The notes below the pieces were generated by a model, which was given only the letters and a program-made list of their open reading frames with translations, was not told the origin of the DNA and ran no database searches. From a virus: a stretch of 47,260 nt of DNA. Shown in pieces: positions 1-47,260 of this stretch. The position numbers and the translations under genes are program-made. Within the stretch, counting starts at the first letter, position 1. Each line of letters opens with the position of its first letter. Where the stretch lies: the IMG/VR virus record IMGVR_UViG_3300021354_000010, positions 1-47,260 of that record; one strand, 5' to 3'.

Positions 1-68
1 ACTAATAAGGTCGGAATTATAGCGATACCAACTATACTTAATAATATAATTAAAAAGAATAATGTCAT
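1..68 (-). CDS. small hydrophobic membrane protein (5' part only)
   Basis: A minus-strand reading frame starts with ATG at 68 and runs off the window edge. The ATG overlaps the primase stop codon as ATGA, and a GGAGG ribosome site lies 5 bases upstream inside the primase gene. The 22 visible residues are almost all hydrophobic (MTLFFLIILLSIVGIAIIP), as expected for one membrane segment or an uncleaved signal. Translational coupling to the primase is likely. The function is unknown and the rest of the protein lies outside the window. Confidence 0.6.
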   Translation of the reverse strand, partial: MTLFFLIILLSIVGIAIIPTLL

Positions 69-1090
69 ACCTTCCTCCAAGTAGCGAACCTTGCTTCTGC
101 TTCTAACCCACCGAAGGTATTATTACTTATAGTTTCTAAAATATCTTCTTTTGTTTTACCATTCATTATCATCTCATTTATATCTTTTTCTTCGTAGGTA
201 TCTGGCCAAAGCACGACTTTATACCCTAATTTTATATTCTTTTCTATAATTCTCACAACATCTTTATGTCTTCTTTCGTTATCAGGAACTATGACCGCAT
301 TAGTCATAATAGTTCTTAATGTATACATATCGAAGTTAGATCCAGATACTGCTATAGCATTGGGTAAAAACAAACTGTCAATTGGACCCTCTGTTATGAA
401 AATCGGTTTAGAATAATCTAATCTTTCTAAACCGAATATTTTATCTTCTGTTTCGTCAACTTTGATTGTTATATATCTGGGGATTTCCTTACCAAATGCT
501 CTACCCTGCATAGCAAAACATTTACCATGTTTATTGAAAAATGGTATGACTAACCTCGGGTGGTCTATCTTTAACAACCCGTCTGTGAATTGATATTTAA
601 TATTATTATTGACGTATTTAAAAAACTTAGGTGTATAATAAAACAAATCCCACAATTCTTCTGATATCATTCTAGACTTCAAATATTTCACTGCATAATG
701 AGTTTCTGACAATGAAGTAACTTGTTTAAGTTTAGACAATACTTCGTCTTCTAACACTTCTCCTTTCAGGGAAGGAAGTATCTCTGTTATATTTGTATGG
801 GGAATATACTTATCATTTCCAGTTTTATACCGTTCCATTACATATTCGGAATATACACTTGCATCTATTCTTTTGATAAGATTACCAAGTGTAGATCCAT
901 ATTGACATTTATGGCATTTTACAAATAATCCATTGGTCTGTCTATAAATGTATAGACGAGCCTTAGTAGAACTCTTGGAAGAGTCTCCACAGACTGGACA
1001 ACTCGCTTGCCATAGATATTCGGATTTCTTTTTAAAATTTCTAAGTCTTGAACCAATTATATTGGTATATTTGATATCAATCCACAACAT
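65..1090 (-). CDS. 61: DNA primase, T4 gp61-like
   Basis: The 341-residue length matches T4 gp61 (342). The N-terminal zinc-binding domain shows CPVCGDSS near residue 31 followed by CHKC near 59, and the T4-like KAR after the first pair. The TOPRIM-type core includes a VSGSNFD segment and FITEGPIDSLFL around residues 230-260. gp61 makes the short RNA primers for lagging-strand synthesis and works with the gp41 helicase as the primosome. The gene has its own early promoter (1122-1150) and a GGAA ribosome site. A small membrane protein overlaps its stop. The assignment is family-level recognition from motifs, length and genome context. Confidence 0.9.
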   Translation of the reverse strand: MLWIDIKYTNIIGSRLRNFKKKSEYLWQASCPVCGDSSKSSTKARLYIYRQTNGLFVKCHKCQYGSTLGNLIKRIDASVYSEYVMERYKTGNDKYIPHTNITEILPSLKGEVLEDEVLSKLKQVTSLSETHYAVKYLKSRMISEELWDLFYYTPKFFKYVNNNIKYQFTDGLLKIDHPRLVIPFFNKHGKCFAMQGRAFGKEIPRYITIKVDETEDKIFGLERLDYSKPIFITEGPIDSLFLPNAIAVSGSNFDMYTLRTIMTNAVIVPDNERRHKDVVRIIEKNIKLGYKVVLWPDTYEEKDINEMIMNGKTKEDILETISNNTFGGLEAEARFATWRKV

Positions 1091-1121
1091 AATATATTTC
1101 CAAAGGGTAACTCATAGAATA

Positions 1122-1150
1122 AGTATACACCAATAGATTAAAAAAGTAAA
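1122..1150 (-). promoter_or_regulatory. early (sigma70-type) promoter for primase
   Basis: On the minus strand, TTTACT (1145-1150) and TATACT (1122-1127) are separated by exactly 17 bp. The promoter reads toward the primase start at 1090 and is divergent from the plus-strand promoter at 1187-1215. Confidence 0.8.
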
Positions 1151-1172
1151 GCTATAATTTTATTTAAATTAT

Positions 1173-1248
1173 TTTTACAAAAGTGCTTTACTTTATTTGG
1201 TAACTAAGGTATACTAACTGTGTTAGGTTTGGTGTGAGGTCTTATTAG
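1173..1248 (+). repeat. 76-bp promoter-plus-leader repeat, copy 1
   Basis: This shares its length and most of its bases with 47160-47235, including the flanking TTTTACAAAAG, the promoter boxes and an identical 33-base leader that begins AACTGTGTTAGG. Differences are concentrated in the 17-bp spacer. Confidence 0.75.
1187..1215 (+). promoter_or_regulatory. plus-strand early-type promoter pointing into minus-strand genes
   Basis: TTTACT (1187-1192) and TATACT (1210-1215) with a 17-bp spacer lie on the plus strand. No plus-strand gene follows: the transcript would run antisense into the coiled-coil gene at 1252-1689. The promoter and the next 33 bases recur at 47160-47235, so this is a real repeated unit, not a chance match. 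Confidence 0.65.
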
Positions 1249-1251
1249 TAA

Positions 1252-1689
1252 TTACTTAATAACTGATATAACTTTACTAACTGTATCTAAGTTATAACCT
1301 ACAAATAAAACAACTGCAATGATTCCCCCAATGTACCAACGATATTTCTCTAGTTCATTAAGTCTTGAATCAAGTGCATCAACTTTAGTAGAAAGGGATT
1401 TGTATTGAGTAGTAGTTTGTTTGGAAGCAGTATCGAGTTTAGATTCTATTCTAGTCTCAACATTACCCATTTCTTTTAAAATATCTTTAGTATTATGTTC
1501 CATTTTCTTATAGAGGTCTTTGATGTCATCATGAGCATCTTCAGTATCTTTTTCAAGATTACCAATGCGTTCGTCATGTACTGCTAATAGACGGCCAATA
1601 TTGTTAGTGGATTCTGCTATTTTATCGAGAGTTTGATCTAATTTATTAACAACAGATTTTAGAACTTGAACATCCGTTTCAGTTTGCAT
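1252..1689 (-). CDS. coiled-coil protein with C-terminal membrane anchor
   Basis: This 145-residue protein has a long charged helical part (about residues 5-115, with heptad-like L/I/V spacing, KLDQTLDKI and DALDSRLNELEKY). One hydrophobic segment follows near 118-138 (YIGGIIAVVLFVGYNL). The plan resembles XhlA-type phage membrane proteins and similar small proteins of marine T4-like phages, which may act at the membrane in lysis or infection. No motif identifies the role. It sits 10 bases downstream of the 175-residue gene, so it is probably co-transcribed. A plus-strand promoter at 1187-1215 points antisense into its 3' end. Confidence 0.6.
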   Translation of the reverse strand: MQTETDVQVLKSVVNKLDQTLDKIAESTNNIGRLLAVHDERIGNLEKDTEDAHDDIKDLYKKMEHNTKDILKEMGNVETRIESKLDTASKQTTTQYKSLSTKVDALDSRLNELEKYRWYIGGIIAVVLFVGYNLDTVSKVISVIK

Positions 1690-1699
1690 ACCTAATTCC

Positions 1700-2227
1700 C
1701 TACAAAGATTTTTGATTTAAATCAACAGCAACTTGAGTCAAATCTTGTCGCTTTACAATAGACGTTTTCTTTCTTTTTATCGGTACATCTGTACTCACAT
1801 TAGAGGGTGCTCCATTCGCAGGCATGGAAACATTTGTAGGTCCAACAGCAACCCCATCTTCAAGAAATAATTTAGTTTGTATAGTTTCTTCTGCAAGAAT
1901 AATATTGAGATCAATTATTCTTTTTAAGTCATGTTCACTAATAGTATTTATATCATTTGCGTATGATTCTTTAATAAGATATAATGCTGCCACTATATTC
2001 TTAAATCTATTATCCCCTCCAGGTAATTTATTCAATATCTTTTTAATATTGAATACAAGTCTACTTAGATAATCATAAGCATCCTTTTCTTCTTCAGTAT
2101 TGGGATCTTTTAATTTTTTACCATTTTTATCAATAATACCTAGTGCAAAAGCATCTGTATCTTGAAATGGTTTGACCAACATACTTAACACTCTGTATGC
2201 TATAAGATTGTCAACTATTCTACTCAT
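1700..2227 (-). CDS. conserved T4-like phage protein of unknown function (175 aa)
   Basis: The protein opens MSRIVDNLIAYRVLSMLV and contains FALGIIDKNGK and a KLPGG segment. From memory this pattern recurs in proteins of T4-like cyanophages and pelagiphages, beside genes like the next one. It is helical and probably soluble, with a low-complexity Pro/Asn/Ser linker near residues 125-150 and a basic tail (KRKKTSIVKR). Its start overlaps the stop of the 124-residue gene by one base (2227), indicating translational coupling. No catalytic motif is visible; a virion or head-associated role is only a guess from its neighbours. Confidence 0.6.
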   Translation of the reverse strand: MSRIVDNLIAYRVLSMLVKPFQDTDAFALGIIDKNGKKLKDPNTEEEKDAYDYLSRLVFNIKKILNKLPGGDNRFKNIVAALYLIKESYANDINTISEHDLKRIIDLNIILAEETIQTKLFLEDGVAVGPTNVSMPANGAPSNVSTDVPIKRKKTSIVKRQDLTQVAVDLNQKSL

Positions 2228-2601
2228 TAAAGTTCCCTTAATTTTGATATAATATAATCATCTAGGTTATAATTAGATGTTACAATACCATGTTGAAGTA
2301 TAGCATCGGGCATTCTATTTAAGTATACTAGGAAGGTTATTAGAATATTCCAATACTCTTCATCTAATTTATAGAATAAAATATTTATAGTTGCTTCTCC
2401 GAATAAATTAAAGAGAACGATTATGTGGTTTAATATCAACCGTTCTCTTAATTCTTCTTTATCGGCCAAGTATCTCGTCAATAGTTTCTGTAAGTATAAC
2501 ACTCTATTTAAATCCTCTTCGAACTCCTTTATAGAAGTACATTGAGGATTATCGTAGTATTTCATACAATATACTAAAAAATTATCTTTGTTTAATATCA
2601 T
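2227..2601 (-). CDS. conserved T4-like phage protein (124 aa, DUF7207-like)
   Basis: The features YDNPQCTSIKEFEEDL, LILNHIIVLFNLFG and YWNILITFLVYLNRMP match, from memory, a small helical protein conserved in marine T4-like phages. It is 124 residues with no membrane signal and no catalytic motif. It is followed directly by the 175-residue gene with one shared base. A hairpin at 2607-2626 sits just before its start and may end transcripts of the structural gene upstream. Confidence 0.6.
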   Translation of the reverse strand: MILNKDNFLVYCMKYYDNPQCTSIKEFEEDLNRVLYLQKLLTRYLADKEELRERLILNHIIVLFNLFGEATINILFYKLDEEYWNILITFLVYLNRMPDAILQHGIVTSNYNLDDYIISKLREL

Positions 2602-2606
2602 AAATT

Positions 2607-2626
2607 TGGGGTATATTTCAACCCCA
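2607..2626 (-). terminator. hairpin between structural gene and 124-aa gene
   Basis: TGGGGT (2607-2612) and ACCCCA (2621-2626) form a 6-bp perfect stem with an 8-base loop. It lies in the 31-bp gap after the Ig-like gene. The T-tract on the minus strand is weak (AAATTT), so it may act as a partial terminator or an mRNA-end stabiliser. Confidence 0.45.
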
Positions 2627-2632
2627 TATTAA

Positions 2633-3769
2633 TTAAGAAACGAAAGTCAATACTGCTGGAGTAGAAGTTACTGCAGCGATAGCATTTGGAGTAGTATTAA
2701 TTACTACACGGTAACGATCGCCTGTGTTTGCCGATGTTTGACTAGATAGAACAATTGAAGAGTTGGTTGCACCAGATACGTTTGCAAATTTGGTTGAACC
2801 AGCAACTGATTTTTGCCATTGATAAGTAATAGTTGCAACAGGAGATACCACAGATACTGTAGCAGATACTGAGAATGTCGCCGCACCACCAGAAGTATTT
2901 TGAGCAGCAGGTTGAGTGCCAATAGTAATTACAGGATTAGTATCTGCAATTGTTGCATCGTCGTTAGCATCATTAGAAATTAATGATGATGTGCTTTGCT
3001 CTTGTAATAATTCTGATTTATAACGTGTAGTACCATCAGAATCTACATAAGTTGTAAGTCTCCACCAACCAGCACCGTGAATACCTTTCTTTCTATTTGA
3101 ATCTAACTGTGCTTCTTCTAAAGATACAAAGAAGATTTTAGATAAATCTAATCTTTGGTGATTAATTACCACAATACCAGTACCAGTACCTGCTCCAGTA
3201 GCAGTAAACACAGTACCTACAGTACTATTAGCAGCACCGATTAAAGTAAAATCCGTAGTACCTGCAGATAAAATTTTATATTCTGTACCTTTAGATAATG
3301 CAGTCGCTAAAACTTGAGTTGCTTGGTGGACATAAGTAGGTGCAGTTTGTGCAAACACAGGAATAGTAGTCGTAGAACCATCACCAGAACCAACTGCAAC
3401 AACAGTAATAATATTACCCGCAATATATGTTAAACCAGTAGTACCTGCAATAGTATTCCAGTTTGTAGTAGTACCTGCAGAAGTAATTTTGTATGTGTTA
3501 CCAATGACTAAAGCAGAAGGAGCAGTAGTAGTGCCTGTAAACGACAAAGTAGCATTGGTTGAACCTTGATACTCAGTTACCAATGTTAAATGTGTATCAT
3601 CAGTGATAAGATAAACCTTATATAATGTACCACTGATATTAATGAATGAACCTTCTTTTAAATCAGTAGTAAATGCAGTGGCAGTACCAACGATTGCTTT
3701 AGAGTTGTTTGTAACCGATAACGATGTACCAGCAATACCCTTTAAATCTTTATTTCCCCATAGAGACAT
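2633..3769 (-). CDS. virion structural protein with repeat modules and C-terminal Ig-like domain
   Basis: This 378-residue Thr/Ser/Gly-rich protein opens MSLWGNKDLKGIAGTSLSVT, followed by an AFTTDLKEGSFI segment seen in phage decoration or tail proteins. Two copies of a phage module lie near residues 87-140 and 155-205 (YKITSAGTTTNW / YKILSAGTTDF ... ATGAGTGTG). The last ~95 residues form an Ig-like domain (ITYQWQKSVAGS ... GDRYRVVI) of the bacteriophage surface type. A role as a head or tail surface protein that weakly binds carbohydrate is known for such domains but is inferred here. A TATAAATA late promoter lies at 3810-3817. Confidence 0.7.
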   Translation of the reverse strand: MSLWGNKDLKGIAGTSLSVTNNSKAIVGTATAFTTDLKEGSFINISGTLYKVYLITDDTHLTLVTEYQGSTNATLSFTGTTTAPSALVIGNTYKITSAGTTTNWNTIAGTTGLTYIAGNIITVVAVGSGDGSTTTIPVFAQTAPTYVHQATQVLATALSKGTEYKILSAGTTDFTLIGAANSTVGTVFTATGAGTGTGIVVINHQRLDLSKIFFVSLEEAQLDSNRKKGIHGAGWWRLTTYVDSDGTTRYKSELLQEQSTSSLISNDANDDATIADTNPVITIGTQPAAQNTSGGAATFSVSATVSVVSPVATITYQWQKSVAGSTKFANVSGATNSSIVLSSQTSANTGDRYRVVINTTPNAIAAVTSTPAVLTFVS

Positions 3770-3798
3770 GATTTTATCCTTTTGTAAAATTGTTTAAG

Positions 3799-4680
3799 TT
3801 ATTTATCTTTATTTATAAGTTTATACTGCTTGACCATCGCTGCATCGAATCCCTTATTACTTTTATCAAGTTTCCGTCTAGTTTCTGCATGATTGGGATT
3901 AGTAATAGAATCATTCTTTACAAGATTTGCTCTCTTTTCTGCACTCTTTTGCATATATGATTGTATTGCTTTATGAGTACCCAAAACTTCTAATAACTCA
4001 TTATCATCTAAGTCAGAATAATCTTCATTGGCAATTCTCAATTCTTTTGCAACTCTTGGGTGGTCAGATAATCCTTTATGTAGTTTTTCAATATCATCAA
4101 CCGCACCAGTCATATTTCCACCTTTCTTTTTAGCAATAGCAACTGCCTTTCTGATAATATGGTGAGCAATAACCCCTTCGTTGAATTCCTCATATTCTTC
4201 ATGACAATCATGGCAAGATGATAACGTATCGTGAATGCTATCTATAACAGATGATTTGACACCATGTTTACCGAGAACGTCCAATAGATTATACAATGAA
4301 GTTTTATTTGAAGTAACTTTCAAATCAGGAAGAACATCAATAACTGCTTTAGTATTAGCATGCTTCTTTATTGCCGAAATAACCTTGTTTATCTCAACAC
4401 TTTGGTCTGCTTCTTGCAATTCAAGTTCTTCTTTAAATTGAGCTGGTTTTACATGGGCGGTAATTGAAGCAATATGTTGAGGTTTAATGCCTTGATCCAT
4501 TAAAGCATTATTAACATTATCCCATGTTGTATGTTTTTTTGTTCCTGGTCTTAAATGTGTTAAAAATTTAGATGAACCCTTTGTTCCTAATACTTTTGTA
4601 ACGCTATCTGTAACATGTTGAACTGGAATTTTTTCTTCATCTAGTTTAAATTCTTCTTTGAATTCTTTGTATGTTTTCAT
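3799..4680 (-). CDS. putative packaged protein with capsid-targeting-like N terminus (293 aa)
   Basis: I chose the ATG at 4680, giving the start MKTYKEFKEEFKLDEE; an upstream in-frame ATG exists 12 codons earlier without support. The first residues closely resemble the T4 internal-protein targeting peptide MKTYQEFIAE. The body seems to hold two similar helical repeats (about residues 20-90, VTKVLGTKGSSKFLTHL, and 115-160, LYNLLDVLGKHGVKSS). A third part follows with IIRKAVAIAKKKGG, which resembles a motif common at cleaved ends of marine phage virion proteins. No enzyme motif is seen. It starts 6 bases after the Dps-like gene ends. Confidence 0.6.
   Translation of the reverse strand: MKTYKEFKEEFKLDEEKIPVQHVTDSVTKVLGTKGSSKFLTHLRPGTKKHTTWDNVNNALMDQGIKPQHIASITAHVKPAQFKEELELQEADQSVEINKVISAIKKHANTKAVIDVLPDLKVTSNKTSLYNLLDVLGKHGVKSSVIDSIHDTLSSCHDCHEEYEEFNEGVIAHHIIRKAVAIAKKKGGNMTGAVDDIEKLHKGLSDHPRVAKELRIANEDYSDLDDNELLEVLGTHKAIQSYMQKSAEKRANLVKNDSITNPNHAETRRKLDKSNKGFDAAMVKQYKLINKDK
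3810..3817 (-). promoter_or_regulatory. T4-type late promoter (TATAAATA)
   Basis: The minus strand reads TATAAATA, the exact T4 late -10 box recognised by gp55-RNA polymerase. It lies within the end of the preceding gene, about 40 bp before the Ig-like structural gene start at 3769. Confidence 0.6.
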
Positions 4681-4685
4681 TGTTA

Positions 4686-5126
4686 TTAACCTTTTGTCAA
4701 TGCTTTTAGTTTCCATCCGTGAGCGGCATGCACGTCTAAACGATCTGCAAGAAAGTTACACGTACCTTGTTTCTTCGCATAAGTCGCAAGATCAAATGCT
4801 TTATTTAATGAATCTATTGTAGCATTATTAGCATCAATAAGATTTGAAAACATTTGACTTGTAGAAGAAACCACATTAGTATCTTCTTGAAATGTTTTAG
4901 CATTAAACATATCTTCTATACTAAACGGCGCATATCCATCAATTGCTCTGATATGTTCTGCAATTGGATCCACTGCATTCCATAGTTCATCATAAAGATC
5001 ATTGAAAAACTCATGATATTGAGCAAATTCTGGACCTTCGACATTCCAATGCGAGGAATGTGCCTTAAAATACATAAAAAAAGTATTTGCCTGACATATC
5101 TTTAGTGCTGCCTGAAGTTCATTCAT
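4686..5126 (-). CDS. Dps/ferritin-like protein
   Basis: This 146-residue four-helix protein carries the Dps signature HSSHWNVEGPEF, then HEFFNDLYDEL and VDPIAEHIRAI. In Dps dodecamers, iron is oxidised at a dinuclear site between subunits. H26, H38, D53 and E57 match the known ligands, but the residue four after H38, normally Asp, is N42, and the usual AER is AEH. It lacks the Lys-rich DNA-binding tail of E. coli Dps. It sits between two genes with capsid-targeting-like N termini, but its own start (MNELQAALKICQ) lacks that peptide. A role in guarding DNA or handling iron in infection is inferred. Confidence 0.8.
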   Translation of the reverse strand: MNELQAALKICQANTFFMYFKAHSSHWNVEGPEFAQYHEFFNDLYDELWNAVDPIAEHIRAIDGYAPFSIEDMFNAKTFQEDTNVVSSTSQMFSNLIDANNATIDSLNKAFDLATYAKKQGTCNFLADRLDVHAAHGWKLKALTKG

Positions 5127-5134
5127 TATTGTTC

Positions 5135-7399
5135 CTAGTGATGTGATAATCTGTTCTTTTCAGTTTGGCGAACTCTTGAAGTCAACTTAAGTGCCAATCT
5201 GTCTATTAGTTTTTTCTTTTTCTCGATGATTCTATCTATGCGTTCATGCTCAACAGTAGATAATTTCGTGGGATCTCTACCTTTTAGTAACTTAGTTTTG
5301 ATAGTTTTAATTGCTAGGTGTCTTGCTTTATTATTTATCCCATGACTGTCAGAATGTTTCTTTAATGCAATTTCGCGTTTAGCAGTTAGTTTAGGTTCAT
5401 ATTTCGCCATTCTTAATTTTGCCTTTATTCTTTCCATTTTAGAAAGGACTTCATTAAGAGATTCATCATCGAAACCTTCGACAATAACTTCAATTCCATT
5501 TTCATCAATGATACAAAAATCTTCGTATTCATATGTTTCCAAAATGTCTTCTTCGGTTACCATTGATACTAACTCATCGATTTCTTCTTCTGTAAAATCT
5601 TCATTAGTATTCATTAATTTCTTTGCTTTCATTCTAGCAAGGGTGTCATTACCATTTGTAGTCAAAGATGCACCTACATGAGTTTGTTCTTGACCCGAAT
5701 GATCATCGTTATCTTTGATGCCACTAGTATGACCTGTATTTGAGTAATTCTCGATTTCTTTCTTAGTATTCGCGTCTATGTCTACAGGAATATTAGCGCC
5801 TTTACCAAGGTTATTCATCTGAATCAATTTCTTTTCATCATCAGGTCTTAATGAAGATAAGTTTGGTTTTGTTTTACTTGCTACAATAGATTCTGCTTTC
5901 TTTTCTGAAAGAATTTTATCGACTATATTTGGTGTTGTTCTGCCATAACTCTCTGCTCTAACTTCAGGAGTTTTGATAATTTTATGGTCATAGTTAATAC
6001 CAACTTCATCAGCAAGTTTCAACATTTTTGTGACGATTTTCAATGAATCTTTTGGAAGGTTCTTTGCCTTACGTAAAGCATTATTAACTAAATTCTCAGG
6101 GTTACTTGATTTATCATCTTCTCCACCAAGCACAGAAGAAATGACCTTTGCTACTTTTAATTTATCTTTATTGGGATCCATTACACTCTCTGAAACATCT
6201 GATGATTGTTGGTTGTCTGATTTTACAATGCGAACTGCATATACTGCCTTATCAAGTAAATCTTTATATAAGTGCCAATATTCTGTATGCCAAATAAATT
6301 CATTATTATTATCTAATGCTTGCTTTGCTCTTAAATGTGCATCTGACCATTTAAGCAAATCATTCATATTCTCTTTACCACCTTTGAGGATATCATCAAC
6401 AGTAATTTTTAAATACTCATCTGTATTTTTTAAAGCAATCAATACTGATGCAGGATCTACATCGCCTATATTATCAATAGTCTTTCTAAATGCTTCTGCA
6501 GAACCTTTAGCATTGTGCAGGTTTTTAGTTGTATACCCTTTAAAAGATATTTCTAACGGTGTTTCAGAATAAAGATTATTCTGAAACTGATTGTCTGTGT
6601 ATATTTGTTGTTCTGCCATTACTACATCCTTTAACCATTTTTTGCTTGTTTGACCATTAGAATCAACAACTGTTAAATAATTAGTCCCTCTATCAATTAT
6701 TTCAAACCGTTGTTCATTTGATTCTACTATATCACCGATGTTAAATATTTCTTTATTGATATATCTCTCACGTAGATCATCTTTTTTGATTTTAATATTT
6801 TCCTTTATAACATCAAGACCCATACCTAATCGAACATCATTCATAAGACGTTTTCCATCTATGTCTCGCATCGAAGGAGTCAATCCTTTCTTAAAGTTTG
6901 TATAATCACCATCAGATGCAAATGCTCTCATCTTAGTTCCAGACATACCTGTTGCATCATCTGAATCTGGATCACGTTCTCCTGCAGAAACTACTTGTAT
7001 AGAATCATAGGTATATTCTATTCCATTATACTTATTCAATAATGACTCAAAAGAACTAATCCTATCAGAACCTGCAATCATAATAAGGTTCTTATATTTC
7101 GAATTTAATGCCTTTGCAACTTCTATTGGAGTTCGTTCTTGGTCATTTGCTGCTTTGAAATTAGTACCAGGAAACATTAGATTCAAGTAATGAATCTTTT
7201 TGTCTATAGGAAGAGGATTTTTCTTTTTATCCTGCGACTTTGAAGCATATATGACATAATCTGCTTTGTTAGTAGATGCAATTTTCTTGACTACATTAAT
7301 AAGCAGACCATGTCCAGATGTCATCGGATTGAACCTACCAAAAGCAAACACGACAGTTTTGGATGGCATTTCCTTTAGGAATTGTCTATATTGTTTCAT
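5135..7399 (-). CDS. nucleotidyltransferase (NMNAT/cytidylyltransferase fold) with capsid-targeting-like N terminus
   Basis: This 754-residue protein begins MKQYRQFLKEMPSKTV, a capsid-targeting-like peptide. The HxGH-type nucleotidyltransferase motif follows (FGRFNPMTSGHG, residues 20-31), with SGTKMR at 153-158 as the ISSTxxR counterpart. That domain transfers a nucleotide from NTP to NMN, a phosphoalcohol or similar; substrate unknown. Around 220-265 is a KOW-like small domain (IGDIVESNEQRFEII ... KKWLKDVV). The C-terminal half is acidic and helical, ending in a basic Lys/Arg-rich stretch (about 690-754). Similar multi-domain proteins occur in marine T4-like phages. It has its own late promoter (7430-7437). 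Packaging in the head is inferred. Confidence 0.75.
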   Translation of the reverse strand: MKQYRQFLKEMPSKTVVFAFGRFNPMTSGHGLLINVVKKIASTNKADYVIYASKSQDKKKNPLPIDKKIHYLNLMFPGTNFKAANDQERTPIEVAKALNSKYKNLIMIAGSDRISSFESLLNKYNGIEYTYDSIQVVSAGERDPDSDDATGMSGTKMRAFASDGDYTNFKKGLTPSMRDIDGKRLMNDVRLGMGLDVIKENIKIKKDDLRERYINKEIFNIGDIVESNEQRFEIIDRGTNYLTVVDSNGQTSKKWLKDVVMAEQQIYTDNQFQNNLYSETPLEISFKGYTTKNLHNAKGSAEAFRKTIDNIGDVDPASVLIALKNTDEYLKITVDDILKGGKENMNDLLKWSDAHLRAKQALDNNNEFIWHTEYWHLYKDLLDKAVYAVRIVKSDNQQSSDVSESVMDPNKDKLKVAKVISSVLGGEDDKSSNPENLVNNALRKAKNLPKDSLKIVTKMLKLADEVGINYDHKIIKTPEVRAESYGRTTPNIVDKILSEKKAESIVASKTKPNLSSLRPDDEKKLIQMNNLGKGANIPVDIDANTKKEIENYSNTGHTSGIKDNDDHSGQEQTHVGASLTTNGNDTLARMKAKKLMNTNEDFTEEEIDELVSMVTEEDILETYEYEDFCIIDENGIEVIVEGFDDESLNEVLSKMERIKAKLRMAKYEPKLTAKREIALKKHSDSHGINNKARHLAIKTIKTKLLKGRDPTKLSTVEHERIDRIIEKKKKLIDRLALKLTSRVRQTEKNRLSHH

Positions 7400-7429
7400 T
7401 GGGTTCCATCTATAAAGTAAACGATATAG

Positions 7430-7437
7430 TATTTATA
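7430..7437 (-). promoter_or_regulatory. T4-type late promoter (TATAAATA)
   Basis: The minus strand reads TATAAATA about 30 bp before the start of the nucleotidyltransferase gene at 7399, and immediately after the end of the frameshifted reading frame at 7440. Confidence 0.7.
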
Positions 7438-7439
7438 CA

Positions 7440-8127
7440 TTAATAAATTTCACGCCATTGTAATCCAACTCCAACATTAGTTGAATGTGCACCTAAATTT
7501 GTAGCTACAACTAAAAAGATTTCAGAATTACTACTATCAAAATTCTTTAATTGTGAATGCAAACCATACATCTAATTTAGTAGTATTATCTACCCGTCTC
7601 ATACATAATGTTAACATATTTGGACTTCCTCCACCATACATACTTGCTGGTCCTTCGTCGCCTGAAGTATTTTTACCTATGATAACTCCACTATGCCTCA
7701 TATATGTTCCTGTTGGAACAGTAAATGTATTACCTTGATTACTAGAGTATACGTCTTGATAAACTCGATATTGACTATGTACACCAAATGTATTCCAAGC
7801 TGGAATGATAGCACCTGATATTGACAATGGTCCTTCATACCACTCATAAATAATTGTACTCTGATTGGCATTATTATTACCAATCTCATATTCCATAATT
7901 TTAATTATATCATTAGCATTTACACTACTATTTTGAAAGCTGACCACTGGTCGCATAGTATTATCCATTGTCCAACCCCGATTAGTATTGGTAGCATGAT
8001 TATTAAATGCGTATGAACTACCAGCCAGTTCATCTATTACTACTATTCCTGTAACAGGGATAGGATTACCAATATCATTTTTAATTTCTTGATTATTTGT
8101 AAATAAGTATGTCAAATTATTCTCCAA
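7440..8127 (-). CDS. probable virion protein read through a +1 frameshift (196 aa zero-frame, 228 aa shifted)
   Basis: The zero frame (7537-8127) gives 196 residues, from MENNLTYLFTNNQEIKND to FAFTIKEF. It ends at UUU UGA, followed at once by UAG. A +1 slip of Phe-tRNA from UUU to the overlapping UUU enters a frame that stays open for 32 codons (DSSNSEIFLV ... GLQWREIY) and stops at 7440. That extension looks protein-like and fills the gap exactly up to the late promoter. The Ser/Thr/Asn/Gly-rich beta composition suggests a virion or fibre-associated protein. It overlaps the next gene upstream by 16 bp. A single-base insertion or sequencing error is the alternative to programmed shifting. Confidence 0.6.
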
Positions 8128-8924
8128 CCATTTCTATAGATTAATTGTATTGCCCCGTTATCCATTTGCAGAATAAACCCACCAGCATCATTATCAACAG
8201 TTCCTTGAACAGTAATAGGATTTATCGAAGAGTTACCAGTTTCGTCTTTAATAATTAGCATTCTACCTGAACTAGGTGAAGTTGGTAAAGTAATAGTAAC
8301 TGGACCTGCATAATTTACTCCAATATAATAATCTTCATTATTAACTGTATAAGTTGAAGTAGTAACTAATGTTGTAGTATATACAATATCATGAGGATTT
8401 ACTTCAGCAAATTCAAATTTCTTTAACGTATCATTATATCTAAGAAATCTTCCATCATATATTGAAGGTCTATAAACATCATCAAGATATCGTAAATTTA
8501 CTTCACCCGATCCAGGACCCAAAGCAGCAATTTTACCAATTGCTTGTTCCATGAACTTTAGTTTCTGGCGGATGGCATCCATTTGAGGTGTAACTAAATC
8601 TGGATCAGGTTGTTGGAATGATTTATCTGTATAAATCTTATCCAATTCTGGTTTTGAATATTGTTGAGATGCAGGTTTAATTTGTGGAAGAGGAACTTCT
8701 TCAATCAAAGTTTCCTCTACTATTTGAGATGCTTCTTCTATTTGTTCAATAACTTCTAATGGTTCTACTTTAGTTACTATCTCAGATAATTGGGCAAATA
8801 AAGAACCTAAATCAGATTTGACATTCAGTTTGACTTCTTCTAACTTTTTGCCAACAGGATCATTTTTTTTATAGTCCTTTTTACCTTCAGCAACAAGTTT
8901 TAAGAAATCTTCGAATTCACTCAT
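8112..8924 (-). CDS. structural protein with tail-fibre-like C-terminal domain
   Basis: The 270-residue protein opens MSEFEDFLKLVAEGKKD, a divergent form of the capsid-targeting-like peptide. A Glu/Val/Pro-rich linker (about 35-110) and a short helix (FMEQAIGKIAALGPG) follow. The last ~90 residues (TYTVNNEDYYIGVNYAGPVTI ... YRNGWRII, with intervening residues omitted) match a beta-helical end domain widely found in phage baseplate and fibre proteins, with its RMLIIKDETGN motif. The combination suggests a virion protein. It overlaps both neighbours by 4-16 bp (8921-8924 and 8112-8127), so translation is coupled. Confidence 0.65.
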   Translation of the reverse strand: MSEFEDFLKLVAEGKKDYKKNDPVGKKLEEVKLNVKSDLGSLFAQLSEIVTKVEPLEVIEQIEEASQIVEETLIEEVPLPQIKPASQQYSKPELDKIYTDKSFQQPDPDLVTPQMDAIRQKLKFMEQAIGKIAALGPGSGEVNLRYLDDVYRPSIYDGRFLRYNDTLKKFEFAEVNPHDIVYTTTLVTTSTYTVNNEDYYIGVNYAGPVTITLPTSPSSGRMLIIKDETGNSSINPITVQGTVDNDAGGFILQMDNGAIQLIYRNGWRII

Positions 8925-9631
8925 TTTAATCTATCTCCACCTTTAACTATGAATTCCAATTCTTTAAAATTCATAGCATCTACTATCCAAACGATATCAT
9001 CTATGGGTATTAACTTATTATATACCTTTCCTTGATTCTTCTTTAATCTATCATTACTTTCTTTATTATCTTTTTGGATATTACTCAAAACATCTTCAAT
9101 ATCTTCTATATCATACCCAGTTAAATAATTTTTGTTCTGATAAAGATTGAAGTACTTACCGTCTTTTGATTTGATAACTTTATAAGTGCCTAGTTTAGAA
9201 ACACCTTTTAGATTAAATTGATTTAATGCTTTCTTAATATCATCATCACTATATTCAGGAAATAGTTTTGAATGATTAGCATGCATAGCAGCTATTTTAG
9301 GACTTGCTGTCCAAGAATATATTTCTCTACCACTGCTGTGTTTAGTATTTTCCTCAGACCTATCAGTTTCACCTCTATATAATTCTATATGAGAACCAAA
9401 CAATGTTTTCAATAATTCTCTGGCAGGTTTGAACTCGTGTTCCAAAGTCTTTAAAACAATTGGATCTTCTAAAGCATTACCACTAGAAGCAAGTGTACCG
9501 TGTGACCAAGAAGTTACAGCATTTTTACAGTTAGAAGGAAGTGTCTTACTAATTTTCTTGACTAATGATATAGCTTTACCTAACTTCTTAGTGTCAACAG
9601 ATTCTAATAAAAATTCCTTGAATGACTTCAT
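8921..9631 (-). CDS. ADP-ribosyltransferase, putatively head-packaged (Alt-like)
   Basis: The 236-residue protein begins MKSFKEFLLESVDTKK, very close to the T4 capsid-targeting peptide with a predicted prohead-protease cut after LLE. The R-S-E signature is present: ELYRGE (R86), a YSWTAS strand (S106-S110), and FKELEF with E224 and E226 as ExE. These are the features of arginine-type mono-ADP-ribosyltransferases, which move ADP-ribose from NAD+ to host proteins. In T4, Alt is packaged in the head and modifies host RNA polymerase at once on entry. The sequence is not close to Alt overall, so the target is unknown. Confidence 0.75.
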   Translation of the reverse strand: MKSFKEFLLESVDTKKLGKAISLVKKISKTLPSNCKNAVTSWSHGTLASSGNALEDPIVLKTLEHEFKPARELLKTLFGSHIELYRGETDRSEENTKHSSGREIYSWTASPKIAAMHANHSKLFPEYSDDDIKKALNQFNLKGVSKLGTYKVIKSKDGKYFNLYQNKNYLTGYDIEDIEDVLSNIQKDNKESNDRLKKNQGKVYNKLIPIDDIVWIVDAMNFKELEFIVKGGDRLK

Positions 9632-9634
9632 CCA

Positions 9635-9796
9635 CTATCCTTTGTGCTTGAAATACTGCACTTCTCGTTCTCTTTGTTCAGCACCCTCTTTAGAATCATA
9701 AGTGCCTAAATTCTTTCCTGACTTCTTAGATACTAATCTCCATTTGCCATCAACCTTAATAATATGTTCTTCTAAATAGTCTTTAAATGTTTTCAT
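9635..9796 (-). CDS. small putative packaged protein (53 aa) with capsid-targeting-like N terminus
   Basis: This short frame begins MKTFKDYLEEHIIKVDGKWR and ends EREVQYFKHKG. It lies between the ADP-ribosyltransferase and the repeat protein with a gap of only 0-3 bp on each side. The N terminus is nearly the same as that of the next gene (MKTFKDFIEE). The middle (WRLVSKKSGKNLGTYDSKEGAEQRE) resembles small phage and bacterial proteins with a strand-turn-strand-helix plan like the repeats of its neighbour. Its function is unknown. After cleavage only about 43 residues would remain, similar in size to processed internal peptides of T4. Confidence 0.65.
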   Translation of the reverse strand: MKTFKDYLEEHIIKVDGKWRLVSKKSGKNLGTYDSKEGAEQREREVQYFKHKG

Positions 9797-10303
9797 TTAA
9801 TCATATCCACCAAATTGAACTGATGTCATCAATAACATTTTTATAGCGGCCGCCTTAGATTTAAAATGTTCAATATAATCACCATTTGGGTCTGTAAGTA
9901 TCCAGTCTTTTTCTGACTTTTTTTCTATAGTCCAACTAGTATCTTGTTTAGTTACGCTATGAAAAACTCTCCAGTAGTTTGGTCCCCATGCCTTAAGTAC
10001 AGGTTTACCAACTACACTTTCTTCTAAATAGTCTTCTTCTAGATTAAATGCACCTATGGTGGCTCTTAAGTAAGTTTTACATGCCGCAAGAGATGGAAAG
10101 TATTGTATATTTTCTTGATTTGGATCAATAAGTTTCCATTTATTTGAGGCTAGTTTCTCAATATTGTAACCAGTTTCTTCCTTTGTTTGACTATTGTATA
10201 CATGCCAAATATTTTTAACACCCCATTCCTTAGCATACTTATGTTGCCTAAGAATTGGAACTGCTCTATTACTTTCTTCTATAAAATCTTTAAATGTTTT
10301 CAT
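9797..10303 (-). CDS. putative packaged protein with two tandem ~60-aa repeats
   Basis: I chose the ATG at 10303, giving MKTFKDFIEESNRAVP; the longer frame adds 19 residues with no family support. Residues ~25-80 (NIWHVYNSQTKEETGYNIE ... KWKLIDPNQENIQYF) and ~115-165 (NYWRVFHSVTKQDTSWTIE ... DWILTDPNGDYIEHF, interrupted here) are clear repeats of one domain. The second repeat is preceded by EEDYLEES, which looks like a leftover capsid-targeting peptide, so the gene may come from fusion of two tandem copies. It has no catalytic motif. Processing by prohead protease is inferred from the N terminus. Confidence 0.65.
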   Translation of the reverse strand: MKTFKDFIEESNRAVPILRQHKYAKEWGVKNIWHVYNSQTKEETGYNIEKLASNKWKLIDPNQENIQYFPSLAACKTYLRATIGAFNLEEDYLEESVVGKPVLKAWGPNYWRVFHSVTKQDTSWTIEKKSEKDWILTDPNGDYIEHFKSKAAAIKMLLMTSVQFGGYD

Positions 10304-10304
10304 A

Positions 10305-10619
10305 TTAATCGTATTTTGAGTCTGAAAATCTAGGATAGGGTTTTTCGTGCTTAATCGCATCTGCTAAATCTAATGCAAATACTTTAGCAGAACTAAGTTT
10401 GACAAAAACATACCGTCTTAAATCACCTACTCTACTTCCTGGCTCTGGTTCTCCATCATTAACCGACCATTCATTATGTTGAGTTCTAAATATTGCCACT
10501 ACTTCAGTTGGTATATCCCACTTATCTCTTTCAACGTCAATTTGATACCAATCTTTATTGACTTTCCTAATCTTTAAGTTATTAGTTACTTCTGTTATAA
10601 ACTCTTTAAATGATATCAT
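10305..10619 (-). CDS. putative packaged protein (104 aa) with capsid-targeting-like N terminus
   Basis: The frame could start at 10628 (MAKMISF), but the ATG at 10619 gives MISFKEFITEVTNNLK, matching the shared N-terminal peptide of this cluster. The body is a small mixed alpha/beta domain with WYQIDVERDKW, WSVNDGEPEPGSRVGDLRR and a final helix (VFALDLADAIKHEK). I recognise no catalytic motif. It overlaps the end of the nucleotidyltransferase C-half gene (10616) by 4 bp and is separated by 1 bp from the repeat protein, so it belongs to the same late transcript. Confidence 0.6.
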   Translation of the reverse strand: MISFKEFITEVTNNLKIRKVNKDWYQIDVERDKWDIPTEVVAIFRTQHNEWSVNDGEPEPGSRVGDLRRYVFVKLSSAKVFALDLADAIKHEKPYPRFSDSKYD

Positions 10620-11779
10620 TTTTGCCATCCCTTTAAAATATCTGCTGAGAAGTTGGCACGGGAGAATTCCATTCGATCAACGATCTTAACCGCACCACCT
10701 GATAATTTGTCTATCGCTACAAACCCTTCAACACCTGTTACTTCAAAACCATTCTTTGTTTTCAAGAATGTTTTGATTGATGCCGCCTTGTTCATCTTTT
10801 CTATAATTGGTTTCTTTACCTGTCCAAGTAATATAGATAATTCAAAGATTTTTACAATCTCTGCTTGATCGTGTGCTGCAAAGAACGAAAGAACTTTTTT
10901 ACGTTTTTCTTCCCAACCCACTTTTCCTTTCTCTGTTTTCTTGGCATCAATCTCTTTTTGATACCTTTCATAGATCCAATCAAATAACCCCTTAACATGC
11001 TCTTTTGGGTTAGTAATTGTTTGTCCAGCACGAATCTTACTGTTATTGTAAGTTAATACCAATCCCAATAGATCTTCATCATTACTAATATAGTTTAATG
11101 CACCTGCAGATACATCATGAAACAATGCACCAATCTTAGATAACATTTCAGTAACATATTCTGTCTCTGCAGCAGTGAAAGATGCAGTTCCAGAATAATC
11201 ATGATAATTTGCGTCGTCCATCCATACAGTTGGAGTTGGTTTTAATTTATCGACTATTGACTTACCGAATGTAGCAGACATAGTTTCAAATGAATCGCCA
11301 GTATACGTGGTATGCCAGACTACCCCAATTTCTGCAGATCTAATCTTTTTTGCCAGATCTGCAGAATAAGGAACTGCATATACAATTGTATTGGGATGGA
11401 ATGTTGAATACTTTTCTCCATCAATAACTTCTGATTTAACATCACCTTTAGTAAACATTAAATCTCCTTGGTATACACCAGATTTAATGCCAAGTTTTTT
11501 AAAGTTTTTTAATGCAATTTTGAATTTGTCTGCTAACTCACCTGAAGTATCAGCATCAATCTCTGCATCTGTTTTGTATATCTTTGGCTCTTTGTTGAAA
11601 ACACCTTTCTTTGCAATAAAGAATTTTCCATCTCTAGGATCTATGCCTGCGAATATTGCTGGAGAATTATGAATTAGTATATAACCGCTATTAGTTTTAA
11701 CATAAAAGTTTTCAAATGCAGTAGATATATCATACTGCGTATATTTTTCTTCTAGTTTAGTTACTCTTGAAACCTTCAT
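10616..11779 (-). CDS. C-terminal half of ligase-like nucleotidyltransferase with split-intein C part
   Basis: Residues 1-38 form an intein C-terminal part, ending FYVKTNSGYILIHN, with the catalytic Asn38 and Ser39 as the +1 nucleophile. The extein begins SPAIFAGIDPRDGKFF. Joined to the N-half it reads KWDG-SPAIF, that is motif I of the ATP-dependent ligase/nucleotidyltransferase superfamily. Later motifs support this: EGFV (351-354, motif IV) and VKIVDR (K365-R369, motif V). The uncut family resembles DUF6267 proteins of T4-like phages. A nucleotidyl-lysine enzyme acting on RNA or DNA ends is inferred. The gene overlaps the endonuclease by 23 bp. Confidence 0.8.
   Translation of the reverse strand: MKVSRVTKLEEKYTQYDISTAFENFYVKTNSGYILIHNSPAIFAGIDPRDGKFFIAKKGVFNKEPKIYKTDAEIDADTSGELADKFKIALKNFKKLGIKSGVYQGDLMFTKGDVKSEVIDGEKYSTFHPNTIVYAVPYSADLAKKIRSAEIGVVWHTTYTGDSFETMSATFGKSIVDKLKPTPTVWMDDANYHDYSGTASFTAAETEYVTEMLSKIGALFHDVSAGALNYISNDEDLLGLVLTYNNSKIRAGQTITNPKEHVKGLFDWIYERYQKEIDAKKTEKGKVGWEEKRKKVLSFFAAHDQAEIVKIFELSILLGQVKKPIIEKMNKAASIKTFLKTKNGFEVTGVEGFVAIDKLSGGAVKIVDRMEFSRANFSADILKGWQK
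11666..11779 (-). other. split-intein C-terminal part (38 aa) in nucleotidyltransferase
   Basis: This encodes intein blocks F and G: KYTQYDISTAFENFYVKTN, then GYILIHN before Ser+1. The size fits canonical split inteins of the gp41-1/NrdJ-1 type. It pairs with the 102-residue part at 12468-12773. Confidence 0.85.
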
Positions 11780-12401
11780 TTATAAAAACCTTTCTAATTT
11801 TATGTGCAATTGGGATAAAACTTTCATGTAATGTATTACCTTTTATGCTATTTACATACCTCAAAACATATACTAAATTATTCTTATCCGCAGCATCTTC
11901 AATAGATATGCCATTTAAATAACAAATAATTATAGGAACCTTATGATCTATAGACCTTTTCCTAGGGTCATTTGGATTTGATGGACCCTCTTCATCAGAA
12001 AAAAGTATACCAGTATAATCACAATATCGAGGAATTGACATCAATTTTATATTTTTTTTGGATAATGTACTTACTTTTTTATGATATACTTTGTAATCTT
12101 CATCTAAAACTCTAGGTTTTAGATATGGTATAGAATTAGTTTTACACCACCCATTACCGCCAAGTTTTGATATATTAGAAACGCCATATCGTTCTAACAT
12201 AAGTTTTTCTTGATTTTCTACCTTTTTTGCCAAATAATTTGGACCATTTAATCCTTCAAAAACACCAACAGATTTTAATATATTATTAATTTTATTTCTA
12301 CCAATTCCATCGTTACATATTCTCATAACTTCTGATAACGAATAAGTTTGCAAATATAACTCAATATACTTAGATTCCATTTCTTTAGTTATTACTGACA
12401 T
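11757..12401 (-). CDS. homing endonuclease, HNH-like, lodged between split-intein halves
   Basis: The 214-residue protein has an N-terminal helix-turn-helix-like part (YSLSEVMRICNDGIGRNKI, about 17-36) and a LERYGVSNISKLGGNG segment common in phage homing endonucleases. The C-terminal nuclease part has CDYTGILF, RSIDHKVPIIICYLNG and YVNSIKGN, matching the order Cys, DH, Asn, N-x-x-KGN of HNH-type endonucleases. It lies in the same direction as both halves of the interrupted gene, has its own late promoter (12424-12431), and overlaps the C-half start. Its likely target is the intein-free allele of the same gene; this is inferred from the fractured-gene arrangement described by Dassa and colleagues. 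Confidence 0.75.
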   Translation of the reverse strand: MSVITKEMESKYIELYLQTYSLSEVMRICNDGIGRNKINNILKSVGVFEGLNGPNYLAKKVENQEKLMLERYGVSNISKLGGNGWCKTNSIPYLKPRVLDEDYKVYHKKVSTLSKKNIKLMSIPRYCDYTGILFSDEEGPSNPNDPRKRSIDHKVPIIICYLNGISIEDAADKNNLVYVLRYVNSIKGNTLHESFIPIAHKIRKVFINEGFKSN

Positions 12402-12423
12402 TATAATCTCCTTTATAAAATAG

Positions 12424-12431
12424 TATTTATA
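12424..12431 (-). promoter_or_regulatory. T4-type late promoter (TATAAATA) for endonuclease and C-half
   Basis: The minus strand reads TATAAATA about 25 bp before the endonuclease start at 12401. It directly follows a terminator, so the second half of the fractured gene is transcribed on its own. Confidence 0.75.
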
Positions 12432-12460
12432 AAAATTAAAAAGTCAGACGGTATCCGTCA
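12431..12460 (-). terminator. intrinsic terminator after the N-half gene
   Basis: On the minus strand, GACGG-ATA-CCGTC (12447-12459) forms a 5-bp GC-rich stem with a 3-base loop. It is followed by a T-rich tract (CTTTTTAATTTTT). It lies 5 bp after the stop of the N-half at 12465. Confidence 0.7.
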
Positions 12461-12464
12461 CATT

Positions 12465-12956
12465 TTATAATTCAGTTATATCGTCGTTTTCAGTTAAATC
12501 TGCTGCTTTTATCCATCCTCTATTGGTAGTATGAACTTCATGATCTTCAGTCAATTTTATACTTCCACCATCTTCTAACTGGACTTCAACCCAGTTTTTA
12601 AATCCTTCTGATTTATTTCCTGCGATTAATAAATTAAATCCGTCATATTGCCACTGACTATTAAGATTTTTGCCCATAATTTCAAGTTCGCCCCACAAAT
12701 GTTCTTTATCAACTATTTCTTTAATAGTCATATCACCTGCATTAGTAAGAATAACTGTATCTTCATGTACACACCCATCCCACTTGACAGTGGCAGTAAC
12801 CTTTCCTGTTGAATGACCTGCAAGCATATCCCTGATAGAACGTAAAAAATTAATTGCCTTTCTTGTCCCAGTAACTCCTTCTAGAAACACCATATCTTCG
12901 AGGTGTTCCATATGAGTATTTTTTGCTTCCGTAAGGTATGATTTAAAAGATAACAT
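12465..12956 (-). CDS. N-terminal half of ligase-like nucleotidyltransferase with split-intein N part
   Basis: I chose the ATG at 12956, giving MLSFKSYLTEAKNTHMEH, the capsid-targeting-like start with a predicted cut after LTE. The extein (residues 1-61) ends in VKWDG, motif I of ligase-type nucleotidyltransferases, whose Lys58 would carry the AMP. Residues 62-163 are an intein N part: block A begins CVHEDTVILTNAGDM with Cys62, and block B holds GGSIKLTEDHEVHT with the TxxH motif intact. The protein ends at LTENDDITEL. Only trans-splicing with the product of 10616-11779 can restore the enzyme. The gene ends just before a terminator. Confidence 0.8.
   Translation of the reverse strand: MLSFKSYLTEAKNTHMEHLEDMVFLEGVTGTRKAINFLRSIRDMLAGHSTGKVTATVKWDGCVHEDTVILTNAGDMTIKEIVDKEHLWGELEIMGKNLNSQWQYDGFNLLIAGNKSEGFKNWVEVQLEDGGSIKLTEDHEVHTTNRGWIKAADLTENDDITEL
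12468..12773 (-). other. split-intein N-terminal part (102 aa) in nucleotidyltransferase
   Basis: This runs from Cys62 to the stop codon of the N-half gene. Cys1, an A block (CVHEDTVIL) and a B block (LTEDHEVHT) are visible. The split lies at the usual endonuclease insertion point. Confidence 0.85.
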
Positions 12957-12963
12957 TATTAAC

Positions 12964-14220
12964 CTATGATATTTTAATATATGGACCAGATAGTTCTGAT
13001 TCTGAAGCGGCATAACCGATTAAAGCAGAAACAATTGCATTTTTATTTGCGTGTAAATCTACGTAATATACCAATTGAGTAGAAAGGAATTTAGATATCC
13101 ACCAATTCTGATCTTTAGTATCTACATAAATTTCAAATTGAGATTCCGACATTGCTTTTGGTACTAGGTGTTTATAAAACTTATAAAATTCTTTTATAAG
13201 TTTTGGAGATTTGTTTACAATATCCTTTTGCGTAAATAAGGTGATACCATTATTTTTCATTATAGTATTAATTGGGCCACCTGATATTTTTCCCATATTG
13301 GCGTTCTTACCTTTAATTTCACCTTGCCAAGTAGAACCAAATGTTCTAAATTGAATTTCTCCACCATCAAACATAATGTAAGCATCACCAGAATTTTCGA
13401 ACGATCGTTTACCAACTGTCAATGAAACAAATCCATATGTAGGTCTTGTAGATGATGCATTTTTAATGATAATTGTTGCAGTTGTTTTAACTAACTTCAA
13501 AGAAACACCGATTATGTCTCCTGAATTTAGAGCATCTGCCATGACAGCATTCAATTCTATTATTGATTTTGTTTTGGATAAATCTATTGTTGAACCAGCA
13601 GTAGATACCATGTATATGTCTGCAGGAGACCACTTGTTTAGATTTGCAAATTGTTGTTCCTTTTTGTTGAGTATTTTCCAATGGTTTTGGAGTTTATTTA
13701 CCCATTCAGAACCTCTATGGAAAGTATATGTTTTACTTTTATATTTTTTATGCAATCTGTTTGCAGTAAGTATACACGATTCTACCCAGTGCTCTGGAAG
13801 TTTTTCTAATATTTTATCTACTGTAGTATCGATATCATAACTAGATTTTACAGATTTAAATGATTCCTTTGAGAAATCTTTACCAACCCAAACTGCCGCA
13901 CAGTAGATACATTGAGCGGATTCACCCAGTGTTGTCATATCAGAACCTGCACCAGATCCACCTCCTGAAGGTTTAGCGCTTACAGATATCCCACCTGCAA
14001 ATTCTGCACGACCTATAGAAGAAGTACCACCCTTTGGATTGTATTTACCTCCAAATTCTGATGCTAATTTGTTGAGTACACCTACTCTGTCTCCATCTAC
14101 AATTATGTCGATATTCTTACCATTCTTCTTTTTTATGGTATACCCTTTGGAGATTAAGGTAGATTCTAAACTGTTTATATCCATATCTGATTCACTCAAG
14201 TATTGTATAAATGATTTCAT
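12964..14220 (-). CDS. putative packaged protein (418 aa) with capsid-targeting-like N terminus
   Basis: It begins MKSFIQYLSESDMDINS, with a predicted prohead-protease site after LSE. A small N-terminal domain (25-70) and a Gly/Ser-rich linker (GGISVSAKPSGGGSGAG, about 92-108) follow. The main domain contains CIYCAAVW, ESCILTANRLHKKY and NKWSPADIYMV. KW-x-PADI(W/Y) motifs occur in several marine phage proteins of unknown function; I cannot name the enzyme class. It has its own late promoter (14249-14256). The stop lies 7 bp before the nucleotidyltransferase N-half start. Confidence 0.6.
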   Translation of the reverse strand: MKSFIQYLSESDMDINSLESTLISKGYTIKKKNGKNIDIIVDGDRVGVLNKLASEFGGKYNPKGGTSSIGRAEFAGGISVSAKPSGGGSGAGSDMTTLGESAQCIYCAAVWVGKDFSKESFKSVKSSYDIDTTVDKILEKLPEHWVESCILTANRLHKKYKSKTYTFHRGSEWVNKLQNHWKILNKKEQQFANLNKWSPADIYMVSTAGSTIDLSKTKSIIELNAVMADALNSGDIIGVSLKLVKTTATIIIKNASSTRPTYGFVSLTVGKRSFENSGDAYIMFDGGEIQFRTFGSTWQGEIKGKNANMGKISGGPINTIMKNNGITLFTQKDIVNKSPKLIKEFYKFYKHLVPKAMSESQFEIYVDTKDQNWWISKFLSTQLVYYVDLHANKNAIVSALIGYAASESELSGPYIKIS

Positions 14221-14248
14221 AATATCCCTAAAAATAAAGTTATATAGT

Positions 14249-14256
14249 TATTTATA
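14249..14256 (-). promoter_or_regulatory. T4-type late promoter (TATAAATA)
   Basis: The minus strand reads TATAAATA about 30 bp upstream of the start at 14220. It marks the boundary between the early modification operon and the late packaged cluster. Confidence 0.7.
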
Positions 14257-15510
14257 TTACATAAATTTTTCCAACCCTATCTTAACATCATAAGTATCAC
14301 TACCCCTTATAAAAGTCCATATAGGTTCGATATAACATGCGTTTAACTCTGCTGTGTTTGGTCGACCTGCCATTTGCATACCGAGTTTACCAACATAATT
14401 ACAATCTGGTAGTGTTTCACAGAATTCAACCATAGAATCACATAATGCATGCCTACCCCTTTTACCAGATGGTTCAATGATATTGATCATCATATACCCA
14501 TCTTTACGGATAGTTTTCCATACCTGTTCAGTTACAAAGAAGAAGAAATTATCTCTCCACAATTCAAATGTGTTATAGCGACTCCAAGACTGGTCACTTT
14601 CTGCACCAGAACCAACTCCATATTTCTCTGTTGCAAAATATGGAGGGGATGTAAAATATAAATCGATTGTATCCTCATATAAACTCCAATCAACATCTTC
14701 TGCAGGTTTATTCCAGATAGTAACAGTTTTATAACCTTTACAAATAAAATGATCACCATTATCTATCAATATAGGAGTACTTCCTGTTATTGTTTCATAT
14801 GCAACACACTGTTTCTTGTATACTTCATATACCAGTGGATTTGGATCGCAACCGAGATACGATTTGGTATTTGGTGTTCCATAAAATCCAGCAAGTCTAT
14901 CACCCCAACCACACGAAGTATCGAGAATATTCTCTGCATTGTGATATTCGTATAAGAACTTAGCAACGGATGGTTTGAATTGGGTTGCAGTATATGTACC
15001 TAATCTAAATGCAGATCGGAAACTAGCAGGATTAATACCACTCCTTTCCAAAATACCATCTCTCCAAAAGTGCCAGTTCATCGACTTCAATTTATCGATG
15101 TCGTTCCATATTTCTATGGGTGCACTGGTACTTAAAGAACCACAAGACAATCTATTTTCTTGTTGGAAATATTCTGATATTGAATTATAATTGTGTGATT
15201 TACCTATCACTCCCAATGGTTTATCCGAGTATTTATATTTGTAATCAAATTTCTCAGACACTCCACTTGGATATGATAACCAATCTGTATGGTCAGTGTT
15301 ATAAAACTTATGGAATAAATTACGTAATTTGTTTTCTGAAATGTTTTTTAATGGGAATTTTACATTATATTGATGTATATATTCCGCAAGAGCAGTTCTT
15401 ACATCTTGTTTATCATATAAACTTCTAAAAGTTTTCCATTCCGCATTTGTAAATATGGGTATACCATTTGCATCTGCCCTAGTTTTAAATTCTGCAATCA
15501 ATTCGTTCAT
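14257..15510 (-). CDS. SAM-dependent methyltransferase, probable DNA-modifying
   Basis: The 417-residue protein has a SAM-binding motif I at 195-203 (ILDTSCGWG), an acidic CDPNP loop near 221, and a catalytic TSPPYF at 287-292. The (S/D/N)PP(Y/F) motif is that of amino-methyltransferases (N6-adenine or N4-cytosine). The PCQ motif of C5-cytosine enzymes is not seen. The first ~190 residues are an extra N-terminal region that may recognise DNA. It is the last gene of the operon with the TET/JBP oxygenase, glycosyltransferase and HAD protein, separated by 11 bp, so it probably contributes to base modification. Confidence 0.7.
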   Translation of the reverse strand: MNELIAEFKTRADANGIPIFTNAEWKTFRSLYDKQDVRTALAEYIHQYNVKFPLKNISENKLRNLFHKFYNTDHTDWLSYPSGVSEKFDYKYKYSDKPLGVIGKSHNYNSISEYFQQENRLSCGSLSTSAPIEIWNDIDKLKSMNWHFWRDGILERSGINPASFRSAFRLGTYTATQFKPSVAKFLYEYHNAENILDTSCGWGDRLAGFYGTPNTKSYLGCDPNPLVYEVYKKQCVAYETITGSTPILIDNGDHFICKGYKTVTIWNKPAEDVDWSLYEDTIDLYFTSPPYFATEKYGVGSGAESDQSWSRYNTFELWRDNFFFFVTEQVWKTIRKDGYMMINIIEPSGKRGRHALCDSMVEFCETLPDCNYVGKLGMQMAGRPNTAELNACYIEPIWTFIRGSDTYDVKIGLEKFM

Positions 15511-15521
15511 AAATTATATAG

Positions 15522-15974
15522 TTATTTGACAAATGGAACTGGTAGACCCATACCTTTCTCCCAAAAATACAATTCTATTTCCGGAGGGAGAAGTTTTCGC
15601 ATACCCCGTAAAACCTTTTTATTATCTTCGTAGTGTCTTTGAACACCAAGATCTAAAACAGTTTGAGATTTGAACTTAACAACATTCTCAACTGTTCTAC
15701 AATCCAATAATAAACGAAATTCAATAACCCTATCTGGATAATATGTATCTAACCAGTTCTTTGTTATTTCCCAAATTCTTGGTTCACCCTTACGTGCAGA
15801 TATTGCATAAAATGTATCCTCTGCAGGATTTATTAATTGAATAGCATTGGTATACCATTCATAAAGAAAATCTTTTCTTCCTCTTCGTTCTTCGCCATTC
15901 ATCTTACCCCATTTCTTGGAGTTTGCAGGTGGTTGCTCTGCAAGAACTCCATCTATATCATAAGATACAATCAT
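15522..15974 (-). CDS. HAD-family phosphatase-like protein
   Basis: The 150-residue protein has motif I SYDIDGVLAEQP near the N terminus (nucleophile Asp5 and acid/base Asp7), YAISAR as motif II, a conserved Lys in VVKFKSQTV, and HYEDNKK as the acidic motif IV. HAD proteins of this size hydrolyse phosphate from nucleotides, sugars or polynucleotide 3' ends. It overlaps the glycosyltransferase by 4 bp (15971-15974) and therefore likely serves the same operon. It could process a nucleotide or sugar phosphate, but the substrate is not visible. Confidence 0.65.
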   Translation of the reverse strand: MIVSYDIDGVLAEQPPANSKKWGKMNGEERRGRKDFLYEWYTNAIQLINPAEDTFYAISARKGEPRIWEITKNWLDTYYPDRVIEFRLLLDCRTVENVVKFKSQTVLDLGVQRHYEDNKKVLRGMRKLLPPEIELYFWEKGMGLPVPFVK

Positions 15975-16975
15975 AATTTAATAGGATCCACCTTCCCAGT
16001 TTTCTCAACAATTGACTTCTGCTTTTCCCATATCTTCTGTCTTGTTTCTGTTGGTAAAGTAGCAAACTTTTCTATTGAACTTGACTTTTCAACTGGCACA
16101 CACCAATTCAAACCTGCATTACCTTCTGGTGAAACAACAGGAATTCCTGCATATAAGGCATGATATGCCCTACCAGTTCTCCACCCAGATCGTTTATGTT
16201 TATCATCATAAACTGCTAAACAACCAGCATACTTGCGATAGAAGTTGCGTCGATCTCTTTGTTGTGGATTGTCTAACACAGTAACATCTGAGTAATCAGA
16301 CCATTCTGATTCTTTACCTGCAATGACTAGATATTTCGATTGTGTAAATTCTTTGAAATATTTAGTACGACCAGAAGGTCTGCCAATATATACTATTTTA
16401 TCTTCCACCCCTGCAGAGAATTCTAAGAACTCCATACCAGATGCCATAGGTAAATCCACTGTTCTCGAACCTTCCGGAGATTTTAGAATTGCAGCAACTT
16501 CTTCACTATTAACTGCATTTGCTGCAATAGTCCATCTTGACCAGTCTTCATTTGGCAATAAATTCCATAAGAATGGGAGATCTGGATCATCATTTAAAAA
16601 AATAATACGACCCTTATGGGCATTAATCATTTCGATAGTCTTATCCCAATACTTTTGGTAGAACTGTAAATTAGTACCTCCGAACTCCAACATAAGAACA
16701 TCACACTCTTGGTATGTATCGAATGTCTCAAATCCATCATCTTTAGTTGCATCAGTCGCTTCTGATAATGGAATAACTTGATACCCAAAGTCTAACATAT
16801 TCTTAAACAATGCAACTCGTTTTTCTACCCAAGCACCACGGATACCGTTCTCGTTGCTAGTGAGACCAATTTTACCAGATACCCTACGATATCCCACTTT
16901 AATACCAATATTAGAATTTTTGGAATAAAACCATTCTAATAACTTTTCTTCATCGAAAAACTCATGTAACGACAT
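15971..16975 (-). CDS. glycosyltransferase-like protein (GT-B type)
   Basis: In this 334-residue protein the C-terminal half shows a GT-B-like nucleotide-sugar-binding pattern: DKIVYIGRPSGRTKYF, YLVIAGKES, and RTGRAYHALYAGIPVVSPEG near 260-285, where the E/G-rich loop after the helix resembles the sugar-nucleotide donor site. The N-terminal half is Rossmann-like (CDVLMLEFGGTN, RIIFLNDDPDLP). The gene lies 8 bp downstream of the TET/JBP-like oxygenase and overlaps the HAD gene. In such operons glycosyltransferases cap hydroxymethyl bases. DNA as acceptor is inferred. Confidence 0.65.
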   Translation of the reverse strand: MSLHEFFDEEKLLEWFYSKNSNIGIKVGYRRVSGKIGLTSNENGIRGAWVEKRVALFKNMLDFGYQVIPLSEATDATKDDGFETFDTYQECDVLMLEFGGTNLQFYQKYWDKTIEMINAHKGRIIFLNDDPDLPFLWNLLPNEDWSRWTIAANAVNSEEVAAILKSPEGSRTVDLPMASGMEFLEFSAGVEDKIVYIGRPSGRTKYFKEFTQSKYLVIAGKESEWSDYSDVTVLDNPQQRDRRNFYRKYAGCLAVYDDKHKRSGWRTGRAYHALYAGIPVVSPEGNAGLNWCVPVEKSSSIEKFATLPTETRQKIWEKQKSIVEKTGKVDPIKL

Positions 16976-16983
16976 ATAATCTC

Positions 16984-18396
16984 CTAACCAAAGAATTCTT
17001 CTAAACCAATATTTTCATACGCATCTTTCAACCATGGATGATGTTTAACCAACCATTCATCTCCTTGCGGTTTAGTTTTGAGAAAATCATACCATTCTTT
17101 AGCATTCTCATAATCACCTGTTTTACTTGGAACATCTGCCCACATTCCAGGACTTACACCGTTGAACCTATCCCACCATAATGGATGTTCTTTATTTTTC
17201 ATACGAGTTTCTACAAACTCTCTACGAGTATCTTCATAATCATAAGAACCTAATTCCATTAATTTCTCATGGAAGAATGCAATCATAGAAATGCGTTCTG
17301 CTTGATCATCATTAAGAACTAATTCGGTATTACCATGCAATCCTGCCATGTTGTTTACGAATAACAAATCTCCTGGACGGATATTACATGCATATCCAAT
17401 TTCCGGAAAAACTAAATATGCACCAGTGTAATTATCATTTTTCGATAACACACAGATATTGGCAAACCCATCATCCATATTAGCAGGATCATAATGTGCT
17501 GCAGTTCTGAAGTTACGATTTACAGTAATAGTGGAGAATGGTGTTCCTGGGACTACAAATCTTTGGTCGATAGACTGTGCTGCCCGTAATTGGTTACTAT
17601 ATCTCCAAGGTAACAATTCTTTAAATCCTTCTGCTAATCTTTGAAGATATGGGTATGATTTAACAAATTTATCGAAATGGTTTCTTGTATAACCTGTTGG
17701 TCGACCATAAGGAATTCTTGGATACCGATCATACCAACCAGCAATACCAGAAAATACTTCATTGGCACGAGTAGTCCTTGATATTAATTTATCCTCTACC
17801 CATTGTGCTTCCTTTGCCGCCTCATCTACAGGTAAACTTCTTACTTTCTGTAACCACTCATCGAATACAAAGTTATTGCTTGTTACAGCACCAAATATCC
17901 AAGTATTCTTTCTTGTTGCCGCAGTGGGTGTAGTATCTTCTGCATATTTACGGATAATGTCTTCAATCGGATCCTCACCATATAAGTTAGATGATCGTTT
18001 CTGTAAACAAGAAAGAATTTCGTCTTCGTATGAGGTTACCCATTTCATATTGCCACTAGTTGGTTCTACAAGTGGTCCTGCAGCAGTACCACGATTATTG
18101 GTAGACTGTGCTGCATCTCGTAATCCATCATATGCGGATTCAATTTCTTCTTGTGTAAAGAAATTTTTACGAAACTTGAAAACGATATTCTTTTCACTTA
18201 GTCCAGAGTCACAAGTATTGCACTGTTTACCACAAGTGTCGATACCAGATTCTAATCCCGAGGAGCATTCAGGTGGAAGATATAAATCCATATCCTCCTC
18301 TACCAATGTATGATAGTGCGAACTATCTAACCAAGTACCAACTAAGTCAGGTCTTGGTATTACTTCTTCTGGTTTTAATACAATTACTTTAGTCAT
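16984..18396 (-). CDS. TET/JBP-like 2-oxoglutarate/Fe(II) dioxygenase
   Basis: I chose the ATG at 18396 because GGAGAA lies just upstream; the frame opens 4 codons earlier. The double-stranded beta-helix core shows TITVNRNFRTAAHYDPAN (iron ligands H301 and D303), GLHGN (H354) and ERISMIAFF (R368, binding 2-oxoglutarate). The N-x-n-x-xx-HxD pattern is characteristic of the TET/JBP family, which hydroxylates the methyl of 5-methylcytosine or thymine in DNA. A Cys cluster near 44-62 (CGKQCNTC) may bind zinc. It heads an operon with glycosyltransferase, HAD and methyltransferase genes and has its own early promoter. The base substrate is not shown. Confidence 0.8.
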   Translation of the reverse strand: MTKVIVLKPEEVIPRPDLVGTWLDSSHYHTLVEEDMDLYLPPECSSGLESGIDTCGKQCNTCDSGLSEKNIVFKFRKNFFTQEEIESAYDGLRDAAQSTNNRGTAAGPLVEPTSGNMKWVTSYEDEILSCLQKRSSNLYGEDPIEDIIRKYAEDTTPTAATRKNTWIFGAVTSNNFVFDEWLQKVRSLPVDEAAKEAQWVEDKLISRTTRANEVFSGIAGWYDRYPRIPYGRPTGYTRNHFDKFVKSYPYLQRLAEGFKELLPWRYSNQLRAAQSIDQRFVVPGTPFSTITVNRNFRTAAHYDPANMDDGFANICVLSKNDNYTGAYLVFPEIGYACNIRPGDLLFVNNMAGLHGNTELVLNDDQAERISMIAFFHEKLMELGSYDYEDTRREFVETRMKNKEHPLWWDRFNGVSPGMWADVPSKTGDYENAKEWYDFLKTKPQGDEWLVKHHPWLKDAYENIGLEEFFG

Positions 18397-18418
18397 AGTT
18401 TTCTCCAATTATAGATTC

Positions 18419-18447
18419 ATTATACCGTATGTATATAAAAAAGTAAA
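18419..18447 (-). promoter_or_regulatory. early promoter for the modification operon
   Basis: On the minus strand, TTTACT (18442-18447) and TATAAT (18419-18424) have a 17-bp spacer. It lies about 23 bp from the chosen oxygenase start. Confidence 0.8.
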
Positions 18448-18450
18448 GCA

Positions 18451-19641
18451 CTAATATTTAAAATCACTGAATGATCCTTCTTGCATTACACGTTTACCAA
18501 TTGCAGACTTATCAAATAATGGAATATCTTCTTTTGGTTGCCCAGAATCTGCCAAGTTGGTCTGAGCAGATGCTTCTACATCATATAATTTCATTTTAGA
18601 TCTATCAACCCCTATCACAAATCGTTTATAATAACTAGGATCATTGTATCTGTTCTTCAACTGTTTAACAATAATCTGGTTCATTTGTTCTAATTCTTCA
18701 TTGGATATTAACGCAAACATCAAATCTGCTGTTGCAGGTAATCCGAATGATTCCGAAGTATCTTCAAGACCCACATCACTATTGGAATATCCACCTCTTG
18801 TGGTTTGAGTTGCAGATATAATCGGTACATTATATTCAACTGCAAGACCTCGAAGTTCTTCTGCGATAGACTTAATGTAAGTATAACTATTAACCGATCC
18901 TCCTTGTTTCATACGTTGACTTGCACAAATATTAAGATAATCGATCATAATAATATCTGGAACAAACCCACGTTTAACTTTCAACTCTTCCAATAATGCT
19001 CTAAAATGACCAGCATGTGCTGAAGCAGTAGGATATTCTTTAACTATAAGTTTACCTTGTGTCTTTTTAGCGACCTTATGTATTCTCTTATTAAATGCCT
19101 CATGATCAATGGTTTTTAACTCGTCCATAGTTACATTTAATAAGTTAGCGTCTATACGTTCTGCAATACGTTCTTCTGCCATTTCCATCGTAATATACAA
19201 CACGTTTCTACTCTGTTTCAATACACCTGCAGCAACGTGACACATAAACAAAGATTTTCCAACACCTGTATTATGAGAGGATACGCCATTTGTATAGTAT
19301 CTATGGTTATCATGTTCTACGTTAATATCGACAATTGGAATACGTCTTCCTGTTTTGTATACCTCGCCTTTAACGTATCCTAAATTAGTTAAGTAGTTTA
19401 ATTTTCCCATTAAAATAAGATCTTTGGCAAATTCCCAACCAAGTGCAGTCTCAAATAAATGATTTTCATTAACTCTAACTATAGTACCATTTTCGAGTTC
19501 TAAAACATATTCTTCCCATTCACCTTTATCAACATAAAAATTAACAGGAACATATCCATCTGGAGAATCTACTTCTATTTCATAACCTTCCTTTAAAAGT
19601 CTATCAATATCTTTAATACTAATTTCGCTATTTGTCCACAT
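18451..19641 (-). CDS. 41: C-terminal half of gp41 replicative helicase with split-intein C part
   Basis: I chose the ATG at 19641 (MWTNSEIS) because GAGGA lies 6 bases upstream; the frame extends 10 codons further. Residues 1-124 are an intein C part, with block B GTIVRVNENHLF, block F VDINVEHDNHRYYTNG and the end SSHN before Thr125. The extein starts TGVGKSLFMCHVAAG, the rest of Walker A. It is followed by IIMIDYLNICAS (Walker B) and IISATQTTRGG of DnaB-family helicases. With the N-half extein the total is about 465 residues, like T4 gp41 (475). gp41 is the 5'-3' fork helicase. It has its own early promoter (19685-19713). Confidence 0.9.
   Translation of the reverse strand: MWTNSEISIKDIDRLLKEGYEIEVDSPDGYVPVNFYVDKGEWEEYVLELENGTIVRVNENHLFETALGWEFAKDLILMGKLNYLTNLGYVKGEVYKTGRRIPIVDINVEHDNHRYYTNGVSSHNTGVGKSLFMCHVAAGVLKQSRNVLYITMEMAEERIAERIDANLLNVTMDELKTIDHEAFNKRIHKVAKKTQGKLIVKEYPTASAHAGHFRALLEELKVKRGFVPDIIMIDYLNICASQRMKQGGSVNSYTYIKSIAEELRGLAVEYNVPIISATQTTRGGYSNSDVGLEDTSESFGLPATADLMFALISNEELEQMNQIIVKQLKNRYNDPSYYKRFVIGVDRSKMKLYDVEASAQTNLADSGQPKEDIPLFDKSAIGKRVMQEGSFSDFKY
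19270..19641 (-). other. atypical split-intein C-terminal part (124 aa) in helicase
   Basis: This part carries everything after block A: a B block (VNENHLF, with Asn at the usual Thr of TxxH), F and G blocks, penultimate His123 and Asn124, then Thr+1. It pairs with the 16-residue N part at 20405-20452. Confidence 0.85.
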
Positions 19642-19684
19642 AATAATCCTCGAAAATTCAAAACAATTCAAAACATATAAATAA

Positions 19685-19713
19685 AGTATACCTTATAAAG
19701 GTATAAAAGTAAA
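19685..19713 (-). promoter_or_regulatory. early promoter for helicase C-half
   Basis: TTTACT (19708-19713) and TATACT (19685-19690) on the minus strand have a 17-bp spacer. It gives the C-half its own transcript, independent of the uvsX-helicase N-half operon. Confidence 0.8.
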
Positions 19714-19724
19714 GCCAAAATTAT

Positions 19725-19778
19725 GGTAGTCGCGAGACGGCAATCTCCACTACTCTAATACTAAACAGGAGTATCAGC
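19725..19778 (+). promoter_or_regulatory. structured leader before the HNH endonuclease
   Basis: The plus strand can fold into GTAGT/ACTAC with inner GAGA-CGGCAA-TCTC. A second hairpin, ATACT-AAACAGG-AGTAT, covers the GGAG ribosome site of the endonuclease. Hairpins that hide the ribosome site are known for free-standing phage homing endonucleases. Confidence 0.5.
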
Positions 19779-19780
19779 AA

Positions 19781-20410
19781 TTGTTATTTATTAACATATA
19801 TAATAATCTGTGCGAAACAAGAAAACAAAATATACATTTATATAAACCATTCTCTGGATTGCATAAGCATCACATTATTCCAAAACATTCTGGTGGAACT
19901 GATGATGAATGGAATTTCACCTACCTCACAATCCGTGAACATAAAATAGCACATTTCTTATTGTGGAAAATACATAACAACCCAAATGATTTGCGATCAA
20001 TGAAAATGCTCGGTGCAAATCTTTCTGTAAATTATCGAAGAACAATAGGAATTTATTGTAGAGACAATAATATAGGTATACATTCTACAAAATATGATAA
20101 TAAAAGAAAAGAAGTTGGTCACCGTGTTGGATTACAAGCAGTTACAAACAAATCTGGTATCCATGCAGATGATCAAGAATTACGTTCAAGATGGGCATCC
20201 AATGCTGGTAAAGCATCTATTATTTCTCCAAATAATCCATGGTCATATTGGGTAACCAAAGAAGGGCAATTAGAAAGAGCATCAATGGGTGGTAAAGCAA
20301 TCAAAGGAATGAAATGGGTAACCAATGGTAAGCATAGAACTAGAATAAAACCAGAATTTCTAGAAGAATACTTATCCAAAGGTTACAGATTAGGATTTAC
20401 TTTAGATTGA
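19781..20410 (+). CDS. HNH homing endonuclease between helicase halves
   Basis: The frame is on the plus strand, opposite to the helicase. It starts at a TTG (19781) nine bases after GGAG; no better start is seen. The 209-residue protein shows an HNH motif near residues 25-60 (LHKHHIIPKHSGGTDDEWN, then LTIREHKIAHFLLWKIH). The rest is basic with repeated KGMKWVTNG-type segments (NUMOD-like, around 130-205) that bind DNA in related enzymes. It ends convergently with the helicase N-half, overlapping by 9 bp. The role inferred is mobility of the split intein into intein-free gp41 genes. Confidence 0.8.
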   Translation: MLFINIYNNLCETRKQNIHLYKPFSGLHKHHIIPKHSGGTDDEWNFTYLTIREHKIAHFLLWKIHNNPNDLRSMKMLGANLSVNYRRTIGIYCRDNNIGIHSTKYDNKRKEVGHRVGLQAVTNKSGIHADDQELRSRWASNAGKASIISPNNPWSYWVTKEGQLERASMGGKAIKGMKWVTNGKHRTRIKPEFLEEYLSKGYRLGFTLD

Positions 20411-21031
20411 TTTCCTATAACGCACTTTAACTAATGTCTCGGGATGTACACAACCAGCAAGAGCAATATTGAGTGTCTTTCTTGGCAATCCACCACCAGT
20501 GATTTTATTGAACATATCTAAATCAAACGGAATTCTATCCTCTGTTTTATGATAGAATTCGAATCTAGCATCAGCATCATCGATATAATCGTGACCAACA
20601 CTGTTATCAAAAGAAACTGCCAATGCATCTGAAAGAATAGATGGCAAAGCATCTTGAGTGAATTGTGTATCAGTACCCTCAATGATTTTAATTGATTTTA
20701 AAATGGCATTATAAACTGCCCTTGACTTACAAAACTTTTCTGTTTCTGCGAATAACCAATCTTGATTCGCAGGTTCTGTAGAAAGTTCTTTTACGTACTC
20801 GATAATCTCGGACAGTTCTTTATCCGAGATACCTTTAGCATTACCCAGTTCGATACTAATAATTTCCTTAGATGCAGGTTTATTATAAGTATCGAAAAAC
20901 TTCATTATGATAGAAGAGATAATCGATTCTTTTCTATCTGAGAAATACTCTTTTTTTAAATGTGGAATTACTTTACGACCAAACTCTTCACTCGTAATCA
21001 GATTGCTCAATATCGTTTGTTCTATTCTCAT
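20402..21031 (-). CDS. 41: N-terminal half of gp41 replicative helicase with 16-residue split-intein N part
   Basis: I chose the ATG at 21031, giving MRIEQTILSNLITSEEFG, because GGAG lies 3 bases upstream and T4 gp41 starts similarly. Residues 1-193 are the DnaB-like N-terminal domain and linker, ending GLPRKTLNIALAG, the first part of Walker A. Residues 194-209 (CVHPETLVKVRYRKSI) are intein block A only, then a stop. The gene overlaps the 123-residue gene upstream by 44 bp and ends 9 bp inside the opposite-strand endonuclease. Without trans-splicing, neither half would have an intact ATP site. Confidence 0.9.
   Translation of the reverse strand: MRIEQTILSNLITSEEFGRKVIPHLKKEYFSDRKESIISSIIMKFFDTYNKPASKEIISIELGNAKGISDKELSEIIEYVKELSTEPANQDWLFAETEKFCKSRAVYNAILKSIKIIEGTDTQFTQDALPSILSDALAVSFDNSVGHDYIDDADARFEFYHKTEDRIPFDLDMFNKITGGGLPRKTLNIALAGCVHPETLVKVRYRKSI
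20405..20452 (-). other. ultra-short split-intein N-terminal part (16 aa)
   Basis: CVHPETLVKVRYRKSI carries the catalytic Cys1 and block A, then stops. Typical natural N parts are about 90-120 residues. The size matches, from memory, the T4-like-helicase intein class (VidaL) reported by Burton and colleagues. Confidence 0.85.
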
Positions 21032-21356
21032 CAACTCCACCTGTATATGATAAATTATTTTTCTTGATACCACTAATAATCAATTGTATTAGAAAATCTC
21101 CTAGGTAGTGTTCAATCTCATCTTTATCATATTCTAATCCTGCATCATCATGTACGTCATAATCAAAAGATAACTTAGCGTTATCGTTATCGTCAGTTTC
21201 TGGAAATTCTACTTTACCATAACTGAATATTATACCGTTAAACTTACCATCTGTAAACTGTATAGCATGCATTCCATCATGTTTATTCTCAAGGACTTTA
21301 TGGGGAAATATATCCGCATCATCAAAGTCCAACCAAGTTTCTTCTATATCACTCAT
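20988..21356 (-). CDS. conserved acidic protein between uvsX and helicase
   Basis: Starting at 21356 (MSDIEETWLDFDDADIF) the product has 122 residues. It contains AIQFTDGKFNGIIFSYGKV and ends YTGGVDENRTNDIEQSDYE. A protein with this pattern occupies the same place between uvsX and gene 41 in marine T4-like phages, from memory. It is acidic with no membrane or catalytic signature. Its start overlaps the uvsX stop by 8 bp and its end overlaps the helicase start by 44 bp, so all three are translated as one coupled unit. A role with recombination or the primosome is only inferred from position. Confidence 0.65.
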   Translation of the reverse strand: MSDIEETWLDFDDADIFPHKVLENKHDGMHAIQFTDGKFNGIIFSYGKVEFPETDDNDNAKLSFDYDVHDDAGLEYDKDEIEHYLGDFLIQLIISGIKKNNLSYTGGVDENRTNDIEQSDYE

Positions 21357-22434
21357 CATCTTCACCAATTGTCTCTAATACTTTATCAAGTCCTTCATCA
21401 GATATGATTGATCCATTTGAGATTTGATAGTTTGTTTTGACCCATTCTTGGAAACTAATACTTGTAATAATAGGTAACCAAAAATCCTTTGTATCAGTAT
21501 CTTTTAAACGATATTTCTTTTCTTCAATTTCACCTGTTTCTACATTTACCTTTGAGTACCAACCATTGCTTGGTTTGATTACATGACCAGATTCTAATGC
21601 CATATCAAGTAAACCTGACCATTTACTAATACCACCTTCAAATTTAACGGTAACAGGAATCTTAGATTTTTCTCTTACATAACGAGATTTCTCTACATTA
21701 ATGACAAAGTTATATCCAATTAAGTCTGTACCTTCTTTCTCTTGTTGTCTTCCGAGTATAAAGATGTTGTCTGCGGAATAATAAGAACCAGTTCCACCAC
21801 CAACCACATCTTTAGAATATAGTTCCATTGTCTTGTAGGTATGATTTACAACAACCATTGGGATATCTTTCAAAGATAAGTGAGGAGTTACCATTCTAAA
21901 CAATGATTTAATTTGTTTTGCTCTTGACATATCAGCAACAGATTTACCATCTAAAGCATCTTCCACTTCTTTCTTAGAGGCAAGATTTCCAATAGAGTCA
22001 ATTAAGACAATAATATGATCTCCTCGTTGAATCCCTTCTTTACCATCTAACTGCTTCATTATATCAAACTTTAATTGCTCAATGTCTGTAATAGGAGTGT
22101 GGATAACTCGTTCTGTATCAATACCAAAAGAATCAAAATAAGATTGGGGTGTGCCAAACTCTGAATCATAAAATAACATTACCGCATCAGAATACTTATC
22201 CATATACGATTTAGCCATCAATAGACTAAAGGCGGTCTTGAAGTGCTTACTTGGACCCGCCCACATGGTTAAACCAGGAGTAAATCCACCATCTAACCTA
22301 CCCGATAATGCAATGTTAATTGCAGGAATTGTTGTTGGTACCATATCTTTCTTTTGAAAGAACTTTGATTGTGATAGTATAGCAGAATCTTTAACGGTGC
22401 TATTCTTTTTAACTCTATCTAAAAGTGAACTCAT
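21349..22434 (-). CDS. uvsX: RecA-like recombinase UvsX
   Basis: The 361-residue protein has a T4-type Walker A GPSKHFKTAFSLLM near residue 58 and Walker B IIVLIDSIGNLAS near 143. A VVVNHTY strand and GGGTGSYYSADN L2-like loop follow. UvsX forms filaments on single-stranded DNA and drives strand exchange for recombination-dependent replication, with UvsY and gp32 (not in this window). It has its own early promoter (22462-22490) and heads the operon with the acidic protein and the helicase N-half. Confidence 0.92.
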   Translation of the reverse strand: MSSLLDRVKKNSTVKDSAILSQSKFFQKKDMVPTTIPAINIALSGRLDGGFTPGLTMWAGPSKHFKTAFSLLMAKSYMDKYSDAVMLFYDSEFGTPQSYFDSFGIDTERVIHTPITDIEQLKFDIMKQLDGKEGIQRGDHIIVLIDSIGNLASKKEVEDALDGKSVADMSRAKQIKSLFRMVTPHLSLKDIPMVVVNHTYKTMELYSKDVVGGGTGSYYSADNIFILGRQQEKEGTDLIGYNFVINVEKSRYVREKSKIPVTVKFEGGISKWSGLLDMALESGHVIKPSNGWYSKVNVETGEIEEKKYRLKDTDTKDFWLPIITSISFQEWVKTNYQISNGSIISDEGLDKVLETIGEDDE

Positions 22435-22461
22435 TTATCTTCCTATATTTTATAATAAGTA

Positions 22462-22490
22462 ATTATACCCTACTTTTACTAAAAAGTAAA
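22462..22490 (-). promoter_or_regulatory. early promoter for uvsX operon
   Basis: TTTACT (22485-22490) and TATAAT (22462-22467) on the minus strand have a 17-bp spacer. It lies at the polymerase-uvsX boundary. Confidence 0.8.
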
Positions 22491-22493
22491 GCA

Positions 22494-24980
22494 CTACCCA
22501 AAGAAATCTTCTAAATTTGCTTGGGTATTAGTAGTCCAACCCATGCAGGTGATAATATTCTCAACTGCTTTAACAAACACTTTATTGAACTGTTTTTCGT
22601 AATCTATGTATGTATGTAGATCGAACTCTGGAGGTAATTTATTTACATAACCGATCACATCTTCATGAAATGGATTTGGCATTTTAACATACACATATTT
22701 TATCTTATCACTATCTGAGATAAGAGCATATTTTTTGTCTAACCCAAGTCTCTTAACATGGTGGTTGAACAATAAACAACCCCTTACATGTATTGGTGTA
22801 CCCTTGCCATATATGTAAGTACCATCCCCATATATCTTCATACCGTTCATTCCACTTGGTGCAGATATCTCTTCGACAGAAAGAGTTTTAAATTCTTGTT
22901 CGTAATCTAATATAAACTTGTGAAGTTCAGATTGATTACCACCCAAAATAACGTTGATAGATTCTTTGAGTTTTGCCTTTACTGCAGCAGGTGTGGTGCT
23001 TCTAACTAATGCAAGACCTTTAACCTTTAACTTGGGTTCAGCATATTGAACCCCTTCCGAGTTATGTACATTTAGAATATACATCTTCTTCTTAACAAAT
23101 ATACCCTTATCTGCCAAGATCTCACGTTTCATCACCATTTTCTGTGCATACGCATTCATATAATCCGCAAGACTCTGATAAGAATTATCAATAACTGGTT
23201 GTAGGATTTGCTCACAAACCTTATCCATATACACAATTTTCTTCTCTGTAGATTTACCAATACACAATTGTTCTACCAATGTTTCCAAAGACAAGTAAAT
23301 AGAATCAGTATCACCATAGACCACATACTTTTTATTTTTTGTCTTGAGAGTCTTATTCATATACTTATCAAGACTATCTGCTATCCACTGAATCGATAAC
23401 TGTCCAGACTGAGTAATACCTTCTGCCATCCTCAAATCATAATACCTGAACCATTGATTACCTAAAGCACCATAGAGTGAATTTAATGCAATCTTCAATG
23501 CCATTTGTAGATTATCCAATCGACTGATCTCTTTCAACAATTCTTTATTGTGCGTATCCTCATATTCCTGCTCTATCTTCAGCATCTGTTTCTTTTGTTT
23601 ACTTCTATCATCATACATCGTTTCCATGAGTTCTGGTAAGAACCCCTTCACATCTTTACGATAACACCAACCGTTACCAGACATAGATAAATCGTTATCT
23701 TTAACATAAGAAGTATCGAACTTTTGTTTCAACAACCCATCTACAGTTGTTGGTATCTTAACATCTGTTATTGTCTCAGGTGAAATATTATACTGCATAA
23801 TCAGATGAGGATATAGACTGTTCAAGTCGAACGATGCTAACCAACGATGATAACCAGTAACAGGTTCTCTGACAAATGCACCTTCAAATGATTCACCCTT
23901 TGTACCTTGTTTCATTGGAATAACAACATCTTTATTTCTCAAGAAGTTGTATATGATAGAATCCCACATACCAACAGGAGAAAATACATCTTCATAATTG
24001 ATTTTTGCATAATATGCTAGAATGACCGCGAGTTCTAACAATTTCATTTTATCGTCTAATAAATCTACCAATACCGCATCGTGTATGTTATAATCTACAA
24101 AGGTATTCCAGTGATCTGTATAAAATTCTTTAAAAGTATTGCCTGGATTGTCTTTCTTATTCTCACCTAATTCAACATAAACGATATGGTCTAACTTATA
24201 AGATTCCTGTGTGATATAGGTAAACTTCTTATACAGATCAATGTAATCTAATATTGACACACCATTTATGTTGAAGGATATTTCTTCATGTCCCTTCACA
24301 AAAACATTCTTTTGTCTTATGTTATTCCATGGAGATAATCGTTTGGAATAATCCTCACCCAACACATTGGTAATTCTATTGACCAAATACGGAATATCAA
24401 ACAAATCAATATTCCACCCTGTAACGATATCAGGGTAATTAGATTGCCAGAATGATAGAAATTCTCTCAATAAGTTACTCTCGTCGAAACATTTTATATA
24501 CGTAACATTCTCTTGTTCTCCACTCCAAGGTTTGCACCCAAATGTGGTTATCTTTTTAGACGATTTATCTTTAATTGAAATTAGGTTAATAACTTCATTG
24601 GCAGTTTTTACGTTCGGAAACCCATATTCAGTTTCAGTTTCTATGTCCAAAAAATACACCCTCAACATGTTGAAGTCGTATTTCACATCTCCCGTATAAT
24701 TTTCAGATATATACTGTCTGTTATAATCAGTATTACCGAAAATTGGAAACCCATGAACACTTTCGTATTGTTTGCAGAATTCCTTAGCGTCTTTGATTGA
24801 TCCAGGTTTAACTTCATCTACTTGTTCTCCATAGATGGTCTTAAACTTGCTTGGGTGCTTTGAGTTAACAAACAAAGTTGGTTTGAATGGGACTTTTTCT
24901 TTGAATGGTAACCCGTCGCGGTAACCCCTAACAAGGATATTATCACCATAAGTTATGGCATTTGTATAAAAATTAGGCAT
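22494..24980 (-). CDS. 43: family B DNA polymerase, T4 gp43-like
   Basis: I chose the ATG at 24980 (MPNFYTNAITYGDNI), preceded by AAGGAG; the open frame continues 11 codons upstream. The exonuclease domain has YFLDIETETEYGFPN (Exo I) and NIDLFDIPYL (Exo II). The polymerase domain has FDLNSLYPHLIMQYN (motif A), KIALNSLYGALGNQ (motif B) and YGDTDSIYLSL (motif C with both catalytic Asp). The C-terminal MGWTTNTQANLEDFFG includes the clamp-binding tail. It is the replicative polymerase working with gp45, gp44/62 and gp41/61 encoded nearby. About 828 residues, slightly shorter than T4 gp43 (898). No intein is present. Confidence 0.95.
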   Translation of the reverse strand: MPNFYTNAITYGDNILVRGYRDGLPFKEKVPFKPTLFVNSKHPSKFKTIYGEQVDEVKPGSIKDAKEFCKQYESVHGFPIFGNTDYNRQYISENYTGDVKYDFNMLRVYFLDIETETEYGFPNVKTANEVINLISIKDKSSKKITTFGCKPWSGEQENVTYIKCFDESNLLREFLSFWQSNYPDIVTGWNIDLFDIPYLVNRITNVLGEDYSKRLSPWNNIRQKNVFVKGHEEISFNINGVSILDYIDLYKKFTYITQESYKLDHIVYVELGENKKDNPGNTFKEFYTDHWNTFVDYNIHDAVLVDLLDDKMKLLELAVILAYYAKINYEDVFSPVGMWDSIIYNFLRNKDVVIPMKQGTKGESFEGAFVREPVTGYHRWLASFDLNSLYPHLIMQYNISPETITDVKIPTTVDGLLKQKFDTSYVKDNDLSMSGNGWCYRKDVKGFLPELMETMYDDRSKQKKQMLKIEQEYEDTHNKELLKEISRLDNLQMALKIALNSLYGALGNQWFRYYDLRMAEGITQSGQLSIQWIADSLDKYMNKTLKTKNKKYVVYGDTDSIYLSLETLVEQLCIGKSTEKKIVYMDKVCEQILQPVIDNSYQSLADYMNAYAQKMVMKREILADKGIFVKKKMYILNVHNSEGVQYAEPKLKVKGLALVRSTTPAAVKAKLKESINVILGGNQSELHKFILDYEQEFKTLSVEEISAPSGMNGMKIYGDGTYIYGKGTPIHVRGCLLFNHHVKRLGLDKKYALISDSDKIKYVYVKMPNPFHEDVIGYVNKLPPEFDLHTYIDYEKQFNKVFVKAVENIITCMGWTTNTQANLEDFFG

Positions 24981-25572
24981 TTTTCTCCTTACCATATAAT
25001 AATTGCATGACATCTAAACATATGTCATGTGCTGGGTGATGTTTGAGAACCTTGTTGTTGTCAAACTCTGGGTGTTCAATTTCTACATACCCATTAGTTG
25101 ACCCATACAAAATATCCACCGCTGTTCTCACATCTCTCCAGTTATTATACCCTACAATTGGTTCTTTGTAAAGCGATCTACAAAAACTATCTAATACGCA
25201 TTGATCTAAAGAACCCCTTTGCCAAAAAGTTTGGTTTTCTGAGTTTTGAATTCTATTGATGTAATCGTATAACATTTGATATGCTTCCAATGATTTAACA
25301 TCATTTTCATTTGGACTTAAACTTATTTTTTGAATATACTCGTGCTGTTTAGACCACCAATCCAAAGTACCTTTATCCATAGTTCTTTTATAATTCTTTA
25401 CCTGATCCTTAACATCTAGTTTTACAAATAAAGTTTTATCCAATAACTGCTGATAAGACGGTCGCGTATCGGGATCGAAATACACGATAGCAAACGATAA
25501 AATGACCGAAGAAGATTCCACACCAAGTGTTTCTATATCAAACGCAAAAATAACCACCCCCAAATTTACCAA
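24973..25572 (-). CDS. dexA: DEDD exonuclease, T4 DexA-like
   Basis: The N-terminal FAFDIETLG matches Exo I (D and E) of DnaQ-type 3'-5' exonucleases. KSTIEWW in T4 DexA corresponds here to KGTLDWWSKQ, WQRGSLDQCVL fits Exo II and HPAHDICLDVMQL fits Exo III. DexA degrades DNA 3'-5'. The start is unusual: no ATG is available, and candidates are TTG at 25572, TTG at 25563 (AAGGG ten bases upstream) and GTG at 25557. The end overlaps the polymerase by 8 bp. Length is about 195-199 residues versus 227 in T4. Confidence 0.8.
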   Translation of the reverse strand: MVNLGVVIFAFDIETLGVESSSVILSFAIVYFDPDTRPSYQQLLDKTLFVKLDVKDQVKNYKRTMDKGTLDWWSKQHEYIQKISLSPNENDVKSLEAYQMLYDYINRIQNSENQTFWQRGSLDQCVLDSFCRSLYKEPIVGYNNWRDVRTAVDILYGSTNGYVEIEHPEFDNNKVLKHHPAHDICLDVMQLLYGKEKNA

Positions 25573-25590
25573 ACCCTTGATTATATCTTT

Positions 25591-26010
25591 TCATATTAGT
25601 GCCATGTCCTGTGCTTTTCTGCTATAGTGCCATGTCCTGTGCTTTTCTGCTACCCATTCTGAACCATCGTAATCTTCAATTTGCCATTCAACATCATCTG
25701 GAATCTCTACTACTTTTAATGATGCATAAGTTCCATCCACTTCTTCACCTAATTCTTCTACAACTTGGACTAATATAGGATCTGCACGATCAATGTCCCA
25801 GTATTTTAAGCAATAATATTCATCTATATCTTCTCCAGCAGTACATAATTTATTTAATTCTTCAATTGGAATAGAAAAATAAGCAGTACCCATCCAATTA
25901 GTACTTTCACTTTTGTACCATTCAATACCTTTCAAATCTAGGTATCTTTCAAATCCTTTGTTAGATATACCAAATCCACCATAACTGTTACTAATTACTA
26001 TTTTTCTCAT
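25591..26010 (-). CDS. conserved phage protein of unknown function with duplicated 3' end
   Basis: The 139-residue protein opens MRKIVISNSYGGFGISNKG and contains KYWDIDRADPILVQVVEELG and EIPDDVEWQIEDYDG. From memory this pattern recurs in small proteins of large myoviruses and gives no enzyme class. Its last codons lie in a perfect tandem 28-bp repeat (25597-25652). Because 28 is not a multiple of three, one copy shifts frame, replacing an ancestral end ...RTWH-stop by ...RTWHYSRKAQDMALI. It overlaps the ligase gene by 4 bp. Confidence 0.6.
   Translation of the reverse strand: MRKIVISNSYGGFGISNKGFERYLDLKGIEWYKSESTNWMGTAYFSIPIEELNKLCTAGEDIDEYYCLKYWDIDRADPILVQVVEELGEEVDGTYASLKVVEIPDDVEWQIEDYDGSEWVAEKHRTWHYSRKAQDMALI
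25597..25652 (-). repeat. perfect tandem 28-bp duplication
   Basis: TAGTGCCATGTCCTGTGCTT begins both copies (25597-25624 and 25625-25652), and all 28 bases are identical. It lies in the 3' end of the 139-aa gene. Confidence 0.95.
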
Positions 26011-27299
26011 TTAATAGCCTCGCTTGAATCAGCTTCAATTTTATCTAATCTGGTTTCCAGATATACAGGAAGAAATAAACTCTCTTCGCCATTTATATTC
26101 TTAATTCTAGCATTATACTTTACTGCGATAATCTTGCCGATAATACTTTGATCAATAGTCTTACGATCTTCATCAGTAAAACCAGACCCAACATTTACTT
26201 TGATAATACCATCTGCCGATTCACATTGCAAAGCACCTAATAATCCTTCATACTTACCAGTACCTTCTATCCAACCAGTAACTACTGCGTCCATATCTAA
26301 TTCTGCCTTGAACTTAACTTGCCCCTTACTTCTTTTGTTTTCCCAGATAGAATCAGCATCTTTTAAGATGATACCTTCTTGTCCTTCTTCTAACATAAGA
26401 TTAAAGAATGATCTTGCAACTTCTAAATTAGGAACTATGTTAGTCAATACAACATTAATCTTAGGTGATGGATTAAATTCATTCATTGTCATCAAATCAT
26501 CAAAACGATCTTTGTATGGAACATCATATTTTCCAGTTAAGAACTTATCATAAGGAATAACATCCCAAACAGTCATTTCGACTAATGATGCTTCACTATC
26601 TGATATAGTACCTTTGTTTGCCTTATTAAGAATTCCATTACCTGTTTGTCGATCAAGTATCCTCCCATCTTTACGCACTAATAATTCACCATCAAATACT
26701 AAATTAGTACCACCTGCAAGTTTAATGAAGTCTTGTTCAAGATTACCTAAAAGATTAATCTCTTTTCCATTTCTTGATCTGAATTCAACTATACCATCTT
26801 TAACAATAGCATTGACCCTCATCCCATCCATTTTAACTTGCGCAAATGCTGGATACTTAATTTTTGATACTAATTTTTCATCATAGGGTGAACATAACAT
26901 ACATGGAAAGTCTGGAATAAGATTGGTCCAAACTTTGTTAACAGTAGAGATGTTTACACCACATCTTAGATCTTTAGATATGATGCGTTCAATAACAAGA
27001 GCATCCTCTTCAGAAATTGCAGATAGAGTTAATGTTAATTGGGCAATTGCTGCATTACCTGTCAAAGTTCTTGATGATAATATTGAAAGACTGTCTACTG
27101 CTTGTTTAAGTGTAGCAATTGGAGTTTCATACAAAGGAGTGTATTCAGGTATAATCCTGATATAGAATTGTGTGAATGGATCTAGAGCAAGTCTAATTAC
27201 TTCTTTGAGCAATTCATTATCTTTATGTTGCTTCAAGAAATCAATCTTGAAGTTACGCGAATTGTTTGATGCAAGTGTTTCTAGTATTTGATTAATCAT
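26007..27299 (-). CDS. 30: ATP-dependent DNA ligase, T4 gp30-like
   Basis: The 430-residue protein has the adenylation motif I FAQVKMDGMRVNA (Lys about 154), then FDGELLV (motif III), EGIILKD (motif IV) and KFKAELDMDAVV (motif V). An N-terminal helical domain starts MINQILETLASNNS and includes KLTGNAAI-like LTGNAAIAQL as in T4 gp30. It seals nicks in DNA at the fork and in repair. It is somewhat shorter than T4 ligase (487) and has no intein. It overlaps the 139-residue gene by 4 bp, and a 60-residue gene lies 2 bp upstream. Confidence 0.92.
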   Translation of the reverse strand: MINQILETLASNNSRNFKIDFLKQHKDNELLKEVIRLALDPFTQFYIRIIPEYTPLYETPIATLKQAVDSLSILSSRTLTGNAAIAQLTLTLSAISEEDALVIERIISKDLRCGVNISTVNKVWTNLIPDFPCMLCSPYDEKLVSKIKYPAFAQVKMDGMRVNAIVKDGIVEFRSRNGKEINLLGNLEQDFIKLAGGTNLVFDGELLVRKDGRILDRQTGNGILNKANKGTISDSEASLVEMTVWDVIPYDKFLTGKYDVPYKDRFDDLMTMNEFNPSPKINVVLTNIVPNLEVARSFFNLMLEEGQEGIILKDADSIWENKRSKGQVKFKAELDMDAVVTGWIEGTGKYEGLLGALQCESADGIIKVNVGSGFTDEDRKTIDQSIIGKIIAVKYNARIKNINGEESLFLPVYLETRLDKIEADSSEAIK

Positions 27300-27301
27300 G
27301 C

Positions 27302-27484
27302 TTATTCCCTATACATACGGACAGTATATTTCATACCATTGTATTTCTTTTCATTATGACTTAACGACTTATTTCGACCAGAAGCATTGACATTTGCTTC
27401 TTTACGAGTATTGAAAGAAGCTACAAGACTTTCACCAGGAGTACCACTTGCACCATTTTTACTATATACACCATATTTCAACAT
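27302..27484 (-). CDS. small hypothetical protein (60 aa)
   Basis: The protein begins MLKYGVYSKNGASGTPGES and ends KYTVRMYRE. It is basic, with a strand-turn-helix-strand look (VASFNTRKEANVNASG). GAGGAG lies upstream of the ATG. It sits 2 bp before the ligase gene, probably co-transcribed from the promoter at 27755-27783. The function is unknown. Confidence 0.6.
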   Translation of the reverse strand: MLKYGVYSKNGASGTPGESLVASFNTRKEANVNASGRNKSLSHNEKKYNGMKYTVRMYRE

Positions 27485-27501
27485 AATATAAATCTCCTCA
27501 A

Positions 27502-27723
27502 TTAAACGATATCAATTTGGACATTATGTCCGGAATAAAATCCCATCAGTCCGATTGGTTTATGAATTCTTGAAGTTTGGTCTTCAAGAGAAGATAAAGC
27601 AGACATAACTGCTCGGTTGATTGATACGGAAGTGCCGAAGTTGCTTCTGATCTGTTTTACTGTAGTAAAAACAGACACACCACCGACAATAATTCTAACT
27701 TTTGTATTTTGGTTCAGTTTCAT
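27502..27723 (-). CDS. small hypothetical protein (73 aa) behind a duplicated promoter
   Basis: It begins MKLNQNTKVRIIVGGVSVF and continues KQIRSNFGTSVSINRAVMSA, ending HNVQIDIV. It has no recognised domain and no membrane segment. Its leader and promoter are part of the 98-bp repeat also found in front of the VWA gene, so the two are probably expressed under the same control. It is the first gene of the transcript leading to the ligase. Confidence 0.6.
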   Translation of the reverse strand: MKLNQNTKVRIIVGGVSVFTTVKQIRSNFGTSVSINRAVMSALSSLEDQTSRIHKPIGLMGFYSGHNVQIDIV

Positions 27724-27818
27724 AATATAATCTCTCTTTTCAAATTTATGAGTTATTTTACACCATATCGAAAGAAATGTAAAGCTTTATTTTGCTTCAT
27801 AATGGAAATTTACTGTTT
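27721..27818 (-). repeat. 98-bp promoter module, copy 1
   Basis: It is identical to 39070-39167 apart from one base (GCTTC versus GCGTC). It covers the start codon region, ribosome site, -10, -35 and the upstream GGAAATTTACT motif. Confidence 0.95.
27755..27783 (-). promoter_or_regulatory. early-type promoter (TTTACA / TAAAAT)
   Basis: On the minus strand TTTACA (27778-27783) and TAAAAT (27755-27760) have a 17-bp spacer. The GGAAATTTACT element lies 20 bp further upstream. Confidence 0.75.
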
Positions 27819-27820
27819 CC
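27804..27820 (-). promoter_or_regulatory. upstream operator-like motif GGAAACAGTAAATTTCC
   Basis: This 17-bp near-palindrome (GGAAA-N7-TTTCC) begins exactly 20 bp upstream of the -35 box. Variants sit at the same distance from three other promoters. Confidence 0.55.
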
Positions 27821-27833
27821 AAAATGACAACAA

Positions 27834-28448
27834 TCATTTCAATAATTTGATAGAACCATCGGAGGAAACGAAATATGCTTCGAACTTGATTGTTGGAAAT
27901 AGTTTCTTTAGTTCAAGAAACTTGGTAAGGTTACTCATCGCATCATCAAATAAACTTACTCGGTCGAACTGACCTGATGTTAGATAGTTATGTATGATTA
28001 TAAACTTCTTCTCGGCAGCACTATTAATATCAGTAATATTACCTGCTCTTTCTACTCGCACTTTATCGATATCGAACCTATGTTTCCTGAATGTATCTAG
28101 AAACTTTTCCTTGTTATTGAAGTTTGCCCTTGCAGTTACAACAATAACTTTACTTAGGGGATTCTTTGCAGAATGAGAAAGAATTGCTCTTGCCCTATCC
28201 ATCATTCTTGCAATTGGTTTAGATTCTTTGTAGAACTTTTCCGAGTCTCTAAATTCTGAAAAGTCAAAATCTTCGCCATGGTTAAGGACATATGTATTGA
28301 ACTGTTTGTTGGTTAATTTCTTAACAACTTTACCATCTTTCACTACACTGATCATAGCAGTAGTATGAAACAATGTATCATCTATGTCGAATATAGATAA
28401 TCTACCAAGTTTATTCTCTTCCATAAGATATTCTTTGAACGATTCCAT
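27834..28448 (-). CDS. HAD-family phosphatase with capsid-targeting-like N terminus
   Basis: I chose the ATG at 28448 (MESFKEYLMEENKLGR), which gives the shared targeting-like peptide; the frame extends 8 codons upstream. HAD motifs are clear: SIFDIDDTLFHT (motif I, two Asp), VIVVTARANF (motif II Thr), AAEKKFIIIHNYL (Lys) and VSLFDDAMSN (motif IV). Such enzymes remove phosphate from nucleotides or 3' ends; T4 Pnkp has a related phosphatase domain. Unlike the other targeted proteins it lies outside the late cluster, and no TATAAATA is seen upstream, so packaging is uncertain. Confidence 0.7.
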   Translation of the reverse strand: MESFKEYLMEENKLGRLSIFDIDDTLFHTTAMISVVKDGKVVKKLTNKQFNTYVLNHGEDFDFSEFRDSEKFYKESKPIARMMDRARAILSHSAKNPLSKVIVVTARANFNNKEKFLDTFRKHRFDIDKVRVERAGNITDINSAAEKKFIIIHNYLTSGQFDRVSLFDDAMSNLTKFLELKKLFPTIKFEAYFVSSDGSIKLLK

Positions 28449-28480
28449 TCTATTTGCCTGAGAGTTTACCATTTACTTAT

Positions 28481-28666
28481 TTATTCTTCCTCATCTATAC
28501 CCATATCTTGTCTAACCATATCGTATATTCCACTGTAACAAGTAGGGCAAAAGGCAACTGGTAATATACCAAAATATCCTAACACCCCACCTTCGTCATC
28601 AGTAAACTCACATTGACAAACATTACAAGAATGGTCTTCACCTACGTGGTTGAAACCTTCAATCAT
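28481..28666 (-). CDS. small zinc-ribbon-like protein (61 aa)
   Basis: It starts MIEGFNHVGEDHSCNVCQCEF and has a second pair FCPTCYSG, giving a CxxC...CxxC zinc ribbon spanning about residues 14-43. The tail is acidic (DMGIDEEE). Similar small proteins occur in marine T4-like phages, from memory. The start overlaps the stop of the 57-residue gene as ATGA, so translation is coupled. The role is unknown. Confidence 0.65.
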   Translation of the reverse strand: MIEGFNHVGEDHSCNVCQCEFTDDEGGVLGYFGILPVAFCPTCYSGIYDMVRQDMGIDEEE

Positions 28667-28836
28667 TTCACTTCACCAAATGTTCTTCTGCTCGGAGAAA
28701 ACCTCATTAACTTTTTAAACATAATTACTTCTGTAGTATCTTCAATAATATAACCAATCATACTTCTTTTATCATCAGTCAAGAGATACGTATGATTGGG
28801 ATAATCCCACTTTGTAGTTTCTTTTAATTTAATCAT
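28663..28836 (-). CDS. small hypothetical protein (57 aa)
   Basis: The frame begins MIKLKETTKWDYPNHTYLL and contains DDKRSMIGYIIEDTTEVIMF, ending RTFGEVK. It shares ATGA with the start of the zinc-ribbon gene and follows a promoter at 28867-28895 by about 30 bp, which supports its being real. It is basic and probably a small beta-rich fold. I do not recognise it. Confidence 0.6.
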   Translation of the reverse strand: MIKLKETTKWDYPNHTYLLTDDKRSMIGYIIEDTTEVIMFKKLMRFSPSRRTFGEVK

Positions 28837-28866
28837 TATTTTTTACCAAATTTTTAATATGAGCAT

Positions 28867-28895
28867 AGTATACTTGATATCGATACAAAGGTAAA
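28867..28895 (-). promoter_or_regulatory. early-type promoter (TTTACC / TATACT)
   Basis: TTTACC (28890-28895) and TATACT (28867-28872) on the minus strand have a 17-bp spacer. The GGAAATTTACT motif starts 20 bp upstream at 28916. Confidence 0.75.
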
Positions 28896-28915
28896 GCTTT
28901 ATTTTCGATCAAATG

Positions 28916-28926
28916 GGAAATTTACT
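28916..28926 (-). promoter_or_regulatory. upstream operator-like motif (GGAAATTTACT)
   Basis: It shares its core and exact 20-bp distance from the -35 with the motifs at 27804, 39153 and 43531. The second half of the palindrome (GTTTCC) is missing here. Confidence 0.45.
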
Positions 28927-28960
28927 AATTACTAGAAAGAAACAATCATCGTCTCATTGT

Positions 28961-29179
28961 TCATTGTTGCGGATTCGTAAACCATTGTTCGTTACGTATT
29001 GTCCTCACATATTCTAGTTGAGTAGTCAAGTACTCTTCGTAATTATCTAATAATTTAACAGATTTAATTGTACTGTACATGTATTCCCAATCACCATGAC
29101 CATCGCCTCTATAAATGTACATAGGATTCCCACCAGTAGCATTGAGGAGATCAATGCTAGTAATAAAGTTTTCAATCAT
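28961..29179 (-). CDS. small hypothetical protein (72 aa)
   Basis: I chose the ATG at 29179 (MIENFITSIDLLNATGG), preceded by GGAGATTAAAA; a longer frame begins at 29221 without a ribosome site. It contains PMYIYRGDGHGDWEYMYS and ends EQWFTNPQQ. It has no known domain. It is transcribed from the early promoter at 29233-29261 and is divergent from the endolysin gene. Confidence 0.6.
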   Translation of the reverse strand: MIENFITSIDLLNATGGNPMYIYRGDGHGDWEYMYSTIKSVKLLDNYEEYLTTQLEYVRTIRNEQWFTNPQQ

Positions 29180-29232
29180 TTTTAATCTCCACAAACAGTA
29201 ATAATTAGATCTCATAAACATCTAACACAGTT

Positions 29233-29261
29233 AGTATACACCATAAACAAAATAAAGTAAA
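29233..29261 (-). promoter_or_regulatory. early promoter
   Basis: TTTACT (29256-29261) and TATACT (29233-29238) on the minus strand have a 17-bp spacer. The spacer and the first transcribed bases (AACTGTGTTAG) match the plus-strand promoter at 47174-47213. Confidence 0.8.
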
Positions 29262-29309
29262 GCTCTTTTTGAAAATAAATATATCACACAAATGTAAAGA
29301 GATATTAGT

Positions 29310-29915
29310 ATGTTAACTATCGAACAAATAACAAAAATATTACCGAACAATAAGAAACCTGATGCACTTACGCAAGCACTGAATATTGTACTACCTAAGT
29401 ATAACATAAACACTAAGGAAAGAATATCCTGTTTTCTCGCACAATGTGGACACGAATCTGGCGAGTTCAATAGTCTAACAGAGAACCTCAATTACTCTGG
29501 ACAAGGTCTCTGTACTACATGGCGCAAACGTTTCCCAACTTTACAGGAAGCATTACCCTATGAACGCAATCCTGAAAAGATCGCAAATAAGGTATATTGT
29601 GATAGAATGGGGAATGGACCTGAAAGTTCTGGTGATGGTTGGAAATATCGAGGTCGTGGAGCAATTCAGTTAACGGGGAAGAACAACTACATCAAGTTTG
29701 CTAAAAGTATAGGTAAAACACTTGAGGAAACTGTTGCATATTGCGAAACAGTGGATGGTGCTATTGAAAGCGGATGTTACTTCTGGAAGTTCAATAACTT
29801 GAACAGATTTTGTGATAATAAGGATTTTGTAGGACTAACTGAAGCCGTTAATGGTGGCACTAACGGCTTAGTCGATCGATTACGATTATATAATCTTGCT
29901 ATTAAGGTTTTGTAG
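29310..29915 (+). CDS. endolysin, glycoside hydrolase family 19
   Basis: This is the only long plus-strand gene besides the HNH endonuclease. The 201-residue protein has the GH19 catalytic region CGHESGEFNSLTENLNYS, with E49 as acid and E58 as base. The substrate-binding motif GRGAIQLTGKNNY lies near 115, and it ends in a VNGGTNGLVDRLRLY helix. GH19 enzymes of phages cut the glycan chain of peptidoglycan and act as endolysins. There is no signal peptide, so a holin would be needed; none is obvious in the window. Only a partial late-like box (AATAAATA) lies upstream. Confidence 0.85.
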   Translation: MLTIEQITKILPNNKKPDALTQALNIVLPKYNINTKERISCFLAQCGHESGEFNSLTENLNYSGQGLCTTWRKRFPTLQEALPYERNPEKIANKVYCDRMGNGPESSGDGWKYRGRGAIQLTGKNNYIKFAKSIGKTLEETVAYCETVDGAIESGCYFWKFNNLNRFCDNKDFVGLTEAVNGGTNGLVDRLRLYNLAIKVL

Positions 29916-30060
29916 GATTAGTAGCATCTTCTTCTGCTACTAATAAAAAATAATCTTCTTGATCTGCGATTATCCCAATTTCAAATCTATTATAACTACA
30001 TTGTATATAAATTGGTTTATCCGAATCACCAATTATTTCCTTCAATTCATTAATATTCAT
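29902..30060 (-). CDS. small hypothetical protein (52 aa)
   Basis: The frame begins MNINELKEIIGDSDKPIYIQ and continues CSYNRFEIGIIADQEDYFLL, ending DATNPTKP. Its ATG overlaps the stop of the zinc-ribbon gene as ATGA. It ends convergently with the endolysin, overlapping it by 14 bp. It looks like a small alpha/beta protein. The function is not recognised. Confidence 0.6.
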   Translation of the reverse strand: MNINELKEIIGDSDKPIYIQCSYNRFEIGIIADQEDYFLLVAEEDATNPTKP

Positions 30061-30200
30061 CTTTGGTGCCTAATCAATGGGAGTTGTTTCGGTTTTAATT
30101 TCCAATCAAATACCTCTCGGCAGTCCACGCATATTTTAGTATTCAAAGAAGAAAGTAATAACATACCTGCACCACAAAATGGGCATTTATTGTTCATCAT
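30057..30200 (-). CDS. small zinc-ribbon protein (47 aa)
   Basis: It begins MMNNKCPFCGAGMLLLSS and has ICVDCREVFDW, so two CxxC pairs at about residues 6-9 and 24-27 form a zinc ribbon. The tail KLKPKQLPLIRHQR is basic and could contact nucleic acid. Both ends use ATGA overlaps (30197-30200 and 30057-30060), typical of coupled phage genes. Confidence 0.65.
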   Translation of the reverse strand: MMNNKCPFCGAGMLLLSSLNTKICVDCREVFDWKLKPKQLPLIRHQR

Positions 30201-30496
30201 TTTAGTATAATTTTAGACTCTGGTACAACAATTGGACTGAATACTCTTTTGTATTCTTTAATCATATCTGGATCAAGTTCTGCTTCAGCGCTTAACGAAT
30301 GAATATGTAATTTAATCGGCCCTTTTGCGAAAGGTAGGTAAGGTGTCAATCCAACACGAATACTAGTTTCAGTATCTGTTAGATTAATTGTTGCGGGATT
30401 CTTAACAAAGTAATATTCGCCATATTCAGTATCTACAATCTCAGCAACAATATCTTCGCCTGTAATTGTTCTAAAAACCTTAATATCTTCACTCAT
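30197..30496 (-). CDS. small Sm-like-fold candidate protein (99 aa)
   Basis: It begins MSEDIKVFRTITGEDIVAEI and has YFVKNPATINLTDTE and LTPYLPFAKGPIKLHI. The pattern of a strand with (T/N)GE-x-IVAEI, a KNPA turn and LPF is shared with the 130-residue protein at 45283-45675 (LMNGDTIICVLI ... YPIQMK ... GTPWCSYTDD). I take both as paralogues with a possible Sm-like beta barrel, a class seen in marine T4-like phages. RNA binding is speculation. The gene lies behind a strong hairpin terminator after the Hsp20 gene. Confidence 0.55.
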   Translation of the reverse strand: MSEDIKVFRTITGEDIVAEIVDTEYGEYYFVKNPATINLTDTETSIRVGLTPYLPFAKGPIKLHIHSLSAEAELDPDMIKEYKRVFSPIVVPESKIILK

Positions 30497-30521
30497 TATA
30501 ATTTCTCATTTAAAATAAAAA

Positions 30522-30563
30522 GAGGCCCCCAGTGGTGCGCAGGTCTTCGGGATGCGTAGGGGC
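30522..30563 (-). terminator. strong GC-rich terminator after Hsp20
   Basis: GCCCC (30525-30529) pairs with GGGGC (30559-30563). TGCGCA (30536-30541) pairs with TGCGTA (30553-30558) with one G-T wobble, and the tip is C-TTCG-G as seen on the plus strand. On the minus strand the stem is followed by CTCTTTTTATTTT. Confidence 0.75.
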
Positions 30564-30573
30564 ACATGTTATA

Positions 30574-31053
30574 CTATATAGTCGAAGGATCTTCCTTCTC
30601 ATTTAATAACACAAGATTTTCCCTACCATTACCAATCAGAACTTTTCTTGGTTTGGCACTTTCAGGTATCACATTCACAAGATATACACTAAGAATACCA
30701 TCGACGAATTGTGCGTCTTTTACGACAACAGTTTCTGCCAATTTGATAGTCTTCTTAAAGTCTTTGGTGCTGATGCCTTTATGTAAGTACATATTGCCAT
30801 CAGTTTCTTTGTGAGTTCCAGTAATAACCAATACACTGTCTTCAACAGTGATATCAAGTTCTTCCTGTTTAAACCCTGCCACAGCTAATTCTACCACATA
30901 TTCATAATCACCAATTTTGATGATATTATGCGGAGGATATGACTTAGTGGGAGTTTGCGTTGATACCTTTTCAAGTTCATCCAGGATTCGCTCGATTCCT
31001 AAGAATTGGTTAGTAAAAGGTAATGTTGTATATGGTGCATATGTGTATGTCAT
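30574..31053 (-). CDS. Hsp20-family small heat-shock protein
   Basis: I chose the ATG at 31053 (MTYTYAPYTTLPFTNQFLG), which follows AAGGAAG; the frame extends 7 codons upstream. The ~159-residue protein has the IbpA-like start, an alpha-crystallin domain (about 40-130, YVVELAVAGFKQEELDITVED, shown here at its limit, then GISTKDFKKTIKLAE) and a C-terminal I-x-I/V-like tail. It binds unfolding proteins without ATP. Hsp20 genes are common in marine T4-like phages, where they may help scaffold or host protein folding. It ends just before a strong terminator. Confidence 0.88.
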   Translation of the reverse strand: MTYTYAPYTTLPFTNQFLGIERILDELEKVSTQTPTKSYPPHNIIKIGDYEYVVELAVAGFKQEELDITVEDSVLVITGTHKETDGNMYLHKGISTKDFKKTIKLAETVVVKDAQFVDGILSVYLVNVIPESAKPRKVLIGNGRENLVLLNEKEDPSTI

Positions 31054-31112
31054 TTTATTTCTTCCTTTCGGCAAGATTAATTAATAATTCTATCCTTACG
31101 GCATAGAAAGTT

Positions 31113-31144
31113 AGGTTGGTAGTTCTTTAAAGTCAACCTACCAA
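31113..31144 (-). other. alternative hairpins between 68-aa gene and Hsp20
   Basis: TTGGTAG (31116-31122) can pair with CTACCAA (31138-31144), or AGGTTG (31113-31118) with CAACCT (31134-31139). The two stems exclude each other. There is no T-tract, so this may be an mRNA processing or regulatory fold and not a terminator. The rest of 31054-31175 holds the Hsp20 ribosome site and no other gene. Confidence 0.4.
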
Positions 31145-31175
31145 TGACTTACGGACCTCGGGAGAAGGGCGTTCT

Positions 31176-31382
31176 TTATGCCTCAGGTACTTCTTTAGGT
31201 AAAGAACCATTATACTCTGATACCTGTGGGTCACCTTGAGAGCGAATCTTTTCAATAACACCGGCCACTTGTTCAAACGGTAGTTTTGCCAATGCTTGTA
31301 AAATTGAGTTTACTTCTACTACTTTCAATTCAAGTTTGATTTCTAATTCGTCAATTGGGTTTGCAGTTGCTTTTTCAGTCAT
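31176..31382 (-). CDS. small conserved phage protein (68 aa)
   Basis: It begins MTEKATANPIDELEIKLELK and contains VNSILQALAKLPFEQVAGVI, then EKIRSQGDPQVSEYNG. The N-S-I-L-x-A-L-x-K-x-PFEQV pattern recurs in a small protein beside regA in marine T4-like phages, from memory. It is probably one helical hairpin. The function is unknown. It lies 23 bp downstream of regA. Confidence 0.6.
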   Translation of the reverse strand: MTEKATANPIDELEIKLELKVVEVNSILQALAKLPFEQVAGVIEKIRSQGDPQVSEYNGSLPKEVPEA

Positions 31383-31405
31383 TATTTTATCCTATATTAA
31401 TAATA

Positions 31406-31819
31406 TTATTTAGTCTTACGACCACCAATGGTATATTTAGATTCAAGGTTCCAGTTCTTTTTGTCTTTATATGACGCAATTTTGATCTGGGACAATGAAG
31501 CTTTATTATCTGCTTGCGCAGGATTTACTATAGTAAGTAACTCCCAATCTTGGAGTAAACTTGCTATTGCATTTCTTCTTTCAATATCATTTATTGTGAT
31601 ATTGCTTTCTTTTCCATCTAAACAAAATAACTCTTTAAAATGTACAATAAAGTATTTACCTTGTTTATGTAGGATATGACAAGATTGATACAAAGTATTA
31701 TCTTTCTTCGATGCAATCCCTATTCTAGTTAGTGTTTCACATACTTTCAGAAATGCATCAGGATCTGGTAGATTCACCTCAAGCATGCTGTCATAATTCC
31801 AATCATAAAAAATATCCAT
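31406..31819 (-). CDS. regA: RegA translational repressor
   Basis: The core FLKVCETLTRIGIASKKDNT (start of a longer match) followed by LYQSCHILHKQGKYFIVHFKE and ending YTIGG closely follows T4 RegA. RegA binds ribosome sites of early phage mRNAs and blocks their translation. I chose the ATG at 31819 (MDIFYDWNYDSMLEVNL), preceded by GGTGG; the T4-equivalent start is the ATG at 31783 (MLEVNLPDPDAFLKV), so an 11-12 residue extension is uncertain. It follows gp62 by one base, as in T4. Confidence 0.92.
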   Translation of the reverse strand: MDIFYDWNYDSMLEVNLPDPDAFLKVCETLTRIGIASKKDNTLYQSCHILHKQGKYFIVHFKELFCLDGKESNITINDIERRNAIASLLQDWELLTIVNPAQADNKASLSQIKIASYKDKKNWNLESKYTIGGRKTK

Positions 31820-31820
31820 T

Positions 31821-32198
31821 TTATCTACCACCCTTATACAATTTATTTTCAATAATGGCAAGTTGATCATCGGTTAATATATCCAATGCTTGTCTTGCCT
31901 TTTCATCGGAATATTTATAATATTCCTTAACCAATAAAAAAGATTTTGGGTCTTTATCTTTTTTTGCCCATTTACCAAACCTTTTCTTTTTCGGTATAGT
32001 ATTTAGTAAATATTTAAATTGTATATCGGAATCTAGATTGTAAAATTTATTCATTTCATTCGCATACAGAATTGTATCTGGATACTGGGATAATCCTCTA
32101 TTGACCATGAATGAATTATAATCTTTTGTTGATTGTGGATCAGTGAACAAATTATCTTTAGAGAAAGATATAGCAGTTATAAAATCAAATGGGTTCAT
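31821..32198 (-). CDS. 62: clamp loader small subunit, T4 gp62-like
   Basis: The protein is 125 residues versus 187 in T4. The recognisable core is YNSFMVNRGLSQYPDTILYA and FKYLLNTIPKKKRFGKWAKK, which matches the gp62 segments around KDYSKFMVENALSQFP and RGKRYGKWAK. gp62 joins four gp44 subunits to load the gp45 clamp. Its position between gene 44 and regA is as in T4. It overlaps the membrane protein gene upstream by 14 bp. The shorter length resembles versions in marine T4-like phages. Confidence 0.88.
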   Translation of the reverse strand: MNPFDFITAISFSKDNLFTDPQSTKDYNSFMVNRGLSQYPDTILYANEMNKFYNLDSDIQFKYLLNTIPKKKRFGKWAKKDKDPKSFLLVKEYYKYSDEKARQALDILTDDQLAIIENKLYKGGR

Positions 32199-32553
32199 AA
32201 CCTTTCTCCAAACCTACTAGTTCTTTTAAATTTTCCTCATCAATAGTAAAAAATACATTTGGAAATCGTTTTCTAATATTATAATCCAATTCATCACCAT
32301 CTTTACCTTGACCTAAGAACTCTGAAGTTTCTGCATTATATCCATATAACCATCCAGCATCTTGCTCAATCACCATATGAACAGTTTTTTTTATCTCTAC
32401 ATCCTCTCCTGTCTCTGGATCAGTATAAACATAATACTCTTCATATTCCTCTTGGTCTACTCCATTTGCACGATAACAACTAATCCAACCTACAATGAAT
32501 CCAAAAATAAATGATACTATAATAAACACATAAGTCAAATAATCATCCATCAC
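32185..32553 (-). CDS. single-pass membrane protein inserted between genes 44 and 62
   Basis: The 122-residue protein has one N-terminal hydrophobic helix (about 6-25, YVFIIVSFIFGFIVGWISCY) and then an acidic soluble domain (EEYEEYYVYTDPETGEDVEI ... MVIEQDAGWLYGYN). Its topology suggests N-terminal membrane anchoring. It overlaps the gp62 gene by 14 bp and lies 8 bp after gp44, so it is made along with the clamp loader. T4 has no gene here. The role is unknown. Confidence 0.65.
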   Translation of the reverse strand: MMDDYLTYVFIIVSFIFGFIVGWISCYRANGVDQEEYEEYYVYTDPETGEDVEIKKTVHMVIEQDAGWLYGYNAETSEFLGQGKDGDELDYNIRKRFPNVFFTIDEENLKELVGLEKGYEPI

Positions 32554-32561
32554 ACAATTTC

Positions 32562-33515
32562 CTATTTAAATTTACAAGAAGACATAATTTCAACCATCGC
32601 AGACATGGTATTAATTTCCTGATCCGCAACAAATGCACTTTTATATTGATAATCACCAATGATAATAATCAACTGAGGTATACTGGATGGATCCAATACA
32701 TTCAATGCATTATCATATAAATGACGGAATAGTGAAGGTGCATCTGCATCTGAACTGGCAACCCATTTACGCACCGAACCAAAGTCCTTTTCCTTTAACC
32801 CTCTAATTAATTCTTTATAAGAGTCCGCAGATACATTGACAAAAATTCCAGAGTCAATTTTACCCGCAACAGAATATCTCTGCAATTCATTTAATACTCT
32901 CCTATAATCTGGGAAATGTTTAGTTACTAATTCGGCAACCACTTTTGGATCAAACTCTATGTTCTCTTGTTTCAAGATCTTAGTTGCACGTTTGAAGAAC
33001 TGTGATGCCATCTCTTGCTTTTCTTTAGGATCGATTTTAAATTCTATAGTCGCACATCTAGAATGTAATGGATCAATGATACGGTTCTTAAAATTACATG
33101 TGAATATAAATCTACAATTGTTACTGAATTCTTCAATATATGAACGTAACGCAGGTTGAACAGAGTCAGCATTCATATAGTCCGCTTCATCGATAATGAT
33201 AACCTTTTTAGCATCAGTTAGAGATACCGTTGAGGCAAAATCTTTTACAATTGTTCTGAGTGTATCGATCTTGCGACCTTCATCAGAACCATTTATCATT
33301 ATATAATCAGCACCAACTTCATTACATAATGCTTTTGCTATAGTAGTTTTACCTACACCAGCAGTACCAGTAAGTAACATCGTAGGTAATTCACCCTGTT
33401 TGATATAATTGCGGAATGTATCTTTTATAGATTCTGGTAAAATACACTCATCTATAGTCTGAGGTCTGTAACGCTCCACCCACAAAAATTGATTGTCCTG
33501 TGATTCAATCATCAT
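32562..33515 (-). CDS. 44: clamp loader large subunit, T4 gp44-like AAA+ ATPase
   Basis: The frame extends to 33575 but that would begin upstream of the promoter; GGAGAT precedes two adjacent ATGs at 33515 and 33512, and MIESQDNQFLWVERYRPQTI (from 33512) matches the T4 start MITVNEKEHILEQKYRPSTI. AAA+ motifs: Walker A LTGTAGVGKTTIAKAL, Walker B KVIIIDEADYMN, sensor 1 FIFTCN and the arginine finger in HSRCATIEF. It loads the gp45 clamp using ATP. About 317 residues, like T4 (319). Confidence 0.94.
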   Translation of the reverse strand: MMIESQDNQFLWVERYRPQTIDECILPESIKDTFRNYIKQGELPTMLLTGTAGVGKTTIAKALCNEVGADYIMINGSDEGRKIDTLRTIVKDFASTVSLTDAKKVIIIDEADYMNADSVQPALRSYIEEFSNNCRFIFTCNFKNRIIDPLHSRCATIEFKIDPKEKQEMASQFFKRATKILKQENIEFDPKVVAELVTKHFPDYRRVLNELQRYSVAGKIDSGIFVNVSADSYKELIRGLKEKDFGSVRKWVASSDADAPSLFRHLYDNALNVLDPSSIPQLIIIIGDYQYKSAFVADQEINTMSAMVEIMSSCKFK

Positions 33516-33554
33516 AATATCTCCATAGTAAAAATTAATTCGGGATAAACAATA

Positions 33555-33583
33555 AGTATACCCCGAATATATCAAAAAGTAAA
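33555..33583 (-). promoter_or_regulatory. early promoter for clamp-loader operon
   Basis: TTTACT (33578-33583) and TATACT (33555-33560) on the minus strand have a 17-bp spacer. It starts within 5 bp of the gp45 stop, so gene 44 can be transcribed apart from gene 45. Confidence 0.8.
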
Positions 33584-33587
33584 GCGT

Positions 33588-34241
33588 CTAGAAAGAACTA
33601 TCCGCTTCAATTGCAGAGTAATATACCAAATCACCTGAAGTAGATTCAAATCTTGCAATCTTAGAGTGGATAGTCACTTTATAATTTGCATTTAATAATT
33701 TCAGATTTTCAATCTTAATATTTGCTTTGAAGGTTTTATCAGTGGTTCCAACAACTGTTTGATAAGAATTGCTTGTGTTGTTCTTTTTATCCCCAATGTT
33801 TAATACCAACTCCGAACCATCACCAATAATAGAAAGGTCTGATGCTTTAAGTACACCCGCGGTGCGATGTATTGTATTATATAATGCATCTGATAAATCA
33901 AATGTAATATCTGCTGCAGGGAACACGATATCTTTTTTAGGTGTAACTAAGATAGACGCATCGGCGGCATAATATCTAATTCTGTTACCATTTTCTTGAA
34001 TATTAACAAACTTATCTTCAAATACTAACTCAGGATCATCAAATAACGATAAAGCTCCAAGAAATGCATTCAAATCGTAGATACCAAAATCAACTGGAAA
34101 TGTTTCTGCGACTGTAACAGTCGACGCAATAGTTTTATTTGTAGAAGTTGTTCTTAATTTATTACCAGCAGTCAATAACAAATTGCTATTGATAGACGCA
34201 TAATTTTTAAGTATGGCAATTGTGTCTTTACTTATTTTCAT
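33588..34241 (-). CDS. 45: sliding clamp, T4 gp45-like
   Basis: The 217-residue protein begins MKISKDTIAILKNYASINSN, which matches the T4 gp45 start MKLSKDTTALLKNFATINSG, and contains FGIYDLNAFLGALSLFDDPE, again as in T4. The trimeric clamp tethers gp43 to DNA and, with gp33 and gp55, activates late transcription. Length (T4 228) and position upstream of gene 44 support the call. It follows the 71-residue gene by 14 bp. Confidence 0.93.
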   Translation of the reverse strand: MKISKDTIAILKNYASINSNLLLTAGNKLRTTSTNKTIASTVTVAETFPVDFGIYDLNAFLGALSLFDDPELVFEDKFVNIQENGNRIRYYAADASILVTPKKDIVFPAADITFDLSDALYNTIHRTAGVLKASDLSIIGDGSELVLNIGDKKNNTSNSYQTVVGTTDKTFKANIKIENLKLLNANYKVTIHSKIARFESTSGDLVYYSAIEADSSF

Positions 34242-34255
34242 AATGTCTCCATTGT

Positions 34256-34471
34256 TTATAGTTTAATGTTGTTGTTTAACTCAATCAATTCAAGTTTTCT
34301 TTGAATAATTACTTCTAGGTAGTTAGATAAATCCATCGCTTCTTCTTGCGCATGGATTAACCAATCTAATTCGTTTAAGTCAGTTCTTTCAAGTGTAACC
34401 CCGTATTTTTGCAAACCAAATTCTGCTCTTTTTTGTATTTTCTCGCACACCGCATCTTCATATTTACTCAT
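34256..34471 (-). CDS. small hypothetical protein (71 aa)
   Basis: I chose the ATG at 34471 (MSKYEDAVCEKIQKRAEFG), preceded by GGAGATATT. The pattern C-E-K-I-Q-x-RAEFGLQKYG followed by DWLIHAQEEAMDLSNYLEV resembles a short phage helix-rich family close to MazG-like / dATP-dUTP pyrophosphohydrolase segments, with an E-E-x-x-D motif. An enzymatic role is only suggested. It is first in the operon leading to gene 45. Confidence 0.6.
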   Translation of the reverse strand: MSKYEDAVCEKIQKRAEFGLQKYGVTLERTDLNELDWLIHAQEEAMDLSNYLEVIIQRKLELIELNNNIKL

Positions 34472-34492
34472 AATATCTCCAACCAAATAATC

Positions 34493-34521
34493 ATTATACT
34501 ACACATTTTGAAAAAAGTAAA
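34493..34521 (-). promoter_or_regulatory. early promoter for gene 45 operon
   Basis: TTTACT (34516-34521) and TATAAT (34493-34498) on the minus strand have a 17-bp spacer. Confidence 0.8.
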
Positions 34522-34545
34522 CTAAATAAGCATCTTCTTTAGTCA

Positions 34546-34866
34546 TTATTGTAACCATTCAATATTTACTGTTTGTTCTTCACCAATCCAATTAACAAAA
34601 TAATCTGCCTCTTCTATTCTTTCATAATCTCTTGGATAATATGTGTGAATAAGAACACTTTCATCACGGAATTTTAATAAAGCATTTCTAAATTTCAAGA
34701 ATTCTTTCTTGGGTTTGATTCGGTATTTTACTTCAGGTTGCCAATTTAAATCTCTGTCAGCAATATCTCTCCACCTACTATCAGTAAATGTATCGCCAAC
34801 TTGAAAAACTTGAATTTCTGCACCATCTGCCCATGCTTTAATTAACTCACAATGTTTATGTTTCAT
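34546..34866 (-). CDS. small phage protein (106 aa), paralogue of 35392-35694
   Basis: I chose the ATG at 34866, giving MKHKHCELIKAWADGAEIQV. This N terminus and the W-x-x-x-x-x-YRIKPK motif are shared with the gene at 35392-35694. The family (KHKHxxLIKAWADGAEI ... YRIKP) is widespread in phages and has no assigned function. The stop of the upstream zinc-binding gene lies 1 bp away, so translation is coupled. Confidence 0.65.
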   Translation of the reverse strand: MKHKHCELIKAWADGAEIQVFQVGDTFTDSRWRDIADRDLNWQPEVKYRIKPKKEFLKFRNALLKFRDESVLIHTYYPRDYERIEEADYFVNWIGEEQTVNIEWLQ

Positions 34867-34867
34867 C

Positions 34868-35086
34868 TTAAACCTCCAATTCATCATCAAACCAAACCTT
34901 GCCACATTCTTGACATTCATATCTTTTTATATAACCATCATCAGTAGGATCAAAGTTTCCTGTACTACCAATTTGGCGTGTTGAAAAATTAGTATGATTA
35001 CATTCATCTCTAAGATACATCAATTCTGAATATAATTGTTCTATATTTTCTTGTATTTCTTTTACTTTCTCTTTAATTGAGGTCAT
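34868..35086 (-). CDS. small protein with coiled coil and zinc ribbon (72 aa)
   Basis: I chose the ATG at 35086 (MTSIKEKVKEIQENIEQLYS). A charged helix of about 30 residues is followed by RDECNHTNFSTRQ and RYECQECGKVWFDD, so C-x-H and CxxC could bind zinc. The end is acidic. A related gene with a different layout follows upstream. The function is unknown. Confidence 0.6.
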   Translation of the reverse strand: MTSIKEKVKEIQENIEQLYSELMYLRDECNHTNFSTRQIGSTGNFDPTDDGYIKRYECQECGKVWFDDELEV

Positions 35087-35090
35087 TCTA

Positions 35091-35354
35091 TTACCTACCA
35101 GCATCTCTAATATCCTGTTTTGGTTTGTCTAACCATGCTAAGAATTCTTTGGTGCAATCTAAACATAACCAAATATCCTCACCTCTGTGATTAGTACCAC
35201 CAGCATTCCCACACATATCTCTAGAACCAGTAGAGCCTTTGTATGTTAAAGATGTTTCGCCCCATTCTCTGCTAGAATTTGAATAACGTGTATCTTTTTC
35301 AGAGCCACATCGGTCGCACGAAACGGTTTCAACAGTTACCTTAGATATTCCCAT
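35091..35354 (-). CDS. small zinc-binding protein (87 aa)
   Basis: It begins MGISKVTVETVSCDRCGSEK and ends with DIWLCLDCTKEFLAWLDKPK. The CxxC pairs near residues 13-16 and 64-67 suggest one zinc site around a Gly/Ser/Thr-rich loop (GETSLTYKGSTGSRDMCGNA). It lies 4 bp before the next small zinc protein. The function is unknown. A further 11-codon frame with a good start (35355-35390) precedes it and may only couple translation. Confidence 0.6.
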   Translation of the reverse strand: MGISKVTVETVSCDRCGSEKDTRYSNSSREWGETSLTYKGSTGSRDMCGNAGGTNHRGEDIWLCLDCTKEFLAWLDKPKQDIRDAGR

Positions 35355-35391
35355 TACTCAACTTTACCTTTATTATAATTACTATCCATTG

Positions 35392-35694
35392 TTATAAACA
35401 TCCTATATTAACGGTTTGCTCATCAGTAAGCCACATTACAAATTCTTCAAATTGTTCTGCAATGATATATGCTTCTGATTTATATGTAACTGTATAAAAT
35501 TCACCATCTGGGAATTTAAACAATGCAACTTTATATTTTAAAAATTCTTCCTTTGGTTTTATTCGGTATTCTGTATCCTCATTCCATTGAGGACTAGGTG
35601 CTTTAAACCATTGTTGACATCCAGTGTGAAAATACTCAATTTCTGCACCATCTGCCCACGCTTTTATTATATCACAATGTTTATGTTTCATCAC
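35392..35694 (-). CDS. small phage protein (100 aa), paralogue of 34546-34866
   Basis: It begins MMKHKHCDIIKAWADGAEIE and keeps WFKAPSPQWNEDTEYRIKPK and a final DEQTVNI, as in the nearby paralogue. The two copies are about 0.5 kb apart with two zinc-protein genes between. The middle and end have diverged strongly. The function of the family is not known. Confidence 0.65.
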   Translation of the reverse strand: MMKHKHCDIIKAWADGAEIEYFHTGCQQWFKAPSPQWNEDTEYRIKPKEEFLKYKVALFKFPDGEFYTVTYKSEAYIIAEQFEEFVMWLTDEQTVNIGCL

Positions 35695-35701
35695 TTAACT
35701 C

Positions 35702-36820
35702 CTAGAATGGGATTTCGTCAAGAGGAGAAGTTGCAGATACAAATGGTTCAGGTTCAGGTTCTGCCATTTTATCCATTAAATCAACAAATGCTGCTTTTGT
35801 TTGAGCATCAAATCTATTAAGACATAGATTGACCGCTTTTGCTTTATTACCAAAGATAGCAAAGGCTCTAATGATGTGAACCATACGACGAGTAGTGATT
35901 AATTCATCTACACCACCATCGTCATATGTTTTACGGATAGCATCTGCCCATCTTACTAATAAATCAGCAAATTCTTCATCAACACAGTTAAATTGTTGCA
36001 TTAGATTCTTAACAATTTTTAACTCAACATTTGCAGAAGGATATTCTTGTTCAAATGTAACTGCAAATCTTTCCAAGAATGCTTCGTTTAATACATTTGT
36101 ACCGATGTATCGACCATCATCAGAACCTTTACCTTTGGTATTGGCAGTCGCGATGATATTGAAACCATCGGCAGGAATGATCATTTCGTTTTTCAATTTG
36201 AAGTAATATGGTTTACCTTCAAGAATAGGTTGCAAACAAAGCAGAGTGTTTGCAGAACCCGCATCAATTTCGTCTAATAACAAAGTAGTACCACTTCTCA
36301 TTGCAAGAAGAATTGGACCTTCAACAATTTCAATATTACCTTCTTGAAGGGTTTTAGAACCAATCAACTGATCTTCGTCAGTCATCATGTTGAGGTTTAC
36401 GCGGATAAGTGGTTTTTTGTGTTTAGCACAAATTTGTTCCACCATAGTAGATTTACCGTTACCAGTTGGACCGTAAATATACGAAGGATAAAAAATGCCA
36501 GATTTGATGATAGATTCTAAATCTTTGAAGTTACCGAATGGTACAAAGTTAGGATCTTTCTCTGGCACGAGGGATGTTCCACCTTTAGGAATGGAAACTG
36601 GTTTCATTTCTGTAACCTCACGGAAATCTTGTTTATTTGCATTGAATGCATAAACACCTCTTGAAATTCTATTTGACATCAAAAATACTGGGAATGCACA
36701 TTTCAGGGTTTGCTTTACTGCAATGATTTGTTTTTTGGTAACGGTGCCAGTAGAAGCAACTTCTGGGAACATGTCAACTAATTTTGATTGAACTGTTTCG
36801 ATGTATTTTTGATCACTCAT
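35702..36820 (-). CDS. MoxR/CobS-like AAA+ ATPase
   Basis: The 372-residue protein has Walker A YGPTGNGKSTMVEQI near residue 115, Walker B TTLLLDEIDAGS near 165-175, and NIIATANTKGKGS as sensor 1. The fold belongs to the MoxR/CbbQ/CobS branch, which usually works with a VWA-domain partner to remodel a target protein. In marine T4-like phages such genes are often named cobS, but no cobalamin pathway is visible here. The VWA partner is the next gene upstream (36946-39072). It has its own early promoter (36867-36895). Confidence 0.82.
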   Translation of the reverse strand: MSDQKYIETVQSKLVDMFPEVASTGTVTKKQIIAVKQTLKCAFPVFLMSNRISRGVYAFNANKQDFREVTEMKPVSIPKGGTSLVPEKDPNFVPFGNFKDLESIIKSGIFYPSYIYGPTGNGKSTMVEQICAKHKKPLIRVNLNMMTDEDQLIGSKTLQEGNIEIVEGPILLAMRSGTTLLLDEIDAGSANTLLCLQPILEGKPYYFKLKNEMIIPADGFNIIATANTKGKGSDDGRYIGTNVLNEAFLERFAVTFEQEYPSANVELKIVKNLMQQFNCVDEEFADLLVRWADAIRKTYDDGGVDELITTRRMVHIIRAFAIFGNKAKAVNLCLNRFDAQTKAAFVDLMDKMAEPEPEPFVSATSPLDEIPF

Positions 36821-36866
36821 TTTGTAACTCCATAATATAATAAAAATTTTTCTAACTTATGAACTT

Positions 36867-36895
36867 AGTATACCTAAAGTTCTCATAAAAGTAAA
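36867..36895 (-). promoter_or_regulatory. early promoter for MoxR-like ATPase
   Basis: TTTACT (36890-36895) and TATACT (36867-36872) on the minus strand have a 17-bp spacer. A weak match to the shared upstream motif (GTAAATAAACT) starts at 36916, again 20 bp away. Confidence 0.75.
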
Positions 36896-36945
36896 GCTAT
36901 ATTTTAACTATTTTTGTAAATAAACTAATTCCAAATAATAAATAA

Positions 36946-39072
36946 TCACGCAACATAAGAAATAAATTTGTTTAATAACAATCTATTAACTTGACGACTT
37001 TCCATCATCTTTGTGAATTTATTGGCAATAGATTTAGTTGATTGGGAAGAATTAACCGACAACTCTTTGTCATCTATTTTCAACGAATTTGCAGGCACAA
37101 CAAACAAATCATCACGACCTTTGGTTCTGAAAGAAGCGAATCCATTTGCACGGATTTCCGTTCTAACTTTATCTGTATCTATGTTATCAATACCATTGTC
37201 ATATGCTAAATTATGCAACACAATTCTAGACGCAGACGGTGTAACATAGAACCCGACGTTAGTAACATCATATCTTCTTTTAAGTATTTGCAATAACAAA
37301 TCAGTTTGGTCACTGGCATTACGACCAAACTCATAATTGATTTTTGTAACAGGATCAGTAAGGAATACAGTTTTTCTATAAGAGTTTGTACAATTTAATA
37401 CACCACCTGCTCCATCGGTCAACGTAATCATAGACATTTTCTCTACACCATTAAGACGAATAAATTTACCAACATATTCAGTCATATATGCAAGAGCAGG
37501 TAGTAAAGGTGTGCCACCTAAACCGAACCCACGTTCAGAACAAAAATGGTGGATATTGAATAATCTTTTTGCCATTCCATTAAAATCACTGATAGACATT
37601 TTATTGCTAAATAACTCCAATAAAGAACAATTAGTTACTGCATTATCAAGGGTAGAATCAGAAATTAACCTATATGCATCGTGTTTCTCTCTCTTTTTTT
37701 TATAATATGATTCTGTTAAATCTTCTATTCCACGTATATAATAATCGGAGAATGCTAATACCTGGAACGGGATTTGTGCTCTATAACAAAACATAGATAA
37801 TGTAATAACTTGTTGTACTACATCATTAATTACACTAGACATAGAACCAGACCAGTCTACTAAAAAGATCATGCCGTGCTTTTTACCATCGTTTGTAATT
37901 GCAAGTCTTTTAAATAAATCATCGTTAAACTGGTAACCCCATATTTTCTTCATATCCAATGCACCAGATTTTGATACTTGAGTACGTTTATATTGAGTCG
38001 CTGCCTTTTTCATTTCAAATTCTTTAAGAAGATAACTTACGGTCTTCATAGTATTTGTTTTGAAGATGTTATATTCGTCATCGGTATTTTTAAAAATTGT
38101 TGAAGAAGACCAATATCGTTCAACAAGTTTCGAATTCGATGTAGTTTGGTTCAATATAGTTTTATAATCTATAAAAGTATCAGGATCGAAGTTGGTATCT
38201 ATTTCTACATAAACATAATCTGAACTTAAATCTAAGTATTCGTCCAAATTTTCTTCCAATGCCTTAGAAGTTTTAGATTCCAATTGTTCTTCATCATCAT
38301 CGATACAATTTGAATCACAATTTGAATCTATTTCCTCATCATCAGATTCGTCTATTTCCTCATCATCAGATTCCTCATCATCAGATTCTTGATGTTCCTC
38401 CTCATCAGATTCCTCATCATCAAATTCTTGTTGTTCTTCCTCATCAAATTTTTGTTGTTCTTCCTCATCAAATTTTTGTTGTTCTTCCTCATCAAATTCT
38501 TGTTCTCGTTTTTTATCTTTCTTTAATTCATTTTTAGAGAATTCTAAGATTTCTTTTGCTAATTCAATAACTTCAGTTGTAGTTTCAACTTTCTCTGATC
38601 GGATTACGAATTCTTGTTCTTCTTTGGTGAATGTAACACCAGAAGAAATACCAACTTTGAACCAAAGGTTGATTTTATCAATCAAGTTAAGAGATTGTAC
38701 ATTCTTTATTTTAGAAAGACCGAAGAAATCTCTTTCATTGAGATGGTTATAACCAACAACCATAGATTTTTTAAGTCCAGGATATTTACGTTTCATCAAT
38801 TTCTCGATACGAACGTCTTCTATTACGTTTAAGTAACTGTGTAGTTTACGGTTATCGACAGAAGCATCAACTAAATCCATAGTTGTGAATAAAGCATGAC
38901 CTACCTCATGACCTACCATCATCCCCTCAATTTCAGGAGTCATATTTTTGAATATAGGTAAGGTTAATTGTCTTGATTGGATATTGAAAGAAGCGGTTTT
39001 GACTGCTTTTTTAACAACATTAATGTTTTCTGTCGCTAGTAGTTTAGCGATAATGTTAATTGAATGGTTCAT
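36946..39072 (-). CDS. VWA-domain protein with N-terminal HExxH motif (CobT-like partner)
   Basis: The 708-residue protein has three parts. Residues 1-180 contain VGHEVGHALFTT (H55, E56, H59) with NVIEDVRIEKL near 82, a zinc-peptidase-like layout. Residues 186-262 are very acidic and hold three exact 8-residue repeats (FDEEEQQK). Residues 395-650 form a VWA domain with MIDAS GMIFLVDWSGSMSS (D406, S408, S410) and LTDGAGG. CobT and similar partners of MoxR ATPases combine an acidic linker with a VWA domain. Its leader and promoter are a duplicate of those before 27502-27723. Confidence 0.78.
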   Translation of the reverse strand: MNHSINIIAKLLATENINVVKKAVKTASFNIQSRQLTLPIFKNMTPEIEGMMVGHEVGHALFTTMDLVDASVDNRKLHSYLNVIEDVRIEKLMKRKYPGLKKSMVVGYNHLNERDFFGLSKIKNVQSLNLIDKINLWFKVGISSGVTFTKEEQEFVIRSEKVETTTEVIELAKEILEFSKNELKKDKKREQEFDEEEQQKFDEEEQQKFDEEEQQEFDDEESDEEEHQESDDEESDDEEIDESDDEEIDSNCDSNCIDDDEEQLESKTSKALEENLDEYLDLSSDYVYVEIDTNFDPDTFIDYKTILNQTTSNSKLVERYWSSSTIFKNTDDEYNIFKTNTMKTVSYLLKEFEMKKAATQYKRTQVSKSGALDMKKIWGYQFNDDLFKRLAITNDGKKHGMIFLVDWSGSMSSVINDVVQQVITLSMFCYRAQIPFQVLAFSDYYIRGIEDLTESYYKKKREKHDAYRLISDSTLDNAVTNCSLLELFSNKMSISDFNGMAKRLFNIHHFCSERGFGLGGTPLLPALAYMTEYVGKFIRLNGVEKMSMITLTDGAGGVLNCTNSYRKTVFLTDPVTKINYEFGRNASDQTDLLLQILKRRYDVTNVGFYVTPSASRIVLHNLAYDNGIDNIDTDKVRTEIRANGFASFRTKGRDDLFVVPANSLKIDDKELSVNSSQSTKSIANKFTKMMESRQVNRLLLNKFISYVA
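38425..38496 (-). repeat. three in-frame 24-bp repeats in the acidic linker
   Basis: These code for FDEEEQQK, FDEEEQQK and FDEEEQQE (residues 193-216). They are nearly identical at DNA level and likely vary in copy number by slippage. Confidence 0.85.
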
Positions 39073-39167
39073 AATATAATCTCTCTTTTCAAATTTATGA
39101 GTTATTTTACACCATATCGAAAGAAATGTAAAGCTTTATTTTGCGTCATAATGGAAATTTACTGTTT
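39070..39167 (-). repeat. 98-bp promoter module, copy 2
   Basis: It differs from 27721-27818 at one base. It carries the ribosome site of the VWA gene, its promoter and the upstream motif. Confidence 0.95.
39104..39132 (-). promoter_or_regulatory. early-type promoter (TTTACA / TAAAAT) for VWA gene
   Basis: TTTACA (39127-39132) and TAAAAT (39104-39109) on the minus strand have a 17-bp spacer. Confidence 0.75.
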
Positions 39168-39169
39168 AC
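39153..39169 (-). promoter_or_regulatory. upstream operator-like motif
   Basis: The plus strand reads GGAAATTTACTGTTTAC, starting 20 bp beyond the -35 box, with one change from the palindromic copy at 27804. Confidence 0.5.
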
Positions 39170-39303
39170 CAGAACGAAATAATAAAATCGTCAAACCCTA
39201 AAAATTGATGAATTTATGGTTCAAATATCTTCTTATAAAACAATGTATTGGCAGGGTTAGTGTGCAACTTTTGTGACTCAATTTTAGTAAAAGAAGCAAA
39301 GGG

Positions 39304-39360
39304 TGAGGGTATAATTTATTAATTGTTATTTAAATGGCATTAAAATATGATTTACCCTCA
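39304..39360. other. inverted repeat in the gp46-VWA gap
   Basis: TGAGGGTA (39304-39311) and TACCCTCA (39353-39360) are perfect inverted copies around a 41-base AT-rich loop, 4 bp after the gp46 stop. There is no T-tract. The rest of the 292-bp gap (39073-39364) holds only the promoter module and no gene that I can see. Confidence 0.5.
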
Positions 39361-39364
39361 TAAA

Positions 39365-41083
39365 TCAAGAGATTACAGAGAAATCGTTGCGTTTTTCTAT
39401 ACGTAATACTGAATGAAATTTATCATTCAGTATATCACCTCGATGCGATATTACAAATACATTTGTATCTGATTCTAATGAATTGATCATGGTTAATAAT
39501 GATTCTGTAGAGGCATCATCCAGAGACGAATCTGCGATTTCGTCCATAACCAAAAGATTCGTATTGACTGAGTTCTTGAGTCTGGCAATCTGTCTCCACG
39601 CAAACAAAATAGCAACATCTAGTTTACGTTTTTCACCTTCTGAAAATGAAGCATAGGTGAAATCATCTCGGAACCTAGATTTAATGGTCTCGTTAAAAGA
39701 TTCGTCCAGTTCGAATTTGATGTAAGTATCCATAATTGCAAGATACTTATTGATCAAATTATTCATTACTGGTAGATATTCTCTTATAATTGCGGTCTTA
39801 ATACCAGTGTCTTTCAATAACTGGTTTGACACATCTTGTAACCTACGTAACTCCAGCAAAGAAGTTTTCTTGTTGATCTGGTCTATGGTGGTAGTTGCTA
39901 GTTCTTTAAGTTTACCTTTTTCTTCATCAACATTAGTAGTATCCTGTTCAACAGATTCAATTTCGGCAAGGAAATTAGAATTCTGACGGTTCAGTAATGT
40001 GATAGTGCTGTTAGTTGTTGATAGTTCGATGTTCTTATCTGTAATATTATTTTGAATTTCCTGAATACTTTTCAATGTCTCTTTCAATTCAGCATAATAT
40101 TTTTCCAATGCAGTGATCTTAGAATTCTCTTCTTCAATTTTACTCTGGAGGTCTACAATTACAGTTTGTTTATAATCTTCAGATATATCTTGGGAACACG
40201 TAGAACAAACATCATTCTCGTCAAAAAAATGTTTATGTGTAATATGATGATTAACTACTGCAACAGATTTGCTCAGTAATCTATTTACATCCTGTGATGC
40301 TTCATCATACTTATCTTTGTAAGCAACCAGTTCCCTTAATCGTACAAGATCTTCAGTTAACGAATCAGAAGTTAATTGTGCTTGTTCTATCTGTAGATCG
40401 TTCTTAGCAATTTTATCCAACAATATTCTTACAGTTTCAGACTTGGCAGTATTCATTGCTTTGATTATAGCAGTCTGTGACTCAACTTTTGCCCGTGCTA
40501 CTTTGATCTCAGAATCTAATTTTGATATCTCATCTTTAGTAACACTTATTCTATCTTTTAAAAGTTGGTTCATAACAGAGAAAATGCGAATATCGAGAAT
40601 ATCCTCGACCACTTCTCTACGTTGATTAGACTTCAATTGCATGAATGGGACAAATGATGCTGACCCAAGTATTACTACCTGTGTGAAAGTTTTATAGTTC
40701 AGCCGGAGGATTTGTTGTTCCAATATTTTCTGGTAATCCTTATTCGCTGCTTCTTGATTCAATAAAACATTATCACAATAAATTTCGAATATCCCAGGTT
40801 TCATTCCACGGATTATTTTATACCGTTTATTTCCTATTGTAAATTCGCAAGCAACCAAAAGGTGTTTGCCGTTGATAGAATTGACCAACTGACTTAATTT
40901 AACATCTCTGAATGGTTTACCAAACAAACAGAATGTAATTGCATCTAGGATAGTAGATTTTCCCTCGCCATTCTTACCCATAATAAGGGTAGTTCTTGAT
41001 TTATCCAATAAAATTTTATTTGCAGAATTTCCTGTGCTAAGGAAATTCTGATATTCCACGTAATGAAAATTAATAGTTGCCAT
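39365..41083 (-). CDS. 46: recombination nuclease subunit gp46 (SbcC/Rad50-like)
   Basis: The 572-residue protein has Walker A MGKNGEGKSTILDAITF near residue 35 and a coiled coil interrupted at the centre by a zinc hook VCSTCSQDI (about residue 295). The signature FSEGEKRKLDVAILF near 480 and Walker B LLVMDEIADSSLDD follow. It is the ATPase of the gp46/47 complex that resects DNA ends for UvsX-dependent recombination and degrades host DNA. It begins at the stop of gene 47 (TAATG), so both subunits are made together. Length is like T4 gp46 (560). Confidence 0.94.
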   Translation of the reverse strand: MATINFHYVEYQNFLSTGNSANKILLDKSRTTLIMGKNGEGKSTILDAITFCLFGKPFRDVKLSQLVNSINGKHLLVACEFTIGNKRYKIIRGMKPGIFEIYCDNVLLNQEAANKDYQKILEQQILRLNYKTFTQVVILGSASFVPFMQLKSNQRREVVEDILDIRIFSVMNQLLKDRISVTKDEISKLDSEIKVARAKVESQTAIIKAMNTAKSETVRILLDKIAKNDLQIEQAQLTSDSLTEDLVRLRELVAYKDKYDEASQDVNRLLSKSVAVVNHHITHKHFFDENDVCSTCSQDISEDYKQTVIVDLQSKIEEENSKITALEKYYAELKETLKSIQEIQNNITDKNIELSTTNSTITLLNRQNSNFLAEIESVEQDTTNVDEEKGKLKELATTTIDQINKKTSLLELRRLQDVSNQLLKDTGIKTAIIREYLPVMNNLINKYLAIMDTYIKFELDESFNETIKSRFRDDFTYASFSEGEKRKLDVAILFAWRQIARLKNSVNTNLLVMDEIADSSLDDASTESLLTMINSLESDTNVFVISHRGDILNDKFHSVLRIEKRNDFSVIS

Positions 41084-42141
41084 TATGCCATTTCAAGGTT
41101 AACTGCTTCAGTGTATAAAGATTGTATGTAGGATTTAATTATAGAAGTATCAACATCAGTTTCAATCGATTCAATATAGTGATTTAAAACTGACTGAGTA
41201 TCTTCTAATTTAATATCCTCAGATAGTTCGCCGTTGGAATAGTCACCGATGTCTTCGATAATTTTAATCTCATAAGCACCTTTATTATACAATTTAGTTA
41301 GGAAGGTATCATACTTATAAAAGTCTGTTTTATTAACTACAATAAGTTTGACATAAGTATCTTTTATATCTATATTACTTAGATCAATTGGTTCTCGGTC
41401 TAAATCGTCATATTCTAGTTTAACAAATAATTTATACGGATTCTGAACAAACTCCAATTCTCTTGTTCCAAGATCGAATATATGGAATCCCTTTGGATCT
41501 GCAAAATCTTGCCATGTAATCTCGTATGGTGTTCCAAGATAAGTAATATTACCCTTTGTTGATCTATGGTGGTAATGTCCAGAGAAAGTTTTATCAAACC
41601 GATCAAATGTAGATTGCGTCAACCCACCATGGGATTCTACACCACGATACATCTGGAACCCATCTATCTCAAAGTGTCCCATACAAATATCTGCAGGAGA
41701 AGTTCTAATTTCTTCACTGAACTGGTCATAATTATCTCGGCAGATCCAAGGGATTAACACAACATCGATTCCCTTTACTTGAACTGTTTGAGGATATTCT
41801 ATACGGACAATATTATCATATTCTGCCAATAGCAAATTAGGTGTGTTTGGAAATAATTTTTCTTTAAAGTAGATATCATGGTTCCCTATAATCATATACA
41901 CAGATATGTCTCTGTTTTTAAGTTGATCGAAGAAGAATATTTTACATTGTTCAATTACATAATTATTTGTAAACTTACGAGTATCAAATGTATCACCCAA
42001 TATAATGATAGTGTCTATCTTATTTTTAGAAAGATATGGAAAGAATATCTCATTATAAAATTTACGTTGATGTTCAATGATAATAGTTGAACCTGTTCTT
42101 GCACCAAAATGTTGGTCAGTAATCAATGCAACTTTATTCAT
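41083..42141 (-). CDS. 47: recombination nuclease subunit gp47 (SbcD/Mre11-like)
   Basis: I chose the ATG at 42141 (MNKVALITDQHFGARTGS), preceded by GGGTGTGG. Metallophosphatase motifs are intact: TDQHFG, IILGDTFDTRKF, IIGNHDIYFKE and FSGHYHHRST. About 352 residues, close to T4 gp47 (339). It is the exo/endonuclease of the complex with gp46. The start overlaps the 60-residue gene upstream by 8 bp. Confidence 0.94.
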   Translation of the reverse strand: MNKVALITDQHFGARTGSTIIIEHQRKFYNEIFFPYLSKNKIDTIIILGDTFDTRKFTNNYVIEQCKIFFFDQLKNRDISVYMIIGNHDIYFKEKLFPNTPNLLLAEYDNIVRIEYPQTVQVKGIDVVLIPWICRDNYDQFSEEIRTSPADICMGHFEIDGFQMYRGVESHGGLTQSTFDRFDKTFSGHYHHRSTKGNITYLGTPYEITWQDFADPKGFHIFDLGTRELEFVQNPYKLFVKLEYDDLDREPIDLSNIDIKDTYVKLIVVNKTDFYKYDTFLTKLYNKGAYEIKIIEDIGDYSNGELSEDIKLEDTQSVLNHYIESIETDVDTSIIKSYIQSLYTEAVNLEMA

Positions 42142-42316
42142 CCACACCCCATCCAATTATATTAGTTTGTTCCAGGGTTCTAATTTGATATCCATATCCT
42201 TTTGATATAGCAAATTTAATTGTTTCTTCTTCACCTGCACCAGTTATATCTTTCCAGTCATCCCATATTTTCAAAATTGTGTCATACCATCTATATTGTT
42301 TAATTACTTTGTCCAT
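42134..42316 (-). CDS. small hypothetical protein (60 aa)
   Basis: It begins MDKVIKQYRWYDTILKIWDD and ends IIGWGVDE. It is a small helical/beta protein with several Trp and Tyr and no known motif. It overlaps the gp47 start by 8 bp, which supports translation. The function is unknown. Confidence 0.6.
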   Translation of the reverse strand: MDKVIKQYRWYDTILKIWDDWKDITGAGEEETIKFAISKGYGYQIRTLEQTNIIGWGVDE

Positions 42317-42346
42317 GTTACACCCATTGTATATAAAGTTTGGTAA

Positions 42347-42553
42347 TTATTCTTCTAAACCTTCTGTTATAGATGTTATGAATTCTTTATATTCTTCTCT
42401 CGTAGAATAATATTCTATAACAGTCATAAGCGATTTGATTAATTCGTAATTAGATTCATTATGGATTTTACTTTCAATATTATATGATTCTGTTAAAGAA
42501 AGTCTAACGATTTCACTTATTTGTTCGGGTTCTAAACAAAGTTCTATTTTCAT
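42347..42553 (-). CDS. small acidic hypothetical protein (68 aa)
   Basis: It begins MKIELCLEPEQISEIVRLSL and ends EFITSITEGLEE. It is helical and acidic, with a YEL-x-K-S-L-M-x-V-I-EYYSTREEY segment. It sits 30 bp upstream of the previous gene. In the 119-bp gap before it (42554-42672) there is an in-frame stretch that would code for a 25-residue hydrophobic peptide ending in ATGA overlap, but I find no start codon for it. Confidence 0.55.
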   Translation of the reverse strand: MKIELCLEPEQISEIVRLSLTESYNIESKIHNESNYELIKSLMTVIEYYSTREEYKEFITSITEGLEE

Positions 42554-42672
42554 ACTATAATTATCACCAATAATACTGCTGCAAAAATAACACCACTTAG
42601 AAATTTAACTTTATCTAATTGGATACGTAACTAAAATAATTGAGTATAGTTATTGATTCATCTGGTAGTATT

Positions 42673-43449
42673 TTAAAGACCATATGATTTTACACTCTTA
42701 TTTTTACGTTTACCTACGTATAATATAAACAATAATCCTGTTAAGAACAACCAACTAACAATTGGTAATGGTACTGGTGCGGGTGGTTGTGTTTCAACAA
42801 CAGTCATTGCAGATATACTTGACAAGTTATAAGACTTCACCACTGTCGCTAAATTATGTGCTTGTAGTGCGTTCACTAAGAAACCAAATGCACTTGATGA
42901 ACCGTACACATAAGTTTCTGATATATCACTTACTGACCAATTAGGATTGTATATGGGATTATTGGCACCAAGACTTTGTTGTCTTGTCGAGAACCCTATT
43001 GTACGGGTATTTGTAGTATTATACCCGAATCCAGTCAAGTCGGCAGAGTATAATGTACCACTTAATGAATTTGCTCCATTATTAACATTACCAGTAATAG
43101 TCAATGTAGAACCAGTAGGATCGAATACACTTGACGAATTGAAATTCGCAACTAAACTGAAAACAGGCGAACTTACTGTCAACGATTTATTTGCAGCATT
43201 ATCGAATAAGATTGTGGCATTACCTGTCGCTGTCAATGAATAACCAGAAGCAAGAGAGATAATGTCAATCTTCAATGCAGAAGTATTGAAGATATATTCA
43301 TTATTTTTTAATATAGGTAACACATTGACATCTGTGGAAATTGCTGTTACGTTTCCATCAGTAGCAATATAAGGTAAAGACGGTAGTGTAACCGCAGAAT
43401 TTGCTGTTCCAGATAAAAGAAGAGCAGTTAAGATAGCATATTTTTTCAT
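42673..43449 (-). CDS. exported PEP-CTERM-like protein
   Basis: The 258-residue protein has a signal peptide (MKKYAILTALLLSGTANSA, cut near residue 19) and a Ser/Thr/Asn-rich beta body. The C terminus is PAPVPLPIVSWLFLTGLLFI, then YVGKRKNKS. That is the order VPLP, hydrophobic helix, basic tail of the PEP-CTERM VPLPA variant, recognised by exosortase in Gram-negative bacteria with exopolysaccharide systems. Such proteins are typical of host cells and not of phage cores, so this looks like a host-derived moron. It is transcribed from its own promoter (43482-43510) with the shared upstream motif. Confidence 0.75.
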   Translation of the reverse strand: MKKYAILTALLLSGTANSAVTLPSLPYIATDGNVTAISTDVNVLPILKNNEYIFNTSALKIDIISLASGYSLTATGNATILFDNAANKSLTVSSPVFSLVANFNSSSVFDPTGSTLTITGNVNNGANSLSGTLYSADLTGFGYNTTNTRTIGFSTRQQSLGANNPIYNPNWSVSDISETYVYGSSSAFGFLVNALQAHNLATVVKSYNLSSISAMTVVETQPPAPVPLPIVSWLFLTGLLFILYVGKRKNKSVKSYGL

Positions 43450-43481
43450 TTTTGTTTCCTCAATAATTTAATTTATGAGTT

Positions 43482-43510
43482 ATTTTACCTTGTAAAGTTA
43501 AAGAAGTAAA
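43482..43510 (-). promoter_or_regulatory. early-type promoter (TTTACT / TAAAAT) for PEP-CTERM-like gene
   Basis: TTTACT (43505-43510) and TAAAAT (43482-43487) on the minus strand have a 17-bp spacer. The leader (ATTTATGAGTTATTTTAC) resembles that of the 98-bp module. Confidence 0.75.
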
Positions 43511-43514
43511 GAAC

Positions 43515-43559
43515 TATTTTCTCTCAATTAAGAAATTTACTGTTTCCTAAGAGAAAATA
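43515..43559. terminator. 10-bp inverted repeat, possible bidirectional terminator/operator
   Basis: TATTTTCTCT (43515-43524) and AGAGAAAATA (43550-43559) are perfect inverted copies around a 25-base loop. The loop contains the GAAATTTACTGTTTCC motif. It follows the stop of the AAA+ gene at 43561 and directly precedes the PEP-CTERM promoter. Confidence 0.5.
43531..43547 (-). promoter_or_regulatory. upstream operator-like motif
   Basis: The plus strand reads AGAAATTTACTGTTTCC starting 20 bp beyond the -35 box. It differs from the 27804 copy at one base. Confidence 0.5.
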
Positions 43560-43560
43560 A

Positions 43561-44685
43561 TCATTGATTAAACCCAAAGTTACTTACGGTTTTTATGTTC
43601 ATCTCATGGAATATCTCTGCCACTGTATAAGCAGATTTATCTGTATTGATAGTAATACCCCTTTCATTGGCAAATTTGTGTGCTTGTTCTTTTGTCAGAG
43701 AACAAAACTTCGCAACATGGAAACATCTTCCTGGACGAAGCAATGCTGGATCAACGTCACGAATTGAAGGTAGATTCGTCGAGAATACCATCTTTTTACC
43801 TTTGACTGTCACAAGACCATCACCGACATTTAGGAATTTATGCATTAAATCATTTCCAGCATTTCTAGATGATAAGAAAGAATCCGAATCCTCTAAGACC
43901 ATAATTGAACTATCTTCATCTTCCAGAAAATCGGCAAAGATATTATCTTTACCTAATATGCTTGGATCATAAGTAACAATGGCAGAAGTCTTGGCATGAT
44001 CCAATAACCCACGAATGAATGTAGTTTTACCAGTTCCTGGAGGTCCAATTAACAATAGAATTGATGCCGACGATTTCATGAATCTTTCATAATAAGAGTT
44101 AAGTTCTTCTCCTTCAAGGAAAGGGTACATTGATGTGACTGGTAACATTTCTTCATTCAATGGTAAAGTAATGTTACTGCCATCTGCATCGTACATCCAC
44201 TTAATATAAGATTCTACTTTGTCGAAACGAGATTCCATAATTTTTGTATAATCAGACACGAAATCTGAATCCCCGACAAACTCAATATTAGCAGTGCTAC
44301 CACTAATGTAGTAATCAATATAACTATCCAAATCATCGTGGACTGCCCAACCACTATAATCTTTTGTTTGAATAACCCTAAGTTTAGAACCGAGTTCTGT
44401 ATGTAAGAATTCATTCCATTCTCTCTTGTTAGCAAATATTTTTATTTTGCTATGTAATGTTTTTAACCCTTTCTCGAAACGTCTTTGGTGTAAAGAACCC
44501 TGGACATATTCATCGAAAGAACTCACACCCATTATAATATCTTTTTCTTTCTTCATCGCAAATCCTGCTATATCATCTTCATAAAAATAAGACCAGTTTT
44601 TTTTACTGGTGATTTTCTTGCGTTTTTTGATACGCAATTGTCCACGTTTATACGCTTTCCAGTTAAACTGTACCATAAAATTCAT
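43561..44685 (-). CDS. AAA+ ATPase, BCS1/FtsH-like core
   Basis: The protein starts at 44685 (MNFMVQFNWKAYKRGQLR) or at the second ATG (44676); no strong ribosome site distinguishes them. Residues 1-200 are a phage-specific N-terminal domain. The AAA core has Walker A LIGPPGTGKTTFIRGLL near 220, Walker B SSIMVLEDSDSFLSS near 262, MVFSTNLPSIRDVDPALLRPGR as sensor 1 plus arginine finger (trimmed to its core NLPSIRDVDPALLRPGR), all in the BCS1/proteasome-ATPase pattern. It may remodel a protein complex. It overlaps the gp55 gene by 23 bp. Confidence 0.75.
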   Translation of the reverse strand: MNFMVQFNWKAYKRGQLRIKKRKKITSKKNWSYFYEDDIAGFAMKKEKDIIMGVSSFDEYVQGSLHQRRFEKGLKTLHSKIKIFANKREWNEFLHTELGSKLRVIQTKDYSGWAVHDDLDSYIDYYISGSTANIEFVGDSDFVSDYTKIMESRFDKVESYIKWMYDADGSNITLPLNEEMLPVTSMYPFLEGEELNSYYERFMKSSASILLLIGPPGTGKTTFIRGLLDHAKTSAIVTYDPSILGKDNIFADFLEDEDSSIMVLEDSDSFLSSRNAGNDLMHKFLNVGDGLVTVKGKKMVFSTNLPSIRDVDPALLRPGRCFHVAKFCSLTKEQAHKFANERGITINTDKSAYTVAEIFHEMNIKTVSNFGFNQ

Positions 44686-45220
44686 CTAGAGGTGATATAA
44701 CTTCTTTTGTAACCTTTTCTTTTTTTGGTTTTTCAAAAGCAGAACCATCGAAGTTGTTGAATGATTTCATATACTCAATATAATTATTTGTGAATTCACC
44801 TTGTTCATCATGTGATTGCAACTCTGTCAAATCCAACATATTGGAGGTAAGTATTTTACTCCTAATATAGACTTGTTTTTTCTCTTTTGCAATTCGTTGT
44901 AGGAATGCGAAATATACTATCTGGGTAAAATATGCAAATGGATTGTGAGTTATTTTATCATCGAATTTATCTATTGCCTTTAAACAACTTTCCACCCCAT
45001 CTAATATCATATCATCTTTAAATTGATATCCATTGAAACTTCTAAGATGGGCAAAATTTGTTGCAATTTTAAATATACAATCCCCGAGGTATTCGGATAC
45101 TCTTGGCAGTGGAGTTCCACTCTCATTCGCTTCAGCAACTAAAATTCTACGTTCCTGCAACGCATCGAAGAATGCTACATTATCTACATATTGACGTTTG
45201 GGTGGTGGTTGTTTAATCAT
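44663..45220 (-). CDS. 55: late transcription sigma factor gp55
   Basis: The 185-residue protein matches T4 gp55 (185) in length. It shows YQFKDDMILDGVESCLKAID, then FDDKITHNPFAYFTQIVYFA and FLQRIAKEKKQV, the same order as in T4 (MIADGIEASIKGLHNFD ... [21 protein letters not shown]). gp55 directs host RNA polymerase to TATAAATA, and four such boxes are present upstream of the structural/packaged genes here. It has its own early promoter (45251-45279). Confidence 0.92.
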   Translation of the reverse strand: MIKQPPPKRQYVDNVAFFDALQERRILVAEANESGTPLPRVSEYLGDCIFKIATNFAHLRSFNGYQFKDDMILDGVESCLKAIDKFDDKITHNPFAYFTQIVYFAFLQRIAKEKKQVYIRSKILTSNMLDLTELQSHDEQGEFTNNYIEYMKSFNNFDGSAFEKPKKEKVTKEVISPLDEFYGTV

Positions 45221-45250
45221 AATAATTTCCGATTTTCTAACTGTAAGTCA

Positions 45251-45279
45251 AGTATACCCTAGTTTACAATAAAAGTAAA
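45251..45279 (-). promoter_or_regulatory. early promoter for gp55
   Basis: TTTACT (45274-45279) and TATACT (45251-45256) on the minus strand have a 17-bp spacer. Confidence 0.8.
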
Positions 45280-45282
45280 GCT

Positions 45283-45675
45283 CTAATTAATTGTTTCGTT
45301 ACCTTTAACAAAAAAATATTCTGAAGGAAGATCAGGAAGATCATTAATTGTAACATCATGGTTATCACTTTTGGAATTTTCTACAACATAACTGTGATTA
45401 TCGATTAAGTTTTTATAATATTGTATGGTAGATTCATTCAAAGGTTTTAATATAACCACATCTTGTTTGTATATTTCGAATATGTTATCATCAGTATATG
45501 AACACCAAGGCGTTCCTGTTACAATTTCTTTTTGTTTACCTTCCAATTCAATTCTGGCGGTTTTCATTTGGATAGGATACATAATTGTATACGTATTATC
45601 ATCTGATGATATTAATACACAAATGATGGTATCACCATTCATCAATTTCATTGTAACATATTCGTGTTGTATCAT
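45283..45675 (-). CDS. small Sm-like-fold candidate protein (130 aa)
   Basis: It begins MIQHEYVTMKLMNGDTIICV and contains YTIMYPIQMK, TGTPWCSYTDDNIFEIYKQDV and a final acidic tail. The same layout appears in the 99-residue protein at 30197-30496. From memory, phages related to cyanomyoviruses carry such pairs. An RNA-binding Sm-like barrel is suggested by the NGD-x-I / YP / D-V-V-I-L-K strand pattern but is not proved. It overlaps the UvsW gene by 4 bp (ATGA). Confidence 0.55.
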   Translation of the reverse strand: MIQHEYVTMKLMNGDTIICVLISSDDNTYTIMYPIQMKTARIELEGKQKEIVTGTPWCSYTDDNIFEIYKQDVVILKPLNESTIQYYKNLIDNHSYVVENSKSDNHDVTINDLPDLPSEYFFVKGNETIN

Positions 45676-47153
45676 TTCATCTCCACTTCTATAATTTTCA
45701 TTTTAAATTGTTCTGTAGCATATATTTTATATCGTTCTATAGCGTGATTTAACGTGGTATTTTTCCAAGATTTCCAGTGTAAGTCATCGCATAAATCAAA
45801 TAATGTACAACCATCTTTGCCATCGTCTAAACGCAACCCCCTGCCTATCGATTGTAAGTTACGTATCTTAGATTTACTTGGGTGTGCAAATATTACATTT
45901 CTAATACTAGGTATATTTGTCCCTGTAGATAGCGTACCAAACGAAGCGACTATGATAGCATCGTTATGTTTAGTAACTATATTCCTAATTTCTTCCCTGT
46001 CCGCGGTATCAACACCACCATGTATGAAAAACACTTTCCTATCTTCACCAACTTTATTACGGATAAGTTCAAATAAAATTTTCCCATGTTTATCTACGTA
46101 ATTAAACAATATAAGAGTGTTACCCGTAGTAGATATAGCGAGGTTACGAATAAATTTATTTCTTCCTGTATTAGTAATTAACCAATCAAGTTCCTTTTGG
46201 TATTCTGTTCCCTTGAACATTTTTCTAGTTGGTTCATCATACTTCAATACTATACATTTAATTTTAAGTTCGGCGACACTATTTTGATCCATCAATTGAC
46301 GGGTGGTTGTTACTTGATAAACCCTACCAAATAAACCTTCTAATGTTAATTTATTGACGTGGGAATCATCCAATGTCCCAGTGGTTCCTATACGGTAAAC
46401 AGTTTCATCCATCTTTTCCATTATACCAGTTAAAGAAGTTGCCTTCGCAAGATGAGCTTCATCTGTGTAAACCACGTCAAATTGCCTGAACCACCCCTTT
46501 GGTTGTTTGAATATACTTTGCCATGTTGTGATTAAGACTCTTTTAGAAATATCTTTTGTGAATCCAGAATATAATTTTTGACAATAATCGTTGACTTCAA
46601 ACCCGTTATTAGAAGAATAGTCTTGAAAATCGGAATACAGTTGCTCGACTAAACTTGTAGATGGAACAATAATGATACATTTTCTGTTGTTATTTAAATG
46701 CCACCTGAGTGATGCGTAAATTATAGCAGATTTCCCAGAAGCAGTTGGGGACACTAATAAAGTTCTACCCCTGTCCAATGCAACTTGAACTGCTTCTATT
46801 TGATAATCTCTAAGTTCGATTGGTTTACCCCGTGCAGTTAAGGTTAACCCATATACAAAGGTTTTAACTTCTTCATAAGAGATATTTTGTGCTTGCTTTA
46901 ATTCCGAGGAAACTTCAATTTCATAATTATTTCTTTTTGCGAAGTCAATTAAATAATCCACCAAACCGACATAAAGAGTTTTTGTTTGTAAATTATAAAG
47001 TCTTGCATACCCATCCCATAATTTATTCTTATAGGTAGGCATGTACTGATACCCTTTAACTCTGAATCTGAAGAAATCTGATAATTCTTGATCAATTGAT
47101 CGATCAGTAAAGACTCTTACATATACCTCATTAAACTTTTCTACTTTAATCAT
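45672..47153 (-). CDS. uvsW: UvsW superfamily 2 helicase
   Basis: The 493-residue protein has motif I LLVSPTASGKSAIIYA near residue 135, motif II VYTDEAHLA near 232, IGTTGTLDD as motif III, ASFGTLSTGTNIPSI as motif V and QSIGRGLRLDDG as motif VI. UvsW unwinds R-loops and branched DNA and shifts T4 from origin to recombination-dependent replication. Length is like T4 UvsW (503). No promoter for it is visible inside the window on the minus strand. Confidence 0.92.
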   Translation of the reverse strand: MIKVEKFNEVYVRVFTDRSIDQELSDFFRFRVKGYQYMPTYKNKLWDGYARLYNLQTKTLYVGLVDYLIDFAKRNNYEIEVSSELKQAQNISYEEVKTFVYGLTLTARGKPIELRDYQIEAVQVALDRGRTLLVSPTASGKSAIIYASLRWHLNNNRKCIIIVPSTSLVEQLYSDFQDYSSNNGFEVNDYCQKLYSGFTKDISKRVLITTWQSIFKQPKGWFRQFDVVYTDEAHLAKATSLTGIMEKMDETVYRIGTTGTLDDSHVNKLTLEGLFGRVYQVTTTRQLMDQNSVAELKIKCIVLKYDEPTRKMFKGTEYQKELDWLITNTGRNKFIRNLAISTTGNTLILFNYVDKHGKILFELIRNKVGEDRKVFFIHGGVDTADREEIRNIVTKHNDAIIVASFGTLSTGTNIPSIRNVIFAHPSKSKIRNLQSIGRGLRLDDGKDGCTLFDLCDDLHWKSWKNTTLNHAIERYKIYATEQFKMKIIEVEMK

Positions 47154-47159
47154 AATTTA

Positions 47160-47235
47160 TTTTACAAAAGGGCTTTACTTTATTTTGTTTATGGTGTATA
47201 CTAACTGTGTTAGGTTTGGTGTGAGGTCTTATTAG
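47160..47235 (+). repeat. 76-bp promoter-plus-leader repeat, copy 2
   Basis: It matches 1173-1248 in length and most bases, with an identical 33-base leader at 47203-47235. Confidence 0.75.
47174..47202 (+). promoter_or_regulatory. plus-strand early-type promoter at window end
   Basis: TTTACT (47174-47179) and TATACT (47197-47202) on the plus strand have a 17-bp spacer. It is divergent from uvsW and transcribes out of the window. Confidence 0.75.
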
Positions 47236-47260
47236 AAAGCTTTAGTTACCTGCTAAGAAC

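What the first reader, a model, noticed from the sequence alone, without database searches (positions are those of the whole stretch)
3799..14220. A cluster of enzymes sharing a capsid-targeting-like N terminus: a packaged effector set
Eight or nine proteins in one late cluster start M-x-(S/T/Q)-(F/Y)-x-x-(F/Y)-(L/I/K)-x-E, for example MKSFKEFLLE, MKTFKDYLEE, MKTFKDFIEE, MISFKEFITE, MLSFKSYLTE and MKSFIQYLSE. T4 internal proteins carry MKTYQEFIAE, which sends them into the prohead and is cut by gp21. The proteins behind it are unrelated: ADP-ribosyltransferase, HxGH nucleotidyltransferase, ligase-like enzyme, repeat protein and unknowns. The simplest reading is a swappable tag that loads a toolkit injected with the DNA.
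Basis: partly seen in the sequence, partly recalled or inferred. Interest (0 to 1): 0.88.

Follow-up and report, generated by a model that had tools for sequence, protein, structure and literature searches.

The report
Shared capsid-address tag on phage enzymes
Seven to nine unrelated proteins of this T4-like phage start with the same ten-residue tag that phage T4 uses to load proteins into its head and then cut them free, and published virion protein lists of related phages suggest that the tag marks enzymes carried inside the particle, which would let one read from sequence alone which enzymes a phage probably delivers with its DNA.

Summary
The strict T4 capsid-targeting grammar (F/Y4, F/Y7, L/I/V/M8, E10) occurs 8 times in the 47-kb window. 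All 8 sit at gene starts on one strand, 7 of them in the reported cluster; shuffles give 0.35 on average. The proteins behind the tag are unrelated. Four further tests support the packaging-signal reading. (1) In published cyanophage virion proteomes tagged proteins are enriched: S-CREM2 4/4, including a SAM lyase, a kinase and a nucleotidyltransferase; pooled over three phages 5/8 versus 18% of untagged proteins, p=0.006. (2) Residue 11, not used in the grammar, is A/S/G in 60% of tags versus 19% background, fitting the gp21 cut site LxE|A/S/G; the same motif is enriched in scaffold proteins of most relatives examined. (3) Homologues of tagged enzymes gain or lose exactly the tag. (4) A Rhizobium phage uses its own variant (His7) on at least five unrelated proteins. 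T5 and SPO1 lack both tag and protease. Not shown: presence in this phage's virions, cleavage, injection. Three strictly tagged small proteins were not detected in virions. The principle is known from T4; I found no report of it in cyanophages or on this enzyme set. Verdict: probable new variant of a known kind.

The parts
12964..14220 (-). Tagged protein MKSFIQYLSE|S, 418 aa, PHROG 1462 (unknown function); first gene of the cluster
   Evidence: (E 8e-59); homologue S-SCSM1 gp90 is annotated as a virion protein, but its annotated start has no tag
12465..12956 (-). Tagged N-terminal part of DUF6267 (ligase-like) enzyme, MLSFKSYLTE|A, followed by an intein N part after ..VKWDG
   Evidence: (DUF6267 E 3e-11; Intein_splicing E 2e-5)
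11757..12401 (-). ORF between the two halves of the DUF6267 gene, possible homing endonuclease (no domain hit)
10616..11779 (-). Intein C part plus C-terminal part of DUF6267 enzyme (..HN|SPAIFAG..), untagged
   Evidence: E 3e-86
10305..10619 (-). Tagged 104-aa protein of unknown function, MISFKEFITE|V
9797..10303 (-). Tagged 168-aa repeat protein, MKTFKDFIEE|S
   Evidence: no phage homologue
9635..9796 (-). Tagged 53-aa ORF, MKTFKDYLEE|H
8921..9631 (-). Tagged 236-aa protein with ADP-ribosyltransferase-like motifs, MKSFKEFLLE|S
   Evidence: (homologue in Rhizobium phage RHph_I1_18, E 8e-11, tag included)
8112..8924 (-). Loosely tag-like MSEFEDFLKLVAE|G, tail-fibre-like protein
   Evidence: fails strict grammar
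5135..7399 (-). Tagged HxGH nucleotidyltransferase (cytidylyltransferase/NMNAT-like N domain), MKQYRQFLKE|M
4686..5126 (-). Dps/ferritin-like protein, untagged, conserved neighbour
3799..4680 (-). Loosely tagged protein MKTYKEFKEE (K at position 8), 293 aa
   Evidence: fails strict grammar
27834..28448 (-). Tagged HAD/polynucleotide-kinase-phosphatase-like protein outside the cluster, MESFKEYLME|E
   Evidence: (PHROG 415, E 0.003)
7430..7437 (-). TATAAATA late-promoter-like box, 31 bp upstream of the nucleotidyltransferase gene
14249..14256 (-). TATAAATA late-promoter-like box, 29 bp upstream of the first gene of the cluster

Best explanation
The N-terminal decapeptide is a T4-type capsid targeting sequence (CTS). 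Late in infection the tagged proteins bind the scaffold core of the prohead through F/Y4 and F/Y7 (inferred from T4 mutants). The S77 prohead protease (gp21 type) cuts after E10 at an LxE|A/S/G site (inferred from site conservation). The freed enzymes stay in the head with the DNA (shown for homologues by mass spectrometry) and probably enter the next host with it (inferred, not tested). The cargo is an exchangeable set of enzymes that could act before phage genes are expressed: a nucleotidyltransferase, a DUF6267 ligase-like enzyme assembled by protein trans-splicing, an ART-like protein, a HAD phosphatase and unknowns.
For: 8 strict hits at gene starts versus 0.35 expected. Position match to the T4 mutational grammar. 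Virion proteomes: S-CREM2 4/4 strict-tagged CDS in virions versus 48/215 untagged, p=0.003; pooled over three phages 5/8 versus 125/711, p=0.006; allowing a one-residue shift 6/9, p=0.0016, post hoc. Residue 11, outside the grammar, is A/S/G in 21/35 curated and 22/42 metagenomic tags versus 19% background, p=2e-7 and 3e-6. Scaffold proteins of G001, S-CREM2, S-SCSM1, RHph_I1_18, KVP40 and T4 carry 7-9 [LI]xE[AGSV] sites where about 2 are expected. S77 protease in all eight T4-like named phages and in G001; absent with the tag from T5 and SPO1. Tag gain and loss with the junction at E10 in DUF6267 and nucleotidyltransferase families. Profile comparison of two tagged ART-type proteins aligns residues 1-13 only. 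Near relative G001 has the syntenic cluster with four tags and gp21.
Against: Three strict-tagged proteins (S-SCSM1 gp30; S-SZBM1 191, 192) were not detected in virions; they are short, and S-SZBM1 yielded only 30 proteins. The pooled effect rests mainly on S-CREM2. Some virion homologues of the cluster lack a tag. No gp21 or scaffold gene was seen in the window fragment. phiM12 has the S77 protease but no recognisable tag, and the site enrichment is weak in the S-CREM1 scaffold (4 sites, p 0.098). No cleavage or injection data exist; co-purification of abundant proteins is an alternative raised by the S-CREM2 authors themselves.
Confidence: 0.78

Rival explanations
1. The tag is a prohead-core docking signal, but the tagged proteins act in head assembly or DNA condensation and are not injected effectors.
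For: T4 IPIII has a role in head morphogenesis (PMC9026906). The cluster lies beside Dps-like and structural genes. Nothing here shows ejection.
Against: The cargo repeatedly consists of enzymes unrelated to assembly: SAM lyase, kinase, GNAT, ADP-ribosyltransferase, nucleotidyltransferase. Cargo differs between genomes.
Confidence: 0.12
2. The shared N terminus is a docking peptide for some other partner, for example tail, host polymerase or membrane, and resembles the CTS by convergence of a short amphipathic helix.
For: The grammar is short (four loosely fixed positions). Some tagged proteins were not found in virions. phiM12 has gp21 and no tag.
Against: A/S/G at residue 11 and the LxE motif in scaffolds tie it to the prohead protease. 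Virion enrichment.
Confidence: 0.07
3. Common descent of the proteins or N-terminal sequence bias explains the similarity.
For: Lysine- and phenylalanine-rich starts are common in AT-rich genomes (general knowledge).
Against: Bodies are unrelated by Pfam and BLAST clusters. Shuffles and reversed patterns give few hits. Profile comparison finds only the tag.
Confidence: 0.03

Closest known systems
Phage T4 capsid targeting sequence (IPI, IPII, IPIII; MKTYQEFIAE) with gp21 processing
   Same: Ten residues, aromatic at 4 and 7, aliphatic at 8, E at 10, small residue at P1', unrelated bodies, S77 protease in relatives
   Different: Cargo here is mostly predicted enzymes rather than small basic proteins; the phage belongs to a lineage nearer to Kyanoviridae (polymerase about 50% identical to cyanophages); packaging not shown experimentally for this phage
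T4 Alt ADP-ribosyltransferase
   Same: An enzyme packaged in the head core and processed by gp21 (PMC9026906)
   Different: The window ART-like protein has only motif-level similarity to T4 ModA/ModB and carries an IP-type tag
Cyanophage virion-associated NMNAT/cytidylyltransferase and kinase (S-SCSM1, S-CREM2, S-SZBM1)
   Same: Nucleotidyltransferase homologues found in virions by mass spectrometry; they carry the same tag (S-SZBM1 shifted by one residue)
   Different: I did not see the shared tag or a loading mechanism mentioned in the passages of those papers that I read
SPN3US/phiKZ-type long propeptides of ejection proteins
   Same: N-terminal propeptides removed by the prohead protease, proposed to target proteins into the head (PMC5694885)
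   Different: Usually about 100 residues or more, not a decapeptide; different phage group

Membership tests
T4-type capsid targeting sequence | Aromatic residues at positions 4 and 7 (targeting) | tested here: met
   8 strict proteins in the window
T4-type capsid targeting sequence | Aliphatic residue at 8 and Glu at 10 (processing) | tested here: met
   The 8 strict tags; not met in the two looser candidates 3799-4680 and 8112-8924
T4-type capsid targeting sequence | Small residue after the cut site | tested here: met
   Group level: 60% A/S/G versus 19% background; in the window S, S, S, A for four of eight
T4-type capsid targeting sequence | Carried by otherwise unrelated proteins | tested here: met
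T4-type capsid targeting sequence | Same genome encodes a gp21/S77 prohead protease | tested here: inconclusive
   No S77 gene seen among the window's ORFs (a 47-kb fragment; family not searched there); present in near relative G001 and in all eight T4-like named phages
T4-type capsid targeting sequence | Tagged protein present in virions | tested here: inconclusive
   Not testable for this phage; relatives 5/8 strict-tagged detected
T4-type capsid targeting sequence | Cleavage after residue 10 | not testable with these tools
   Peptide-level data not held
T4-type capsid targeting sequence | Ejection into the host | not testable with these tools
   Needs an infection experiment
ADP-ribosyltransferase (8921-9631) | R-S-E motifs in an ART fold | tested here: inconclusive
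   LYRG, SWT and ELEFIV conserved in form with one homologue; no Pfam hit; single-sequence model failed, pLDDT 33; profile match to T4 ModA/ModB not significant
Nucleotidyltransferase (5135-7399) | CTP_transf_like domain with HxGH-type motif | tested here: met
   PF01467 E 5e-7, with GRFNPMTSGH

The most novel reading that the evidence does not exclude
A portable ten-residue capsid address operates across very distant T4-like phages as a general loading code for enzymes delivered with the DNA. The code has lineage-specific variants (for example His7 in RHph_I1_18) that co-evolve with each phage's scaffold, so the pre-loaded effector set of an uncultivated phage can be predicted from N termini alone.
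Probability: 0.45. Interest if true: 0.82.

Novelty: new variant of a known kind. Interest (0 to 1): 0.72.

Why it matters
Which proteins a phage carries into the cell with its DNA is usually learned one virion proteome at a time. If the tag is read correctly, these proteins can be listed from genome sequence, including for uncultivated phages, and the cargo (SAM lyase, kinases, ADP-ribosyltransferases, acetyltransferases, NMNAT-like enzymes) points to steps of takeover or counter-defence that come before phage gene expression. It also offers an explanation for the puzzling NMNAT-like enzymes in several cyanophage virion proteomes. A packaging signal that works on many fused proteins in T4 could be tested directly in other T4-like phages.

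Tried and rejected
AlphaFold of the ART-like protein from its sequence alone failed (pLDDT 33), so no fold search was made. Viral-contig searches for relatives of 12964-14220 and 8921-9631 found none. No phage homologue was found for 9797-10303 or 27834-28448. Genome-specific tag variants as a general rule: the permutation test is significant only because of RHph_I1_18 (p=0.0025 with it, 0.07 without), so I claim it for that phage only. Enrichment of TATAAATA over the whole window: rejected, 9 found versus 10.5 expected. An alternative in-frame start for the S-CREM2 gp12 offset tag: the codon at Leu17 is CTG, so this is not supported. S-SZBM1, checked as an independent proteome, did not support the strict rule (0 of 2 tagged detected), although its virion nucleotidyltransferase has the tag shifted by one residue.
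Full report
What was checked. The window is an IMG/VR record of 47,260 bases, a fragment of a T4-like phage. Its DNA polymerase is about 50% identical to those of cyanophages. I tested the T4 capsid-targeting grammar at every start-like codon of both strands. The grammar comes from amber-suppressor work on T4 IPIII, in which residues 4 and 7 govern targeting and 8 and 10 govern processing (reviewed in PMC9026906). There are 8 hits; all are ATG codons at gene starts on the minus strand; shuffles give 0.35. Seven are in the reported cluster, and one new one is a HAD-like gene at 27834-28448. Two further candidates in the cluster are looser. A search for similar N termini that assumes no pattern finds the same set.

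The proteins. The nucleotidyltransferase, DUF6267, PHROG 1462, ART-like and HAD-like proteins and the unknowns match no common family. DUF6267 is split: a tagged N part ends in an intein start after VKWDG, and a separate ORF resumes with an intein end before SPAIFAG. The tag therefore sits on the N half and would remain on a trans-spliced enzyme. The ART label is weak: motifs and one homologue, in Rhizobium phage RHph_I1_18, whose N terminus is MISFKSHLNES.

Relatives. G001, a 174-kb contig with 54% identical polymerase, has the same neighbourhood with tags on DUF6267, on a DUF6321 protein and on two nucleotidyltransferases, next to an untagged Dps; these are the only four strict-pattern hits in the contig, and it encodes the S77 protease. 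Scans of whole named phages give 3 strict-pattern hits in T4 (two internal proteins and gp61.1), 2-4 in each of S-CRM01, S-CREM1, S-CREM2, S-SCSM1, P-SSM2 and KVP40 (a few are not gene starts), 1 in each of Melnitz and HTVC008M, and none in phiM12, T5 or SPO1. The reversed pattern gives 5 in all 12 records. S77 is present in all eight T4-like phages of the second search and absent from T5 and SPO1.

Virion evidence. Three papers list virion proteins by mass spectrometry: S-SCSM1 (PMC9602691), S-CREM2 (PMC10665884, Table 3) and S-SZBM1 (PMC9146016, Table 1). In S-CREM2 the strict-tagged CDS are the SAM hydrolase/lyase MKDFDSFLEE, the APH-like kinase MKRFDAFLTE, gp136 MQTFSMFFSE and the cytidylyltransferase MKNFSSFLTE. 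All four are in the virion (p=0.003), as is gp13 MKDLHSFLTE under the looser rule. The fourth virion enzyme outside lysis, annotated as Cas9, has RFASFMAEAA at residues 18-27. In S-SCSM1 one of two strict-tagged CDS is in the virion (NMNAT, MKSFLQFLKE). In S-SZBM1 neither of two is, but its virion cytidylyltransferase starts MRFRQFIIEA, the same core one residue earlier. Pooled strict: 5 of 8 versus 125 of 711, p=0.006. The pooled result depends mainly on S-CREM2, and the shifted rule (p=0.0016) was set after seeing the data. In these proteome tests position 8 was allowed to be F as well as L, I, V or M. The passages of these papers that I read do not mention the tag; the S-CREM2 authors caution that abundant proteins may co-purify.

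Cleavage site. T4 gp21 cuts at (L/I)xE|small. Residue 11 was not part of the grammar, yet it is A, S or G in 21 of 35 curated tags and in 22 of 42 non-redundant metagenomic tags, versus 19% of N termini in general (p=2e-7 and 3e-6). Scaffold proteins next to the protease carry 7-9 [LI]xE[AGSV] sites in G001, S-CREM2, S-SCSM1, RHph_I1_18, KVP40 and T4, with about 2 expected. S-SZBM1 has 6 (p 0.026), S-CRM01 4 (p 0.042) and S-CREM1 4 (p 0.098, not significant).

Swappability. Within DUF6267 the body is conserved while the start varies: MLSFKSYLTE|AKNTHMEHLED in the window, MQSFKQFIAE|QKNTHMTHIED in G003, but M|AKNTHLEHLED in S-SZBM1 and MAKDGKNVHLEHLED in S-CRM01, where the tag is missing up to the predicted cut. 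The untagged S-SZBM1 protein is not in its virion list. The nucleotidyltransferase shows the same pattern. One 14-kb contig carries seven strict-tagged ORFs. Profile comparison of two tagged ART-type proteins aligned only residues 1-13. Of 32 such contigs, most of them fragments, 9 carry S77.

A lineage variant. RHph_I1_18 has seven tagged proteins, at least five of them apparently unrelated, and all have His at position 7 (MISFKSHLNE, MKSFSEHIAE, MISFKQHLNE, MQSFKEHLTE, MITFKQHISE and others); none of the tags collected from other genomes has it. This fits recognition by a phage-specific partner. Elsewhere the similarity of tags within a genome is not significant (p=0.07 without this phage).

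Reading. The best-supported account is a T4-type capsid targeting sequence that docks cargo to the prohead core and is removed by the S77 protease. Docking and cutting are inferred from T4 and from site conservation. Presence in the virion is shown only for homologues. Injection is an inference from T4 internal proteins and Alt. The principle is known for T-even phages, and PMC9026906 already suggests it as a general device of T4-like phages. What I did not find in the papers searched is its recognition in cyanophage-type lineages, on this enzyme cargo, or with the His7 variant. Most subscription papers are not in that library, so an earlier report cannot be excluded.

Noticed in passing
10616-13013: DUF6267 gene is broken into two ORFs with split-intein parts, with an unrelated ORF (11757-12401) between them; insertion lies at VKWDG|SPAIFAG, which resembles a ligase nucleotidyl-lysine motif. 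It looks like the published fractured-gene arrangement of phage split inteins (from memory).
   Followed up: partly
18451-21073: gp41-type helicase gene also split: N part (20402-21073) ends ..IALAGCVHPETLVKVRYRKSI, C part (18451-19671) carries the rest of an intein before HN|TGVGKS, and a divergent HNH-like ORF (19781-20410, PF01844 E 0.001) lies between. The intein N part would be only about 16 residues.
   Followed up: partly
   Followed up: yes
L120:18966-19130 (T4 gene 61.1): T4 gp61.1 (54 aa, MKTFKEFIKE|D) fits the capsid-targeting grammar; I do not know whether it is in T4 virions.
   Followed up: no
L129, L133, L135 (RHph_I1_18): Seven tagged proteins with His at position 7, including a kinase-like and two ADP-ribosyltransferase-like proteins.
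   Followed up: yes
L247:5912-9422: A cluster of tagged ORFs in a 14-kb contig (seven strict tags in the contig), one with DUF5662 and one looking like an ADP-ribosyltransferase.
   Followed up: partly
L009:7704-10313 (S-CREM2 gp12): Virion protein annotated as Cas9 matches no Pfam or NCBIfam model but PHROG 3561 (E 5e-42); it carries a tag-like stretch at residues 18-27.
   Followed up: partly
L206 and relatives: The largest family found by the tag scan (40 clustered ORFs; PHROG 727 / DUF5661) has a tag and no known function.
   Followed up: no
4686-5126 and L077:6824-7255: Untagged Dps/ferritin-like protein conserved next to the tagged nucleotidyltransferase in the window, G001 and G002.
   Followed up: no
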